Assembly (NCBI GenBank): GCA_030549335.1
Contig: CM060196.1
Span: forward strand, 12,725,501-12,789,500
Length of the DNA stretch: 64,000 bases
Direction: 5' to 3'
Source: Pontederia crassipes
Taxonomy: Eukaryota > Streptophyta > Magnoliopsida > Commelinales > Pontederiaceae
A program made the translations under genes and the position numbers. Positions 1 through 64,000 of this stretch are shown here, piece by piece; position 1 is the first letter of the stretch; the number at the start of each line of letters is the position of its first letter. The notes beneath the pieces are model-generated. The model saw nothing but the letters and a program-made list of their open reading frames with translations. It was not told the origin of the DNA and did not search any database.

Positions 1-446
1 AAGGACTTATAAGAGGATGACTGTGCTCTTCATGAAATTTTCTTATCTCCCACTTTCCATCTTTTCTTACACCAACATATAGATGGGCGGAGCAATCGTC
101 CCTGACTTCCCTTCTTTGTGTAAATGCTTTTTCAATTTCTTGCTTCAATCTCTTATGACCTTCTTTAGAACAAACAGAAGTTCTATTAATAATATTTCCC
201 GTAATCTTAGACTTGTGTGAATTTTTCTTTCTAATAGAAAAGCCAGCCAATTTAGAATGCATATTATAATATTTATATGCTTCATCATCTGTTTCAAAGG
301 TCATCCCAACGTATGGTTTTGGTAGCTCATAAGATTTGATATATGCTCCATCATCTTTCTCAATATCTTCTTGGTTTAATCCCTCGCTAGACATCTCTTC
401 CATATTATCAAGTCCAACAATGCTCTCTGCATCCATCTCCATAATA
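1..446 (-). CDS. FAR1/FHY3-related protein, N-terminal part (runs off left edge)
   Basis: This open frame starts at the ATG at 442-440 and runs without a stop to the window edge (147 codons), so only the N-terminus is visible. An acidic leader of about 40 residues is followed by a FAR1 DNA-binding domain of the WRKY-GCM1 zinc-finger type. Seen are the segment ETDDEAYKYYNMHSK (50-64), Cys91, Cys117, the motif DGKW (128-131) and the His140-x-His142 pair, in the family's C-C-H-x-H order. An in-frame TAA lies a short way upstream of the ATG, which fixes the start. FAR1/FHY3 proteins derive from Mutator-like transposases and act as nuclear transcription factors; the transposase-like core and SWIM finger would lie beyond the edge. 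A splice acceptor (ttttag) just before 446 suggests an upstream non-coding exon. I cannot tell a domesticated FRS gene from a MULE-encoded copy. Confidence 0.85.
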
Positions 447-824
447 CTAAAACAACGTTTAACATACAAATATGTAGATAATTAATTTTAGAAACACACA
501 AATACTAATGCTAAGAACAAATAATAGCAAAATCTAAACGGACTAATGGCCAAATTATAGAGAAAAAGAGAATCAAAATTTCATGTTTATTGCATTTGCA
601 AATATTGCATGCTTACATATATTAGCTTCTTAGAAAATGGAGATCACTTCTAACACTTTTCATCGTAGCTTCATAAGCATTAGTAAACGAGAACTCCATT
701 CTAAGGTTGCTACATTTGTTAAAGCTAAAATTTTATTCATATTAGCTTCTTAGAAAATGAAGATCACTTCTAACGCTTTTCATCGCAGCTTCATAAGCAT
801 TAGTAAACAAATAAGATGTGAGAC
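447..824 (-). other. Probable 5' UTR intron of the FAR1-like gene
   Basis: On the minus strand a GT donor (ctag|gtctcac) lies at 824-823, at the end of a GC-rich block, and a pyrimidine-rich AG acceptor lies at 448-447, four bases before the FAR1 ATG. The stretch between is AT-rich (378 bp), sharply unlike the GC-rich DNA to its right, as expected for an intron. It carries a direct repeat (see separate entry). Transcript support is not available, so this is inferred. Confidence 0.4.
619..808. repeat. Direct repeat of about 70 bp spaced 120 bp apart
   Basis: The stretch starting attagcttcttagaaaatg at 621 recurs at 741, exactly 120 bp later, and the match continues through cttcataagcattagtaaac with only a few substitutions. 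It reads as a local tandem duplication, probably inside the FAR1-like 5' intron. Confidence 0.85.
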
Positions 825-1280
825 CTAGCGGTGTCGCATCTGTGGCAGCAGCGGCGTCCGGGGAAGCACTAGCTGAGGAGGTCAGTCGCCATCACGGGGA
901 GGAAGCCACTGTAGCCATCGCGGAAGTTGCTGACGCGGAACGAGAGGTGCCTGGCGAGCGTCGAGGGAGTGGCGAGCGGGTGGCCGTGGCAGGCCATAGT
1001 GCGCCGTCGCGGAGGAGGAAGTGGCTGTGAGTGTTGAGATTGGGGCGGCGGCGGCAGTAGCGTCCATGGCAGCAGAGGCGAGATCTAGGGCACAAACACA
1101 GAGGTGGTTGGCCGCTGTTGGGGGAGAGGATGCTATGGACGCAGAGGAGGTCGGTTGTCGTCGTGGAGCGTGGAAGGAGTGGCGCGGCCGTGAGAGGAGG
1201 AGAGAGAAAAAAAGAGGGGAATGGATTCAACACGGCCCCTTTTTGCATGCAAACCCTAAGTCGAACTAGCGCACATTTAT
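825..1280 (-). promoter_or_regulatory. GC-rich probable first (5' UTR) exon and leader of the FAR1-like gene
   Basis: On the minus strand this block reads a TTAGGGTTT-like start, then a long pyrimidine stretch (about 1190-1215, CT-rich) and a GC-rich stretch ending in a splice donor at 825/824. Plant 5' leaders with CT-rich patches look like this. Short frames here (for example a 61-codon frame from 1067 to 882 on the minus strand) would be upstream ORFs if transcribed. They are low-complexity Ala/Pro/Arg/Ser-rich and I do not call them genes. The limits are approximate. Confidence 0.35.
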
Positions 1281-1316
1281 CTCCTCCGCGAACCGGCCGC
1301 GATCTGCCACTATTTT

Positions 1317-1411
1317 TGCCTAGACCGGTCCACCTCAATCTGGGCCGTCGCTTCGAGAGATCGGGCGGTGACCGGTCTAGGCAGAGGTTTGCACCCCCTT
1401 TAAAGGGGGTG
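1317..1411. repeat. Nested inverted repeats
   Basis: A 14-bp inverted repeat (tgcctagaccggtc at 1317-1330, gaccggtctaggca at 1370-1383) is followed by a perfect 20-bp palindrome at 1392-1411 (caccccctttaaagggggtg). Such structure could be a transposon end or cruciform-prone DNA. No matching partner end was found nearby. From 1412 to about 2095 I see only AT-rich DNA without a recognisable gene. Confidence 0.7.
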
Positions 1412-2093
1412 GACACCCATAATGTTAATTTATGAAATACCATCTCTTAATGTTTTCAATATTTTTTTTGTAAATATAAAATCACAAAGATCTAGAGCAA
1501 AAAAATTGATGAAGTTTTTATTTTAAAAAATCAATAAAAAATATAGAGTTATATTTTTAAACGAAAAAAATCCATTTGATCGGTAACCAATTTCACCCCT
1601 AGTTGATAATTGCCCAAAATGATAAGGATCTATTCTAGTAAATTCAGTCATTCTTGTCACATTTATTTTATTTTCCGGAATTGGATTGCTTTGCCATGTT
1701 TATGTTTCTAATCATATTCATATGAAGATGGTGTTGACATCCTAGAATATTAACGTTTATGCCTTTAGTGTGGGTCACAATTCATAATCTCTTTCTTGTT
1801 GTCTCCTAGGATAATCGTTTCACTTCCTTTTCGAGACTATTACTGTCATGATATTTTTACCTCTAAATTCGATACTTACAAGTTGTTTCACCGAGGCTTT
1901 GAATTTACTCCCTTGACAACTTTTTTTTAATGAATAAGCATGTTTGATTTTCAGCCGCTATTTTAGAGAGTCCACAGAGTTTGTAAAGAAGTAGGGCCAC
2001 AATTACATGAAGAACCAAAGGACAAGATGCGTTTAGATGGCAATTTATAATAACTAGCTTTTATAAGATGAGTCTAGCTCCATGACTAGTTAG

Positions 2094-2095
<2 letters not shown>

Positions 2096-2138
<43 letters not shown>

Positions 2139-2921
2139 GAAAATTAATGTGACACCACATAAAAGTGGTGTCACTGTGCACCCACACATCCAGAGACGTC
2201 CGATGTGAGATGGACTATCAAGATCCGTGCGCACCGGTTCAGAGCACCGGGCAGAGGCGGTTCAACGAGTTGATGCTCGGTTCGGCGAGACGAGAGGTGA
2301 TGCTCTGAGAAGAGGGCGACGACGGCGGGCGTAGCAGGGTGGCCACGAGTGGAGGGCGGTGAGTGAAGGGCGGCGGTGAGCGAAAGGACGACACATGCGA
2401 TGAGTGGAGGGTGAATGAGGGCGACCGATCTATGAAGGTGGGTAGAGGGCGAGCTGAATCTGCGAATTTGAGAAGGAGGACGGCGGTTCAGTTGCAGGCG
2501 AATCACGGTGACGGCGAGCGGAAGTCGGCGGCGATCAATGGGCGATTTGGATCTGAGAAGGAGGGCGAAGGATCCGTCACGAGCGGATCTGAGATCTGAG
2601 TTCGTGTGGCCGCTGTTAGAGGGTCAGGTTTCAGACGGGGCGCTTCATCGGCGTCACTGACGAGGGAGGTCCCATGAGGGGAGCTCGGCGACGACTTGCT
2701 AGGGATCGAAGGCGCCCAAGTGATCGAAGGCGCATAGATGACGCCTGGATCCGCTTGCCCCTGTGCTGCTTGAACCATTCACACACGCTTGAACTGCCTG
2801 CGCACTTGAACCGCGCTCCTGAACATGCACGCACAGATCTTAATCGTCCATCTCATATCGGATGTCTTTGGATGTGTGGGTTCACAGTGACACCACTTTT
2901 ATGTGGTGTCACATTAATATT

Positions 2922-2955
<34 letters not shown>
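2096..2955. repeat. TA microsatellite split by an insertion
   Basis: The (TA)n tracts at 2096-2135 and 2926-2955 flank the inverted-repeat element directly and probably represent one original tract used as the insertion site. Between 2956 and 3335 nothing recognisable is seen. Confidence 0.8.
2136..2925. mobile_element. Micron-like inverted-repeat element inside a (TA)n microsatellite
   Basis: About 90 bp at the left (2136-2225) and right (2836-2925) ends are imperfect inverted repeats of each other. Each end holds a hairpin with 10-bp stems, gtgacaccac and gtggtgtcac, around a 6-bp loop. The element is bounded on both sides by TA repeats (2096-2135 and 2926-2955). Rice Micron elements are known to sit in TA microsatellites in this way. 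The roughly 600 bp interior is GC-rich with simple GGCG-type runs and only low-complexity open frames. I see no transposase, so it would be non-autonomous. Confidence 0.75.
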
Positions 2956-2958
<3 letters not shown>

Positions 2959-3339
2959 TCCAAAATGAACATGCCCGTTTTAAGTTTGCTGCAATGGATA
3001 GTGTTTTCTTTATCCATGATTGCAACACAAAACCTGAAATGTTCTGTCCTAAAAGACTAGGTTCGATGCTTAACCTGACAACTGGGAACATGGGCTTGGT
3101 GCTTGCGGTACACCTTTTAACTTGTGCATCTAAGCCAAACAATAGGAGAATTAGGATTGAGAGGAGACAAGGTGTGCAGAGTCCATGATGCATGTTTAAT
3201 CTGATCTGGACATTGCTTTTCAAGTTATTGTATTCTTTAGTTTTAAAGGAATACAATTAATCAGTCATAATCCACTCATTGTCGTGGGTTAGATAATTTT
3301 TCTCTTGAATTAACTATGTCACATTCAAATGGGGCCTAA

Positions 3340-3801
3340 GGATGTGTTTGAATGAAGAGTTAAAGGTGTGATAGATTAGGTTTAATTGAAATGAGATGTA
3401 TTTAAATTTTTTATACCATGTTTGGATGCAAATTTTTATTAGTTTAACTCAGAATAGATTGGGCTTCATAAGCCCGTCATTTGACTTAATATTAAACCCA
3501 CCAAATTGATAATTTTGGAGGGCTTAAAAATAATTATTCTGAGTCAACCCTTATTTCTTCTCAATGAAATTAAAAATAAGACAATTTTTTGTTAAGGATA
3601 ATAAAGACATTGATCAAACTTAACATTACCTAACCCATATATTATATTTTGTATGCAAACAAAGTGTGAATTAAATTAACCCAACTCATCCCACTAATTT
3701 ATATCCAAACATGATTTTTATAAACTCTCATCATATCAATTTCACCAACCTATACTCCACCATCCTAACCTACCCTTCCATCATTAGAAAACCAAACACA
3801 A
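3340..3801 (+). mobile_element. MITE-like element, copy 1 of 3
   Basis: This AT-rich unit begins around gtgtttgaatgaagag and ends around ttagaaaaccaaacac, so its ends are roughly inverted (TGTTTGG / CCAAACA). It shares ordered blocks with the next two units, including ggtttaatt, an aaattaaacccacc-type block and aggataataaagaca. It has no coding capacity. The superfamily (hAT-like or other) is not resolved and no clear target duplication was found. Confidence 0.6.
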
Positions 3802-4252
3802 TGGTATGTTTGGATGAAGAGTTTAAGAGGGAAGGACTAGGTTTAATTAGGATGAGATGAGTTTAAAATTTTTACACCAACTTTATTAATTTAATTAAGG
3901 ATAGGTTGAGCTTCATAAATCCATCATTTGACTTAAAATTAAACCCATCAAATTGGTGGTTTTGGAAAAGTTAGAAATAATTATTCCCACTCTACCCTTA
4001 TTTATTTTCAATAAAATAAAACAAAATGAATTTTTCTTAAGGATAATAAAGACATTTATCAAACTTAACCTTTCATAACTCATATGCTATATTTTGCATC
4101 CAAACAAAAAAGTGGATTAAACTAACCCAACCCGTCTTATCAATTTATATCCAAATATGATTTTTATAAACCCTCACCGCACTCGACTTTACTAACATAT
4201 ACTCCACCATCCTAACCCACTCATCCATCATTAGAAAGCCAAACATACACTA
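3802..4252 (+). mobile_element. MITE-like element, copy 2 of 3
   Basis: This unit has the same orientation and block order as the one before it: tatgtttggatgaagag at the left, ttagaaagccaaacat at the right, and shared internal phrases such as ttcttaaggataataaagacattta. It starts almost exactly where copy 1 ends, which is unusual for independent MITE insertions. Confidence 0.6.
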
Positions 4253-4716
4253 AAGCTTTGTTTGATAATTTAAGTTGAAGTAGGGTGAGTTAATGTGGTG
4301 AAATAAAGGTTGGCAAGGTTGAGTGTGTTGGGGGTTTATGTAAACCATATTTGGGTATGAGTTAATAGAATGGAGTGGGTTAATTTAATCCATTAGTTGT
4401 TTGGATACAAATTTTAGTGCATGAGTTAGAGAAAGTTAAAATAGTAAATGTCTTTATTATCCTTATCAAGAGTTTACTTCTTTTTAATTTGAATGAGAAG
4501 AAAAGAGTAGAATGAGACTAATAATTTTTAACCCCTAAAAACCATCAATTTAGTGAGTCTAGTTTTAAGTCATGTGGTGGGATAAGAAACACCAGCCTAA
4601 CCTTAGTTAAAATTTTAAATTTACTATCCAAACAAAGTTTAAGATTTTTAAACCCATCTCACCTCAATTAAACCTCAACTGCCCCTTCTTAACCCTCATC
4701 CAAACACACTCTAAGA
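4253..4716 (-). mobile_element. MITE-like element, copy 3 of 3, inverted
   Basis: Read on the minus strand this unit begins tgtgtttggatgagggtta and has the ggtttaatt block, matching the start of copies 1 and 2. It therefore lies in the opposite orientation. It abuts copy 2. No open frame is visible. Confidence 0.55.
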
Positions 4717-4822
4717 TGAATATTTCAGCTCTATTAAAATTTAGTTTATGTCAGGCAGCGTCAACTCCACAAGTAGGGTCCATAAATTCATGCCAAGGAA
4801 AGTCAAACGTTACATAGTTTTT

Positions 4823-4943
4823 TGTAACGCATCAAAATTTTCAAATTCAAAAATTAATGTTTATAATTAAAATAAATCCTAAATTTATATTTTGTTAAAG
4901 AAAGATAAAGTTTGAAAAGAAATAAAAGTATAGTTAGAGAAAT
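4823..4943 (+). repeat. Left end of an older gypsy-type LTR, split by an insertion
   Basis: The stretch begins tgtaacgc and continues through a block with aagaaataaaagtatagtta. Related blocks occur on the minus strand near 45600-45726 and 47130-47268, also ending at a tgttaca (TGTAACA on the minus strand). The sequence resumes at 13246 after the Tekay-like element, so this LTR was the target of that insertion. Confidence 0.5.
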
Positions 4944-5510
4944 TGTAACGCCCGAAAAATTTGAATAAAAAAGAAAGAAGATAAAAGGGGAAAAGATAAA
5001 TCCTAATATGAAAAGGGAGATAAAAACGTGGGGGAAAGATAAAAATGAATCAGAGATTGATTTGATTCTCCGAACAACCATGCGAACTCAGATTTCTCCT
5101 CTATATATATGGGATTAAAACCAACAAGTCAGCCCTTTTTCTCCCTACGAATCCGCCCCAGATTTCCCCTCTCATTTTGTGCGCCCTTCGTCCCTTTCTC
5201 ATCCTTGACGGCTGCTGTCACGTAAGGGAGACATCGGAGGACTTGGACATTGTTGGACGTGCGCATGAGCCAAGAGGAGGAGGCGGAGGAAGAGGAGGAA
5301 GATGAAGAAGAAGAACGAATTAGATTCTTGGATAGAAACTTGCAAGGCATGGAACTAGAATAGATTCGTGATAGAATCTTGATTTTAGACTTGAAACATG
5401 TCCTATTTGGTTTCTAGTTATTGTATGATGTCATATGATGACGGTTGGTGACGGCCGCAATCGAAAATGATGATCGGAATGCGAACTGCACATTCGCACA
5501 GTTTCTGCGA
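4944..5510 (+). repeat. 5' LTR of the Tekay-like element, truncated
   Basis: It aligns with 11355 to about 11920 of the 3' LTR, including the core-promoter-like ctctatatatatggg (near 5099) and the block gacatcggaggacttgga (5231). Around 5510 the match stops and gag-like sequence begins. Some 1.3 kb of LTR plus the primer site, leader and gag N-terminus are therefore missing. Confidence 0.8.
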
Positions 5511-6500
5511 CGCCATCAACTCAGCTTCCTTTCGTACAGCCTCCGCCTGTACAACCCCTGCCTATACCATTGATGTCCTCTGAGGACATTATTTAGGCAT
5601 TCATGAAGTTGCACCCTCCAGAGTATGATCGTTTGGGCGAATTTGACAAAACTGAGAGATGGTTGCGGACGATAAAGGAAAAGCTACAACAAATGAACTA
5701 TGATGAAGACAAGAAGGTCTTGTTCATCACTAGCGTTATAATTGAAGATGCTTTGGACTAGTGGAGAACTGTCGTTGACACCAAGTATGAAGGACAGAAT
5801 GTTATCCCTTGGGAACGCTTCTGTGAAGCTTTTGAGGCATGCTATTTCCCCAATACCGGCATGCACTGAAGCAGAGAGAATTCTTACAATTGAGCCAAGA
5901 CCAGATGATGGTAGCTCAGTACTATATTCAATTCGTTCGTCTGGAGAGATACAATACTCTCAAGATGAGTGACAGACAGAAGGCGGACCACTTTTGCCAA
6001 GGCCTGAATCAGACCATTAGGGCTAATACTTTAGCAGGCCAGTGTGCAGATATGAGTCTGGCGATTGAACTGGCGACCACTATGAAGATAAACAATGCTA
6101 GAGAGTAGGGGATGTGAAAGGAAAGGCCCCCATGCAGTCCCTTGCACAGAACCAATCCCGCTGGAATGACCATCGCTAAAATCGAGAGGACTCGACCGTA
6201 GGAACCAACGTCAGGATAACAAGGCAAGGCCATATAAGCTTTGTGATGCTAACCGTCAGCAACAACCCTAGTGTCAGGTAAAGATGAAGGATATGAAGTT
6301 AAGATGCTTATGATGGAATGAATTAAGACATGACCCTTTTGCATCCCCAACGTCAGCAACCCCAGTAGCCCCAGCAACAGTCGCAGGGTGTTGATGCTTG
6401 CCCACACTACAGGAGATTTCATCTTAGGGAATGCAGGAGGAAGGTAGGAGTCTGCTTGCACTATGGCCAAAGGACATTTCATTTGGGACTGTCCAACCAA
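5511..6500 (+). pseudogene. gag remnant of the Tekay-like element
   Basis: Broken frames read through a retrotransposon gag core: LHPPEYDRLGEFDKTERWL near 5610, then a block with WERFCEAFEACYFP near 5810, then QMMVAQYYIQFVRLERY near 5900. Gag packages element RNA. There are in-frame stops (for example a TAG right before WRTVVD near 5760) and a frameshift near 5865. The degenerate cysteine-rich stretch at about 6400-6500 is probably the former zinc knuckle. The N-terminus is absent because of the deletion at 5510. Confidence 0.75.
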
Positions 6501-6548
6501 AAAGGATGATCCGCACTAGTTTCGCGTGACACAAGAGGTGGGAACAAT

Positions 6549-6941
6549 ATGGTGCGTGGAAGAGTCTTCGACTTGGAAGAAGATGCAGTGCCAGCAGCCA
6601 CTAAGATAATTAGAGGTACACTATCCATAGTCAGTCTCCCTACTATTGTCCTATTTGATTCGGGTGCATCGCACTCTTTTATATCTAGAGACTGTGCTGT
6701 TACTTTAAGTTTACTTTTACATGATATAAGTCATCCTATGGAAATAATTACTATTATGGAAATGCTCTACGCCACGAAGTACTTTCCTGAGGTACCAGTA
6801 GAGATACATGGCAAGAATTTTTCTGCAGATCTGTTAATAATCTCGATGACGGACTACGACGCCATTCTTGGTATGGATTGGCTATCCTACCACTATGTAG
6901 CCGTTCTATGTAAACAGAAGAAGGTAATCATTGGTATATAA
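6549..6941 (+). pseudogene. Aspartic protease domain of the Tekay-like element
   Basis: This is a 130-codon open frame with the retropepsin signature VLFDSGASHSFIS; the catalytic Asp lies in the DSGA motif. It continues to ILGMDWLSYH, which is typical of chromovirus polyproteins, where the protease matures gag-pol. The frame closes right after the domain, and the linker to the reverse transcriptase is missing or scrambled. Confidence 0.8.
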
Positions 6942-7079
6942 GGTGAACACAAAGCTATTGTCAGGGGTACGACCGACAAGGAAGGAAAGGTTATCATATC
7001 TATCATAAAAGCACAGAAGATACCGCGAATCGATGATCGATTAGCTATCAAATGCCGCGGTATTTTTCAACATCGATTT

Positions 7080-8040
7080 ACGAAGTGGGTACCATCAGCT
7101 TAGAGTCGCCGATGAAGATGTGCAGAAGACAACTTTCCGATCAAGGTATGATCACTATGAATTTTTAATGATGCCTTTTGGATTGACAAACGCCCCTACA
7201 GCCTTCATGGATCTCATGAACCGTGTGTTCAAGTCGTACTTGGATCAGTTCATCATCATTTTTGTGGATGACATTCTGATTTATTCGGCAAGTCCAGAAC
7301 AACACAAGGAACACATGAAGATCATGTTGGAAATATTAAGACAACATCAGTTATATGGAAAGCCATCCAAGTGAGTTCTGGCTTGATCGGATTATGTTTC
7401 TTGGACACATAATCTCGAAGAAGGGCATTTCTGTTGATCCTTCCAAGATAGAAGCGGTATCTCACTGACCAAGGCCAAAGCATGCCATCAAAATCCGTAG
7501 ATTCCTAAGATTGGTAGGTTATTACCGTAGGTTCATCAAGGATTTCCCAAAAATTGCATCTCTCTTGACAATCCTAATGAAGAAGGGTGTGAAATACATA
7601 TGGACACAGAAACGTGAAGATAGTTTTCATGAACTGAAGGCCAGGTTAATCACTGCACTCATACTTACTATTCCGCAGGGTACTGACGGATATGTAATGT
7701 GCAGTGATGCTTGCGATACCGGATTGGGATATGCGCTCATGTAACATGGTAAGATAGTCACATATGCATCTGAGCAGTTGAAGAAGCATGAGGTGAACTA
7801 CCTAACTCATGATCTTGAATTGGTAGTAGTAGTATTTGCATTGAAAATTTGTAGACACTACCTTTATGGAGTTCAGTTCGAGATATTCACCGACCACAAA
7901 AGCCTTAAGTACGCCTTCTCTCAATGAGACCTCAACATGCAAGAACGAAGATGGATGAAATTTTTGAAGGATTATGAGTTTTCCATTAATTACCATCATG
8001 GTAAGGCGAACTCAGTTGTAGACGCACTTAGTCACAAATG
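7080..8040 (+). pseudogene. Reverse transcriptase and RNase H remnants of the Tekay-like element
   Basis: Visible blocks are [20 protein letters not shown] with the catalytic FVDD (about 7180-7300), then GYYRRFIKDF (7515-7545) and an RNase H start with CSDACDTGLGYAL (about 7700-7740). The block ending at 8030 (INYHHGKANSVVDALSHK) closes RNase H. The N-terminal third of the RT, normally with the LDL-type catalytic Asp, is absent between 6941 and about 7085. Several stops and frameshifts break the rest. Confidence 0.8.
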
Positions 8041-9144
8041 GGAAGGTTCATTAGCTCACATGATGATGGGAATGTATAAGATGATGAAGGAATTGAGCTT
8101 TTGGAAACTAGGACCTGGCAGGAACGGAGCAGTATTGATGATGCATCAGATACAAATGAATCTGGTGGACAGATTTATTAAGACTCAGACGCAAGATCCT
8201 GAGTATGCAAAGACGTTAGGAAGATGTCAGAAAAAAGAAGATTTTAAGCTCTCAGCAGATGGTGGAATCCGATACAGTGATCGTCTGTGGGTCTCAAGCG
8301 ATGGAACTCTTAAAAGAGAAGTGATGCATGAATGCCATAAGTTTGAATTTGCAATCCATCAGGACAGCACTAAGATGCACAAGGATGTTCAAAGGACCTT
8401 TCGGTGGAATGACATGAAGCGAGAGATTGCTGAGTATATTTCGAAGTGCCTGGTTTGCCAACAAGTAAAAGTGGAACATCAGAAGCCTTACGGAAAGATC
8501 ACATCTCTCGCTACCCCACAGTGAAAATGGAAAGATATTTTCATGGATTTCATAACATGTCTACTCCGTACCCAGAAGGGACATGATGCCATATGAGTAA
8601 ACGTAGATCACTTAACAAAGTCTGCACACTTTTTACTCATTAAGTCCAAACAATGAGTTGAGAGCCTCATAGATTTATATGTTCGTGAGATCATCAGACT
8701 TCATGGGATCCCCACTTCCATCGTATCAGATAGAGATTCGAGATTTACATCTAGATTCTACAGTAGCCTACAAGACTTTTTTGAAATAAGGCTGAATTAT
8801 ATCACAACATTTTATCCACAAATAGACAGTCAAACTGAGAGGACCATCCAAACGGTTGATGATATGTTAAGAGTTTGTGCCCTTGACTGACGTGGCAATT
8901 GGGATGATCACCTATCACTGATCGAATTTGCTTATAATAATAGTTATCATTCCAGCATCCGCATGGCTCTCTTTGCAGTTCTGTATGGAAGACCCTATCC
9001 TGGAATAAGGTAGGTGAAAGAAAGATTTTGGATGCTAAAGAGCTGAAACAAACAGAGAAATATTCAGCAAGAGTCAAGTTGATATGAGAAAGGATGAAGG
9101 CAGCTCAAGCTCGACATAAGTTTTATGCTGACAAATATTGACGT
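8041..9144 (+). pseudogene. Integrase remnant of the Tekay-like element (first part)
   Basis: The zinc-binding block is recognisable (CHKFEFAIHQDSTKMHKDVQ near 8335, then KCLVCQQVK near 8450), followed by parts of the catalytic core: HGIPTSIVSDRDSRFTS near 8700 and FYPQIDSQTERTIQTV near 8810. Stops interrupt the frame, for example after ATPQ at 8521. The reading breaks at 9144 where a solo LTR is inserted and resumes after about 10868. Confidence 0.8.
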
Positions 9145-10870
9145 TGATGCATGCAAAATACAACATATTTTAGTTTATTATTTCAGTTATTTTTCTATAA
9201 TTTGATCATGGCATGCATCATTTTAAGTCACTTTTAGTCATAATTTCGAATTTATCGATTTTGATTATTAATGCTTTAAATATTTTAACTAAAGAGGGAT
9301 TTACTTAATTCTTATAATTATTTTGCAGGCAATATGAATCGGCCGTAAAGAATTATATTTCAGCCGAGATGATCTCATGGTTGGATAAATTACATCTTAC
9401 TTCGTTGGGGGTAAAAAGGAATGCAACTTGATTTTTGGGCGTAACGATCAAAGACTCTTTGTTTTGACCGAGATCACAATTCATCGTGTTGGGCGAGATT
9501 AGGATAAAAGATTCAACATTTTGGCCGAGATTTGAAGGGAGTAAAGATAAAAAGATTTTATCTTTTGGGGTAATGTCAAGGAAACCTATTGTTTTGGCCG
9601 AGATTCCAAGAAGGTGTAAAGATAAAAGAATCTTCATTTTGGCCGAGATTTGAAGGGAGTAAAGATAAGAATGTTTATCTTTTTGGGCGTAATAGAAAGA
9701 TAACGTATAGTTTTGGCTGAGATTCAGAGAGATAAAACAAAGTTTATCGGCCATAATCAACTCAAGTTTTATCTCACAAATTTAAAGTTGACCGTACAAT
9801 GTTACGATCGGAATCAAATTGAAGATCATCCGCACCTATAAATACATGAAGAAGCCATCGTTCCAATTTGTGCTATGAAGTTCAGGTTTCTTTCACAGTT
9901 GAGTCGTGAGTCTGCAGGCTTCGAACAAGAGGAAAGATGTGCGACGGCTGGAGGTTGAACGCGACTTTGATCAAGTTCGAGAGGCTGCCCGACTGTCTGC
10001 CTAAATCTAAGGATCATATTTTATTCTTGGTGTAATTCTTCCAATTATTATTGTTATTTTGTTATTATCTCTCCAGAATTTCTAGGATGAACTCCATGTT
10101 TTTAGGATTATTATTTTAGGAGATTATTAATTGAAGATAAACTATTTGGACCCTATATTATTTGTTTTAATCTTTTTTTATCAATTAGTTAATTATGCTT
10201 AGTGCTTTTGATTTAATTATTTGGATTTCTGAGTTGAGTAATTACCAGTTTGTGGACTATTTGATTTCAGAATTCATTAATTAAATTAATTAATTTTATT
10301 TGAAATTAATAATTGACATAAATTTGATAACTAGTGTGTGGAGAATCAAGTTTGTGTGGTCTGTTAATCTATACCAGTTTGTGGAGTAATTAGTGGTCTA
10401 GGGAATCCAATTTAATGCATCTTAATTTTAATATGATTTAATGGCCAGTTTGTGGAGACTTCAAGTTTTATTAAATTAAGATAGTTTAATTTGCATACTT
10501 AGATTGAGGGAATGCTAGTTTGTGGATACCACAATTTCATCATGCCAAGTTAATAATTTAGGGGACTCTAATTCATCATTAAAATTAAATTTATCTTTTA
10601 TGGTTCAAATATTTGTCCTGATCTATTTTCATCCTAAGGTCTAACTTTAACATCATTATCTTTTCTTTATCTTATTTTCTTTATTTTTACAAAACCGATT
10701 TCCAAAATCCATGTTTTTCTTCTCTCTTGTTAATTTGTAAATTTAGATATTTTATTAATAATATTCCTCGTGGGTTCGACACTCTTACTCTTATTACTAT
10801 ATTACTTGAATGACTTGTGCACTTGCTAGCGATTTTATTTTGCTACATCATCATACGCATCAATGTGAAC
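9141..10870 (+). mobile_element. Solo LTR nested in the integrase of the Tekay-like element
   Basis: It begins TGATGCATGC at 9145 and ends CGCATCA near 10866, with no second LTR or internal region. The flanks are acgt on the left and atgt on the right, a probable 4-5 bp target duplication with one C-to-T change. Removing the insert restores the reading register of the host polyprotein. The sequence is clearly related to the LTR at 61264-63022 (same ends, same ggccgagattt-type motifs, same block ending gtgcacttgctagc). Solo LTRs form by recombination between the two LTRs of a full element. Confidence 0.85.
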
Positions 10871-11354
10871 AAAATTTTTAGATAGGTAATCAAGTATTCC
10901 TAAAGGTTTCTCCAACTAAAGGAATGATGAGATTCAACAAAAGATGAATGCTCAGCCCAAGATATGCAAGTTCTTTTGAGGTACTCGAGCTGGTTGGAGA
11001 GGGTGCATGCAGACGAGCATTACCTCCATCATATGGGTGAGTTCATAGTGTATTCCACGTCTCGATGCTTCGAAAGTATAAGCATGACGATGCAAATGTT
11101 ATAAAGTATGAAGAACCCAATCTCAAAGATGACCTGACTTATGAGGAGCGATCCATCCAAATTCTAGAGACTAAGGTTCAACGTCACAACAATAAGGATG
11201 TACCACTAGTTAAGGTGGCTTGGAGCCATCATCAAAGTGACGAAGCAACCTGGGAACTCGAGTATGAGATGCGAAGGGAATTCCCCATACTATTTGGTAA
11301 GTCCTGTCTTCTGATTGAATTCGACAATATTAAAATTTTATTTTAAGGGGTTTA
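10871..11354 (+). pseudogene. Integrase C-terminus with chromodomain-like tail
   Basis: After the solo LTR the frame continues with VFLKVSPTKGMMRF, the GPF/GPY-adjacent block of chromovirus integrases. An open frame at 11065-11346 starts MLRKYKHDD and holds DLTYEERSIQIL and then KVAWSHHQSDEATWELE, which resembles the chromodomain-type tail of Tekay/Del elements. In the family this tail reads histone marks to guide integration. The frame upstream has stops. Confidence 0.75.
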
Positions 11355-13240
11355 TGACGTAAGGTTCAAAAAATTTGAATATAAAAGAAAAGAAGATAAA
11401 AGATAAATCCTAATATGAAAAGGGGGATAAAAACATGGGGGAAAGATAAAAATGAATCAGTGATTGATTTGATTCTCCAAACAACCACACGAACTCAGAT
11501 TTCTCCTCTATATATATGGGATTAAAACCAACAAGTCAGCCCCTTTTCTCCCTACAAATCCGCCCCAGATTTTCCCCTCTCGTTTTGTGCGTCATTCATC
11601 CCTTTCTCATCCCTAACGGCTGCTGCCATGCAGGGGAGACATCGGAGGACTTGGACATTGCCGGACGCGCGCCTGAGCCAAGAGGAGCGGGCAGAGGAAG
11701 AGGAGAAAGAGGAAGTGGAAGAAGAAGGAATTAGTTTCTTGGACAAAAACTTGCAAGGTATGAAACTAGAATAGATTCGTGATAGAATTCTAATTTTAGA
11801 CTTGAAGCATGTCCTATTTGGTTCCTAGTTATCGTATGATGTCATATGATGATTCTTAGTGCCGGCCGCCGCCGAATACGATGATCGGAACTCGAATTGC
11901 ACGTCCGCGCAGTTTCTACACAAAAAGAACCTAGCCCGGGATCTCTGCAACTCGGCCCGGGCAGGTCCATACTTGGATCGAGTTCGATGGAACTCGCCCG
12001 AGACCGCCATTGTCACGAGCGCGAAGCTCTAAAATGAAGAAGAACTCGGCCTGGGTAGATGATGATCCGGCCCGAGTAGTTCCACAATGAAGTCGAGCTC
12101 GGTCGTGACTTTTGTCGAGCGGTCGATCGATTCGTCGAATCGGCCGACTAACCTAGTAAGCATGAACCCGGCCCGAGTGTGACCTAAACTCGACCCGGGC
12201 CATATCCTGATTTATCGAATTGACGACTACACGAACTCGGCCTGGGTTTCACCCAACTCGGCTTGGGCTCTGACACAACTTTTGTCGATTTTATGATGTT
12301 TAGATTCTTGATTCACGTACTTACTCCAAATCTTAATGATGACGATGATTAGGTCAATAATGCACCTAATTTACATTTCATGATCTTATCTTGTTATCCT
12401 GATTAAAGTCCTTATAAAGATTGAATTAAAAGCTGCAAGATAAAAAACGAAGATCATTAAATGGAGAGCTCTTTTATAGGCTGACTTCGATTAGTTATGG
12501 GCTGACTATGGTCAATTATGGGCTGGCTCTGTCAGTTATGATGATGATAATGGACGGGTTGAGGCAGGCCTCCCCGTGGGTTGAAATATACCCCAAATAA
12601 ATTAAAGATGGATATAAGACGATGAAGAAGATGAATACATATGAATAAAAATTCTTACGTACTCATGATGATTGACTTTTGCCACCCTTTATGATGATTT
12701 ACTCATGATCTTTCGATCTTCTATTCATATGCCACTTTACATGTTTCTGTTATCCTTATTATGATTATGATATACTCTTCTCTTATATGATGATGATTTT
12801 TGTCTAGTATTATGATCTTATGATGATAGATATCTTACTTTCATACTGAGTTGTAAAACTCATAGGGAGATTTTTCTCTGCATGTTCTTAAATGCAGGCC
12901 AATGTCAGAATGATGAAGGTGGTCAACGGTGATAGATCGAGCTCGTAGGTGGCTGCACATGGATGTCTTGAGTCCCTTAGGTTCATGTGATAGTTTCCGC
13001 ATATTAGATCGATGTATTATCTTTCCTTTGAACTCATGTGAAGTTCTTATCAGTCTTTCCCATATTATGATGTCACATTCTTTTTATTATTTAATGATGA
13101 TTAGACTTCTGCTTTATATGATGTTGAGTTGACCAGATAGTCTTCTTTTTGGTCAATATGATGTACATGTAAAGATAACTCGTAGCGTCCTCGAAGCGTA
13201 TTCTGCCATGTGGCAGGGTGCGATTTTGGGGGGTGTTATA
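11355..13240 (+). repeat. 3' LTR of the Tekay-like element (about 1.9 kb)
   Basis: It starts TGACGTAAGG (a mutated TGTAACG end), just after a short purine run aagggg, and ends GGGTGTTATA before the gaaat duplication. A TATA-like ctctatatatatggg lies near 11506. The middle (about 11930-12270) carries many copies of a GC-rich word close to ctcggcccgggt, in an otherwise AT-rich LTR. Confidence 0.85.
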
Positions 13241-13245
13241 GAAAT

Positions 13246-15470
13246 GGTAAGAAAAGAGGAAAAGATAAGATTAGAAAAGTTTTAATGAGAATAAAAGTGG
13301 TATTAAACAAAAGATAATTCCTAATTATATTAGTTGATGAAATTATAATAAGATTAAGGATTCAAAATTGAATTTGAATCTAATTAGAAGTTTATGCTAT
13401 AAAGAACTTCTAATTTGAGTTAAGATAAGAGTTTTATGTTCAAAATATCTAAAAGATAAAATAATATTATATTATTATTTATTCCAAAATTTTAAAAGAT
13501 AGGAATAATATTTATTTAATTTAAAAAATTAGGAATAATTATGTTTATGATAGATAGAGTAAAGAAAATATAGTTAACAGATGACTAAGGATAAAAGTTT
13601 CTTGAAGTATTGAATTAGGATTTCTAAGGATGTAGAAATTAGGAATTTTAAAGATAAAAATATTCAGGAAATAAATCAATAAAAAAATTATTTTAAATAT
13701 GAAAATCAAGACATAGTAATTTTAATTAGTTATTTAAATTTGAAAATTTGTAGGAAATAAAAGATAAATTATGAATATGAAGTATGATTAGAAATTCTAA
13801 TTAGATTACAACTTATGAAACTTTTTCCTAGAAATATGACTTTGTCTCCTTCAAGTCATCTTTTTTCTTTTTATGTTTGTATTTTTCTTCCAATTTTTTC
13901 CAACATGTTCTTCCTCTTTGGTGCGCGTGTTGCTGAAACTTTCGGACATCTCTTCGTGGCACATTCGTCTGTGTAATAATGCTAGAGTCATTGCCAAAAA
14001 TAAGGTGGTCACCGAAAAAATTGTCTAAACTTTCGATTTCCAAATACTTCTACCTAGACAAGTACATACATATTTATTTTATTAATAGTTGTCTAAAGTT
14101 AAAGATACTTGTCTAAAGTTCACTTTTGGATTCATTTTCTTAATAGAATAATAAAATTTTAAAAATATTAAAATATATTTTATGTTCTCAATCATAAATA
14201 AGTCCATAAGATAGTTCTTTAAAATCACATTTTGGTACCCAAAATCTCGATCAAAGTTGATGAAAAACCACCCGATGCAGAACTCAGGCTAAGTTTCTCC
14301 AAATTCGACCCGAGTTGACAATATTTTTTTGACGTGTTTTTGCCAACATTGAATTCGACTCAGATTTGATATAAACTCAAATTGATTTTTTACCTAACCC
14401 GGGTATGTTTGGTTGAGGGTGAAATGACAGTAAGGAGGGGGAAGGAAAATGAGGAGAATCTGTTCTCCTCGTTTGATTGAGTTTAAGTTGGAGGGGAATG
14501 AAAGGGAAAGTACCCTCCTTTCCCTTCCATTCTCTTCTAATGTTCTATTTTTCTTTTCCTTCCAAATCAGGATGAAAAGGAGGGGAAAGACATATTTAGT
14601 ATGTGCTTCCAATTTTAAGCAAATAAATTAAATATATAACTATATATGCAAATGATAAAATCATCTAAATAAATTAATTACTTAACATTCATTCCATTCC
14701 TTTCCCTTAAACTAAACATGAGTAATTATTCACCTTCATTCTCCTATATTTTCTTCCCATAATTTCCCTTCACACTCTTTACCTTTCCTTCCCCTCCTGT
14801 TTGGTTCAAAATTCATTAAGGGAAAGAGAAGGTAACGAGTGGAAAGAAAAATGATGGGAAGAAAATGTAGGAGAATGAAGGTGAATAGTTATCTCTATTT
14901 TGTTAATATCATTAAGTGATTAATTTATTTAGACAATCTTATCATTTATATTTAATTTATTTGGTCAAAATTAAAAACACACATGAAATATGTCTTTTCC
15001 GTCCTTTTCACCCCGATTTGAAGGGAAAAGAAAAATGAAGCGTTGGGGGGGGGGGGAATCGAAGGAAAATGAGGACTTTCCCCTTCTTTCCCCTCCAACT
15101 TAAACTCAACCAAACGAGGGTAATGAATTCTCCTCCTTTTCTTTTCCACTCCTTACCATCCTTTCACCCAACCAAATAATGAATTTTGAACCAAATAGTC
15201 CCTTAGAGTTTGCATAGCTATTTTCGAGAGTTTCGACCTGGCCCGCATCGATCATAAACTCGGTCTGGTTCAGAAGTAGAATAGAAAAAAGTATGTTCAG
15301 TTGTTTCATTTGGCAATGATCCGACCCAGGTTTCTTGTAACCAGCCCAAGTTTTCAAGTTAGGAAAGGTTAAAAAGTTGTCGAGACATATCCGAACCGAA
15401 TAACACTTGGACCCAACCCGAGTTTCAACCCCCCATTTCCGTACGATCCGTGCTAATATTGGCATTCTCG
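13246..15470 (+). repeat. Remainder of the older split LTR, AT-rich
   Basis: This continues the LTR interrupted at 4943. It has AT-rich DNA to about 14250, then flanks carrying cgacccgagt-type words (14300-14400 and 15230-15430) around a fold-back element. No protein of its own is seen; the short frame at 13828-14043 on the minus strand is Lys-rich and unrecognised. Confidence 0.4.
14403..15178. mobile_element. Fold-back (long inverted repeat) element
   Basis: The left arm (14403 to about 14640) and right arm (about 14945-15178) are inverted copies: tttggttgagtttaagttgg-type text on one side, ccaacttaaactcaaccaaac on the other. The centre (about 14690-14895) is itself a second imperfect inverted repeat around 14800. 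It therefore could be two nested palindromic elements. A run of 12 G lies at 15045-15056. There is no coding capacity. Confidence 0.7.
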
Positions 15471-15489
15471 GGGCCATGGGAGAAATAAC

Positions 15490-17016
15490 TGATTAATGTG
15501 AAGTAGCGTCGCATATATTAGTGACGCTACGTAAATGTCACTAGCACCTTTTTGGCGTCCACTTTGCATCTCAATAATGAGATGCTATTTGCCTCTCGAT
15601 AGCATCTCATTAGCTATTTATGAAATAGACGCTAACGATGGCACATTGGAGACGCTATGTAGACGCTATTATTGCGCGCCACAGAGCGAAAATGTGTGAG
15701 AGAACCTATCGCCGTTCTCGCATCGATATCTCTTGATGTTAACCTCGGCTCTAAAGAGACGCTATCTAGCATCGCATGCTTCGGCGACGCTATGTAGACG
15801 CGAAAGTGATTACTTGGCAACTATTTATAGGTTATCTATATTTATATCGCTATTTGTTTTATATTTAAATCCTAAACCTTATATATTATATATACTATAT
15901 GTTAATCAATAAATTAATTAAATATTAAATTAGTATTATCAACATATATATGTATTCCTACATGATTACCCATATTATATATATGTACTACATGATTACA
16001 TATATATGTATTTTTACATCATATGAGTGTTCTGAAATATATAATTTGTTACATATATTATTTATGTTATCTATACATACAATATATATAATATCTTAAT
16101 TATGCATATATTATTTTTATATTCTTAATCATGAAATCATGGTGGTTGAATTAAAAGAGTGATTTGCTATAAATTATCCCATTTTAGCATCACCGTGGAG
16201 ACTCAATGGTGTCAACTTCGCGTCTAACTAGAGCCGCCGACATTGACGAAGCTATGGTGACACTATTGGCGTCTTTGTAGCATCGCCAACTTGAGACGCG
16301 AATAAGTTTTAGACGCTAGTTCAGCGCTACGGGTCGCTAAACTTCTCTAGCGACTCAATAGCATCTGTATTGTGCCGCCTTAGCCGAATTTTTATCACAC
16401 TCGCTTAATCGGGCACATATAGACATATAAATACGCGTATATACTTATACTTATATATAATAAGTACATATATACATATTATTATCACTTAATCTCACAC
16501 ATATCAACATATACACATATATTCACTTCGAATACGTATACATATACATGTTATCTATATATGACTCGCACATGTATAGACATATACATACACGTATATA
16601 TTTATAATACATATAGATAAACACATTATTGTGACTTAATCTCCTACACATAGACATATACATACACATATATTACACACACACATATATATATAGACAC
16701 ACACAATTTTGTTATAGACACATATACATATAGACTTATAATTTTATATACATACATGATAGATTGTCGGAAGGGAATAAAACAACTAGAATGGGGCACA
16801 ATGCGATGAGACGCTATATTGATAAATAAAATTACATACATAATAGAAAATTTGAAATAGAAAAACAATTAGCGTCTCTCTGGCATCACAATTAAGGGAC
16901 GCTAAATCAAAATCGACGCCCCTAGGACGCTATGGTGTCGCTATAGTAACTTAGCGACACATTAGATACCGTTGGTTCTTTCATGGCGAAGAAAGATGGG
17001 CTAAAGAAACAACTAA
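15490..17016 (+). repeat. CACTA 5' subterminal repeat region with AT microsatellite-like stretches
   Basis: Repeated words such as gtagcgtcgc, agacgctat and gcgtctc occur in both orientations. In En/Spm the element-encoded DNA-binding protein binds such subterminal motifs. Between about 15840-16150 and 16400-16860 lie low-complexity tatata/acatata stretches with no motif. Confidence 0.65.
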
Positions 17017-17635
17017 TGTCGATACCACAATGGCGACTCGAGCAATCCGTACAGGGACATGATACAAGATGCAATGTTAGGAGAAAATATTGACGAAACA
17101 TTGATTGAAGAAGACCCGAATCCTTCGGCTTCTAAGTTTTATAATCTTCTCGAAGAAGCAACCTTTATGAGATGGATGCGTGAAACAAACTACACTTTCT
17201 GTAGTGGCACAACCCATGAATTTAAAATCAAAATTTAATATGAGCGAAAGTTGTTTTGACCGGATGCTTGCCATTATTAAGAGTATGCTTTCAGCTTCAG
17301 AGAAATTATCAGGACATTTTTACAAGTGTAAACGGTTGATGAGAGATTTAGGGTTGGAATATCAAAAGATTGATGCATGCCGCAATTAGTGCATGTTGTA
17401 CTATAAAGAAAACAACTTACTTATGAGTTGTTCTATTTGTGGCGAGTCCAGATTCAAACCGAAAAAGAATTTCCAAAGTTTGAAAAAAAAATGTGGCAAA
17501 TGCAATATTTAGATACTTTCCGATTGTTCCAAGATTACAACGACTATTTCTTTCTAAAAAAACTGCATCATTTATGAGGTGGCACAGAGAAGGGGCACGT
17601 GAAGATCAAAATTCAATTACACATCCTTCGGATGC
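17017..17635 (+). pseudogene. TNP2-like CACTA transposase, first part
   Basis: Frames broken by shifts show the start of the TNP2 (Transposase_21) family: DPNPSASKFYNLLEEA near 17115, then KRLMRDLGLEYQKIDAC near 17335, then CSICGESRFK near 17430. The acidic start and the CxxC block are standard in this family, whose product cuts the element ends in the nucleus. At least one frameshift near 17170 and stops at 17387 and 17516 inactivate it. The gene is cut at 17635 by the Athila-like insertion and resumes at 31883. Confidence 0.8.
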
Positions 17636-20600
17636 TGATAGTGATATTTGGGTTTTATAGTGATAACTTGCTGAAATTAAAGAAAATGTCAATTTTTCAT
17701 TTTTTTTTTGGTCTCCCAACTCACTAGCTGCAAGTGCACAGGTAAGTTATAGTAGACTCAGGTTGTCGTATCCACAAGAATTTGAAGTCTAAGGCACCCT
17801 AAAACAATCTAAATTAGTTCTACTTTAATGGTTAAAAATAGATTTTCAAAGGGAAGTGAAAACAGATTTTTTTTATGGAAAGTGAAATGATAACAGATTT
17901 TTGGGTTTTGGAAATTTATCAAAACTGAATTATAAATGCTAGAATGAAGTCTAAAAAGGTTTAACTATCTATGAGGAAGGTTCTTCTAGGATTTGGGGTT
18001 CATCTAAATTAATTAAGGATGGAATGGAACAAGTTATCACTAAATGTCCAACTTTTGATTCAACTTGAAAATGGGTGTTCCCACAGCTCAATTGGCTTCT
18101 AACTAAGCAATATATGATTATATAATTGTTAGCTAGGTTGAATCAAAAGAGGGTCCTCACTGAAAATCAAGTTATCATTGGGCTCAAAAGAAAGATTCAA
18201 TGCTGATTTTTTGCAATTCAAGGAAGTTTGGAATGATAACTTGCATTTACAATCATAAAAAGATGGAATCATTCCAATCAACCAAACCAGGATAAAATAT
18301 ACTCAATAATGGTGCTTGTGTTCCATGATTCATCTCTGAATTCAAGGGAGATTCAAAATCAACCTCTCGGTTGCAAAATAAATTGGAATCCACACAAACA
18401 CACTCAATTGGAAATGCAAAACATATGGCCACATGAGTTCACAATTTCCATTGCTCCTTGGCCCATATCTGGATCTCAAAGAAGCCCTTAAGACTACCTC
18501 TCAGTAGTGGATTAATATGAGGGTTGACAATGGAAATCAGAAGTTAGAAAAATGAGAAAACAGAAATCAACATTTCTGAAAAAATCAGCAATGTGGATTG
18601 ATGGAATTCAAGTTTGCCAAATGCCCCTTGACCCATCTCTGGATTACAAGGGATTCCTAGAGTACACCTCTCAGTGATTTGAATAAAATAGGGATTAACA
18701 ATTGGCAAATCAGATTCCAAACAATCAGAAAATAGAATTTAGAATCAAACTAAGAAATCAGATTTTGGAAAAAAATCAGATTTGAATTCTGAATTGTCAA
18801 TGATCTTGATTCATTTCTGAATAAGATCATGGCATATATTAGCCTCTCAACTATTCAATTATCTAATCCTTGATGACAATCAGATTCAAAAGCCCAAGAA
18901 ATTAGATTTTTAAATTCAGAAAACCAGATTCTGAAATTCAGGAATTTTAGGTTCCAAATCAAACTTAAGGTAATGTTGAGAATAGATTTGAATCATGAAA
19001 TGCCCAAATATTCATAACTCAATTCTGAACAAGATTAGGATGAAGACCAACCTTCCAATTGCTCAATTAATCAAGTTCAGAATGTCAAATAGGTTCAAAC
19101 AGTTCAGAAATCAGATAACCAAAAAATCAGAATTAGAAATCAGTGGAAAAAAAAATCTGATTTGAGTCAAATGATTGTCCAAATAATCTTGATTCATTTT
19201 TGAACAAGATAGGGACAATAGCAACATCCCAAGAACTCAAATCCTTGATGACAATCAGATCCAAAGCCCAAGAAATCAGATTTTCAGACTTCAGGAATTT
19301 AGGAAACCAAAAAAATCAGCAACTCAGTAATTTAGAAATCAGAATTTTAAACCAATGGAAACCTGACTTACCAATTGATTCTTGATCCATCTCTGGATTA
19401 CAAGACATCCCTAAAGTTCACTTATCAGTGAAGGGAATGATTCAGGGGACTCAATTGATTAAATCAGATTCCAATTAGGAATCAGAAAAAATTAGAATTC
19501 TGATTTCTATTAAAAAATCAATGGAAAATTCTGGTTTTGAGTCAAATGATTGCCCAAACAATCTTGATTCATTTCTGATCAAGATTTGGGACAATATCAA
19601 CCTTCTAGTTGCTCTATTAATCAAATCCACAATGGCAAACAGATTCAAAGGTCTAGGAATTCTGGTTCAGGAAATTCAGAAAAACAGAAACCAGAAATCT
19701 AAATTTCAGAAATCAGCACTTCAATTAAATTGGAATAAAGAACTTGACATTGATTTCTAATCCATTTCTGAACTAGGGATAGATCAAATGATAACTTCTC
19801 AGCTATAGATTACAATAGGATCCAACAATGGCAAGAACTAACATTAGAAAATTCTGAAATCTGAAAATCAGCAAATGATTCAGTGCAGGAATTATAAAAC
19901 AGTCCATATCCATCCAAAACTAATCTAAACTACTACCCTATCCTAGAAGAAATGGAGTTTAGCTCCTCATATTTACAAGATTTGACATCAAATGGGATAA
20001 GAAACAGATACAATTCATGGTTCTTTGAAGCTTCCTGGCCAGCAGCTCCTCCACCAGAATCAATCCAGCCTTGCTTGCCTTCAAACCCTTGAATGACCAG
20101 CCTCCCCTCTCCTCCAGAAAAATCCAGCTTATATATCACTCCTTTCCACCCTTTGATCAGCATCTAAATGTTCTAATCCTCCTGATTGCAGCCACCTGTC
20201 CACCCCTCTGAAATTCCAGCTGCAGATTCCTTTTTGGTGCAGGAAAAAGTAGATGGTCCCCCCTACTTTGTCCACTTTTTGGCCACCTTTCTCCCTGCTA
20301 CAAATCCCCAAACAGCATCAAAGCCCTTGAATGGTATTTTGACAAATAAGGATTAGGATAATGATAGTTGCTAGCTCAGATATCAAATGATATTAGGTGT
20401 TGTGCAGGAATGAAAACTTGTATCAAAATTAATGAATTAAGGGGCCCGGAATGATAACTTTATGAAAATCTTGGAAAATGTCCTAATATGGGTGGTTCAA
20501 AGCATTTCAGGCATCAAATTGATTAGAGTGACAAGTGAGTGAGGTCAGAAATCAAATATGAATGAGATTCCTAAAAGTGATAACTTGAGTGCCCCAAAAA

Positions 20601-21173
20601 CGATAACTTATATGACTTAAAAATGATAACTTGTCATAACTTGAGTTTTGATTATTCAAATGTGATGAAATTTGACCAGCAATGAGTTAGAACAATAATA
20701 AGATGATTGCTTAAGGTCCTTGTGCAGAATTAATGGTTTTGCATGTCGAAATGATAGAATTGCCCTTTAACGATAACTTGGCACTTGAAAAATGATAACT
20801 TGTTCAAATGGACTCAAAACTTTGCACAAGTTGAGATGTGACTATCCAAACATGATTTATACATGATAATGATGGATTTAGGGCAAGAAAACCATTGAAA
20901 ATAAGTTCATTCAAAATAATGATAACTTGACACTTAGGAATGATAACTTGTCCTTAAAATGATAACTTGGCATAGAATTTAAATATTAATAGATTTTGGA
21001 ATTTCAGAACCTCTATGCACATGGAATTAAGTATGAAATGAGGAATATCAACTAGTTATCACAATGTTTGCATTCCAAGTATAATTGGCCCAAAACTAGG
21101 CAAAAGTGAGACTCGATATGTATGAATTGCATCTAAAATGGGTTAAAATCATATAGTGATCAGCAAGTGATCA
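17636..21173 (-). repeat. 3' LTR of the Athila-like element (3538 bp)
   Basis: It starts TGATAGTGATATTTGG and ends AGTGATCA. Compared with the 5' LTR it has 20 extra bases after gtgcacagg near 17745 and one or two homopolymer differences. The region 18331-19763 is a degenerate tandem repeat array and 20440-20990 holds many gataacttg words (see findings). The 76-codon minus-strand frame at 19933-20163 is present in both LTRs and is probably untranslated leader. Confidence 0.93.
18320..19900. repeat. Degenerate tandem array, unit about 133-208 bp, inside the LTR
   Basis: A phrase close to gattcatttctgaacaaga recurs with anchors at 18331, 18464, 18634, 18812, 19020, 19195, 19388, 19570 and 19763. 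The spacings are 133, 170, 178, 208, 175, 193, 182 and 193 bp. After it come shared phrases such as a cctctcagt-like block and runs of aaatcaga. The same array lies in the other LTR about 10.7 kb away (roughly 29030-30600). Confidence 0.75.
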
Positions 21174-22713
21174 AACTCCCCCAAGCTTAGCTTTTTGCTT
21201 GTCCTCAAGCAAAACATTCAGAAATTAAGGACAAACTTGAATTAAAAGTCCACAAATGAAGTAAAGATTAGCTGAATTGAATCCAATGAGTTTCCCACTT
21301 TGCCAACACTTCATTCTTTCCAAAAACTCAATTTCTAGCTAGGGAATCACAGAGGCTAAAGCAAATTTAAGCCATGGAAGAAGTACTAGCAATAACATGT
21401 TTGAATTGTAGGAATTGTCAACTTTACAAAGGGGTTGAACTACAAATCTCTTCATGAACAGGTTTTGAATTGATTAAACAGGTTTAACACCTGACTTTTA
21501 TTCATGAAATGCATATAAATAGGTTTAGCACCTGATTTTTATTCATGCTTTCTTTAGGAGAGATTCCTTTGGAAGTTTTGCTCTCCTAATTTTTTTTTCT
21601 TTTTGCATTGAAGAGAGATTCCTTTGGAAGTTTTGCTCTCTTCCTTTTTTCTATGCATGCATATGAATTTTTACTTTTCCTTTTTTTCATTTTTCTATCC
21701 TGTTCATGAAGTGAGCAATAGTTCAAACTCAAGTATAGTTTAGATCCCTTTATCCAAAAAGTCAAGTTTTTCCTATTTAGCATGGCAGCAAGAGCCTTGA
21801 CTCTCTTCTAGATATCTGATATTACTAATTCAATCCATAAGTATCAGCTAGTGTGACCCACAAAAAGGAAAAATTTTCAGCTAAAAACTTCATTCAAATG
21901 CATCTGAATTCATAATGTCAATTAAAGCAAGAAGGCTAATGGCCAAGTTGGCCACTTGGTATTGGAGTGCACCCACTGTCAAAATAAAGTATTCTACCCA
22001 TTTCAGAGTCAAAATGAATTCAGAATTGAGTTGGGTCCAAAAATTGATAACCGAGTGATAACTAGTGATAACTTGTGAAAACCAATGATAACCTGGTATG
22101 AATTATGATATGAACATTAAAATCAATTGAAAACATGATGTAAAAGTTAGAAAAGCATCAGGTTTCCTCCCCCAAGCTTATTCTCAACACTGTCCTCAGG
22201 GTTGAAATAAAGGCAAGGGAGAGGGGTGGGTGGGATTGAAATGCATTAAATTGGGCATTTGAATTCTCTTGGCACTTCATCCAGAAACTTTGGGTGGTCT
22301 AATCTTCTTAGTTGCAACTGATCCTGTAGAGAAACAAAGGATATCAATTGGTATGGCAGATTTGCAACTAATCAGATTTTTTAGTGCAGAATTCAACATT
22401 GCATTGGGAATTTTTGAAATTCACTGAAATTGGGCTATAATAGATTGGGATAACTGAAATGAATGTTAATTCAGATGATAATATGATCAATGTAGCATAA
22501 TGAAAAAAATATTATCAGTTATCATTAAGTTTTCAGTGTAAAAATCAGAAATATGGGTAAGGGTACTCCCTGAATTTGAGACTTGTGAATTGAACATGTT
22601 CCTCATCCCTTATTCCTGCAAAAACAGAAAGATTAAGTGTAAAGTGACTTGGGTTACCTCCCAGGAAGTGCCTTTCTTTAATGTCTTTGGCTAGACATTG
22701 ATACATGGTGAAA
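21174..22713 (-). other. Athila-like element 3' non-coding region and polypurine tract
   Basis: Reading on the minus strand, pol ends at 22714 and about 1.5 kb without a recognisable frame follows. Just before the 3' LTR the minus strand reads gcttgggggagtt (21174-21186), the polypurine tract that primes plus-strand DNA synthesis. Athila elements often carry an env-like frame here; none is visible. Copies of tgataact words occur near 22040-22100. Confidence 0.8.
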
Positions 22714-25700
22714 TCAGTTAGGTGGTAGTGGCAAATCAACTAGAGTCAGCTCCTCCTTTGCAGAATCCATGGCTGTGGGATTGTAAAGCTTTAACCTCTG
22801 TCCATTTACCTTAAATATGTCATCTTTGTCATTCAGAAGGTCAACAGCACCAAATGGATATACTTTATGAATTTTGAATGGTCCACTCCACCTTGACTTC
22901 AACTTTCCTGGAAAAATCTTTAATCTTGAGTTGAAGAGTAATACAAGGTCTCCAACCTTGAAATCCCTTTTCAGAATCCTTCCATCATGCCATCTTTTAG
23001 TCCTTTCCTTGTAGAATTCTAAATTATGGTAGGCATTTAGCCTAATTTCATCAAGTTCATCAATTTGGAGAAGCCTCTTTTGACCACATGCATGCATATC
23101 ATAATTGAGTGCCTTGACTGCCCAATATGCCTTATGCTTCAACTCAATTGGCAAATGGCAGGTTTTTCCATAGACAAGCTTGTAGAGAGAAGTACCAATT
23201 GGAGTCTTGTATGCTGTCCTATATGTCCAAAGAGCTTCATTCAACTTCAAACTCTAATCTTTTCTTGTCAAAGAAACTGTTTTCTCCAATATGGCCTTTA
23301 CCTCCCTATTTGACACTTCTGCTTGGCCATTTGTTTGGGGGTGATATGAAGTGGAAACTTTGTGCCTCACTCCATATTTAATTAGGAGGTTTTCAAAACA
23401 CCTTTCAATAAAGTGGCTACCCCCATCACTTATGACCACTCTAGGAATTCCAAATCTTGGAAAGATAACTTCCTTGAACAACTTGATTACTGCCCTGGAA
23501 TCAGCTGCAATGGTGGGAATGGCCTCAATCCATTTGGACACATAGTCCACAGCTAGAAGAATAAATTTGTAACCACACGAACTAGGGAAAGGCCCCATGT
23601 AGTCAATTCCCCAAACATCAAATATTTCCACTTCTAGAATTCCTTGTTGTGGCATTTCATTCCTTCTTGAAATGGAACCAGCTCTTTGGCATTGATCACA
23701 ACCCTTCACAAAGATATGTGCATTCTTGAATAAACTTAGCCAATAAAATCCAGATTGGAGGACTTTGGCAGCAGTCTTGTGTGTGGCTCCATGACCTCCA
23801 TAAGGGGATGAATGGCATGCCTCCAAGATTTCTTGAAATTCAGATTGGGGTACACATCTTCTATACATGCCATCAGGAGATTTTCTGAATAGAAAGGGAT
23901 CATCCCAATAATAATCTTTCAAGTCATGAAAGAATTTCTTTCTTTGCTGATATGTGTAGTCAGGAGGGGTAATTCCACATGCAAGATAATTGACCAAGTC
24001 AGCATACCAGGGAATTTGATTAATTGCCACAGCCATCAAACTATCATCAGGAAATGCATCATTGATAGGAAGTGTAGATGATTCCTGTATCCCTTCCATT
24101 CTTGATAGGTGGTCAGCTACTAGATTTTCACTTCCCCTTTTGTCCCTAATTTCTACATCAAATTCTTGAAGCAATAAGATCCACCTGATTAGCCTTGGCT
24201 TGGATTCTTTCTTGTTGATTAAGTGCCTCACAGCTTGGTGGTCTGTGAAAACAATAACCTTGGATCCCACCAGGTATGGCCTGAATTTGTCAAATGCATA
24301 CACCACAGCAAGAAGTTCTTTCTCAGTAGTTGCATAATTGATTTGTGCTTCATCTAAAGTTTTGCTTGCATAGCATATGACATGGTGCTTATTCTCCTTG
24401 GTTTGCCCCAGCACAGCTCCTACTGCCTGGTCAGAAGCATCACACATGATCTCAAAAGGGAGAGTCCAGTCAGGTGGCTGCACTACAGGGGCTGAGATGA
24501 GGGCTTCCTTCAACTTCTTGAATGCCTTCATACACTCTTCATCAAATTGAAACTCAACATCCTTGGCCAGCAACTTGGTGAGGGGCCTAGTTATCATGGA
24601 GAAATATTTAATAAACCTCCTATAGAAGCCTGCATGCCCCAAAAAACTCCTAATTGCCTTGACACTTGTGGGTGGTGGTAGTTTCTCAATCACTTCAATT
24701 TTTGCCTTGTCCACTTCAATGCCTTTGCTTGAGACCACATGTCCTAAGACAACTCCTTCTTGGACCATAAAGTGACATTTCTCCCAATTGAGTATCAAAT
24801 TGGATTCCCTACATCTTTGTAGCACTTTTGTTAAATTGTCCAAGCAAGCATCAAATGAGTCTCCATACACTGAAAAATCATCCATGAAGACCTCCATAAT
24901 TTCTTCAATGAAGTCTGAAAATATAGACATCATACACCTTTGGAAAGTTGCAGGGGCATTGCATAAGCCAAAGGGCATTCTCCTATAGGCAAAAGTCCCA
25001 TATGGACAAGTGAATGTAGTCTTGTGTTGATCTTGGGGGTGAATTGGAATTTGCAAGAAACCTGAGTACCCATCAAGATAACAGAAATGGGAATGCCTAG
25101 CCAGCCTTTCCAGCATCTGATCAATGAATGGCAATGGGAAATGGTCCTTTCTTGTGGCCTTGTTTAACTTCCTGAAGTCAATGCACATCCTCCAACCTGT
25201 AATGGTTCTTATGGATATCAATTCATCAGAATCTGACTTCACCATTGTAATTCCTCCCTTCTTTGGCACCACCTGCACTGGACTGACCCATTCACTATCT
25301 GAAATGGAGTATATGATTCCTGCATTCAGCAACTTCAATACTTCTTTCTTTATCACTTCTTTCATGGTTGGGTTGAGTCTCCTTTGACATTCAATGGAGG
25401 GCTTGTAGCTGTCCTCCATAGGGATCCTATGCATGCAAATGGAGGGATTAATACCCTTGATATCTTCAATTGAGTAGCCTATCACCTCCCTATACAATTT
25501 CAACCTCTTCAGCAGCTCTTCCACCTGATCCTGAGGCAAATTAGCATTAATGATAACAGGAAAAGTTGAATTCTCTCCCAAGAATTCATACTTCAAATTG
25601 CTAGGAAGAGGCTTGAGTTCCAACTTGGAATTGGCTTGAACTGGATTGCCTTGGCATTCAGCAATGATAACCTGTTGTACCTCACCTTGAATTCCTACAT

Positions 25701-28200
25701 TTTCCACTGATATTGAAGAGTTCAGTACTGATTTATATGCCATAGCCTCTGGATCTTCCAATTCTCTCAAATGGTCAAAAATTAGACACCTTTGCAATGG
25801 ATCTTCAATAGAGATTATAGCTGAAACTTGCTCCACCACCTGATTCAATTGCCCATCTTCAAAATCATTTTCTAGAAAACTTGGCCTACTGATAACTTGG
25901 GCCAAATTGAATTCAATCTTCTCCTCTCCAATTTGGAAGGCCAATCTCCCTTCCTTAACATTAATTACAGCCCCTACAGTGGCTAGAAAGGGCCTCCCAA
26001 GGAGAATGGGGGTGTTCACATCTTCATCCATATCTAATACAACAAAATCAACTGGAATATAGAATTTACCAACTTTGCGGGGTATGTCCTCAATAATCCC
26101 ATGTGGATATTTGATGGATCTGTCTGCCAGCTGAAGGGACATATTTGTTGGCTTCAAATCTCCAACTTCAAGTTTCCTACACAATGATAAGGGTATGACA
26201 CTCACAGAAGCTCCCAAGTCACACATGGCTCTTTGAATTTTTCTATTGCCTATCTCACATGGAATTGAGAAGCTTCCTGGATCCTTGAGCTTTGGAGGCA
26301 ACTTATTCTGGATAATTGCAGAAGCCTCTTCAGTCAATGCTATAGTCTCATGCTCCAATACTCTTCTCTTCTTGGTTAGGATTTCCTTTAGAAACTTGAC
26401 ATATGATGGCATTTCCTAGATGGCTTCAACAAAAGGAACATTTATGTATAGCTTCTTCAGGATTTCCAAGAACCTTCCATATTGCTGGTCTTGTCTTGCC
26501 TTGATTAACCTTTGAGGGAAGGGTACCTTGTCAAAAACCCTTGGATTTGCTTCAATTTGAGGGCTTGAATTCCTGATTTCCTCACTTGGTTGTTCACTTG
26601 GCTTTTCAGCAAACCTTGAGTCTGAATTGGCTTGATTATCATCCACTTTCTTCATTGGTTCCTCCACCATTTTACCACTTCTGAGCTGGATGGTCTTTGC
26701 TTGCTCCTTTGGATTTACTTATGGCTGTCCAGGAAAGAATAAGGGAGGTCTAGTGGATGTACTAGCTTGTTGAGCAATTTGGCTTTCCAACAATTTCTGA
26801 TTTGCATTCATGGCATCCAATCTAGAATTGATCTTCAAAATCTCCTCTCCTTGGCTGTCTTGCTTCTTCAGAATTTGTTGAAGCATCTCCTTCATTTCAT
26901 TTTGGAATTGTGATGCTTGGACTTGAGGTGGTGGCTCATACAGATTTCTTTGAATTGGTGCACTTTGGCCTTGATTTCCATAAGGTGGTGGTGGCTGATT
27001 CCTTGGCAGGATTTTAGGCTGCCAATTTGAATTTTGCATAGGAGCTCCTTGATATTTGTTGCCCTTGTAAGAAAAGTATGGATGATTCCTGTTTTCTGGA
27101 GTATAAAATTCAGCAGGAGGTTTGATTCCATAATTGCCCACAGCATTGATTTGATCCACATTTTGGTCCACTTGCTGCATAATTAAGTTGCAATTCTCTG
27201 ACACATGGCCTTGATTCCCACATACACAACACCTTGTTTCAGAATTGGAAGTCCTATTGCCATTGGGAGTCAAGTTCAACCTCTCCAAAGTCTTGTACAA
27301 CACCTCTTCAAGTTGAGTTGACAATTGATTCACTGAATTGTCCATGGGTGGCCTCCTGGTTCTATCATGGGTAAGGAAGTGGTGATTCTTGGCTATGTTT
27401 TCAATGAGTTGATAAGCTTCATCAATGTTTTTAGATGCAAAGATGCCTCCTGCAGCAGTATCCAATGCCACCTTGCTAGGGTAGTTCAATCCCTTATGAA
27501 AATAGTTGACTAGCTGTCACTTCTCAAAACCATGATGGGGACATGCCCTTAATAATCCTTGAAGCCTTTGCCATGCCTCACAAATATTTTCTTGGTCCAA
27601 CTGATAGAACCTCACTATTTGATCCCTGAAGTTATCAGTTTTTGAAGGAGGAAAGAATTCTGAAAGGAACAATTGAACAATTGATTCCCAAGTGGCTACC
27701 TCTTCAGGATTCAATCCTTTAAACCATATCTTGGCCTTGTCCTTGAGTGAGAAGGGAAATAATCTCATATACACTGCATTCATGGGGATATTATTGAAGT
27801 TCACAGTGCTGCATATCTCCTTGAAATTGTCCAAATGACATGCTGGATCTTCAGTCCCAAGTCCAGAAAACTGACTTTGCCTAATCATAGAAATCAAGGC
27901 TGGATTAACTTCAAAATTTGCCACAGGTGCTAAGGCTCCTCCCCCTTGTTGATTCCTTGCATTGCTTGGTGAATAACAGTCCCTAAGAGTTCTAGGAACT
28001 GCCATATTTTGATTCATAACTCTTTCAAATTCAGGATTGTATGCTTCTTCCTCTTCTTCTTCAAATATCCTTCTCCTTGCCTCAAGCCTTTGCAATCTCC
28101 TTCTTCTTAAAAATCTTCTTTCAGGTTCAGGATCTGATTGGTAATGTTCCTCTTGATGGTCCAAGTCCTGCAGAAAGAGATTCAAAAGTATCAAATTCAA
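22714..28200 (-). pseudogene. Athila-like gag-pol polyprotein, one frame with four stop codons
   Basis: Five open stretches lie in the same reading frame: 28200-27517, 27489-26719, 26670-26416, 26412-23254 and 23250-22714. They are separated by single stops (TGA near 27516, TAA near 26718, TAG near 26415 and TAG near 23253) without frameshift. Gag has a capsid core (FSLKDKAKIWFKGLNPEEV) and one CCHC knuckle (CVCGNQGHVSENC). In the long stretch, counting from its own Met, the protease motif DLGAS is at 65-69. RT has YLDGYSG near 445-451 and FMDD at 509-512. RNase H starts at CDAS 657-660. Integrase has H867, H874, C905, C908 and D937, D996, E1032 (a DD-35-E arrangement). All key residues are intact. 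It would copy and integrate the element if translated. Confidence 0.92.
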
Positions 28201-28337
28201 GAAAGAAATGAAAACTAGACAAAAATGAAAAGTAAGAAATGATAACTTGCAAAAACTGAAAATTAGCCTAACAAATAAACTAAAAACTAATCTAAAACTA
28301 ATCTAAACTATCTAAGTTAGCCTAATTGACCTCAAAT

Positions 28338-28360
28338 CCCCGGCAACGGCGCCAAAAACT
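28338..28360 (-). other. Primer binding site, tRNA-Asp type (Athila-like element)
   Basis: Right next to the 5' LTR the minus strand reads agtttttggcgccgttgccg followed by ggga. The tggcgccgttgccgggga core matches the known complement of the 3' end of plant tRNA-Asp, used by Athila elements to prime reverse transcription. The leader from here to the first gag Met (28200) is only about 140 bases. Confidence 0.85.
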
Positions 28361-31300
28361 TGATAGTGATATTTGGGTTTTATAGTGATAACTTGCTGAA
28401 ATTAAAGAAAATATCAATTTTTCATTTTTTTTTGGTCTCCCAACTCACTAGCTGCAAGTGCACAGGTTGTCGTATCCACAAGAATTTGAAGTCTAAGGCA
28501 CCCTAAAACAATCTAAATTAGTTCTACTTTAATGGCTAAAAATAGATTTTCAAAGGGAAGTGAAAACAGATTTTTTTTATGGAAAGTGAAATGATAACAG
28601 ATTTTTGGGTTTTGGAAATTTATCAAAACTGAATTATAAATGCTAGAATGAAGTCTAAAAAGGTTTAACTATCTATGAGGAAGGTTCTTCTAGGATTTGG
28701 GGTTCATCTAAATTAATTAAGGATGGAATGGAACAAGTTATCACTAAATGTCCAACTTTTGATTCAACTTGAAAATGGGTGTTCCCACAGCTCAATTGGC
28801 TTCTAACTAAGCAATATATGATTATATAATTGTTAGCTAGGTTGAATCAAAAGAGGGTCCTCACTGAAAATCAAGTTATCATTGGGCTCAAAAGAAAGAT
28901 TCAATGCTGATTTTTTGCAATTCAAGGAAGTTTGGAATGATAACTTGCATTTACAATCATAAAAAGATGGAATCATTCCAATCAACCAAACCAGGATAAA
29001 ATATACTCAATAATGGTGCTTGTGTTCCATGATTCATCTCTGAATTCAAGGGAGATTCAAAATCAACCTCTCGGTTGCAAAATAAATTGGAATCCACACA
29101 AACACACTCAATTGGAAATGCAAAACATATGACCACATGAGTTCACAATTTCCATTGCTCCTTGGCCCATCTCTGGATCTCAAAGAAGCCCTTAAGACTA
29201 CCTCTCAGTAGTGGATTAATATGAGGGTTGACAATGGAAATCAGAAGTTAGAAAAATGAGAAAACAGAAATCAACATTTCTGAAAAAATCAGCAATGTGG
29301 ATTGATGGAATTCAAGTTTGCCAAATGCCCCTTGACCCATCTCTGGATTACAAGGGATTCCTAGAGTACACCTCTCAGTGATTTGAATAAAATAGGGATT
29401 AACAATTGGCAAATCAGATTCCAAACAATCAGAAAATAGAATTTAGAATCAAACTAAGAAATCAGATTTTGGAAAAAAATCAGATTTGAATTCTGAATTG
29501 TCAATGATCTTGATTCATTTCTGAATAAGATCATGGCATATATTAGCCTCTCAACTATTCAATTATCTAATCCTTGATGACAATCAGATTCAAAAGCCCA
29601 AGAAATTAGATTTTTAAATTCAGAAAACCAGATTCTGAAATTCAGGAATTTTAGGTTCCAAATCAAACTTAAGGTAATGTTGAGAATAGATTTGAATCAT
29701 GAAATGCCCAAATATTCATAACTCAATTCTGAACAAGATTAGGATGAAGACCAACCTTCCAATTGCTCAATTAATCAAGTTCAGAATGTCAAATAGGTTC
29801 AAACAGTTCAGAAATCAGATAACCAAAAAATCAGAATTAGAAATCAGTGGAAAAAAAAATCTGATTTGAGTCAAATGATTGTCCAAATAATCTTGATTCA
29901 TTTTTGAACAAGATAGGGACAATAGCAACATCCCAAGAACTCAAATCCTTGATGACAATCAGATCCAAAGCCCAAGAAATCAGATTTTCAGACTTCAGGA
30001 ATTTAGGAAACCAAAAAAATCAGCAACTCAGTAATTTAGAAATCAGAATTTTAAACCAATGGAAACCTGACTTACCAATTGATTCTTGACCCATCTCTGG
30101 ATTACAAGACATCCCTAAAGTTCACTTATCAGTGAAGGGAATGATTCAGGGGACTCAATTGATTAAATCAGATTCCAATTAGGAATCAGAAAAATTAGAA
30201 TTCTGATTTCTATTAAAAAATCAATGGAAAATTCTGGTTTTGAGTCAAATGATTGCCCAAACAATCTTGATTCATTTCTGATCAAGATTTGGGACAATAT
30301 CAACCTTCTAGTTGCTCTATTAATCAAATCCACAATGGCAAACAGATTCAAAGGTCCAGGAATTCTGGTTCAGGAAATTCAGAAAAACAGAAACCAGAAA
30401 TCTAAATTTCAGAAATCAGCACTTCAATTAAATTGGAATAAAGAACTTGACATTGATTTCTAATCCATTTCTGAACTAGGGATAGATCAAATGATAACTT
30501 CTCAGCTATAGATTACAATAGGATCCAACAATGGCAAGAACTAACATTAGAAAATTCTGAAATCTGAAAATCAGCAAATGATTCAGTGCAGGAATTATAA
30601 AACAGTCCATATCCATCCAAAACTAATCTAAACTACTACCCTATCCTAGAAGAAATGGAGTTTAGCTCCTCATATTTACAAGATTTGACATCAAATGGGA
30701 TAAGAAACAGATACAATTCATGGTTCTTTGAAGCTTCCTGGCCAGCAGCTCCTCCACCAGAATCAATCCAGCCTTGCTTGCCTTCAAACCCTTGAATGAC
30801 CAGCCTCCCCTCTCCTCCAGAAAAATCCAGCTTATATATCACTCCTTTCCACCCTTTGATCAGCATCTAAATGTTCTAATCCTCCTGATTGCAGCCACCT
30901 GTCCACCCCTCTGAAATTCCAGCTGCAGATTCCTTTTTGGTGCAGGAAAAAGTAGATGGTCCCCCCCTACTTTGTCCACTTTTTGGCCACCTTTCTCCCT
31001 GCTACAAATCCCCAAACAGCATCAAAGCCCTTGAATGGTATTTTGACAAATAAGGATTAGGATAATGATAGTTGCTAGCTCAGATATCAAATGATATTAG
31101 GTGTTGTGCAGGAATGAAAACTTGTATCAAAATTAATGAATTAAGGGGCCCGGAATGATAACTTTATGAAAATCTTGGAAAATGTCCTAATATGGGTGGT
31201 TCAAAGCATTTCAGGCATCAAATTGATTAGAGTGACAAGTGAGTGAGGTCAGAAATCAAATATGAATGAGATTCCTAAAAGTGATAACTTGAGTGCCCCA

Positions 31301-31877
31301 AAAACGATAACTTATATGACTTAAAAATGATAACTTGTCATAACTTGAGTTTTGATTATTCAAATGTGATGAAATTTGACCAGCAATGAGTTAGAACAAT
31401 AATAAGATGATTGCTTAAGGTCCTTGTGCAGAATTAATGGTTTTGCATGTCGAAATGATAGAATTGCCCTTTAACGATAACTTGGCACTTGAAAAATGAT
31501 AACTTGTTCAAATGGACTCAAAACTTTGCACAAGTTGAGATGTGACTATCCAAACATGATTTATACATGATAATGATGGATTTAGGGCAAGAAAACCATT
31601 GAAAATAAGTTCATTCAAAATAATGATAACTTGACACTTAGGAATGATAACTTGTCCTTAAAATGATAACTTGGCATAGAATTTAAATATTAATAGATTT
31701 TGGAATTTCAGAACCTCTATGCACATGGAATTAAGTATGAAATGAGGAATATCAACTAGTTATCACAATGTTTGCATTCCAAGTATAATTGGCCCAAAAC
31801 TAGGCAAAAGTGAGACTCGATATGTATGAATTGCATCTAAAATGGGTTAAAATCATATAGTGATCAGCAAGTGATCA
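28361..31877 (-). repeat. 5' LTR of the Athila-like element (3517 bp)
   Basis: It is nearly identical to 17636-21173. On the minus strand a TATATAA lies at 30838-30832, about 1 kb into the LTR, followed by GA-rich DNA; this is a plausible element promoter. It ends AGTGATCA right before the gatgc duplication. Confidence 0.92.
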
Positions 31878-31882
31878 GATGC

Positions 31883-34540
31883 GGAGGCATAGAGACGATT
31901 TAATGCACTTCGTCCGACTTTTTCTACAGAATCACGCAATGTTATATTAGAACTTTGCACTGTTGGCTTCAACTCATTTGGCTCATCAAGTACTACTTAT
32001 TCATGTTGGCCAATTTTTGTGACACCTTATAATTTGCCTCCAAGCATGTGTATGAAACGAGAGAATATATTGCTTACCTGTATGATCTCAGGTCCTCGAC
32101 CTCTTAGTAAAAGTTTAGATGTTTATTCAAGATATTTGATTGATGAATTTAAGATGTTGTGGGAGGATGGCGTGATTACCTATGACAAATTTAAAAAGTA
32201 AAATTTCATTATGAGAACCGCATTAATGTGGACTATAAGCGATTTTCCGGCATATGGAATGTTGAGTGGTTGGAGCACAAAAGGAAAACTTGCTTGTCTC
32301 ATATGTGGAAAGAATACGAAATTATTTTATTTGAAAAATTATAGGAAAGTTTGCTGGTTTGATTGTCATAAAATATTTTTGCCATTGGAGAATTCGATGC
32401 GTCATGATCGAAACTCGTTTAAAAAGAATACACCCAAGAACATTTTGTCTCCAACTCATTTGACGAGACAAGAATTGCTAGAGCAAGTAAACAAGCTTAG
32501 TGAAATCTCATTCGGACTGAAGGTCGGTAGTTACAAGTAAATTGGGTTTGGAAGTAAACACAATTGGAAGAAAAGAAGTATTTTTTGGGAGTTACATTAT
32601 TGGTCTTCAAACTTGGTACGTCATAACTTGCACGTCGTGCATGTGAAGGAGAACATCTTTGACAACATCTTCAACACTATTATGGATGTTAAAGGAAAAA
32701 CAAAAGATAGCATACAGACTCGCGAAGACATAAAATTAATATGCAAAAGACCAGAGTTAGATATCATTCATATTCAAAATGGTAAATGCAAAAAGTCAAA
32801 AGCTACTTATGACTTGAACAATGATCAAAGAAAAGTGATTTTCGAATAGGTAAAGCAATTGAAATTCTCCGACAGATATATATCAAACATATCTCATTGT
32901 TTTAATTTGGACAATGGGAAGATACATGGGATGAAGGATCATGACTGTCATATTTTTATGCAAAGACTGTTTCCGATTGCCTTTAAAGAACTTTTGCCAA
33001 AAACCATCTAGGAGGTTTTAATAGAATTGTTTATGTTCTTTAAAGAGCTTTGTGCATCCATCATTCAGAAAGAAGACATCTCTCGGTTAGAGGCTTCTAT
33101 TGTGATTATCATGTGCAAGACTGAGAAGATATTTTCATCTTCTTTCTTTGATGTGATGGAACATTTGATTGTACATCTACCATATGAAATAAAAATTGAG
33201 GGCCCGGTTCAGTATCGTTCGAAAGGTGCATGTTATATTTGAAAAGGAAGGTGAAGAATAAGACAAAAATTGAAGGCTCCATATGTGAAGCATATTTCAT
33301 TGAGGAGGTGTCAAACTTCACTTCAAAATACTTTAAGTCACACATACAATTACGACACAACCAAGTTCCAAGAAACGATGATGGTGGTGAAAGAGAAGTT
33401 AACATGAATATTCTATCCATCTTCAAGTACACATGTCGACTTCTTGGTACATGACGCAAAGTTATCTTGAATGATAGAGATCTCATCGCCGTTGAGAATT
33501 ATGTTCTTACAAATTATAGCGAAGTGACGCTGTATCTCGAGTAAGACAATTTGTTCTAATTTGTTATATAATTTAAAGTTAATTGTTGCTATATGATTTT
33601 ATTAATTGAAAACTATGAATTCAGGAAATTCGAAGAATTACAGCAAGAAATCAATCCGTTAGTTTCAAACGATGAGTTATTGAAACTACGAGACGAACAT
33701 TTTGCCGATTGGTTGAGATGTGAAGTGAGAAATCTTTTCGCTTGTTCTTAATTATTATAAGTTCGTAACTTTTAATAAAGTTTTTAAGTTAATTTTCTTG
33801 TAGGTTATTAATGCCTCAGTCATAGAAAACAAAATACGAGATCTCGGTCATGGCCCGAAGAAACAAGTTCTTAGCTACTACGACATCATAGTCAATGGAT
33901 ATCAGTTACAAAAGAATATAGCCAACAACGTTCAACTATTAATAGCGGCATATGTGTTCTAGGAAGCATGTAAGGGGACAACAACTTTGATTACTACGGT
34001 GTTATAGAAGATATCCTAGAATTGTCTTATTTGAGAAAATCTAACAAAGTCATAGTGCTAAAATTCCGTTGGTTCGATCCAGAGAAAGGAGTTCGAATCG
34101 ATCAAAAGTTTAAATTGATGGATATTAACCCTCGGTCGAGACTTTAGTCATACGATCCATTCGTATTGGCGGAATAAGCACAATAAGTGTACTACACTAA
34201 ATATCCATAAAAAAGAACCAAGGATGAATGGTGGGCGTCATTCAAGGTGAGGAGTAAACTATTCTTAGCAGAAATAATGATAGATGACAATGAAACATCA
34301 TCCGTACACAACGATGTGCCCATGGACGATAACTATCAAGAAGATAGAGTGAATGAGACGATTGATGTGGCCGATGGAGTTGAAAATTTTCAATTGGTCG
34401 ATGACGCTGAACCAATGGAAGAGTTCAATTCAAATGACCTCTTGGATGTGAACTTTGATAATTTCATTGACGATGACTCGAACCAAGATTATAGCGATGA
34501 TGATGAAAATAAATTAGAATACGAAACAAGTGAATGACTC
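31883..34540 (+). pseudogene. TNP2-like CACTA transposase, second part
   Basis: The gene cut at 17635 continues with the conserved core: TPYNLPPSMCMKRENILLTC (32022), ALMWTISDFPAYGMLSGWST (32220) and GKLACLICGK. SSSFFDVMEHLIVHLPYE follows near 33140 and a DUF4216-like stretch (GVIEDILELSYLRKSNKVIV) near 33990. An acidic C-terminus (34247-34537) ends in a TGA. At least two introns are suggested (about 33543-33623 and 33728-33804, the latter ending ttttcttgtag). Stops (32199, 32538, 32847, 33009) and shifts show it is decayed. Transposase function is known for the family; this copy should be inactive. Confidence 0.85.
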
Positions 34541-34639
34541 CCGTAGTTATTATAATGACATAAGCTTTTTACTTCTTTTTTAAGTTATATATGGTTACCG
34601 ATAATAAGAGAAGCTTCTTTCTTTTTTTTAATCATTGGT

Positions 34640-36969
34640 ACTAGGGGTCGAGCATCTGGATCATTTCGCTCTTTCAGGCGTTCACTCCAGATGAGTCAGC
34701 CATTACAACCACCAGGTAATATAATTATTGTCAACTGCTTATTTATAGTTGTTTATAATAGTTAAATTTATTTTTTAATAATATCAGTTCCTCCGCCGTT
34801 GACGGGGCACGTAGTTGGATCGACACATAGTAAGCGATCCATTGGTGGGTCTGCTCCACGTATCACTTCATGTACGTGACACGTTGTAGGAGATACACAG
34901 TAGGAGATAGAGTTTTTTAAATATTTTTCTTTTATGACAGTTGCTCCACCGTCGACGAGACACATAGTCGGGACGTCTCGATCACACGACGACGATCGCC
35001 ATGTCACACCAGGTTATTTTTTATATAATTCATAATTTTAAATAGAAGCCAAATTCTATGTATTTTCTTATGATGACAGTTACTATCCCACCGCCACCAG
35101 CGAGAATACCAGATGCTTTAACACATTCTAGTGTTGGTGAGCGACATCTTATGCCAGGTGTTATATTTATTATTATTGACAGTTCTTAATTAATTATATT
35201 AATTATTTTTTAATAATGTCAGTTGCTACGCCATCGATAGCACAAGCATCTTGCTCAATTCATTCAGACGAGCAGACCGCCACTGATCATACTGCGATAC
35301 ACATCAATCGAGGTGCGAACATTACTGTACATCAATGAATTATCACAACTTTAATTTGGTGTGACACTAATGATTTATTATGTATTAGGGCCCCTAGATG
35401 ATGTCGGACCTTCACAGCCTACCTCAGCTGTACCGGATGATGATTCCTCTTCGAGTGAAGAAGAGGGGTTACACGATAATGGGGTGGTCACTGTGAATAA
35501 TATTGCTCGATCGTAAGTTAAATAAGTTGTACAAATTTTGTTATAATTTTGGTTATTATTGAAATTTAATTCTTCTTTGTAATTGACAGGACCACTTTCA
35601 TACCCGCTAGTACCGTGCAGGATGTTAGTGCTCTCGTTCTTCCCCACTTGTCGGAAGAGGCAGGATCCTGGAAAGATGTCCCAATTCAAGTGCGGGATGC
35701 ATCTTTCAAGCCTTTACGATATGATCTTCTATTTGGATTATATAATTTGATTTATATTTATTTTAAAATTACTAAGTTTTAACGTTCAATTTGTAGGAGG
35801 TAAATCAGTTTCATCCGAATCTTAGTTTAGGGACGATCCGGAGAGCTTTTGAGGAGGTCGTTGCGAAACATCTCTGAAATCGATTATACAAGTTTCGCAA
35901 GGTCGTCACGTCCGCCAGCCTCACTTTGGAGCAGGGCATACAAAGTTGCCCAAGGCATATTAGGCGCTCGGTTTGGGAGTCCTTATGTAGGAAATGGTAA
36001 GTATGTTTACTTTTAAATTATTTTTATTAAAATTATAGTTTTTGAAAGTGTAAGTATTTGATGTTCACAAAGGACGGACGAACTATGGCAAAGGAAGTCG
36101 GAAAAGGCAAGAGTTAACCATCTTTCGAAGCCCGAGGCCCACATCCACACAGGGGGGTCGATGCGATTTGACAAGCATCGACGACACATGGTAATTTATA
36201 TAGAAATTCAATTTATCAAACTTTTGACTTATTCTTATGTTATCAAATTTGAAACTTTATTGTAGGAGGAGAAAGAAGGCGATCTCGTAGACTTTCGTGT
36301 GATCTATGAGGTCACGCATAAGAGCCGAAAGACGAACGACCTAGTCACGCCCACTGCTCGTAGGCTTCTGGTAAGTCTTATGACATTGTTATTTGGTTGT
36401 TGACATTAATGCACTATTTTTGTAATACATAATGTTTAAATTTTTTAGGATAATTATAATGTGAAAATGGCTGAAAAGTATGGAGATGATCCGAGTACTC
36501 AGCCACCAGGTAATGTTTCTTCATTGGTTTTGACATATTTTTAATTTGTGTTTCTTGATATATAATTTATATATTATATTATTGTATAATTTTTTTATTT
36601 CGTAGAGGACCCTACTGTTTGGGAGGAGGTGACCGGCACGACACGAGGCGGATACTTGCGTGGCCTCGACATAGCTGCTCAGATACCTAAGAGGATCGGA
36701 TGATATGCATACGATCCATCTGCTGCGAGCTCATCCGCTACACCTGATATGACGTAGCTATCACAACAGCTATCACAACAGTTATCGAAGCAGATATCAC
36801 GGCAAGTGTCGGAGCAGTTGTCGTAGCAGTTGGCTCCGCTATTATAAGCGATTCAGCAATTGATCCTGATGCAGAATCCATCTCCACGAGGCCATGGACC
36901 GAGCACGTCTGGGTCGAACGTATGGAATGATAACAATAACTCCCAAACCTATGATAGAAACAAACCATG
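34640..36969 (+). pseudogene. CACTA second gene, plant transposase (Transposase_24 / Ptta-En/Spm-like)
   Basis: This is an intron-rich gene downstream of TNP2. Reading exon pieces: a Ser/Arg-rich start (SGSFRSFRRS, 34658), four small similar exons (34788-35320), then TTFIPASTVQDVSALVLPHL (35590). After that come FARSSRPPASLWSRAYKVAQ-type text (35890-35950), DFRVIYEVTHKSRKTNDLVT (36290-36350), WEEVTGTTRGGYLRGLDIAA (36620-36680) and a Gln-rich tail. It ends at the TGA at 36967-36969. The middle blocks fit the plant Transposase_24 family found in CACTA elements, probably the subterminal-repeat-binding partner. A stop (TGA near 36701) and TAGs in the Gln-rich tail mark decay. The second copy lies at 59290-60850 on the minus strand. 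Confidence 0.75.
34780..35325 (+). repeat. Four repeated small exons with repeated intron ends
   Basis: Four stretches start with nearly the same acceptor and exon text (cag|ttcctccgcc 34788, cag|ttgctccacc 34940, cag|ttactatccc 35080, cag|ttgctacgcc 35220). Each is about 75-100 bp and encodes a Val-x-Pro-Pro-like start. They appear to be tandem duplications of one intron-exon unit, spaced about 140-150 bp. The block is missing from the inverted copy near 60905. Confidence 0.65.
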
Positions 36970-37179
36970 AATACAAACTATGCTTTTGTTACTTATAGAT
37001 TTAGATATACGTATAGTTTGTTATTTCAGTTTATTACTTTTCATATTCTTATGTTAAATATTATGCCTGTGATGCTTTTATATTGCCTGTGATGAATATC
37101 AATGCATTTTTATATGCATTATATAATTGTTTGGTGGAAAGGGGAAAAATGAGGATTGTATGAGTAAAAAAATATGCAA

Positions 37180-37634
37180 GTAGCGACTCCATAGCGTCTC
37201 ATTCGCGTCGCAATGGTAGTCAACGCCTAGTTAAATATATCATCCTTAGTGCCATATTCGCGTCTCATTGACGACGCGTACACCATCATATTTGCATCAC
37301 TTCAGCGCCTTCCTAACGCCTAAAATAGCGACTCGTTGACGTCGGAATAGCGCCTCATAACTAGCGCCACTTGCGCGTCAACGTAGCGACGCATTTCTTC
37401 TACACACAGCCGAAAATTACGCGTCTTAATAACGTCGAGATAGCGTCAACACGTGGCGCTAGTAACGTCTCATTTTCTTTGACTCTATTGCGACGTCAGT
37501 AGCCACCGATTTCCAGCGTCCCACGTGTGCGGCACTAGTTGGACGCGAATGAGATGCTCTTCATCAAGGAGACGTAATAGCGCCTCCCTAACGTCGCCAG
37601 TCTTGGGTGGCCAATCACCAATTTTCTTGTAGTG
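37180..37634 (+). repeat. CACTA 3' subterminal repeats and terminal inverted repeat
   Basis: Many gcgtc, tagcg and agcgcc words in both orientations lead to the terminal ttttcttgtagtg (37622-37634), the reverse complement of CACTACAAGAAAA. The next three bases, tcc, would be the target duplication, but the partner on the left is not recognised. Confidence 0.85.
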
Positions 37635-39204
37635 TCCCCCCTCCCCCACCTGGATTTTATCTCATTTGGATCGAGTTGTGATGATTGTTAAGGAAGTATT
37701 TTTTTTTTATTTGCTCTATTTCTAAGTGACCTTTTTAACTCTGACATTGTTCTTATTAACTAGGTAAGAAGATAAAAATGGTAACAAATGATTCACCATG
37801 CACTGATTGTCAAAGTGAAGAAAATTGAGTCTTTAATGTCCTAAAGCTTTTAGGTGCACCCATTCCTAGTTTTGACTTGATCAACAATGACCCCAAAGTA
37901 CATAAAAGTGTCACAGTGTAATTCATAATAAAAAGTTAAATAACTCGTTTAGGACTACACATATAGACGTTTCTAAGAAGTTATATCTAAAGTAAAAGAT
38001 GTAGCGTAACCCATTAAATAAATAAATAAATAAAAGAAAACAATAAAATAAAGTAAAAAAATAAAGTAAGCAAAAAAGAAAGTAAGAAGGAAGGGGCACC
38101 AAATATACTAACGTTACTATTCATAAAAATCTCATTTATATTACTTGATTCTTCTAATTATTTGTCTATGAATGAAATTAAATTATATTTATTAAGTAAT
38201 CATATTCATCTATATTATTTTGCATACTGTGATTGCTCACATAAATTTTATTTTTCTGTATTTGAACCTCACGTGTTTGAAATAAGAAGTAAGATGATGT
38301 AAAGTGCATATGGAACCAATACTCTTTAATGTAAGTAGTTAGTTTTTAGAGAAATATTAGGAAATGATAATTAGTTTAATGTTATAAAAGTTTAAGAAAA
38401 ATGAATTATAAATAATATCATTCAAAATACTCTTAATTGTCACGTGAGAAGGAGATAATATTGGAGACGTTATACTTCATGTCAAGGGGAGACAGGTGCA
38501 CACGTAGCATTCATTATTTAATGCAAAAGGAGAGTCAATTCTGCATCAAGAGCCCATAATTTAATGTCATGTTCGGATTTGATTTTTCACGTCCCTGCCC
38601 TTTTTAGTTTTTACTTTAAAACAACACAAAAAGATGAGATCAAGCTAATTCAACATACGCTAGAAATATAATTTAATGTCATACTTGAATTAGGATTTTT
38701 TCTAATTATTTTTCATATTAAAAAACTTAATGCTTACTCAATTATTAATTATTTTCTTATATTTATTTTTCACTTTTAAAATTGTTTTCTTCTACTTATT
38801 AATTATCTTCCTATATTTATTTTTGCATCATGCCATAATTCATGCCTTCTTTATTTCTCCACTTTCAAATTTATTATCTTCCTACATTTATTTTTGCATT
38901 TCCATTTAAATTTTTTATCTGCATTCTCTCATTCATGCATTTTTTATTTTTATTTTATGATTGTATCTAATTCATGATAGGTAGAACTCAAGTCGTTTCG
39001 AGGTTGAGTATAATTAGTATCAATGGAATGATCCACTGATCATATTAATATATTTTAATCGTGAGTCTATTGTGAGAAAGCTTTGATTTAAAAGTACACA
39101 CAAAATTCAAATAGTGTCACAATCAGACTATTAGTCGTATTAAAAAATAAATCATAGAATAACGAGATATTTTCATACTACAATCAAACAAGAGGTAGAG
39201 TAAT
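37635..39204. other. AT-rich stretch, no gene seen
   Basis: The stretch includes an aaataaat microsatellite near 38015-38060 and poly-A/T runs. No open frame with a recognisable protein, RNA gene or transposon end was found. Confidence 0.6.
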
Positions 39205-39209
39205 AATAT

Positions 39210-39640
39210 TATTGGAGTTGGTGAATACTCCAAGGCTCCTGATTTTTTACATCGAATTTGTTCACGTGAGTTTAAGAAAATTTGAGTATTACCCAATTGC
39301 CTGTGCTGCTGGCGTGCGAACAAAAAGAGGACTTCGGAGGGCACCGCCCCCCGACGGTAACCTAAACAGGTTTGGACTTTTGTTTAGCCGACCCGTGTAG
39401 TTCGGATTATATTTTTTCTCTATTTTATTCGGATTTTGAACCGGATTGGGAGATGCTTATATATAGCTTATTTTCAAATGTAATCTGAGTGGCGGCTGAA
39501 AAAACCTAAAAGATATAGTGGAACCTCTTTGCAGGACGTAACCCTAATATCAAGGGTGAACCTGGTAAATCGTGTGTCTTCTCTATTTTTCTGCAATCTC
39601 TTTGCGATCTTCTCTTCCTATTCTCGAATTTTTCCCATCA
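39210..39640 (+). repeat. 5' LTR of the copia element
   Basis: It starts TATTGGAGTTGG (mutated from TGTTGGAG, as in the 3' LTR) and ends TTTTTCCCATCA. A TATA-like gcttatatatagc lies near 39453-39466. Confidence 0.88.
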
Positions 39641-39689
39641 ATTGGTATCAGAGCACATGTTGTTCGAGGAATTAGGATTTATTCAAGAT

Positions 39690-42600
39690 GTCAGGAGGAT
39701 TGCGAATTGAGATATATAGAAAAAATTGATGGAACGCGATTTGATCCCTAGAAGATGAAGATGGAGGATCTCCTCTGTGATCGAGATCTTTGGACGGCAA
39801 TTGAGAAGGAGAGGCCAGGCATGGAAGCGGCAAAAGTCACGGATGGGACTTCCTCCAGTCAGGCAGATTCAAAGGCAATCAAAGAGTGGGATCAATTTGA
39901 TAGAAAGGTGAAGGGTTTGATTCAGCTTTGTCTCGCAGATTCAATTCTTATGAATGTGATGAGCGAACCTACAGCCAGATATCTGTGGAGGAAGTTGGAA
40001 TCTCTATATCAAAGTAAGTCACTGGTTAACAAGTTATTTCTAAAGAAGAAACTGTACAATCTTCGGATGCGTAAGGGTGACTCGTTCTCTACACATCTTT
40101 ACAACTTTAACACGGTGATCAGTCAACTTGTATCAATCGGTGTTAAATTTCAAGATGATGATAAAGCTTGCTCTGTTCGCTATCGAATTCATGAAACAAT
40201 CTGATTGTCGTGATTGGTGGCGAAGATAAAGAACTTTCGTATGAAAGTGTATGTGCTGCGTTCTTATTAGAGAAAATACGGAGAAAGGGATCGACAAGTT
40301 CTGGTAAAGAGGCACTGACGGCTAGAGTAAGGCAACTAGAAATGACTTAGAATCAGAGAGGGTCCATATTCAAATCTTGTGAGCGTTCGAAGAGTAGAGA
40401 TAAGAAGGTGCAATGCTGGGGATGTCAAGAGTGGGGTCATATGAAGCGAGATTGTAAAAATAAGCCAGTTCACAAGAAAGAAGCTAAGTCAACCTCGGAC
40501 AAAAAGGAGACCGAAGTAGGGGATATGTATCTGACTTCTGCATGTATGACACAGTCACATAATGATGTATGGGTCATCGACACTGGTGCTTCGTACCACA
40601 TGACACCTCATAGACACTGGTTTTGTGAATATGAGGAGTATAATGGTGGGAATGTCATGCTCGGAGATGATATTACGGTTCAGATTATTGGATGTGACAG
40701 GGTGAAGTTGGGGATGAATGATGGCACGGTGAAGACTCTATCAAATGTGATGCATATACCACTTATGAGCAGGAGTTTATTATCTGTTGGTACAATGGCT
40801 GATTCGGGTGTTATATTCAGTTGCGACAAAGATTCGTGCAAGATTATCAGAGGGTCGATTGTGATTGCACGAGGGGTTCGCTATGGCACATTGTATAAGT
40901 TGCTCGGAGAGACAATATCTGTAGGCTGCGTATTTATTTCTGAAGAGGCTAAAAAAAATGAAGACAACACATCTATGCTGTGGCATCAAAGATTAGGTCA
41001 TATCAGTGAGAAATAACTTTTTACCATAGCATCAAGTCAGATGGTAGAAGGAGTTCCAGATTGTTTTGTGGGCTTCGGGTTCTGTGAACATTACCTCCAT
41101 GAAAAACAGAACCGAGTCAGTTTTCAACACACAGGTACAAGAGCAACAAAGATTCTCGAATTGATCCATTGTGATGTATTTAGACCAACTCCGACTCCAT
41201 CTATTGGAGGGTCCAAGTACTATGTCTCTTTCATAGATGATTTTTTGAGATACAGTTGAATTTATTTTATAAAAAATAAGTCAGATGTATTCGATAAGTT
41301 TCGAAAATTTAAAGTTTTGGTGGAAAACCAATTAAGCAGCAAGATCAAGGTCCTTCGTACAGATAATGGAGGCAAATTTTGTTCAGATAAGTTTGAGCAG
41401 TTCTGCGTGGACAATGATATTGCAAGGCAAAAGATAACTCAATATACACCTGAGCAGAATGGAGTAGCTGAAATGTTAAATCGGTCACTCATAAAGAATG
41501 CCAGTTGTATGCTGAGTTGGACTGGATTGGGGCAAGAATTCTTGACGGAAGCTGTAGTCATAGCAAACTATCTGAAGAACCGCTCACCAATCTCATCAAT
41601 GAAGGATCGGACGCCTTATGAGGCAATGCTTGGGAAGAAGCCGAATCTGTCTCATGTTCGGGTGTTCGAATGTGACGCGTATGTTCATATATCCAAGGAA
41701 AAGCGAGGTAAGCTTGACAGTAAGTTTGAGAAGAACATATTTGTCGAATACAAGGAAGGGGTCAATGGCTATAAATTGTGGAATCCAAGGACAAGGACTA
41801 TCGTATACAACAGGGATGTTATTTTCCGTGAATCACGATCCCAAGTTGAGGCTCAGGAAAATGATGAACCCTAGAAAGTTGTAGTGTTTGAATAAGATTC
41901 TGATTCTGAAGTTGTAGAGGTGATTGCACAAGATACTTCAGTTGAGTCTGTTTCAGAATCTGATCAAGAGGACTCAGTTAATGTAGTTGAAGATGCAGAT
42001 TCAGATGAAGACCCAAATATTGGTACCGTACCAATTTTCAGGAGATCGACACGAGAAAGAAGAGCACATCTTAGATACTCTCTTAGTGCTCTGAGTTCAT
42101 TTCATGCTTTGAGCATCATCGGAGAAGAACCTAGTTCTGTAAAAGTTGCAAGGTCTATGGATGATGCAAATTAGTGGGAGCTTGCTATTGCAAATGAGAT
42201 GCAGTCACTGGATAAGAATGAAACATGGAGTTTGTGTAAATTGCCTAAGGATAGAAAGGTAATTGGTTGCAAATGGGTATTCAAACAAAAGCTGAAACCG
42301 AATTGGTATGTAGAGAAGTACAAGACGAGACTGGTAGCTAAAGGGTACTCTCAAATTGAGGGAGTCGACTATGATGAAATCTTTTTTTCGTGGCGAAAAT
42401 GACTTCAATCAGATTTGTTCTATCTATGACAACAGCATATAATCTTGAGATAGAGCAGATGGATGTGAAAACGACATTTCTTTATGGGAACTTGGAGGAA
42501 GAGATATATATGAGACAACCAGAAGGCTTTGAAGTTCAAGGTAAAGAGAATCTGGTGTACAAATTGAAGAAGTCTTTGTATGGATTGAAGCAGTCGTCAA

Positions 42601-43800
42601 GGATGTGGTACCAGAAGTTTGATACGTACATGCTCCAACTCAAGTTTGTACGTTCAGATTCAGATCACTGTGTTTACGTGAAGAGAGTTGGCGATCAATT
42701 TGTCATTCTTACACTGTATGTGGATGACATGTTACTGATTGGAACAACATGAAGATGGTGAATTCAGTGAAGGGTTTGTTAATCAAGAAGTTTGAGATGA
42801 AAGACTTAGGACCGGTGAATTTTATTTTGGGTATGCAGATTAAAAGGGATCGTCAGAAGCGAAAGTTGTGGCTATGACAGGAGAAGTACGTAAAAGAAGT
42901 GTTGAAGAAATTTAATATGTTGGAGTGCAAGCCAGTGAATACTCCTATGTTTGTAGGAACCAAACTTTCTATAGAGCAATGTCCGAAGAAGGAGGAAGAA
43001 ACCAAAGAGATGGACCGTGTGCCATATGCAAGTACAGTGGGTAGCTTATATATGTCATGGTGTGCACGCGTCCAGATATAGCCCAAGCAGTGGAAGTCTT
43101 GAGTCGATATATATCTAACCCAGGCAGAGAACACTGAAATGCTATCGAAAGAGTTTTCAAGTACTTTCATGGAACTTCAGATTTTGCTTTGTGTTTTGAA
43201 GGTATAGGAAAAGGAAAAAGCCTTGATATTGTAGGTGACATTGATAGTAGATGATTCACTAGTGAATATGTGTTTATATTATTTTGGGCTGCACTAAGCT
43301 GGATGAGCAAGAGATAACGCGTGGTAGCACTTTCTTCTACGGAAGTTGAATATATGGCTCTTACTCATACTGCAAAAGAGGCCATATGGTTACGACGGTT
43401 GTGCTTGGAGCTCGAATTTGAGTAAGGTGCCATGGAGGTGAGATGTGATAATCAAGGTGTTATTCAGTTAGCTAAGAATCCTGCATTTCACTCACGCACA
43501 AAGCATATTGACATCTAATATCATTTCATCCGGGAAAAGTTGGAAAAGAAAGAGGTTCAGCTTGAAAATATTGATACAACAAAGAATAGTTCTGATTTTC
43601 TAACTAAAGCTGTTACAGGTGCAAAGTTTGAGCGGCGCTCTACTACTGTCGGATTGAAGAAGAATATTACTGGCAAGGCTCTCATTGGTTTGAAGTATCC
43701 ACCAAGTGGGAGAATGTTGGAGTTGGTGAATACTTCAGGGCTCCCTGTTTCTCACACTGGGTTCGCCCACGTGAGTTTAGGGGAATCTGAGTATTACCCA
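39690..43800 (+). pseudogene. copia gag-pol remnant
   Basis: In order: gag (MKMEDLLCDRDLWTAIEKER from 39755; CCHC knuckle CWGCQEWGHMKRDC near 40410), then protease with VWVIDTGASYHMTPH (near 40570). Integrase follows with MLWHQRLGHI (40975), LRTDNGGKFCS (41352) and YTPEQNGVAEM (41443). RT has CKWVFKQKL (42270), MDVKTTFLYGNLEEEIYM (42461) and the catalytic YVDDM (42718). RNase H has ALSSTEVEYMAL (43330) and SRTKHID (43495). Stops or frameshifts sit near 39702, 40201, 40348, 41014, 41257, 41872, 42172, 42400 and 42750. No functional protein is expected. Confidence 0.9.
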
Positions 43801-44144
43801 ATTGCCTGTGTTGCTGGCGTGTGAATAAGAGGGAGGTTCGGGGGGTACCGCCCCCGATGGCAACCTAGACGAGTTTGGACTTTTGTTTAGTCGGCTCGTG
43901 TAGTTCGGATTAAGTTTTTTCTTTATTTTGTTCGGTTTTTGAACCCGTTTGGGAGATGCTTATATATAGCTTATTTTCAGATGTACTCTGAGTGGCGGCT
44001 GAAAAAAATTTAAAAGATATAGTGAAACCTCTTTGCAGGACGTAGCCCTAATTCAAGGGTGAATCTGAGTAAATCGCGCGTCTTCTTTATTTTTCTGTAA
44101 TTTCTTTGCGATCTTCTCTTCCTGATCTCGAATTTTTCCCATCA
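43715..44144 (+). repeat. 3' LTR of the copia element
   Basis: It starts TGTTGGAGTTGG right after a purine-rich agtgggagaa (the polypurine tract) and ends TTTTTCCCATCA before the aatat duplication. Confidence 0.9.
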
Positions 44145-44149
44145 AATAT

Positions 44150-47100
44150 CTCGATCGAATTTTATTTTCTTTCAATCATCTAAGAAATCATGAAAATCGG
44201 AATATTTAATATCAAATTGAGAATATAATTATTCTTCTCATTTATCAAAATGACTATATTCTCACACCTTTTAATCATATTTTATTTTTTTATTTTAATT
44301 CGTATATTATTATTTAAGGTTTCTTCTTATAATAATAATAATAAATATAATAATTAGTATTAATGATTTATAATAAAATATTTTAATTACAAAATATTAT
44401 ATTTTAAAATGTATTCTCTTTGAAACCAGATAGAAAAAAATCTAACTTTTTAAGAATATTGGTATTCTCTTATTTGATTTCATTTAATTTTATTCTACAA
44501 TCAAACATTCCTAGAGTGCAAGGGTGTTTCAATAAAACTGTAATACAGTGGGTTATCAGGGGTTCACAATTCCTAATGCACTATATATTGAGGTTCGCTA
44601 GAATCCAAATAAAAATAATAGCCAAGTAAAATAGATACTGATATTAACGCCATCCAAGTTGATACTAAAAAAATTTTATAAACTATCATAATTTTTCGCA
44701 TCCAATCCCATCATATCTCTAAACTATTATTACTTTAATCCTCTTCTCTACTTCTATTATAATTTTTGTTACTTTTATTTTTTTATTTAAAAAAACTAAA
44801 TTACTCTTCCGTAACATATCAAATAACAAATATAAAAATTAAAAGAAATGAAAAAAAATCGGGTAAGCTTCCTCTCCTCTCTTTATGAGAGGTTTATATA
44901 AATAACCTGAAAAAATAAAAATAATTTAAGGTAAAAGTTGACAAATGTCCGTCTGGAAATATTAACAATGACGAATCACACTTATTTATAGTTTAGATAA
45001 CGATTCAAATAATATCTCGTATATAAAGAATCAATTTTTACCCTCTTATAATCTTTGTCTCCTAAAAAAAAGGACTTCTCGAGCTGCCGACGAGTTCCAG
45101 CGTCTCCGTCTTCTTTTATTTTGTCACTTGAATGATATATCATAATAAAAGCTACGATCTTAAAGATATAATGAATCGATTAGATAATTGAGAACCAATG
45201 GACATCAATCATACTCATGCATGCCTGGCACGAATGAAAGAGAAACGAAGACAAAAAAAAGAAGATAAAAATGACAAAAAACTTGTACTCCGATGTTGGA
45301 GAATTTGGAAAAATAGGTGTTTAATTTGTAGAAGTTAATTCTGGTTGGACAAAGTTTTAATTGAATTGAAACTCTAATAAAAACAATTCTGACCTCTTAT
45401 CCTCACCAACCCCTTGATTAAGTTAATCTTCTATTCTTTTTTTTCTTTTTTTAATCAAACTCTTATCTCCTTTGAATTTCAGATATTTTGAAAAATAAAT
45501 ACATAAATAAATAAATTACTAATTTAATTATTTCAGAGATTTTTGGATTGTTATATTATTACTCTTTTTAAAAAAATTATTCCAATTAGAGCTTATCTTT
45601 TCACCTTTCTCTATTTCTTATCTAACTATACTTTTATTTCTTTCCAAATTTAATTTAATTATTGTATTTTAAAATTTTAAGAAATTATAAATATTAATTT
45701 TTCTTTTAAAAAATTTCGGTGTTACAAGGAGGTCCATACAGTATAACAAGTCATTCATGCGTGGCTTAAAAAGATTTTTATACATTAGTCTAGCACTAGA
45801 AATTGCACTAAAAATATTATGTTAAAAATTGCACTATAATTGAGAACCACGGGACATCAATCATACTCATGTGTAGTGACACGAAGGAAAGAGAAACTAA
45901 GATTCAAACATGAGAAAAACTTATATTCAGATGTTGGATTGGAAAAATAGGTATCTAATTTATAGAAGTCAATTCTGGTTGGACAAAGTTTTAATTGAAT
46001 TAAAACTCTAATAAAAATAAATTATGACCTCTTATCCTCACCAACCCCTTGATTAAGTTAATCTTCTATTCTTTTAATTAGTGGCGGGGTCAGAGAAATT
46101 TTGAGTAGGTTCCTGTCAAGACAAATATTAATGTTCGTCTCATAAAGTAATTAACAATGTTAATTTGTATATTCTATCTCCAAGACCAAATGAAAAAAAA
46201 AAATGGTTAAATAAATAAGATTCCATGTTTCATCTGGAGTATTTTCACATAATTTTTTTCGCTTGCTTAATCGTTTTCAAGAGTAGGGGATCTTTTTTTT
46301 TGAAATATTTTTTTCAATGAGATAATTAACTGTAAAATATTTACATTAAGTTAAAATTGGTCAAATAAATTAAAATCATAAAACATAATACTGAAGCTAA
46401 ACATGTTAATGTATATTAAGCATGCAAAATTACTTAATTACCACTTTCATATCCCCACATATAAAAAGTAATAAAATAATTGAGTAATATAAGTGATGCA
46501 TAATAATAAAGAGATAATTATTTAAAAATTTAATGAAAAAATTCCATAAAATAATTTTATTATGAATGACACAATCACATACAAATAAAAAAAATGAAAT
46601 TTAAATATCTTGCACGAAGGGCACAAATGGATTATAATATTAGATGACAAAACAATGAAATCCAATTACTATTTGTGAGTATGTGATGAAAAATAAAATA
46701 TAATAAAAATAAGAAAAAATTAATATAAAAAATATATTATACTTGAGAGAAGTGAAAGGATGACATTTAGAGAACAAGATTAGCTTTATGTGGCTAATAA
46801 TCAAATCCAATTACTATTTGTGAGTATGTGATGGAAAATAAAATATAATTAAAATTAAGATAAAAACTAATATAAAAAATATATTATACTAATTGAGAGA
46901 AGTGAAAGGATGTCATTAGAGAAGAAGACTAGCTTTATGTGCCTGTAATTAGTGTAAAAAAACGCTGTCAGCAGGAATAAAACTCTTATCTTCTTTCAAC
47001 TTCAATGATTTCTTATATTTAGATATTTAAAAAATAAACAAACAAACAAACAAATAAATAAATGACTAATTTAATTATTTTAAGAAATTTTGGGTTGTTA

Positions 47101-48900
47101 TATTATTACCCCTTTAACAAATTTATTCCAATTAGGCATCTTTTCACGTTTCCCTATTTCTCATCTAACTATACTTTTATTTCTTTCCAAATTTATTTTA
47201 ATTATTTATGTTTTTAATTTAATTAATTATAAATATTATGTTTGTTTTTAAAAAAATTGGATGTTACAAGAGGTCCATACTTCATGCGCGGCTTAAAATT
47301 GTTTTTCTAAATTAGTTTAGTGCACTAGAAATTTCGCTATATCCTATTATTCAATTCTTTTGGTTCAAAGTCTGTAAAAAAGTCTTCAAAAATTAAATTT
47401 GATGTAAGGCTTATCTGTCCAATTATTTTCATGGCAATCATATATCGTTCAACACAAAGGTGTTCATCGAGTGATAAATTTGATGATTCATCTTTTAGGT
47501 ATGGAATAGGAAATTCTCACCCTGAATTAACTCAACCATTTGTCCAAAGTGAGATCTCACCGAATAAATGTGAAAAATGGTGCATCTTCAACTCTTGCTC
47601 AAGGTGGCTTAATTCATTGATTCGGTGAAACTTAATGAAACTGTGAAAGTGTGTTATTATTTCTTTCCGTTGACTTTGGTACTTTAATATTTTGATCGTG
47701 TACTTTGGTTCTGTTCATGTATTATTTCTTCGCATCGTTGGTATATTTTGGGAGTAAGGGCACGTGATGTACGTTATGCACTATTTTATGAGAAGGAGTT
47801 ATGCCAACCTAGCTTAATTATTCTTTTCCAACTCAAGTATCTCGTATATGCTACATATCCGGGGCATAGTTTTCTATTCTTTCTTAACAGCATTACTCCT
47901 TTAATTGTAAAGACTTAATAATACATGATCTCCTATGTTATATATATGTTTATTAATTTTTAAATATTTATATTGATCATATAAAATATGTCATAAAATT
48001 ATATTAAAATTTTACAAATATTTTTTTTAAAAAATCAATTAAGAATAGTAAACTCCTAAAGTAGGAAGATTTTAAAATGGTAAAATGTAAATGGAGAACT
48101 TAACAATGTTGCAGTTTGTTCTTTTTTTTTCTTCCTTGCCTTGACAATATTTCCCATCCCTCAAGGAGCCGAGGGTCACTTTGAAGATTGGAATAGTTGC
48201 CCTCGTCCAACGGAATTTTGATCTCTGAAATTATTATTTAAAATTTTAATATTAATTTAGTAATTTTATTTTTTAAAATAAGTTCTATATATAATTTTAA
48301 ATATTTTATAATAATATAATACATGTATTATTTTTAATTAGTCATATTTTAATATTCTAACATACATTATCTATTACTTTATTATTTTAAAAAATGATTT
48401 ATTTTATTATTTTTATAATTATTAATTTTTTTATAAATAAAATGATGAGAGGTTTGGATCCTAAGGAAAATGACACGAGGCTTATATCGTCTTCACTTTA
48501 GCTCAAAAGAAGAAAAAAATCTTGGTCAACATGTGCTTTAACCTTCCATCATATCATATGAGCTTAAGTTTACTATAGTTTTTAGCAAAAAATAAATCAA
48601 GAAAATTTATTATAGTTTTTATCAAAAATAAAAGAAAAAACTATACACTGTTACTTTTTTCTACTTTTAAATTATAGAGAAAAAAAAATTAAGATTTGAT
48701 AAACGAAAAGATAAATTTAAATGTATTCACTGCACTAAGCTCCCATTGCATGCCTTCCACTTTAGTCATGGACAAGAAAATAATTTATTTAACCACTTAT
48801 AATTATATTTCTATCCTAAACAACCACCTAAAAAATGAATTCCTTAAAATAAGATTAATTAAAAATAACGTTAAGCAAAGGAATCGCAAAGAATCTGACA
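44150..48900. other. AT-rich intergenic DNA with duplications and LTR fragments
   Basis: No gene is recognised. The notable parts are a duplicated block (45185-45790 and, split, 45838-46075 plus 46975-47320) and LTR ends on the minus strand near 45726 and 47268 (TGTAACA). There is also a 145-bp tandem duplication at 46658-46950. The short frame at 47431-47628 has no family signature. Confidence 0.55.
45185..47320. repeat. Duplicated block of about 600 bp, second copy split by an insertion of about 900 bp
   Basis: Text from attgagaaccaatggacatc (45189) through cttgattaagttaatcttc (45410) recurs from 45838 to about 46075. The continuation of copy 1 (aaactcttatctcc, 45460, to ggcttaaaaag, 45770) recurs only after 46975. 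The 46076-46974 insert contains a 145-bp tandem duplication with anchors 46661 and 46806. Both copies end in the TGTAACA-type LTR end on the minus strand. Confidence 0.7.
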
Positions 48901-48953
48901 ATAAATTAACGTGCAGAACGCGAAGCGAATCAGAGAGACGAAAGAAAGGGAGG

Positions 48954-50625
48954 ATGAGCCATGCTTCAAGCCTTCAACACACACTACTGCTGCTGCAGCG
49001 CCCATGGTGCACGTGGGCGCTTCACGTCTTCTCCTTCGTCCTGTTCTTCTCACTGGCCGCTTGGTTCCTTCTCCGGAGCCGGAAACCATCCAACAAACAA
49101 CTTCGCCGCCGACCGCTTGAAGCGCTCCCCTCCGCGCCAAGTCTCCCGCTCTTCGGCAACCTCCTCCAGATCGGCGCCGACGCCCACCGCTCGCTGCGTT
49201 CGCTCTCCGAACGATACGGCCCCGTGATGCTCGTCCGCTTCGGCTCCGTGCCCACGGTGGTGGTTTCCTCTGCCGCGGCCGCGGAAGAGGTCCTGCGGAC
49301 CCGCGACCTCTCCTTCGCCAGCCGGCCCACCGCATCCACTCCCCTCAGACTCTTATACGACGGACGGGACCTGGCGTTCGCCAAGTACGGCGAGTACTGG
49401 CGGCAGCTGAGGCGGGTGTGCGTGTTGCACCTGCTCAGCGCCAAGAGGGTGCAGTCCTTCCGTCCCATCCGGGAGGAGGAGCTGGCTCTTTTGCTTGGCA
49501 GTATCCGGCGCGCCACCGGTGCCGTTAACCTTAGCGAGTTGGTCGTCGCCTTCACGAGCGACGTCATTTGCAGGTTGGCGTTCGGCAAAAAATACTCAGC
49601 GGAGGTGGGAAGCGGCGGCACGTGGTTCCGCCATGTGCTCCGCGAGTTCATGGTGTTGCTTGGGGCGTTCTCCATGCGGGAATACATTCCTCTGCTTGGT
49701 TGGGTCGACTGGCTGAGTGGCTTGGATGGTAGGATCAAGAAGAACACCACTGAATTGGATGCTTTTATTGAAAAGATCTTAGACGAGCATCCCGCTAAGA
49801 ACAACAACAGTACAAGTGCTGCTGCTTCTGATTTCATTGGTATCTTGGAGTCCTTGGAGAGCGACGAATCGACTAATGGCTTCAAGCTCAGCAGAGAGTG
49901 TGTGAAGGGCATACTTCTCGTTAAGTATCTATGAAACTTTTATCATTAGCAATTTATTCGAGTTGAAAGAGATTCGGCTTGGCTCATGTATCATTAATGC
50001 ATGACTGCAGGATATGTTCTCAGCGGGTACCGATACGACGGCCTCCCTGATAGAGTGGACCATGGCCGAGATCATTAAGCATCCAGAAGAGATGCAGAGG
50101 CTGCAAGAGGAGGTGCGCCGAATTGTAGGACCCAAGGCGGAGGTGCGCGAGGTGATGACAAAGAGAATGGAGTACCTGCAGGCCGCCATCAAGGAGACTG
50201 CGAGGCTGCACCCTCCCATTCCTTTGCTGCTTCCGAGGGAGGCCATGGAGAACGCACAAGTCCAAGGCTACGAGGTTCCGGCCGGTACGAAGGTGGTCGT
50301 TAATGCCTGGGCTATCGGGAGGGACTCCGCGTCGTGGCCGGAGGAGCCCGAGGAGTGGAGGCCCGCGAGGTTTCTTGGCAGCAGCATCGACTTCAAGGGG
50401 CAGGACTTCCAGCTGATACCGTTTGGAGCGGGGCGCAGGGGGTGTCCCGGGGTGGGGTTCGCGCTCGCCAACGTAGAGGTCCTGCTGGCGAGTCTGCTGT
50501 ATCATTTCGACTGGGAGCTTCCGGACGGTAAGAAGGGGGAGACGTTGGACATGGAACCGCAAGTGTTTGGAATTGCTATGCAGAAGAAGTCGAGTCTTGT
50601 CGTTGTGGCCAAACCTGTAAACTGA
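48954..50625 (+). CDS. Cytochrome P450, A-type, CYP71-like (two exons)
   Basis: Exons 48954-49919 and 50011-50625 join in phase 0 across a 91-bp intron (gttaag...ctgcag) and give 525 residues, normal for a microsomal plant P450. Seen are an N-terminal membrane anchor (about residues 18-40), a Pro-containing hinge (LPSAPSLPLFGN, 58-69), the helix C WRQLRR (149-154) and the oxygen-binding AGTDTT (327-332). The ExxR is at E384/R387, the PERF-like WRPARF at 438-443 and the haem loop FGAGRRGCPG with Cys467. All catalytic residues are intact. Family members are ER-bound NADPH-dependent monooxygenases of specialised metabolism; the substrate cannot be inferred. The start follows aggATGagc; an in-frame upstream ATG at 48696 would add an AT-rich, unlikely extension. 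An AATAAA sits at 50644. The first exon is GC-rich, unlike its surroundings. Confidence 0.93.
49920..50010 (+). other. Intron of the P450 gene
   Basis: It has a GT donor (ctc|gttaag) and an AG acceptor (actgcag|gat), 91 bp. Its position, just before the AGTDTT helix, is the conserved single-intron site of A-type P450 genes. It joins LL to DMFSAGTDTT. Confidence 0.92.
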
Positions 50626-50643
50626 AAATGAAGTTGACTGCAT

Positions 50644-50649
50644 AATAAA
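50644..50649 (+). terminator. Polyadenylation signal of the P450 gene
   Basis: AATAAA lies about 19 bases past the TGA stop at 50623-50625, at a usual place for a near-upstream element; other plant poly(A) signals may lie further on. Confidence 0.55.
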
Positions 50650-50699
50650 AGAAATGTGGATAGATAATGGATGGTGTAACTATTTCTTCTTTTCTTTTT

Positions 50700-52465
50700 C
50701 GTGACGGTTTAATGGCTCATCCGTTTTCGTTTAGGTTAAAAAACTAATCCCATGTGGATAGATAAATGAAATGTGGTATTACCGTAATAGTCGGGGTCTA
50801 TAATAAACTTTTCATAAATAAAATAAAATAAATAAGAATCAAGGTTTCAATCACATAATGCCATGATATAAAGAATCGAAACAAGCTTTATGGGTTACAA
50901 ACTTTACCAAAAAGATTTACATATGCAACAATGAAATTGAGCCCACCGATTTTTTTTGTCCAACAAAAGAAAAAGAAAAGATGGAGATGGCCAAATGTAC
51001 ATCACTTTTTGTTTTCATTTAAATTTGTCTAGATGCGCAACATATCTAGTTGGCAAAAGCAGGCCAATCTTGAGATTTTTTTTTCTTTGTCTGCTATAAA
51101 ATTATCTCAATGATGTCTCAATTTTATACTTTAAGTTTTTTTACTTTAACTATTTAACACATTGAAATATAATGATTCTTACATTATACGAAAGTCATTT
51201 AAATAATCTTTAATGACATGTGATTATGGGTCTACAATTATTTAATATGAGATCTTATTAATGTCCTTATTTAATATGAATATCATTAGTTAGAGGAGTC
51301 ACCAACCATCTCACAATCATTGTCACCATTATCTATACAGATCTAAGTACAGGAACAAAGTCCGATGAGATAAACTTAAGACGTAAGATCATCCATAACA
51401 ATAAATAATATGAATCATGTCAATAACAATAATTATATACATAATGATAAACAATATCAATATTATCATATCAATGCAATATTAATTATTAATATACATT
51501 ATCCATCAACAATAAGAATCAATTGACTGAGATCAATAATTCTATCATCCTCTATCATCAACTATAAAGACTAACAATAACAATTCAATTAACAATATCA
51601 TCAATCATATGAGCTGCAATCAATTATCTTAACAATCGATCAATCTTTATTTTACTTTACTTTACTTCAATCATAGATGCTGGATTTCAATAATCTTTTA
51701 TCATACTTCAATATGAATGTTGCAATTCAATTATTTTTTTCAATCAATTATCTCTCTATACTTCAACTATAAAGACTGCAATTTTAATTCAATTAATATT
51801 AATATCAATTACAAAGGTTGCAATTCAATATCAATCAATTATCCATTCTTATTCTTTAACCATAAAGACTGTAATTATCTTTTTATCTTTAACTTTTACC
51901 ATAAAGGTTGCAATCTTATCAATCAATCATTCTTTACTTTAGCTTCAATCATAAAGATCGCTTCAACCACAAAGGCTGCTCAATACTTCAACTACGAGGA
52001 CTGCTTCACCACAAAGGCTGCTTCAACCATAAAGATTGCTTAATACTTATTCTTTAACTTTTAATAATTAACTTCAACCACAAAAACTGCTTATCGCTTA
52101 TTTTTATCTTTGGAGTTATCTTCAACCACAAAGGTTGCTTCAACCATAGTATAGGCTGCTTTGAGAGTTTTTCTATCTTGATTAACTTATGATGTCTATC
52201 TTTACTTTCATCTAAACTTTATTTTCAATATGAGATTCACAAGGCATCAATCAATATATCCTACTTATATGTTCAATATAATCACCATAAAATTAATATC
52301 ATAATAATATGATCAAATATAATCAATAACATAAACATCACAATTAACTATACTTTAATAACTTTAAACCTACTTTTCTATCTTCAGAACCCGGGCCCGG
52401 TGGGACGAAATCGGGCCGATTCCTATTACCAATCATATCTATCTTTTCTACAGAACTCATGCCAG
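50700..52465. repeat. AT-rich DNA with a diverged minisatellite (about 51700-52160)
   Basis: From about 51700 a unit close to ttcaaccataaaggctgc recurs many times with variable spacing. The translation of one frame (NYKDCN-like repeats) follows from this and is not a gene. The DNA near 52390 (gaacccgggcccggtgggac) resembles the GC-rich words of the Tekay-like LTR and recurs at 53890, so the small CACTA element probably inserted into an LTR fragment. Confidence 0.6.
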
Positions 52466-53848
52466 CACTACAAGAAAATCACAATTTTCCGACGGGCAAT
52501 TTCCGACGGTTCGAAATCTGTCGTAATTTGCGACGGTTTCATTTTTGACGGATTTTTCGACGGTTATGATCGTCGGAAATGATTTATATTATTATTTAAT
52601 TTTTTGATGATTAGGAACGTCGATATTTTCGACGGATATCCATCTGTCGCAATTTTTGACGGATTTTTCGACGGTCATCGAAAATAAAAAAATATATTAT
52701 TATTTAATTTTTCTCACGAATTTTTCGACGGTTACGACCGTCGAAAATGAAAAAATTAAATTATGTATTTTATTATTTTATTATTTAATTTTTCGACGAT
52801 TAGGAACGTCGATATTTCCGACGGATATCCATCTGTCGCAAAATCTGCCGCAATTTCCGACGGTCATAACCGTCGGTAAATATATAATAATATCGTATGA
52901 AGAGTATTTTATTAATATAACTAGCGACGGCCCAAACTGTCGGTAAAATAAAAAATAAACATTATATATAACTAAATATATTTTCGACGGTCACAATCGT
53001 CGGTAATTATAAAAATAGTTAATATTTACGTTTTCGATGGCCGAAGTCATCGGTAATTAAAATTTCGTTATCCCGCTTTTTTTTCCTTTTCCCGCTTTCT
53101 CTCTCATCTTTTCCTCTTATATATTCCTCCTCCTCTCCTCTCTCTCTCCCCCTCTCCCTCTCTCTCTCCCGGCCTGTGAGTACCGGTCATCCCTCTCCCG
53201 CACCGGATGCCAGCGACCCTTCCGCGCCGGCGACCCTCTCCTGCACCGGCCACCCTCTCTCGCGTCGGCCAAGAAGGAGATTGCGCCGGCGTCTCCTTCT
53301 TCCTCTCCCACGCTGGCATCTCTCTTTCTCTCTTCGGCCAGAGGCCGCTGTCGACCTCCAGCAGCCGGATCGGCTGCCGGGTGTTCGGATCCGGCCGCGT
53401 GGCGGCGGATCCGGCCTCTCACGGCAGGATCGGCCGCCGGGCGGCCGGATTTGGCCGCGGCCCGATCCGGCCGCTAATTTTTTTTACATTTAAAAAATTC
53501 TTTACAACGGTTGCGACCGTTGAGAGATCGACAGTTGCGACGATCGTCGAAAGTTTTGACAGTTGCGACCATCGAAAAGTTGCGACAGTTCGAACCGCCG
53601 GCCTTTTTCGGCGGTTGGAATCGTCGGAAACTTTCGACGGTTCGAACCGTCGGGATTTTTTTCGACGGTTCTGACCATCGATATTTTCGACGAATTTTTT
53701 CCGACCGTCGCAAATTGATTTGCGACGAGCATTTTTCCGACGGATCGATTCCGACTGAAAAACTATCGGTAATTGCGTTACCGATGGTTTTTGGGCTAAT
53801 TACCGACGTTCCGGACCATCGGTAAACAACATTTTTTTAGTAGTGCAG
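52463..53848. mobile_element. Non-autonomous CACTA element, target duplication CAG
   Basis: The element runs 52466-53845 (1380 bp). The left end is CACTACAAGAAAATC; the right end read on the minus strand is CACTACTAAAAAAATG. The flanks are cag on both sides (52463-52465, 53846-53848). Subterminal DNA on both sides is filled with tttccgacggt / accgtcggaaa words, unlike the gcgtc words of the large CACTA family, so it belongs to another family. The centre (53100-53470) has a TATATAT at 53118-53124, then a CT-rich run and a GC-rich stretch. It contains no transposase. Confidence 0.92.
53101..53175 (+). promoter_or_regulatory. Core-promoter-like TATA box and CT-rich patch inside the small CACTA element
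   Basis: TATATAT (53118-53124) is followed by about 45 bases of nearly pure C/T, then by GC-rich DNA with an open frame from the ATG at 53207 (155 codons, Pro/Arg/Ser-rich, no family). This layout resembles a plant TATA plus Y-patch promoter. Transcription is an inference from composition only. Confidence 0.35.
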
Positions 53849-56158
53849 TTCGACGGGTGTCAACTCTTATTCCAATTTGATCAATGTAACTCGGGCTGGG
53901 TGGGACAAAAACTCAGGCCGGTTTATTCGTCTTTTGACTTGCATAAAGTGTGTATAAAGAGCATAGAAAAATGTCGAATGAAGTCTTAAAATTTATAAAA
54001 CCTCTATACTATTACTATGAGATCTGCAAGTATACGACATATCATTGGCATGCTTGAGGGTCGATCCACATGGACAAAGTTGAAATGTTCACACTTAATT
54101 AAAACTATTTGAAGAAAAATCTAAGTTACATGTGTTCAAAATGAGAAAGTGAAATGTTACAAACTATAAATCACAACAAATAAAACTATAATTTTTATGT
54201 ATTTTTAATGCAAAAGTAGACAGAGGTTAGTATAGATAAATGCTAGGACTGGGGAGGTGTCTTTGCCTAGGATTTACGTTTTCTGAACTTCGGTTTAGGG
54301 TAAAAATGATAGATCGTCCCTAAACGTGTGTATTAGGATAACTTTGTGATAAAGAACACTTGACTTGTCCACGACACTCTTGTGCTCACGGCGAGTCCAG
54401 TCAACACACGTGAAGGGATTCACATGTCCGTCGTTATAGTCACTCTCGTGCACGATGCTTGAACATATAAATTGACCTTTCTTCTTTGAATTGAGATAAG
54501 GCTTTATGACAACTAAGTATCTAGACATTCAAGAAGAGATAAACTGAGGACAAGACAGCTATGATCAATTTACATCTGCCTCAGAGTAATGAAGACAACC
54601 CTCACGGGTAGAACATAGCGGACAGAGATATAACAAAGAACGTTTAGACGACTTAAGGAGGGGTGGAAAGACCGATTCGAAAGTACAACTCGGGACTACT
54701 GATAGCTCTTCAGATATAGCTCATTCATCACCTGCCCTCTCAGGTGGCTGACGAAGGAGGATTAAAGACTTTTCCTCTAGGACAAAAACTCTCAAAATCA
54801 AAAGAAAATTAGAAGTAGAAATGATAGGATGAATAAAGGATGAAAAAAATCACGGACACTTCGAGCCCGTCTAGAATAGTTTGAGTTCCAGATCAATACG
54901 ATCATTTATTGCTGGAGCGTTAGAATGCGCACATCCCTCTCGGGCTTCGGGCTCGAGGATGCATGATGTCTAAACTAGATAATAGAAAATCATCATTCCT
55001 AAAGTGACACAAAATTCAAATTAAGAATCACTATCACCGTTGCTTGATGCCTCTATGTGCATGCAATCGCACAGAGCATATAGTATTCCTACGATCGAGG
55101 GTGCGGTGCAAGGCGATAGTGATTCGAGACCTCCTCCAACTCTAGCTGCAAGGACACTCAATAAATCAATCAGAGAATTGTTTTATCGTTGCTCGATGTC
55201 TTTGCATACGATCGTGCAAAGCCTAGAAAATCCCTACAATCCGGGAGGAGGAGACGAAGATTATTCAAAATAACTCAATCCAATTATAAATTTATCACGA
55301 TGCTTTAGCACAAGACAAAATAGAGGACAACTTCAATAAAATAGTAATAATGTTCGACAATCTTTTAAACAATATGATATCAAGAGAGATAAGAACAGAA
55401 AACGTAAAGTTCCATCGCAGAACACCTCCCAGCCACTAGCTGGCTATTCAGCTACACATAAGAAAAACAAGAGGAAAAGACAAAAAACAAAGAAAAGAAA
55501 GGGATGAGAGGGGCTGCTGACCGCAGCCTCCTCCTCAGCTCCTTGATCCCAACTGAGCCAAAATTTGGAACTCCCTTCAAGGTTGCCTTGAGTCCATTTT
55601 ATAGCCTCACTCCAACTGCTCATTCTCAATGGTATTTTCAACCTTTAGTGCCTCCAAATATTTAAGAGGAAGCTTCCTACTTGCTTTTGGACCACCTCAG
55701 CCATTTTCCAGCCAAAAGAATCTGTTGTGATCCCTCATTGGTTGTCTATCATTTGTCCAACTTTTCAACTAAGAGGAATAATCTCTTGTGGTCCTTCTTG
55801 GTTGTTCCCTTTTAGCTTGCCACCTATCCACTATCTCAGCAACTTTCTTTGTCCACATCTTCCCATAATGGTGTGGAGGAAACTTACTGCAAGGGATTTG
55901 CTAGGCTGACATGGAAAAACATCATTTTCTTTGGTGTTTACTGCTTTAGACAGCTATCCTAGTGAATCTACGTCCTGTGTTCTCAAATTTGTCTAAGTGT
56001 CTGGGTTGGGGGTATTCGTCTGTGTTCCACCATATTCTGTCGGCTGAGATTTCTACATGAAAAATAAACAAAACAAGTAAAATATCTCAAGAATCATAAT
56101 ATAGATGTGGAGAAGTCATAAATATTGTATTTCAATAATAAAGCATGTGTTCGAGCAT
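53849..56158. other. Retroelement-like DNA, minus orientation suspected, no gene seen
   Basis: The stretch near 54018 (gcaagtatacg ... tcgatccacatgga) resembles the boundary phrase found in the Athila LTR (gcaagtgcacagg ... tcgtatccacaag), so part of this is probably an old LTR. Text left of the solo LTR at 56158 continues beyond 58396. No protein domain was recognised; short frames at 54295 and 55040 look random. Confidence 0.35.
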
Positions 56159-58400
56159 TGATGTGAAAATATGTAACAACGCAATAGCTAGCAAGTGTAC
56201 TAGTCGTATCAAGTAATAGAGTGTAGAGTAGAGTTATCGATCTTACGAGGAACTATCTAAATCAATCCTATCCTAAAGACCTACTAAGAGAAGAAAATGT
56301 TTTGTATGTGTAAAACAAAAAAAAATATAAAAATGATAGAAAATAGATAATTGATGCATAAAGATAAAGTGGTGATGACATCTAGAAATTATGGATGATT
56401 AATGTAATGTTAGACATATATGAACCTCTGAACCAATCAAATCATAATAGAAACACTCACATCGATTCTTGAGATGAATTAAGAGAACCTAAAATATTGA
56501 CTTCTCTAGACGAGCAAATCAAATTATCCTAATTTCAAATAAGATTAATAATTGCGTACGATGAGTTGATTACTGATTTCATAGAGAATTACGATGCAAG
56601 AAAATGCAACTCCTAAACTATTATTCACCCATACTTCTTGACCGAATAACAACCCGCACGATATTTGGCATACACAACGAATTACTAAATATGTTTTATA
56701 TATGCTTCAACTTAAAATTAAAAGATCAATCATTAGAAGAATAATCACTTCTGGAATTAGTCACTCCTTATACAGGTTTGTGATCTAATTTCATAAATCA
56801 CTTTACTCATTAAAAAATATTAAACTTAATATATATAATCAAAAGAAATCGACTTAATAAATTAAGTTGAATAAGAACGAGGTCCAAACAATCTATCTTT
56901 CTGAAGCAAATATGAAATCTTTATTATAAAACTAATGGACTATGAAAAATAAGGTAAAAGAGCATCCAAGTATATGGAGAAAGAGGGGTTTGCAGCCTCT
57001 AGGATCTCTGGACGATCGCGCAGCACTAACTGATGAGTTGTTGTGTAATTCTTCTCCTTTGGTGACCTTTTGACTTCAAATCTCCTTCTCTATAATGAGG
57101 TACGACTTCCCAAGGATCAAGCACGAATTTTCAAGTCTTCTGAGGTTTTCTATATATAATTCTTAGGTTCCTGATGAGTCTCGATAAGTTGGGAGTCCAA
57201 AACTTATCCAAAGGATGATCTTTAATTTAAACTCCTCTTTGACCCTAGAATCTCGTGATTTATCTTCAATTCAGAGCTATTATCATCAAATAAATCTTCT
57301 CAAAGGTTTGGCACCGTCCTGGCATCTTAATTTAATCAAAATTGGTTCAAAAAATCAACGACTAGCAAATTTCAGCACACTTAACGACCCGTAATAGGGT
57401 ATTCACGACCCACTTCAATTCTGATTTAGAGGCTTCTTATAGACATTACGACCCGTAACACGGATATAACAACCCGTAACTCTGATAGTTCTACAATCTG
57501 CTTTGGTTTGTACCATGACTAACTCTTCATGGCGCGTAAGTTAGGGTCGTGAGAGGTTTTTCAGCCCGTAATGTGTTTGGACTCCACTTTTGCTGACGTA
57601 ATTCACGAAAGTTGATATGTCTGTAAGTCTATTACGACCCGTAATAGTTCTAGCATGATTTTACACTCCTTTTGTATGCATCGTAATGCTTCCGTTACGC
57701 CTCATAATATAAATATGCTCGATTTTCATCTGATTCCGTGTGGGACATTAAACAAATGTTACTGCTGGTGACAAATAAATCAAGCTCTGATGCGGATCAT
57801 AATTTCAGATGACGACTCGTTAAATTCTTCTTCGGCTTAACTCTTCAATCTGTGAGACCTGTTACAAATGTGTTACGGCCCGTCATAAGATATGTCTTCA
57901 TTGAATGACGTTTCTGTTTGTACTGTGAAGACACCATGACGACCCGTAATGATTTAATGAGGGATGAGTGTCTCTCTGTAAGACCCATGGATTGTCCTTT
58001 AAAGTCCGTGTCTTTAATCTGGAGAGGTGTTAAACTACACTTACGGCCAGTGACGAATATGAGGGCATCTGATATTCTTTCTGTGAGGGCCGTGAGCTGA
58101 GACTTGTAGCCGTGAGAAATATCTGAAGGGTCATTATTTGTCCATTACGGAACGTGAGAAAAGCCTGTTTTCTCCTTTTAAGGTTGATTTCTTCATTCTT
58201 TTCTTTTCGGGTAATTTTCTTTGATAATTTCCTCCGAAATAAGAGATATTCTTGTAAAATCACACACACCTAGGTAGTTGGAGAGTTCAAGAAAATAATT
58301 ATAATAAATAAAACAAAAATGATGCATGGCATGAAAAAATTATGAAAATAAACCTAAATGCAACTTAGATTAAATGTTATAAAATGCATGCATCAAGCAT
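56154..58400 (-). mobile_element. Solo LTR, 2237 bp, target duplication AGCAT
   Basis: The LTR occupies 56159-58395 on the minus strand, where it begins TGATGCATGCATTTTATAAC and ends TTTTCACATCA. The same five bases, agcat, flank it at 56154-56158 and 58396-58400. It shares the LTR ends and the cttgctagc block with the LTRs at 9145 and 61264 but is more diverged. Inside, an acgacccgtaa-type word recurs about a dozen times (57380-58150). No primer site or internal region adjoins it. Confidence 0.88.
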
Positions 58401-59289
58401 GAAAACATATCAAGACATGAGATAAATGCATGCTAAACATATATGAAAAATATATATAATTTTTTCACGTAATCTTTTCCTTTCAATCCTATACCTCGGT
58501 AGAACTCTAGCCGTGTCCAATGAAACTAGAGCCGAGCTGGTTCATTCCAATTCTATTTTGATTTCGTCAATGGAAATCTGATCAGGTCGCACTAGAAGAA
58601 AATGGGGGATTAGCGACCCAAGATAAGCGATGCTAGGGTGGCGCTATTATGTCTAGATAGCGCCACAAAAATAAGACGCTGCATATCGGTGGCTACTAGC
58701 ATCGCAATAGAGTCAAAGTAAAAGAAACGTTACTAGCGCCACGAGTTGATGCTATCTCGATGTTATTAGGACATGCATTTTATGGCTGTGCGTAGAAGAT
58801 ATGCGTCGCCAAGTCGTCGCGCAAGGGGCACAAGCTATGAGATGCGATTTCGGCGCTCACGAGCCTCTACTCTAGGCGCTAGGAAGGCGCTGAAGTGACG
58901 CAATATGATGGTGTACGCGTCGCCAACGAGACATGACTATGGCGCTAAGGACGATATATTTAACTCAGCGTCGACAGTCCTTGCGACATGAATGGGACGT
59001 TATGGAGTCGCTATTTATAGATTTTTTTTACCCATTCAATCCTCATTTTTCCCTTCCCAGACCATACAATTATGTAATGCATATAAAAATGCATTGATAT
59101 TCATAACAGGAAATATAAAAGCATCACATGCAATATAAGAGCATCACGGACAATATAAAAGCATCACAGGCATAATATTTAAAATAAAAATCGAAAAGTA
59201 ATAAATCGAAGTAACAAACTATATGTATATCTAAATCTATAAGTAACAAAAGCATTGTTTGTATTCGTGGAATGTTTCTATCCTAGGTT

Positions 59290-60850
59290 TGGGAGTTATT
59301 GTTATCATTTCGAACATTCGACCCAGACGTGCTCAGTCCATGGCCTCGCGCGGGATGGATTCTGCGTCGGGAACAATCCCTGAATCGCCTGCAATAGGGA
59401 GCCAACTGCTGCGATAACTGCTCTGACACCTACCACGATATTTGCTCCGATGACTGCTGCGATAGCTGCTGTGACAGCTGCGTCACATCAGGTGCAGCGG
59501 ATGAGCTCGCAGCAAATGAACCACTTGTATATCCTCCGATCCTCTTAGGTATCTGAGCGGCTATGCTGAGGCCACGCAAGTACCCCCTCGTGTCGTGCCG
59601 GCCACCTCCTCCCAAACAGCAGGTCCTCTACGAAATAGAAAAATCATACAATCATTTAATGTATAAATTATATATCAAGAAACACAAATTAAAAACATGA
59701 CAAGACCAACGAAGAAACATTACCTGGTGGCTGAGTACTCGGATCATCTCCATACTTTTCATCCATTTTCGCATTATAATCATCCTATAAAATTTAAACA
59801 TTATGTATTTCAAAAATAGTGCATTAACGGTAACAACCAAATGACCATATCATGAGACTTATCAGAAACCTACGAGCAGTGGGCGTGACTAGGTCGTTTG
59901 TCTTCCGACTCTTATGCGTGGCCTCATAGACCACACGAAAGTCTATAGGACCGCCTTCTTTCTCCTCCTACAATAAAGTTTCAAATTTGATAACACAAAT
60001 ATAAGTCAAAAGTTTGATAAATTGAATTTATATGTAAATTTCCATGCGTCGTCGATGCTCGTCAAATCGCATCAATTTCCCTGTGTGGATGTGGGGGCCT
60101 CGGGCTTCGAAAGACGGTTAACTCTTTCCTTTTTCGACTTCCTTTGCCATCGTTCATCCATCCTTTGTGAACATCAAATACTTACACTTTCAAAAAACTA
60201 TAATTTTAATAAAAATAATGTAAAAGTAAACATACTTACCACTTCCTACATAGGGACTCTCAAACCGAGCGCCTAATATGTCTTGGGCATCTTTGTATGC
60301 CCTATTCCAAAGTGAGGCCGGCGGACGTGACGACCTTGCGAAACTTGTATAATCGATTTCGAGGCGTTTCACAACGACCTCAAAAGCTCTTCGGATCATC
60401 CCTAAACTAAGATCCGGATGAAATTAATTTGCCTCCTACACATAGAACGTTAAAACTTAGTAATTTTAAAATAAATATAAATTAAATAATGTAACCCAAA
60501 TAGAAGATCGTACCGTAAAGGTTTGAAAGATGTCATCCCGCACTTGAATTGTGACATCTTTCCAGGATCCTGCCCCTTCTGATAAGTGGGAAAGAACGAA
60601 AGTATTGACAACCTGCACAGTACTAGCGGGTATGAAAGTGGTCTTGTCAATTACAAAGAAGAATTAATTTTCAATGATAACCAAAACTATAACAAAATTT
60701 GTACAACTTATTTAACTTACAGTTGAGAAATATTATTCACAGTGACCACCCCATTATCATGTAACCCATTTTCATCACTCTAAGGAATTATCATCTGGTA
60801 CAGCTGGGTAGACTACGAAGGTCCGACGTCATCTACAGGACCTAATATAT
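59290..60850 (-). pseudogene. CACTA second gene, second copy (Transposase_24-like)
   Basis: Minus-strand exon text matches 35380-36969. Seen are LRGLSIAAQIPKRIGG (59580-59530) with a Gln/Ser-rich tail, EKYGDDPSTQPP near 59750, a CRRWK-like region near 59900 and ARSSRPPASLWNRAYKDAQ (60345-60285). The frame is open where copy 1 has a stop (RIGG against RIG-stop). The two copies decayed separately, or this one is a better-kept relative. The small-exon block is missing. Function as for copy 1, probably lost. Confidence 0.7.
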
Positions 60851-61159
60851 AATAAATCGTTAGCATCATATTAAATTAAAATTGTGATAATTCATCTGGA
60901 GTGAACGCCTGGAAGAGCAAGATGACCCAGATGCTCGACCTCTCATTTTATGACTAAAAAAAAAGAAGCTTCTCTTATTATCGGTACGAGAGATGTGGCA
61001 CTCGTCATAATGATTTTTTTTCACTTCATGAGGCAACTGGCTAAAGGTAGCTGCTCATGGTTATTTCAGCCGATTGATCTTCCAATACGTAGTAAAAAAA
61101 GAAGTAAAAAGCTTATGTCATCAGAATAACTACGGGATTCATTCGTTTGTTTCGTATTC

Positions 61160-61263
61160 TAATTCATTTTCATCATCTTCATCATCGTCGCAATAATCTT
61201 GGTTTGAGTCATCGTCAATAAAATTATCAAAGTTCACATCCAAGAGGTCATTTGAATTGAACT
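61160..61263 (-). pseudogene. C-terminal fragment of TNP2-like transposase, second copy
   Basis: On the minus strand this encodes an acidic stretch matching copy 1 near 34430-34537 (NSNDLLDVNFDNFIDDDS). It is cut at 61263 by the LTR element; the counterpart upstream part lies beyond the window or is lost. Confidence 0.7.
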
Positions 61264-63022
61264 TGATGCATGCAAAATATAACATATTTTAGATTATTAT
61301 TTTAGTTAATTTTTCTGTAATTTGTTCATGGCATTCATCATTTTTAGTCACTTTTAATCATAATTCCGGATTTATCAATTTTTATTATTAAATTCTCTGA
61401 ATATTTTAATTGTGGATGGATTAACTAAATTTTGATAATTATTTTGCAGGAAAAATCGATATTTAAATAGATTGTGCCGTATCGGCCGAAATTATGAAGA
61501 ATTCATCTTTACGGCCGAGATTTGTCTTTACACCCAAGCCGTTTTGGGCGAGATTCTTACGGCCGAAATTTCCTTACGGCCCAAGGAGTAAAGATAAAAG
61601 AGTTCCTTACGGCCGAAATTTCCAGGGGGTAATGATAAGGAATCTTCTTTGTTACGGCTGAGATTTAAAGGGGTAAAGATAAATGGAATTTTATCTTTTG
61701 GGCGTAATGGCATGAAGATGAAGATGTTACGGCCGAGATTTGGAGGGAGTAAAAGAAAGTTTATCTCTTTGGGAGTAAAGATAAAATAATTTCTTACGGC
61801 CGAGATTTGGAGGGGGTAATGGCACTGAAATCATCTGTTTTGGCCGAGTTTATCTTTGGGCGTAACAAGATATATGAAAGTGTAAAGATAAGAAAGATTT
61901 ATCTTTGGGCGTAATGATAAAAGTCTTTGGCTGAGTTTATCTTATAATTTTAAAATCAATCGTACGATGTTACGGCCAAAATCAAATTGTAGGCCGTCCG
62001 CACCCTATAAATACGTGAGGAAACCATCGTCCCAAGGTGTGCTCCGAAGTTCAGATTTCTTCCACGGCGAGTCGTGAGCTCTGCAGGCTACGACCAAGAG
62101 GAGAGATGTGCGACGGCTGGAAGTTGATTGCGACCCTGATCAAGTCCGAGAGGCTGCCCGACTGTCTGCCCGTGATCCGAAGCTTCGACTTTTATCTATT
62201 TGGGTGTAATTCTTCCAATTATTATTATTTTGTTATTATCTCTCCAGAATTTCTAGGATGAACTCCATATTTTTATTTATTTCATATTAGGAAATTATTA
62301 TTGAAGGGCTATATTATTTGTTTTAATCTTTTCTAATCAATTAGTTAATTGTGCTTAATGCTTTTAATTTAATTATTTGGATTTCTGAATTGAGTACTTA
62401 CCAGTTTGTGGATTATTTAATTTCAGAATTCATTAATTAAATTAATTGATTTTATGTGAAATTAATAATTGACATAAATTTGATAACAGTGTGTGGAGAA
62501 TCAAGTTTATGTGGTCTGTTAATTTAACCAGTTTGTGGAGTGATTAATAGTCTAGAATTTTCATACTAATGCATCTTAATTTTAATCTTATCTGACGAAT
62601 ACCAGTTTGTGGGACTTTAGGTTTGATTAAATTTAAGGTAGTTGATTTACCGGATTAAATAGCAGAATTACCAGTCTGTGGACTCTGTGATGTTAATCTT
62701 GTAAATTCATAACTTGGGAAAATTTCTAATCCATCTTTAAAGATTAAATTTATCTTTTACGGTTCAAATATTTATCCTGATCTATTTTCATCCTAAGGCC
62801 TAACTTCAACACCACTATCTTATCATTATCTTATTTTCTTTATTTTATTTCATAAAACCTCTTTCCAAAAATCAATGTTTTTCCTCTCTTATTAATTTAT
62901 AAATCCAGATATTGAATTAATAATATTCCTCGTGGGTTCTACACTCTTACTCCTATTACTATATTACTTGAGCGATTAGTGCACTTGCTAGCAAATTTTA
63001 TTGTTACAAATACAATGCATCA
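61264..63022 (+). repeat. 5' LTR of the right-edge element (1759 bp)
   Basis: It starts TGATGCATGC and ends ATGCATCA, so the ends form a small inverted repeat. It is a close relative of the solo LTR at 9145. A word near ttacggccgagatttg recurs many times in 61480-61980. The segment 62390-62690 repeats accagtttgtgga at intervals. A TATA-like cctataaatacg lies near 62003. Confidence 0.88.
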
Positions 63023-63048
63023 AGTTTTTGACGTCGTTGCCGGGGAAT
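63023..63048 (+). other. Primer binding site, tRNA-Asp type (right-edge element)
   Basis: The sequence agtttttgacgtcgttgccg followed by ggga differs at two positions from the tggcgccgttgccgggga core seen in the Athila-like element. Both changes are transitions in a CG context. Confidence 0.8.
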
Positions 63049-64000
63049 ATTTTATTAATTAATTTCTGATTTTTATGAATTATTAGGAGATGTAAATAAA
63101 TTGTAAATAATTCTTTGTAAATATCTACTATTTGTTTTAATTATTTTTATTTTTTGTGTATAAACTAACATTTTTTTTTGTAGATAAAGGTCGCGACAAT
63201 TTTAAATTTGTTGACTTTCGGCTTAAATTCTGACGCCGACTGGATTTTTCAGATTACGTGAACTTATGGTTTTACGACTGAGATCTAGTTTGTCGGCTTT
63301 ACTGGTTTTATGACTTCGTTTCTGACCTTTAAACTTTCAATTTTGTTGTTGCAACATTGATTTTAGTGGCTTTATATTTTATATTGTTTGTTACGGGCGA
63401 GAATTGATGTCATTTTTTTACGGTCGAGCATTTATCTCATTTTTTTTACGGCCGAGAATGAATCCTATTTTTCGGCCGTAGAACTCTTTTTAATATTGAT
63501 TTGATCTTCTTCAGCTTTAATGATTATGATTTTTTACACCCGTAAGCTTTTAACTGACAAACTCTTATCCAATTTTACGGCCGGTATTTCACTTCATCCA
63601 GATCGAACTGAATTCTCTCTCTTGTAATATGATTGATTAAGCTTGCAGACGAGAATTTAATCTCTGATAATCCATTATCTCATGTTTTCTTTTTACGGCC
63701 GAGAATTTATCTCATGGTTTTGCGGCCGTAAAATTCCTTTTATTATTGATTTGACCTCTTTCGGCTTTAATAATTTCGAAAAATCTTTTACACTGCAAAA
63801 GTCTTTGCTTATATTTTGCGGCTGGCAAATTTAATCTGAGTTTTACGGCTAAAACTTCACGATCAAATTGTTTTGCGGCCGATAAATTTCTGAATCCTCT
63901 TTGGACGTTGGTTAAATCTCTCGTGTTAATCATTTTGTGCCTTGGATTTTCATCTCAGTAATCTTGTTGTGCATGTCTTTTGCGGCCGAGAATTGTTTCT
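63049..64000 (+). other. Leader of the right-edge element, repeated ggccgaga words
   Basis: This is AT-rich DNA without an open frame. The words cggccgagaattt or close relatives occur about ten times from 63400 on (for example near 63450, 63697 and 63982), like those in the LTR. Confidence 0.65.

Follow-up and report, generated by a model that had tools for sequence, protein, structure and literature searches.

How can a retrotransposon whose two long terminal repeats (LTRs) are nearly identical carry a gag-pol frame broken by four stop codons? The question is raised by a minus-strand element at positions 17636-31877 of the window, which is the whole 64,000-nucleotide stretch of Pontederia crassipes DNA analysed here. 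The initial annotation described LTRs about six substitutions apart and four in-frame stops, and held that the two could hardly be reconciled. The mismatch can be put in numbers. If all 26 private changes of the coding region had arisen after insertion, 34.5 LTR differences would be predicted; six were seen (Poisson P 3e-9). The contradiction noticed there is real, and one of the two explanations that are still live had also been named. The window copy is a dead member of a large family of Athila-like Ty3/Gypsy elements in this genome. The simplest reading of its history is a known one, the resetting of the LTR clock; the copying in trans of an element that had already decayed is also live.

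The element is a complete LTR retrotransposon of 14.2 kb. Alignment of the LTRs with each other placed the 5' LTR (element sense) at 28361..31877 and the 3' LTR at 17636..21173, both on the minus strand and about 3.5 kb each. Comparison of the flanks identified a target-site duplication, GATGC, with its left copy at 17631..17635 and its right copy at 31878..31882. An 18-nt candidate primer-binding site lies at 28337..28354 (minus strand), with a putative match to plant tRNA-Asp at its 3' end; a polypurine-tract-like stretch (21174..21188, minus strand) adjoins the 3' LTR. The gag-pol is a single minus-strand frame (22714..28017), which runs from the first ATG (28017) to a terminal TGA (22714-22716) without a frameshift, despite the four in-frame stops. 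Domain matches on the same strand included Retrotrans_gag (PF03732, 27523..27765), aspartic protease (PF13650, 25987..26265), reverse transcriptase (RT; PF00078, 24736..25203), RNase H (PF17917, 24160..24471), and the integrase zinc-binding and core domains (PF17921 and PF00665, 23338..23853). The domains follow one another as in Ty3/Gypsy, from gag through protease, RT, and RNase H to integrase. Motifs of RT, RNase H, and integrase also appear recognisable by eye in the translation. The host DNA at the insertion contains a plus-strand remnant of a CACTA-type transposase (Transposase_21, domain match at 31893..32540).

In a protein search with the RT, identities of 51-69% were found among the matches listed (120 of 7944), and the named ones were from plants. 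A scan of viral contigs found no relative of the element. The element appears to be an Athila-like member of Ty3/Gypsy, with the Athila label drawn from sequence motifs and not from a tree. Many members of Athila, though not all, contain an env-like ORF after pol; unlike these members, the window element has no ORF of at least 100 aa between pol and the 3' LTR (21174 to 22713). The putative tRNA-Asp primer site would be one likeness. Others to the Athila lineage, its non-autonomous members included (PMC2410132), are the gag-PR-RT-RH-IN order, long LTRs, and many copies in a plant genome. The broken window copy is a singleton and does not form a non-autonomous subfamily.

The two LTRs differ by 6 substitutions at 3516 aligned sites (0.17%), and by four gaps of 1, 20, 1, and 1 nt. 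The estimate of about six substitutions was thus accurate; the 20-bp gap had not been listed with it. The gap corresponds to a stretch at 17739..17758 (minus strand), flanked by short direct repeats, which the window copy has in its 3' LTR and lacks in its 5' LTR. Since the sister LTRs compared retain these 20 bp, the gap is a derived deletion in the 5' LTR.

Sister copies were searched in the whole genome assembly (1.13 Gb, 43 contigs), and the family is large: a 401-bp gag query identified 1804 first-look candidates, 40 of which were scored. The queries around stop 1 and stop 4 each gave 39 matches outside the window, of which 29 were taken as loci in either case; 15 copies were compared over the middle of pol. 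All four stops lie on the minus strand. Stop 1 (TGA, 27517-27519), which is the first to cut gag-pol and does so directly past the conserved Gag domain, is a sense codon in 29/29 of the best-matching sister loci. Stop 2 (TAA, 26719-26721) and stop 3 (TAG, 26416-26418) are sense codons in 28/28 sister loci covering each site, and stop 4 (TAG, 23254-23256), downstream of the integrase core, in 29/29. The four sites, and the absence of a frameshift, were confirmed as annotated; private indels in the frame numbered 0, with 0.8 expected. According to the initial annotation, evidence against a recent insertion of a broken element would come from sister copies that all lack these stops, together with an LTR divergence far above 1 percent. 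The first part was observed, as none of the stops occurs in the sister loci read; the second was not, as the divergence is 0.17%.

Each stop allele also recurs elsewhere. The exact 18-20 base patterns were found for stops 1-4 at 9, 3, 8, and 13 places with the window element included, leaving 8, 2, 7, and 12 other places. By the same exact patterns, searched genome-wide, two of the four stops occur within 20 kb nowhere but in the window element, so that no parent or sib is visible in the assembly. The ten places with the stop 1 or stop 2 allele (L092-L101) are 1.6 to 21% diverged from the window copy. When these were read, the others of stops 1-3 were absent wherever covered (coverage is missing at stop 3 for L094, at stops 2 and 3 for L097, and at stop 1 for L101), and stop 4 was excluded by the genome-wide test of stop pairs, not by reading. 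Because these places are diverged and without the others of stops 1-3, the recurrences look like repeat hits and not shared descent. Among the other private alleles looked at, that at element position 5017 occurs in L092, L095, L096, and L101, and that at 4822 in L094. A subfamily sharing the stops is not supported, as each stop recurs alone and no other place holds two by the exact patterns; several copies with the same set of lesions, as in a non-autonomous lineage, were not found among the exact-match places.

The private changes of the window copy were scored against 15-29 sister loci per segment. The 26 coding changes in 5301 bp comprise 18 missense, 4 nonsense, and 4 silent. Singletons of the sisters gave a similar distribution (219 missense, 18 nonsense, and 79 silent; P 0.35); whereas variants common to at least four copies (42 missense, 0 nonsense, and 126 silent) differ from the window copy (Fisher P 7e-9). 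The terminal branch of the window copy is without visible purifying selection and has a neutral pattern, like other terminal branches. The ratios among shared variants, set against those among private changes and singletons, therefore indicate that the transmitted lineages are under purifying selection, and that this terminal branch is not. The excess of nonsense changes is weak, at 4/26 versus 18/316 in sister singletons (P 0.075); under mutation models, the P values were 0.04 and 0.04 for two simple models, and 0.15 for the observed spectrum.

The divergence of the LTRs is about sixfold below the prediction from the coding branch, which is the low LTR divergence relative to the interior that conversion would produce. 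At the LTR rate, about 4.5 coding changes would have followed insertion, with 0.2-0.4 nonsense changes expected; the probability of at least four nonsense changes is then 9e-5 to 5e-4, and rises to 0.002-0.009 if the rate is set to its upper 95% bound. On the assumption of 1.3e-8 substitutions per site and year, a reckoning by hand would give an age of about 66 kyr for the LTRs and of about 380 kyr for the coding branch. Three sister LTR pairs were read, each in part, and two of them (L012 and L014) were used for the clock test. In L012, 12 differences separate the LTRs over 1658 bp, and 12 private changes fall among 3601 internal sites, which gives an LTR/2 value of 0.36% versus 0.33% for coding; the 12 is the BLAST figure, as an alternative count of 18 unshared sites includes an apparently misaligned repeat at 1577-1633. 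L014, which contains five stops, has 7 LTR differences in 783 bp and 31 private changes at 5644 sites (LTR/2 0.45%, coding 0.55%). Both sisters hold the clock within 20%, and the window copy departs from these two (binomial P 2.5e-4). The third pair, L016, was left out of the test, since its LTRs are 2.5-3.2% apart and its 5' LTR is without its middle. L016 has few private coding changes despite the divergence of its LTRs, which points to a mixed LTR history; because it departs in the opposite direction, there is more than one way in which the LTR clock of this family is unreliable.

The explanation that we favour, at close to an even chance, is decay in place followed by gene conversion between the two LTRs. 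The element would have inserted intact, been silenced, and then gained mutations in place, the stops included. Later, conversion between its own two LTRs would have homogenised most of each LTR, and so reset the LTR clock while the interior was left untouched. The distribution of changes along the LTR is consistent with this course. Twelve private LTR changes are common to both LTRs (11 with another reference set) and six occur in one only. Their order, with s for shared and u for one LTR only, is ssssssss uu ssss uuuu, which makes four runs (exact P 0.007). The last 840 bp of the LTR contain 0 shared and 4 unshared changes, and the remainder 12 and 2 (Fisher P 0.005); the boundary was set by locus coverage, not by the result. 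For most of the LTR, 5-13 reference LTRs underlie both P values and the shared changes themselves; the diverged L004, L007, and L008 were left out. When an identical set of four or seven reference LTRs is used for both zones, there is still no shared private change in the last 840 bp. The zero there depends on L090 and L091, both close to the element in this part; with L071 and L072 alone as references, 7 shared differences are counted at 837 sites.

Such clustering looks like the pattern that conversion tracts would leave. Against conversion count the reference depth and the patches holding all six differences (about 1.65 kb in total, picked post hoc and reckoned by hand), which are themselves about 2.7-fold below the coding-branch prediction. 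As even the differing patches are under-diverged, conversion must have been extensive. An argument for conversion from the longest identical tract was not significant when reckoned by hand, and was dropped. Also against it, shared private LTR changes are found in the sisters, with 4/1622 sites in L012 and 4/761 in L014, three of the latter within 9 bp. Possible converted regions were reported in 25% of LTR pairs among 25,144 plant elements, a figure that the authors call an upper limit (PMC7251063). That study deals with the same combination of homogenised patches and LTRs that look younger than other evidence allows; unlike its cases, the clock here is the interior of the element itself measured against its sisters, and the conversion is inferred. 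For dating, the window copy is an example, measured on its own coding region, of LTRs whose identity makes an element look about six times too young.

Copying in trans is also possible, although we rate it short of an even chance. A parent element would have decayed first and gained most of the private changes, probably including most of the stops; intact relatives would then have supplied the proteins for copying and integrating its RNA, and the daughter's LTRs, identical at insertion, would have gained their six differences since. This agrees with the small share of coding changes (about 4.5 of 26) that fit a post-insertion origin at the LTR rate, and with the eleven or twelve private LTR changes that both LTRs have in common. 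Many sister pieces are free of stops in the stretch read, so that helper proteins are plausible. For pol-less Athila elements of Arabidopsis, mobilisation in trans, at least in part, has been argued (PMC2410132). However, the exact stop patterns reveal no parent or sib, and the window element is the only one with more than one stop. The two nearest LTRs (C6 and C19) are single LTRs with neither gag-pol nor the shared private changes. The clustering of shared and unshared LTR changes is also against it: a uniform history before insertion fits everything except this clustering and the missing parent. The suggestion in the initial annotation that the stops predate insertion, with proteins supplied in trans, is therefore possible and not favoured, because no other place holds two stops by the exact patterns and the LTR pattern looks conversion-like.

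The favoured conversion between LTRs would not be needed if consensus polishing had made the LTRs falsely alike in the assembly. LTR reads can cross-map, and polishing would likewise give patchy homogenisation. Such an effect appears improbable here: in the same assembly, L012 and L014 keep 12 and 7 LTR differences over the 1658 and 783 bp read, and in the window copy six differences and the 20-bp deletion survive.

Hypermutation specific to the coding region, or its targeted deamination after a recent insertion, had also been proposed, with the remark that each of the four stops could come from one C:G to T:A change. The mutation spectrum gives this some appeal. Of the 26 private coding changes, 18 are C:G to T:A, and these are in threefold excess at CHG sites (6/290 vs 12/1863, Fisher P 0.026). 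However, the spectrum and density of the LTRs are similar, as 8/12 shared private LTR changes are C:G to T:A and each 3.5 kb LTR has 12 shared and about 3 unshared private changes; the 3' noncoding interior has 6 private changes at about 1167 sites. The proposed origin does not hold for one of the stops, which arose by a transversion, and the coding and LTR rates agree in the two sisters. Targeted deamination is thus very unlikely. The C:G to T:A bias and the CHG excess may fit a slow decay of methylated DNA. Readthrough of the stops in a functional element, which was likewise suggested, is negligible as an explanation. The bases after stop 1 resemble a CAR-YYA readthrough motif, but they were not acquired with the stop, because the same bases follow the sense codon at 229 places (exact 18 bases; stop form at 9, window element included). 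The stops are missing from the best-matching sister loci and are not features of the family, and of the 26 private changes on this neutral branch, 22 change the protein sequence or truncate it.

The near-total lack of CpG in this family is more surprising than the resetting of an LTR clock, which is already known. The element contains 20 CpG in 14.2 kb. The observed/expected ratio is lowest in the coding region (0.009; 2 CpG in 5301 bp), followed by the 3' noncoding interior (0.022; 1 CpG), each LTR (0.07; 7 CpG), and the 343-bp 5' leader (0.32; 3 CpG). The flanks reach 0.83 and 1.02, with single 1-kb flank windows down to 0.16, and three further retroelement ORFs of the window lie at 0.56-0.81. 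Among 83 coding pieces of relatives, the number of CpG ranges from 0 to 3 per piece, and this holds also for two pieces that are 12 and 21% diverged.

New and transmitted CpG were compared among the copies. Singletons that create a CpG number 19 vs 18.5 expected from random mutation. Among variants in at least four copies, 1 creates a CpG vs 19.5 expected, a deficit that is overstated because the shared changes are not polarised. A check that does not depend on direction was performed on a 2.2 kb gag piece of two subfamilies (19 and 10 copies): among 145 differences fixed at 80%, 0 involve CpG, where the singleton rate predicts 8.7 (P 1e-4).

CpG is the main site of stable DNA methylation, and fast decay of methylated CpG could contribute to the lack. 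At the usual rates, this decay seems too slow for a family that is 1-8% diverged, and selection on the transmitted copies is therefore the bolder reading. Selection over the whole length might have kept the family CpG-free and allowed it to escape CG maintenance methylation, with copies that gain CpG being silenced and leaving no offspring; we put this forward tentatively and consider it rather doubtful. Weak silencing of the family could mean that dead copies such as the window copy are still transcribed and copied in trans. The family comprises at least hundreds of copies, is almost CpG-free, and has a measurable barrier between new and transmitted CpG, which makes it a natural experiment on whether the replication of a copy is decided by its methylation sites.

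In the titles and abstract openings of the literature on CpG-poor retrotransposons, ONSEN was the only near parallel noticed, and for its promoter only. The promoter of ONSEN/ATCOPIA78 is free of CG and CHG (PMC3907296). Both are plant retrotransposons without sites for CG maintenance methylation. Unlike in ONSEN, where this is described for the promoter, the window element is CG-poor throughout, its coding region included, and its CAG and CTG occur at expectation.

The dinucleotide CpG is nearly absent from the family, both in the focal Athila-like element (17636-31877, minus strand) and in its sister loci L010-L068 and L075-L101. The observed/expected ratio in the focal coding region is 0.009, versus 0.83 and 1.02 in the flanks. 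Among the family copies compared, CpG-creating mutations are present in single copies; hardly any were found among the transmitted variants. The CpG content is ordinary in the remnants of one Copia-type element (40351-41874) and one Gypsy-type element (7928-8524) in the window. The window also contains a cytochrome P450 gene on the plus strand, in two ORF pieces (48693-50625).

The first in-frame stop of the gag-pol frame (TGA, 27517-27519) was found in its stop form in 9 of the 238 genomic places matching the exact 18 bases around it. This stop and the bases that follow it span 27511-27519; the following bases are similar to a CAR-YYA readthrough motif, a likeness that is probably a coincidence.

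One close sister of the focal element is a single copy on contig C10, comprising L016, L069, L003, and L070. Its LTRs diverge from each other by 2.5-3.2% and its 5' LTR lacks the middle part, yet private changes are few in its coding region. This copy is probably a chimeric element. The mid-LTR of L070, L071, and L072 is longer by about 190 bp. In the LTR comparison, the LTRs closest to those of the focal element were L090 (contig C6) and L091 (contig C19), which are single LTRs without gag-pol. One of them has an ATCAT duplication by eye, indicating a solo LTR; the other is truncated at its end.

Several family members are evenly spaced on the same strand. Those on contig C11 (41258598, 41269069, and 41279523) lie about 10.5 kb apart; contig C2 (21377712-21411112) carries two plus-strand copies 7.8 kb apart and three minus-strand copies 7.5 kb apart. 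These members may form tandem arrays with LTRs in common.
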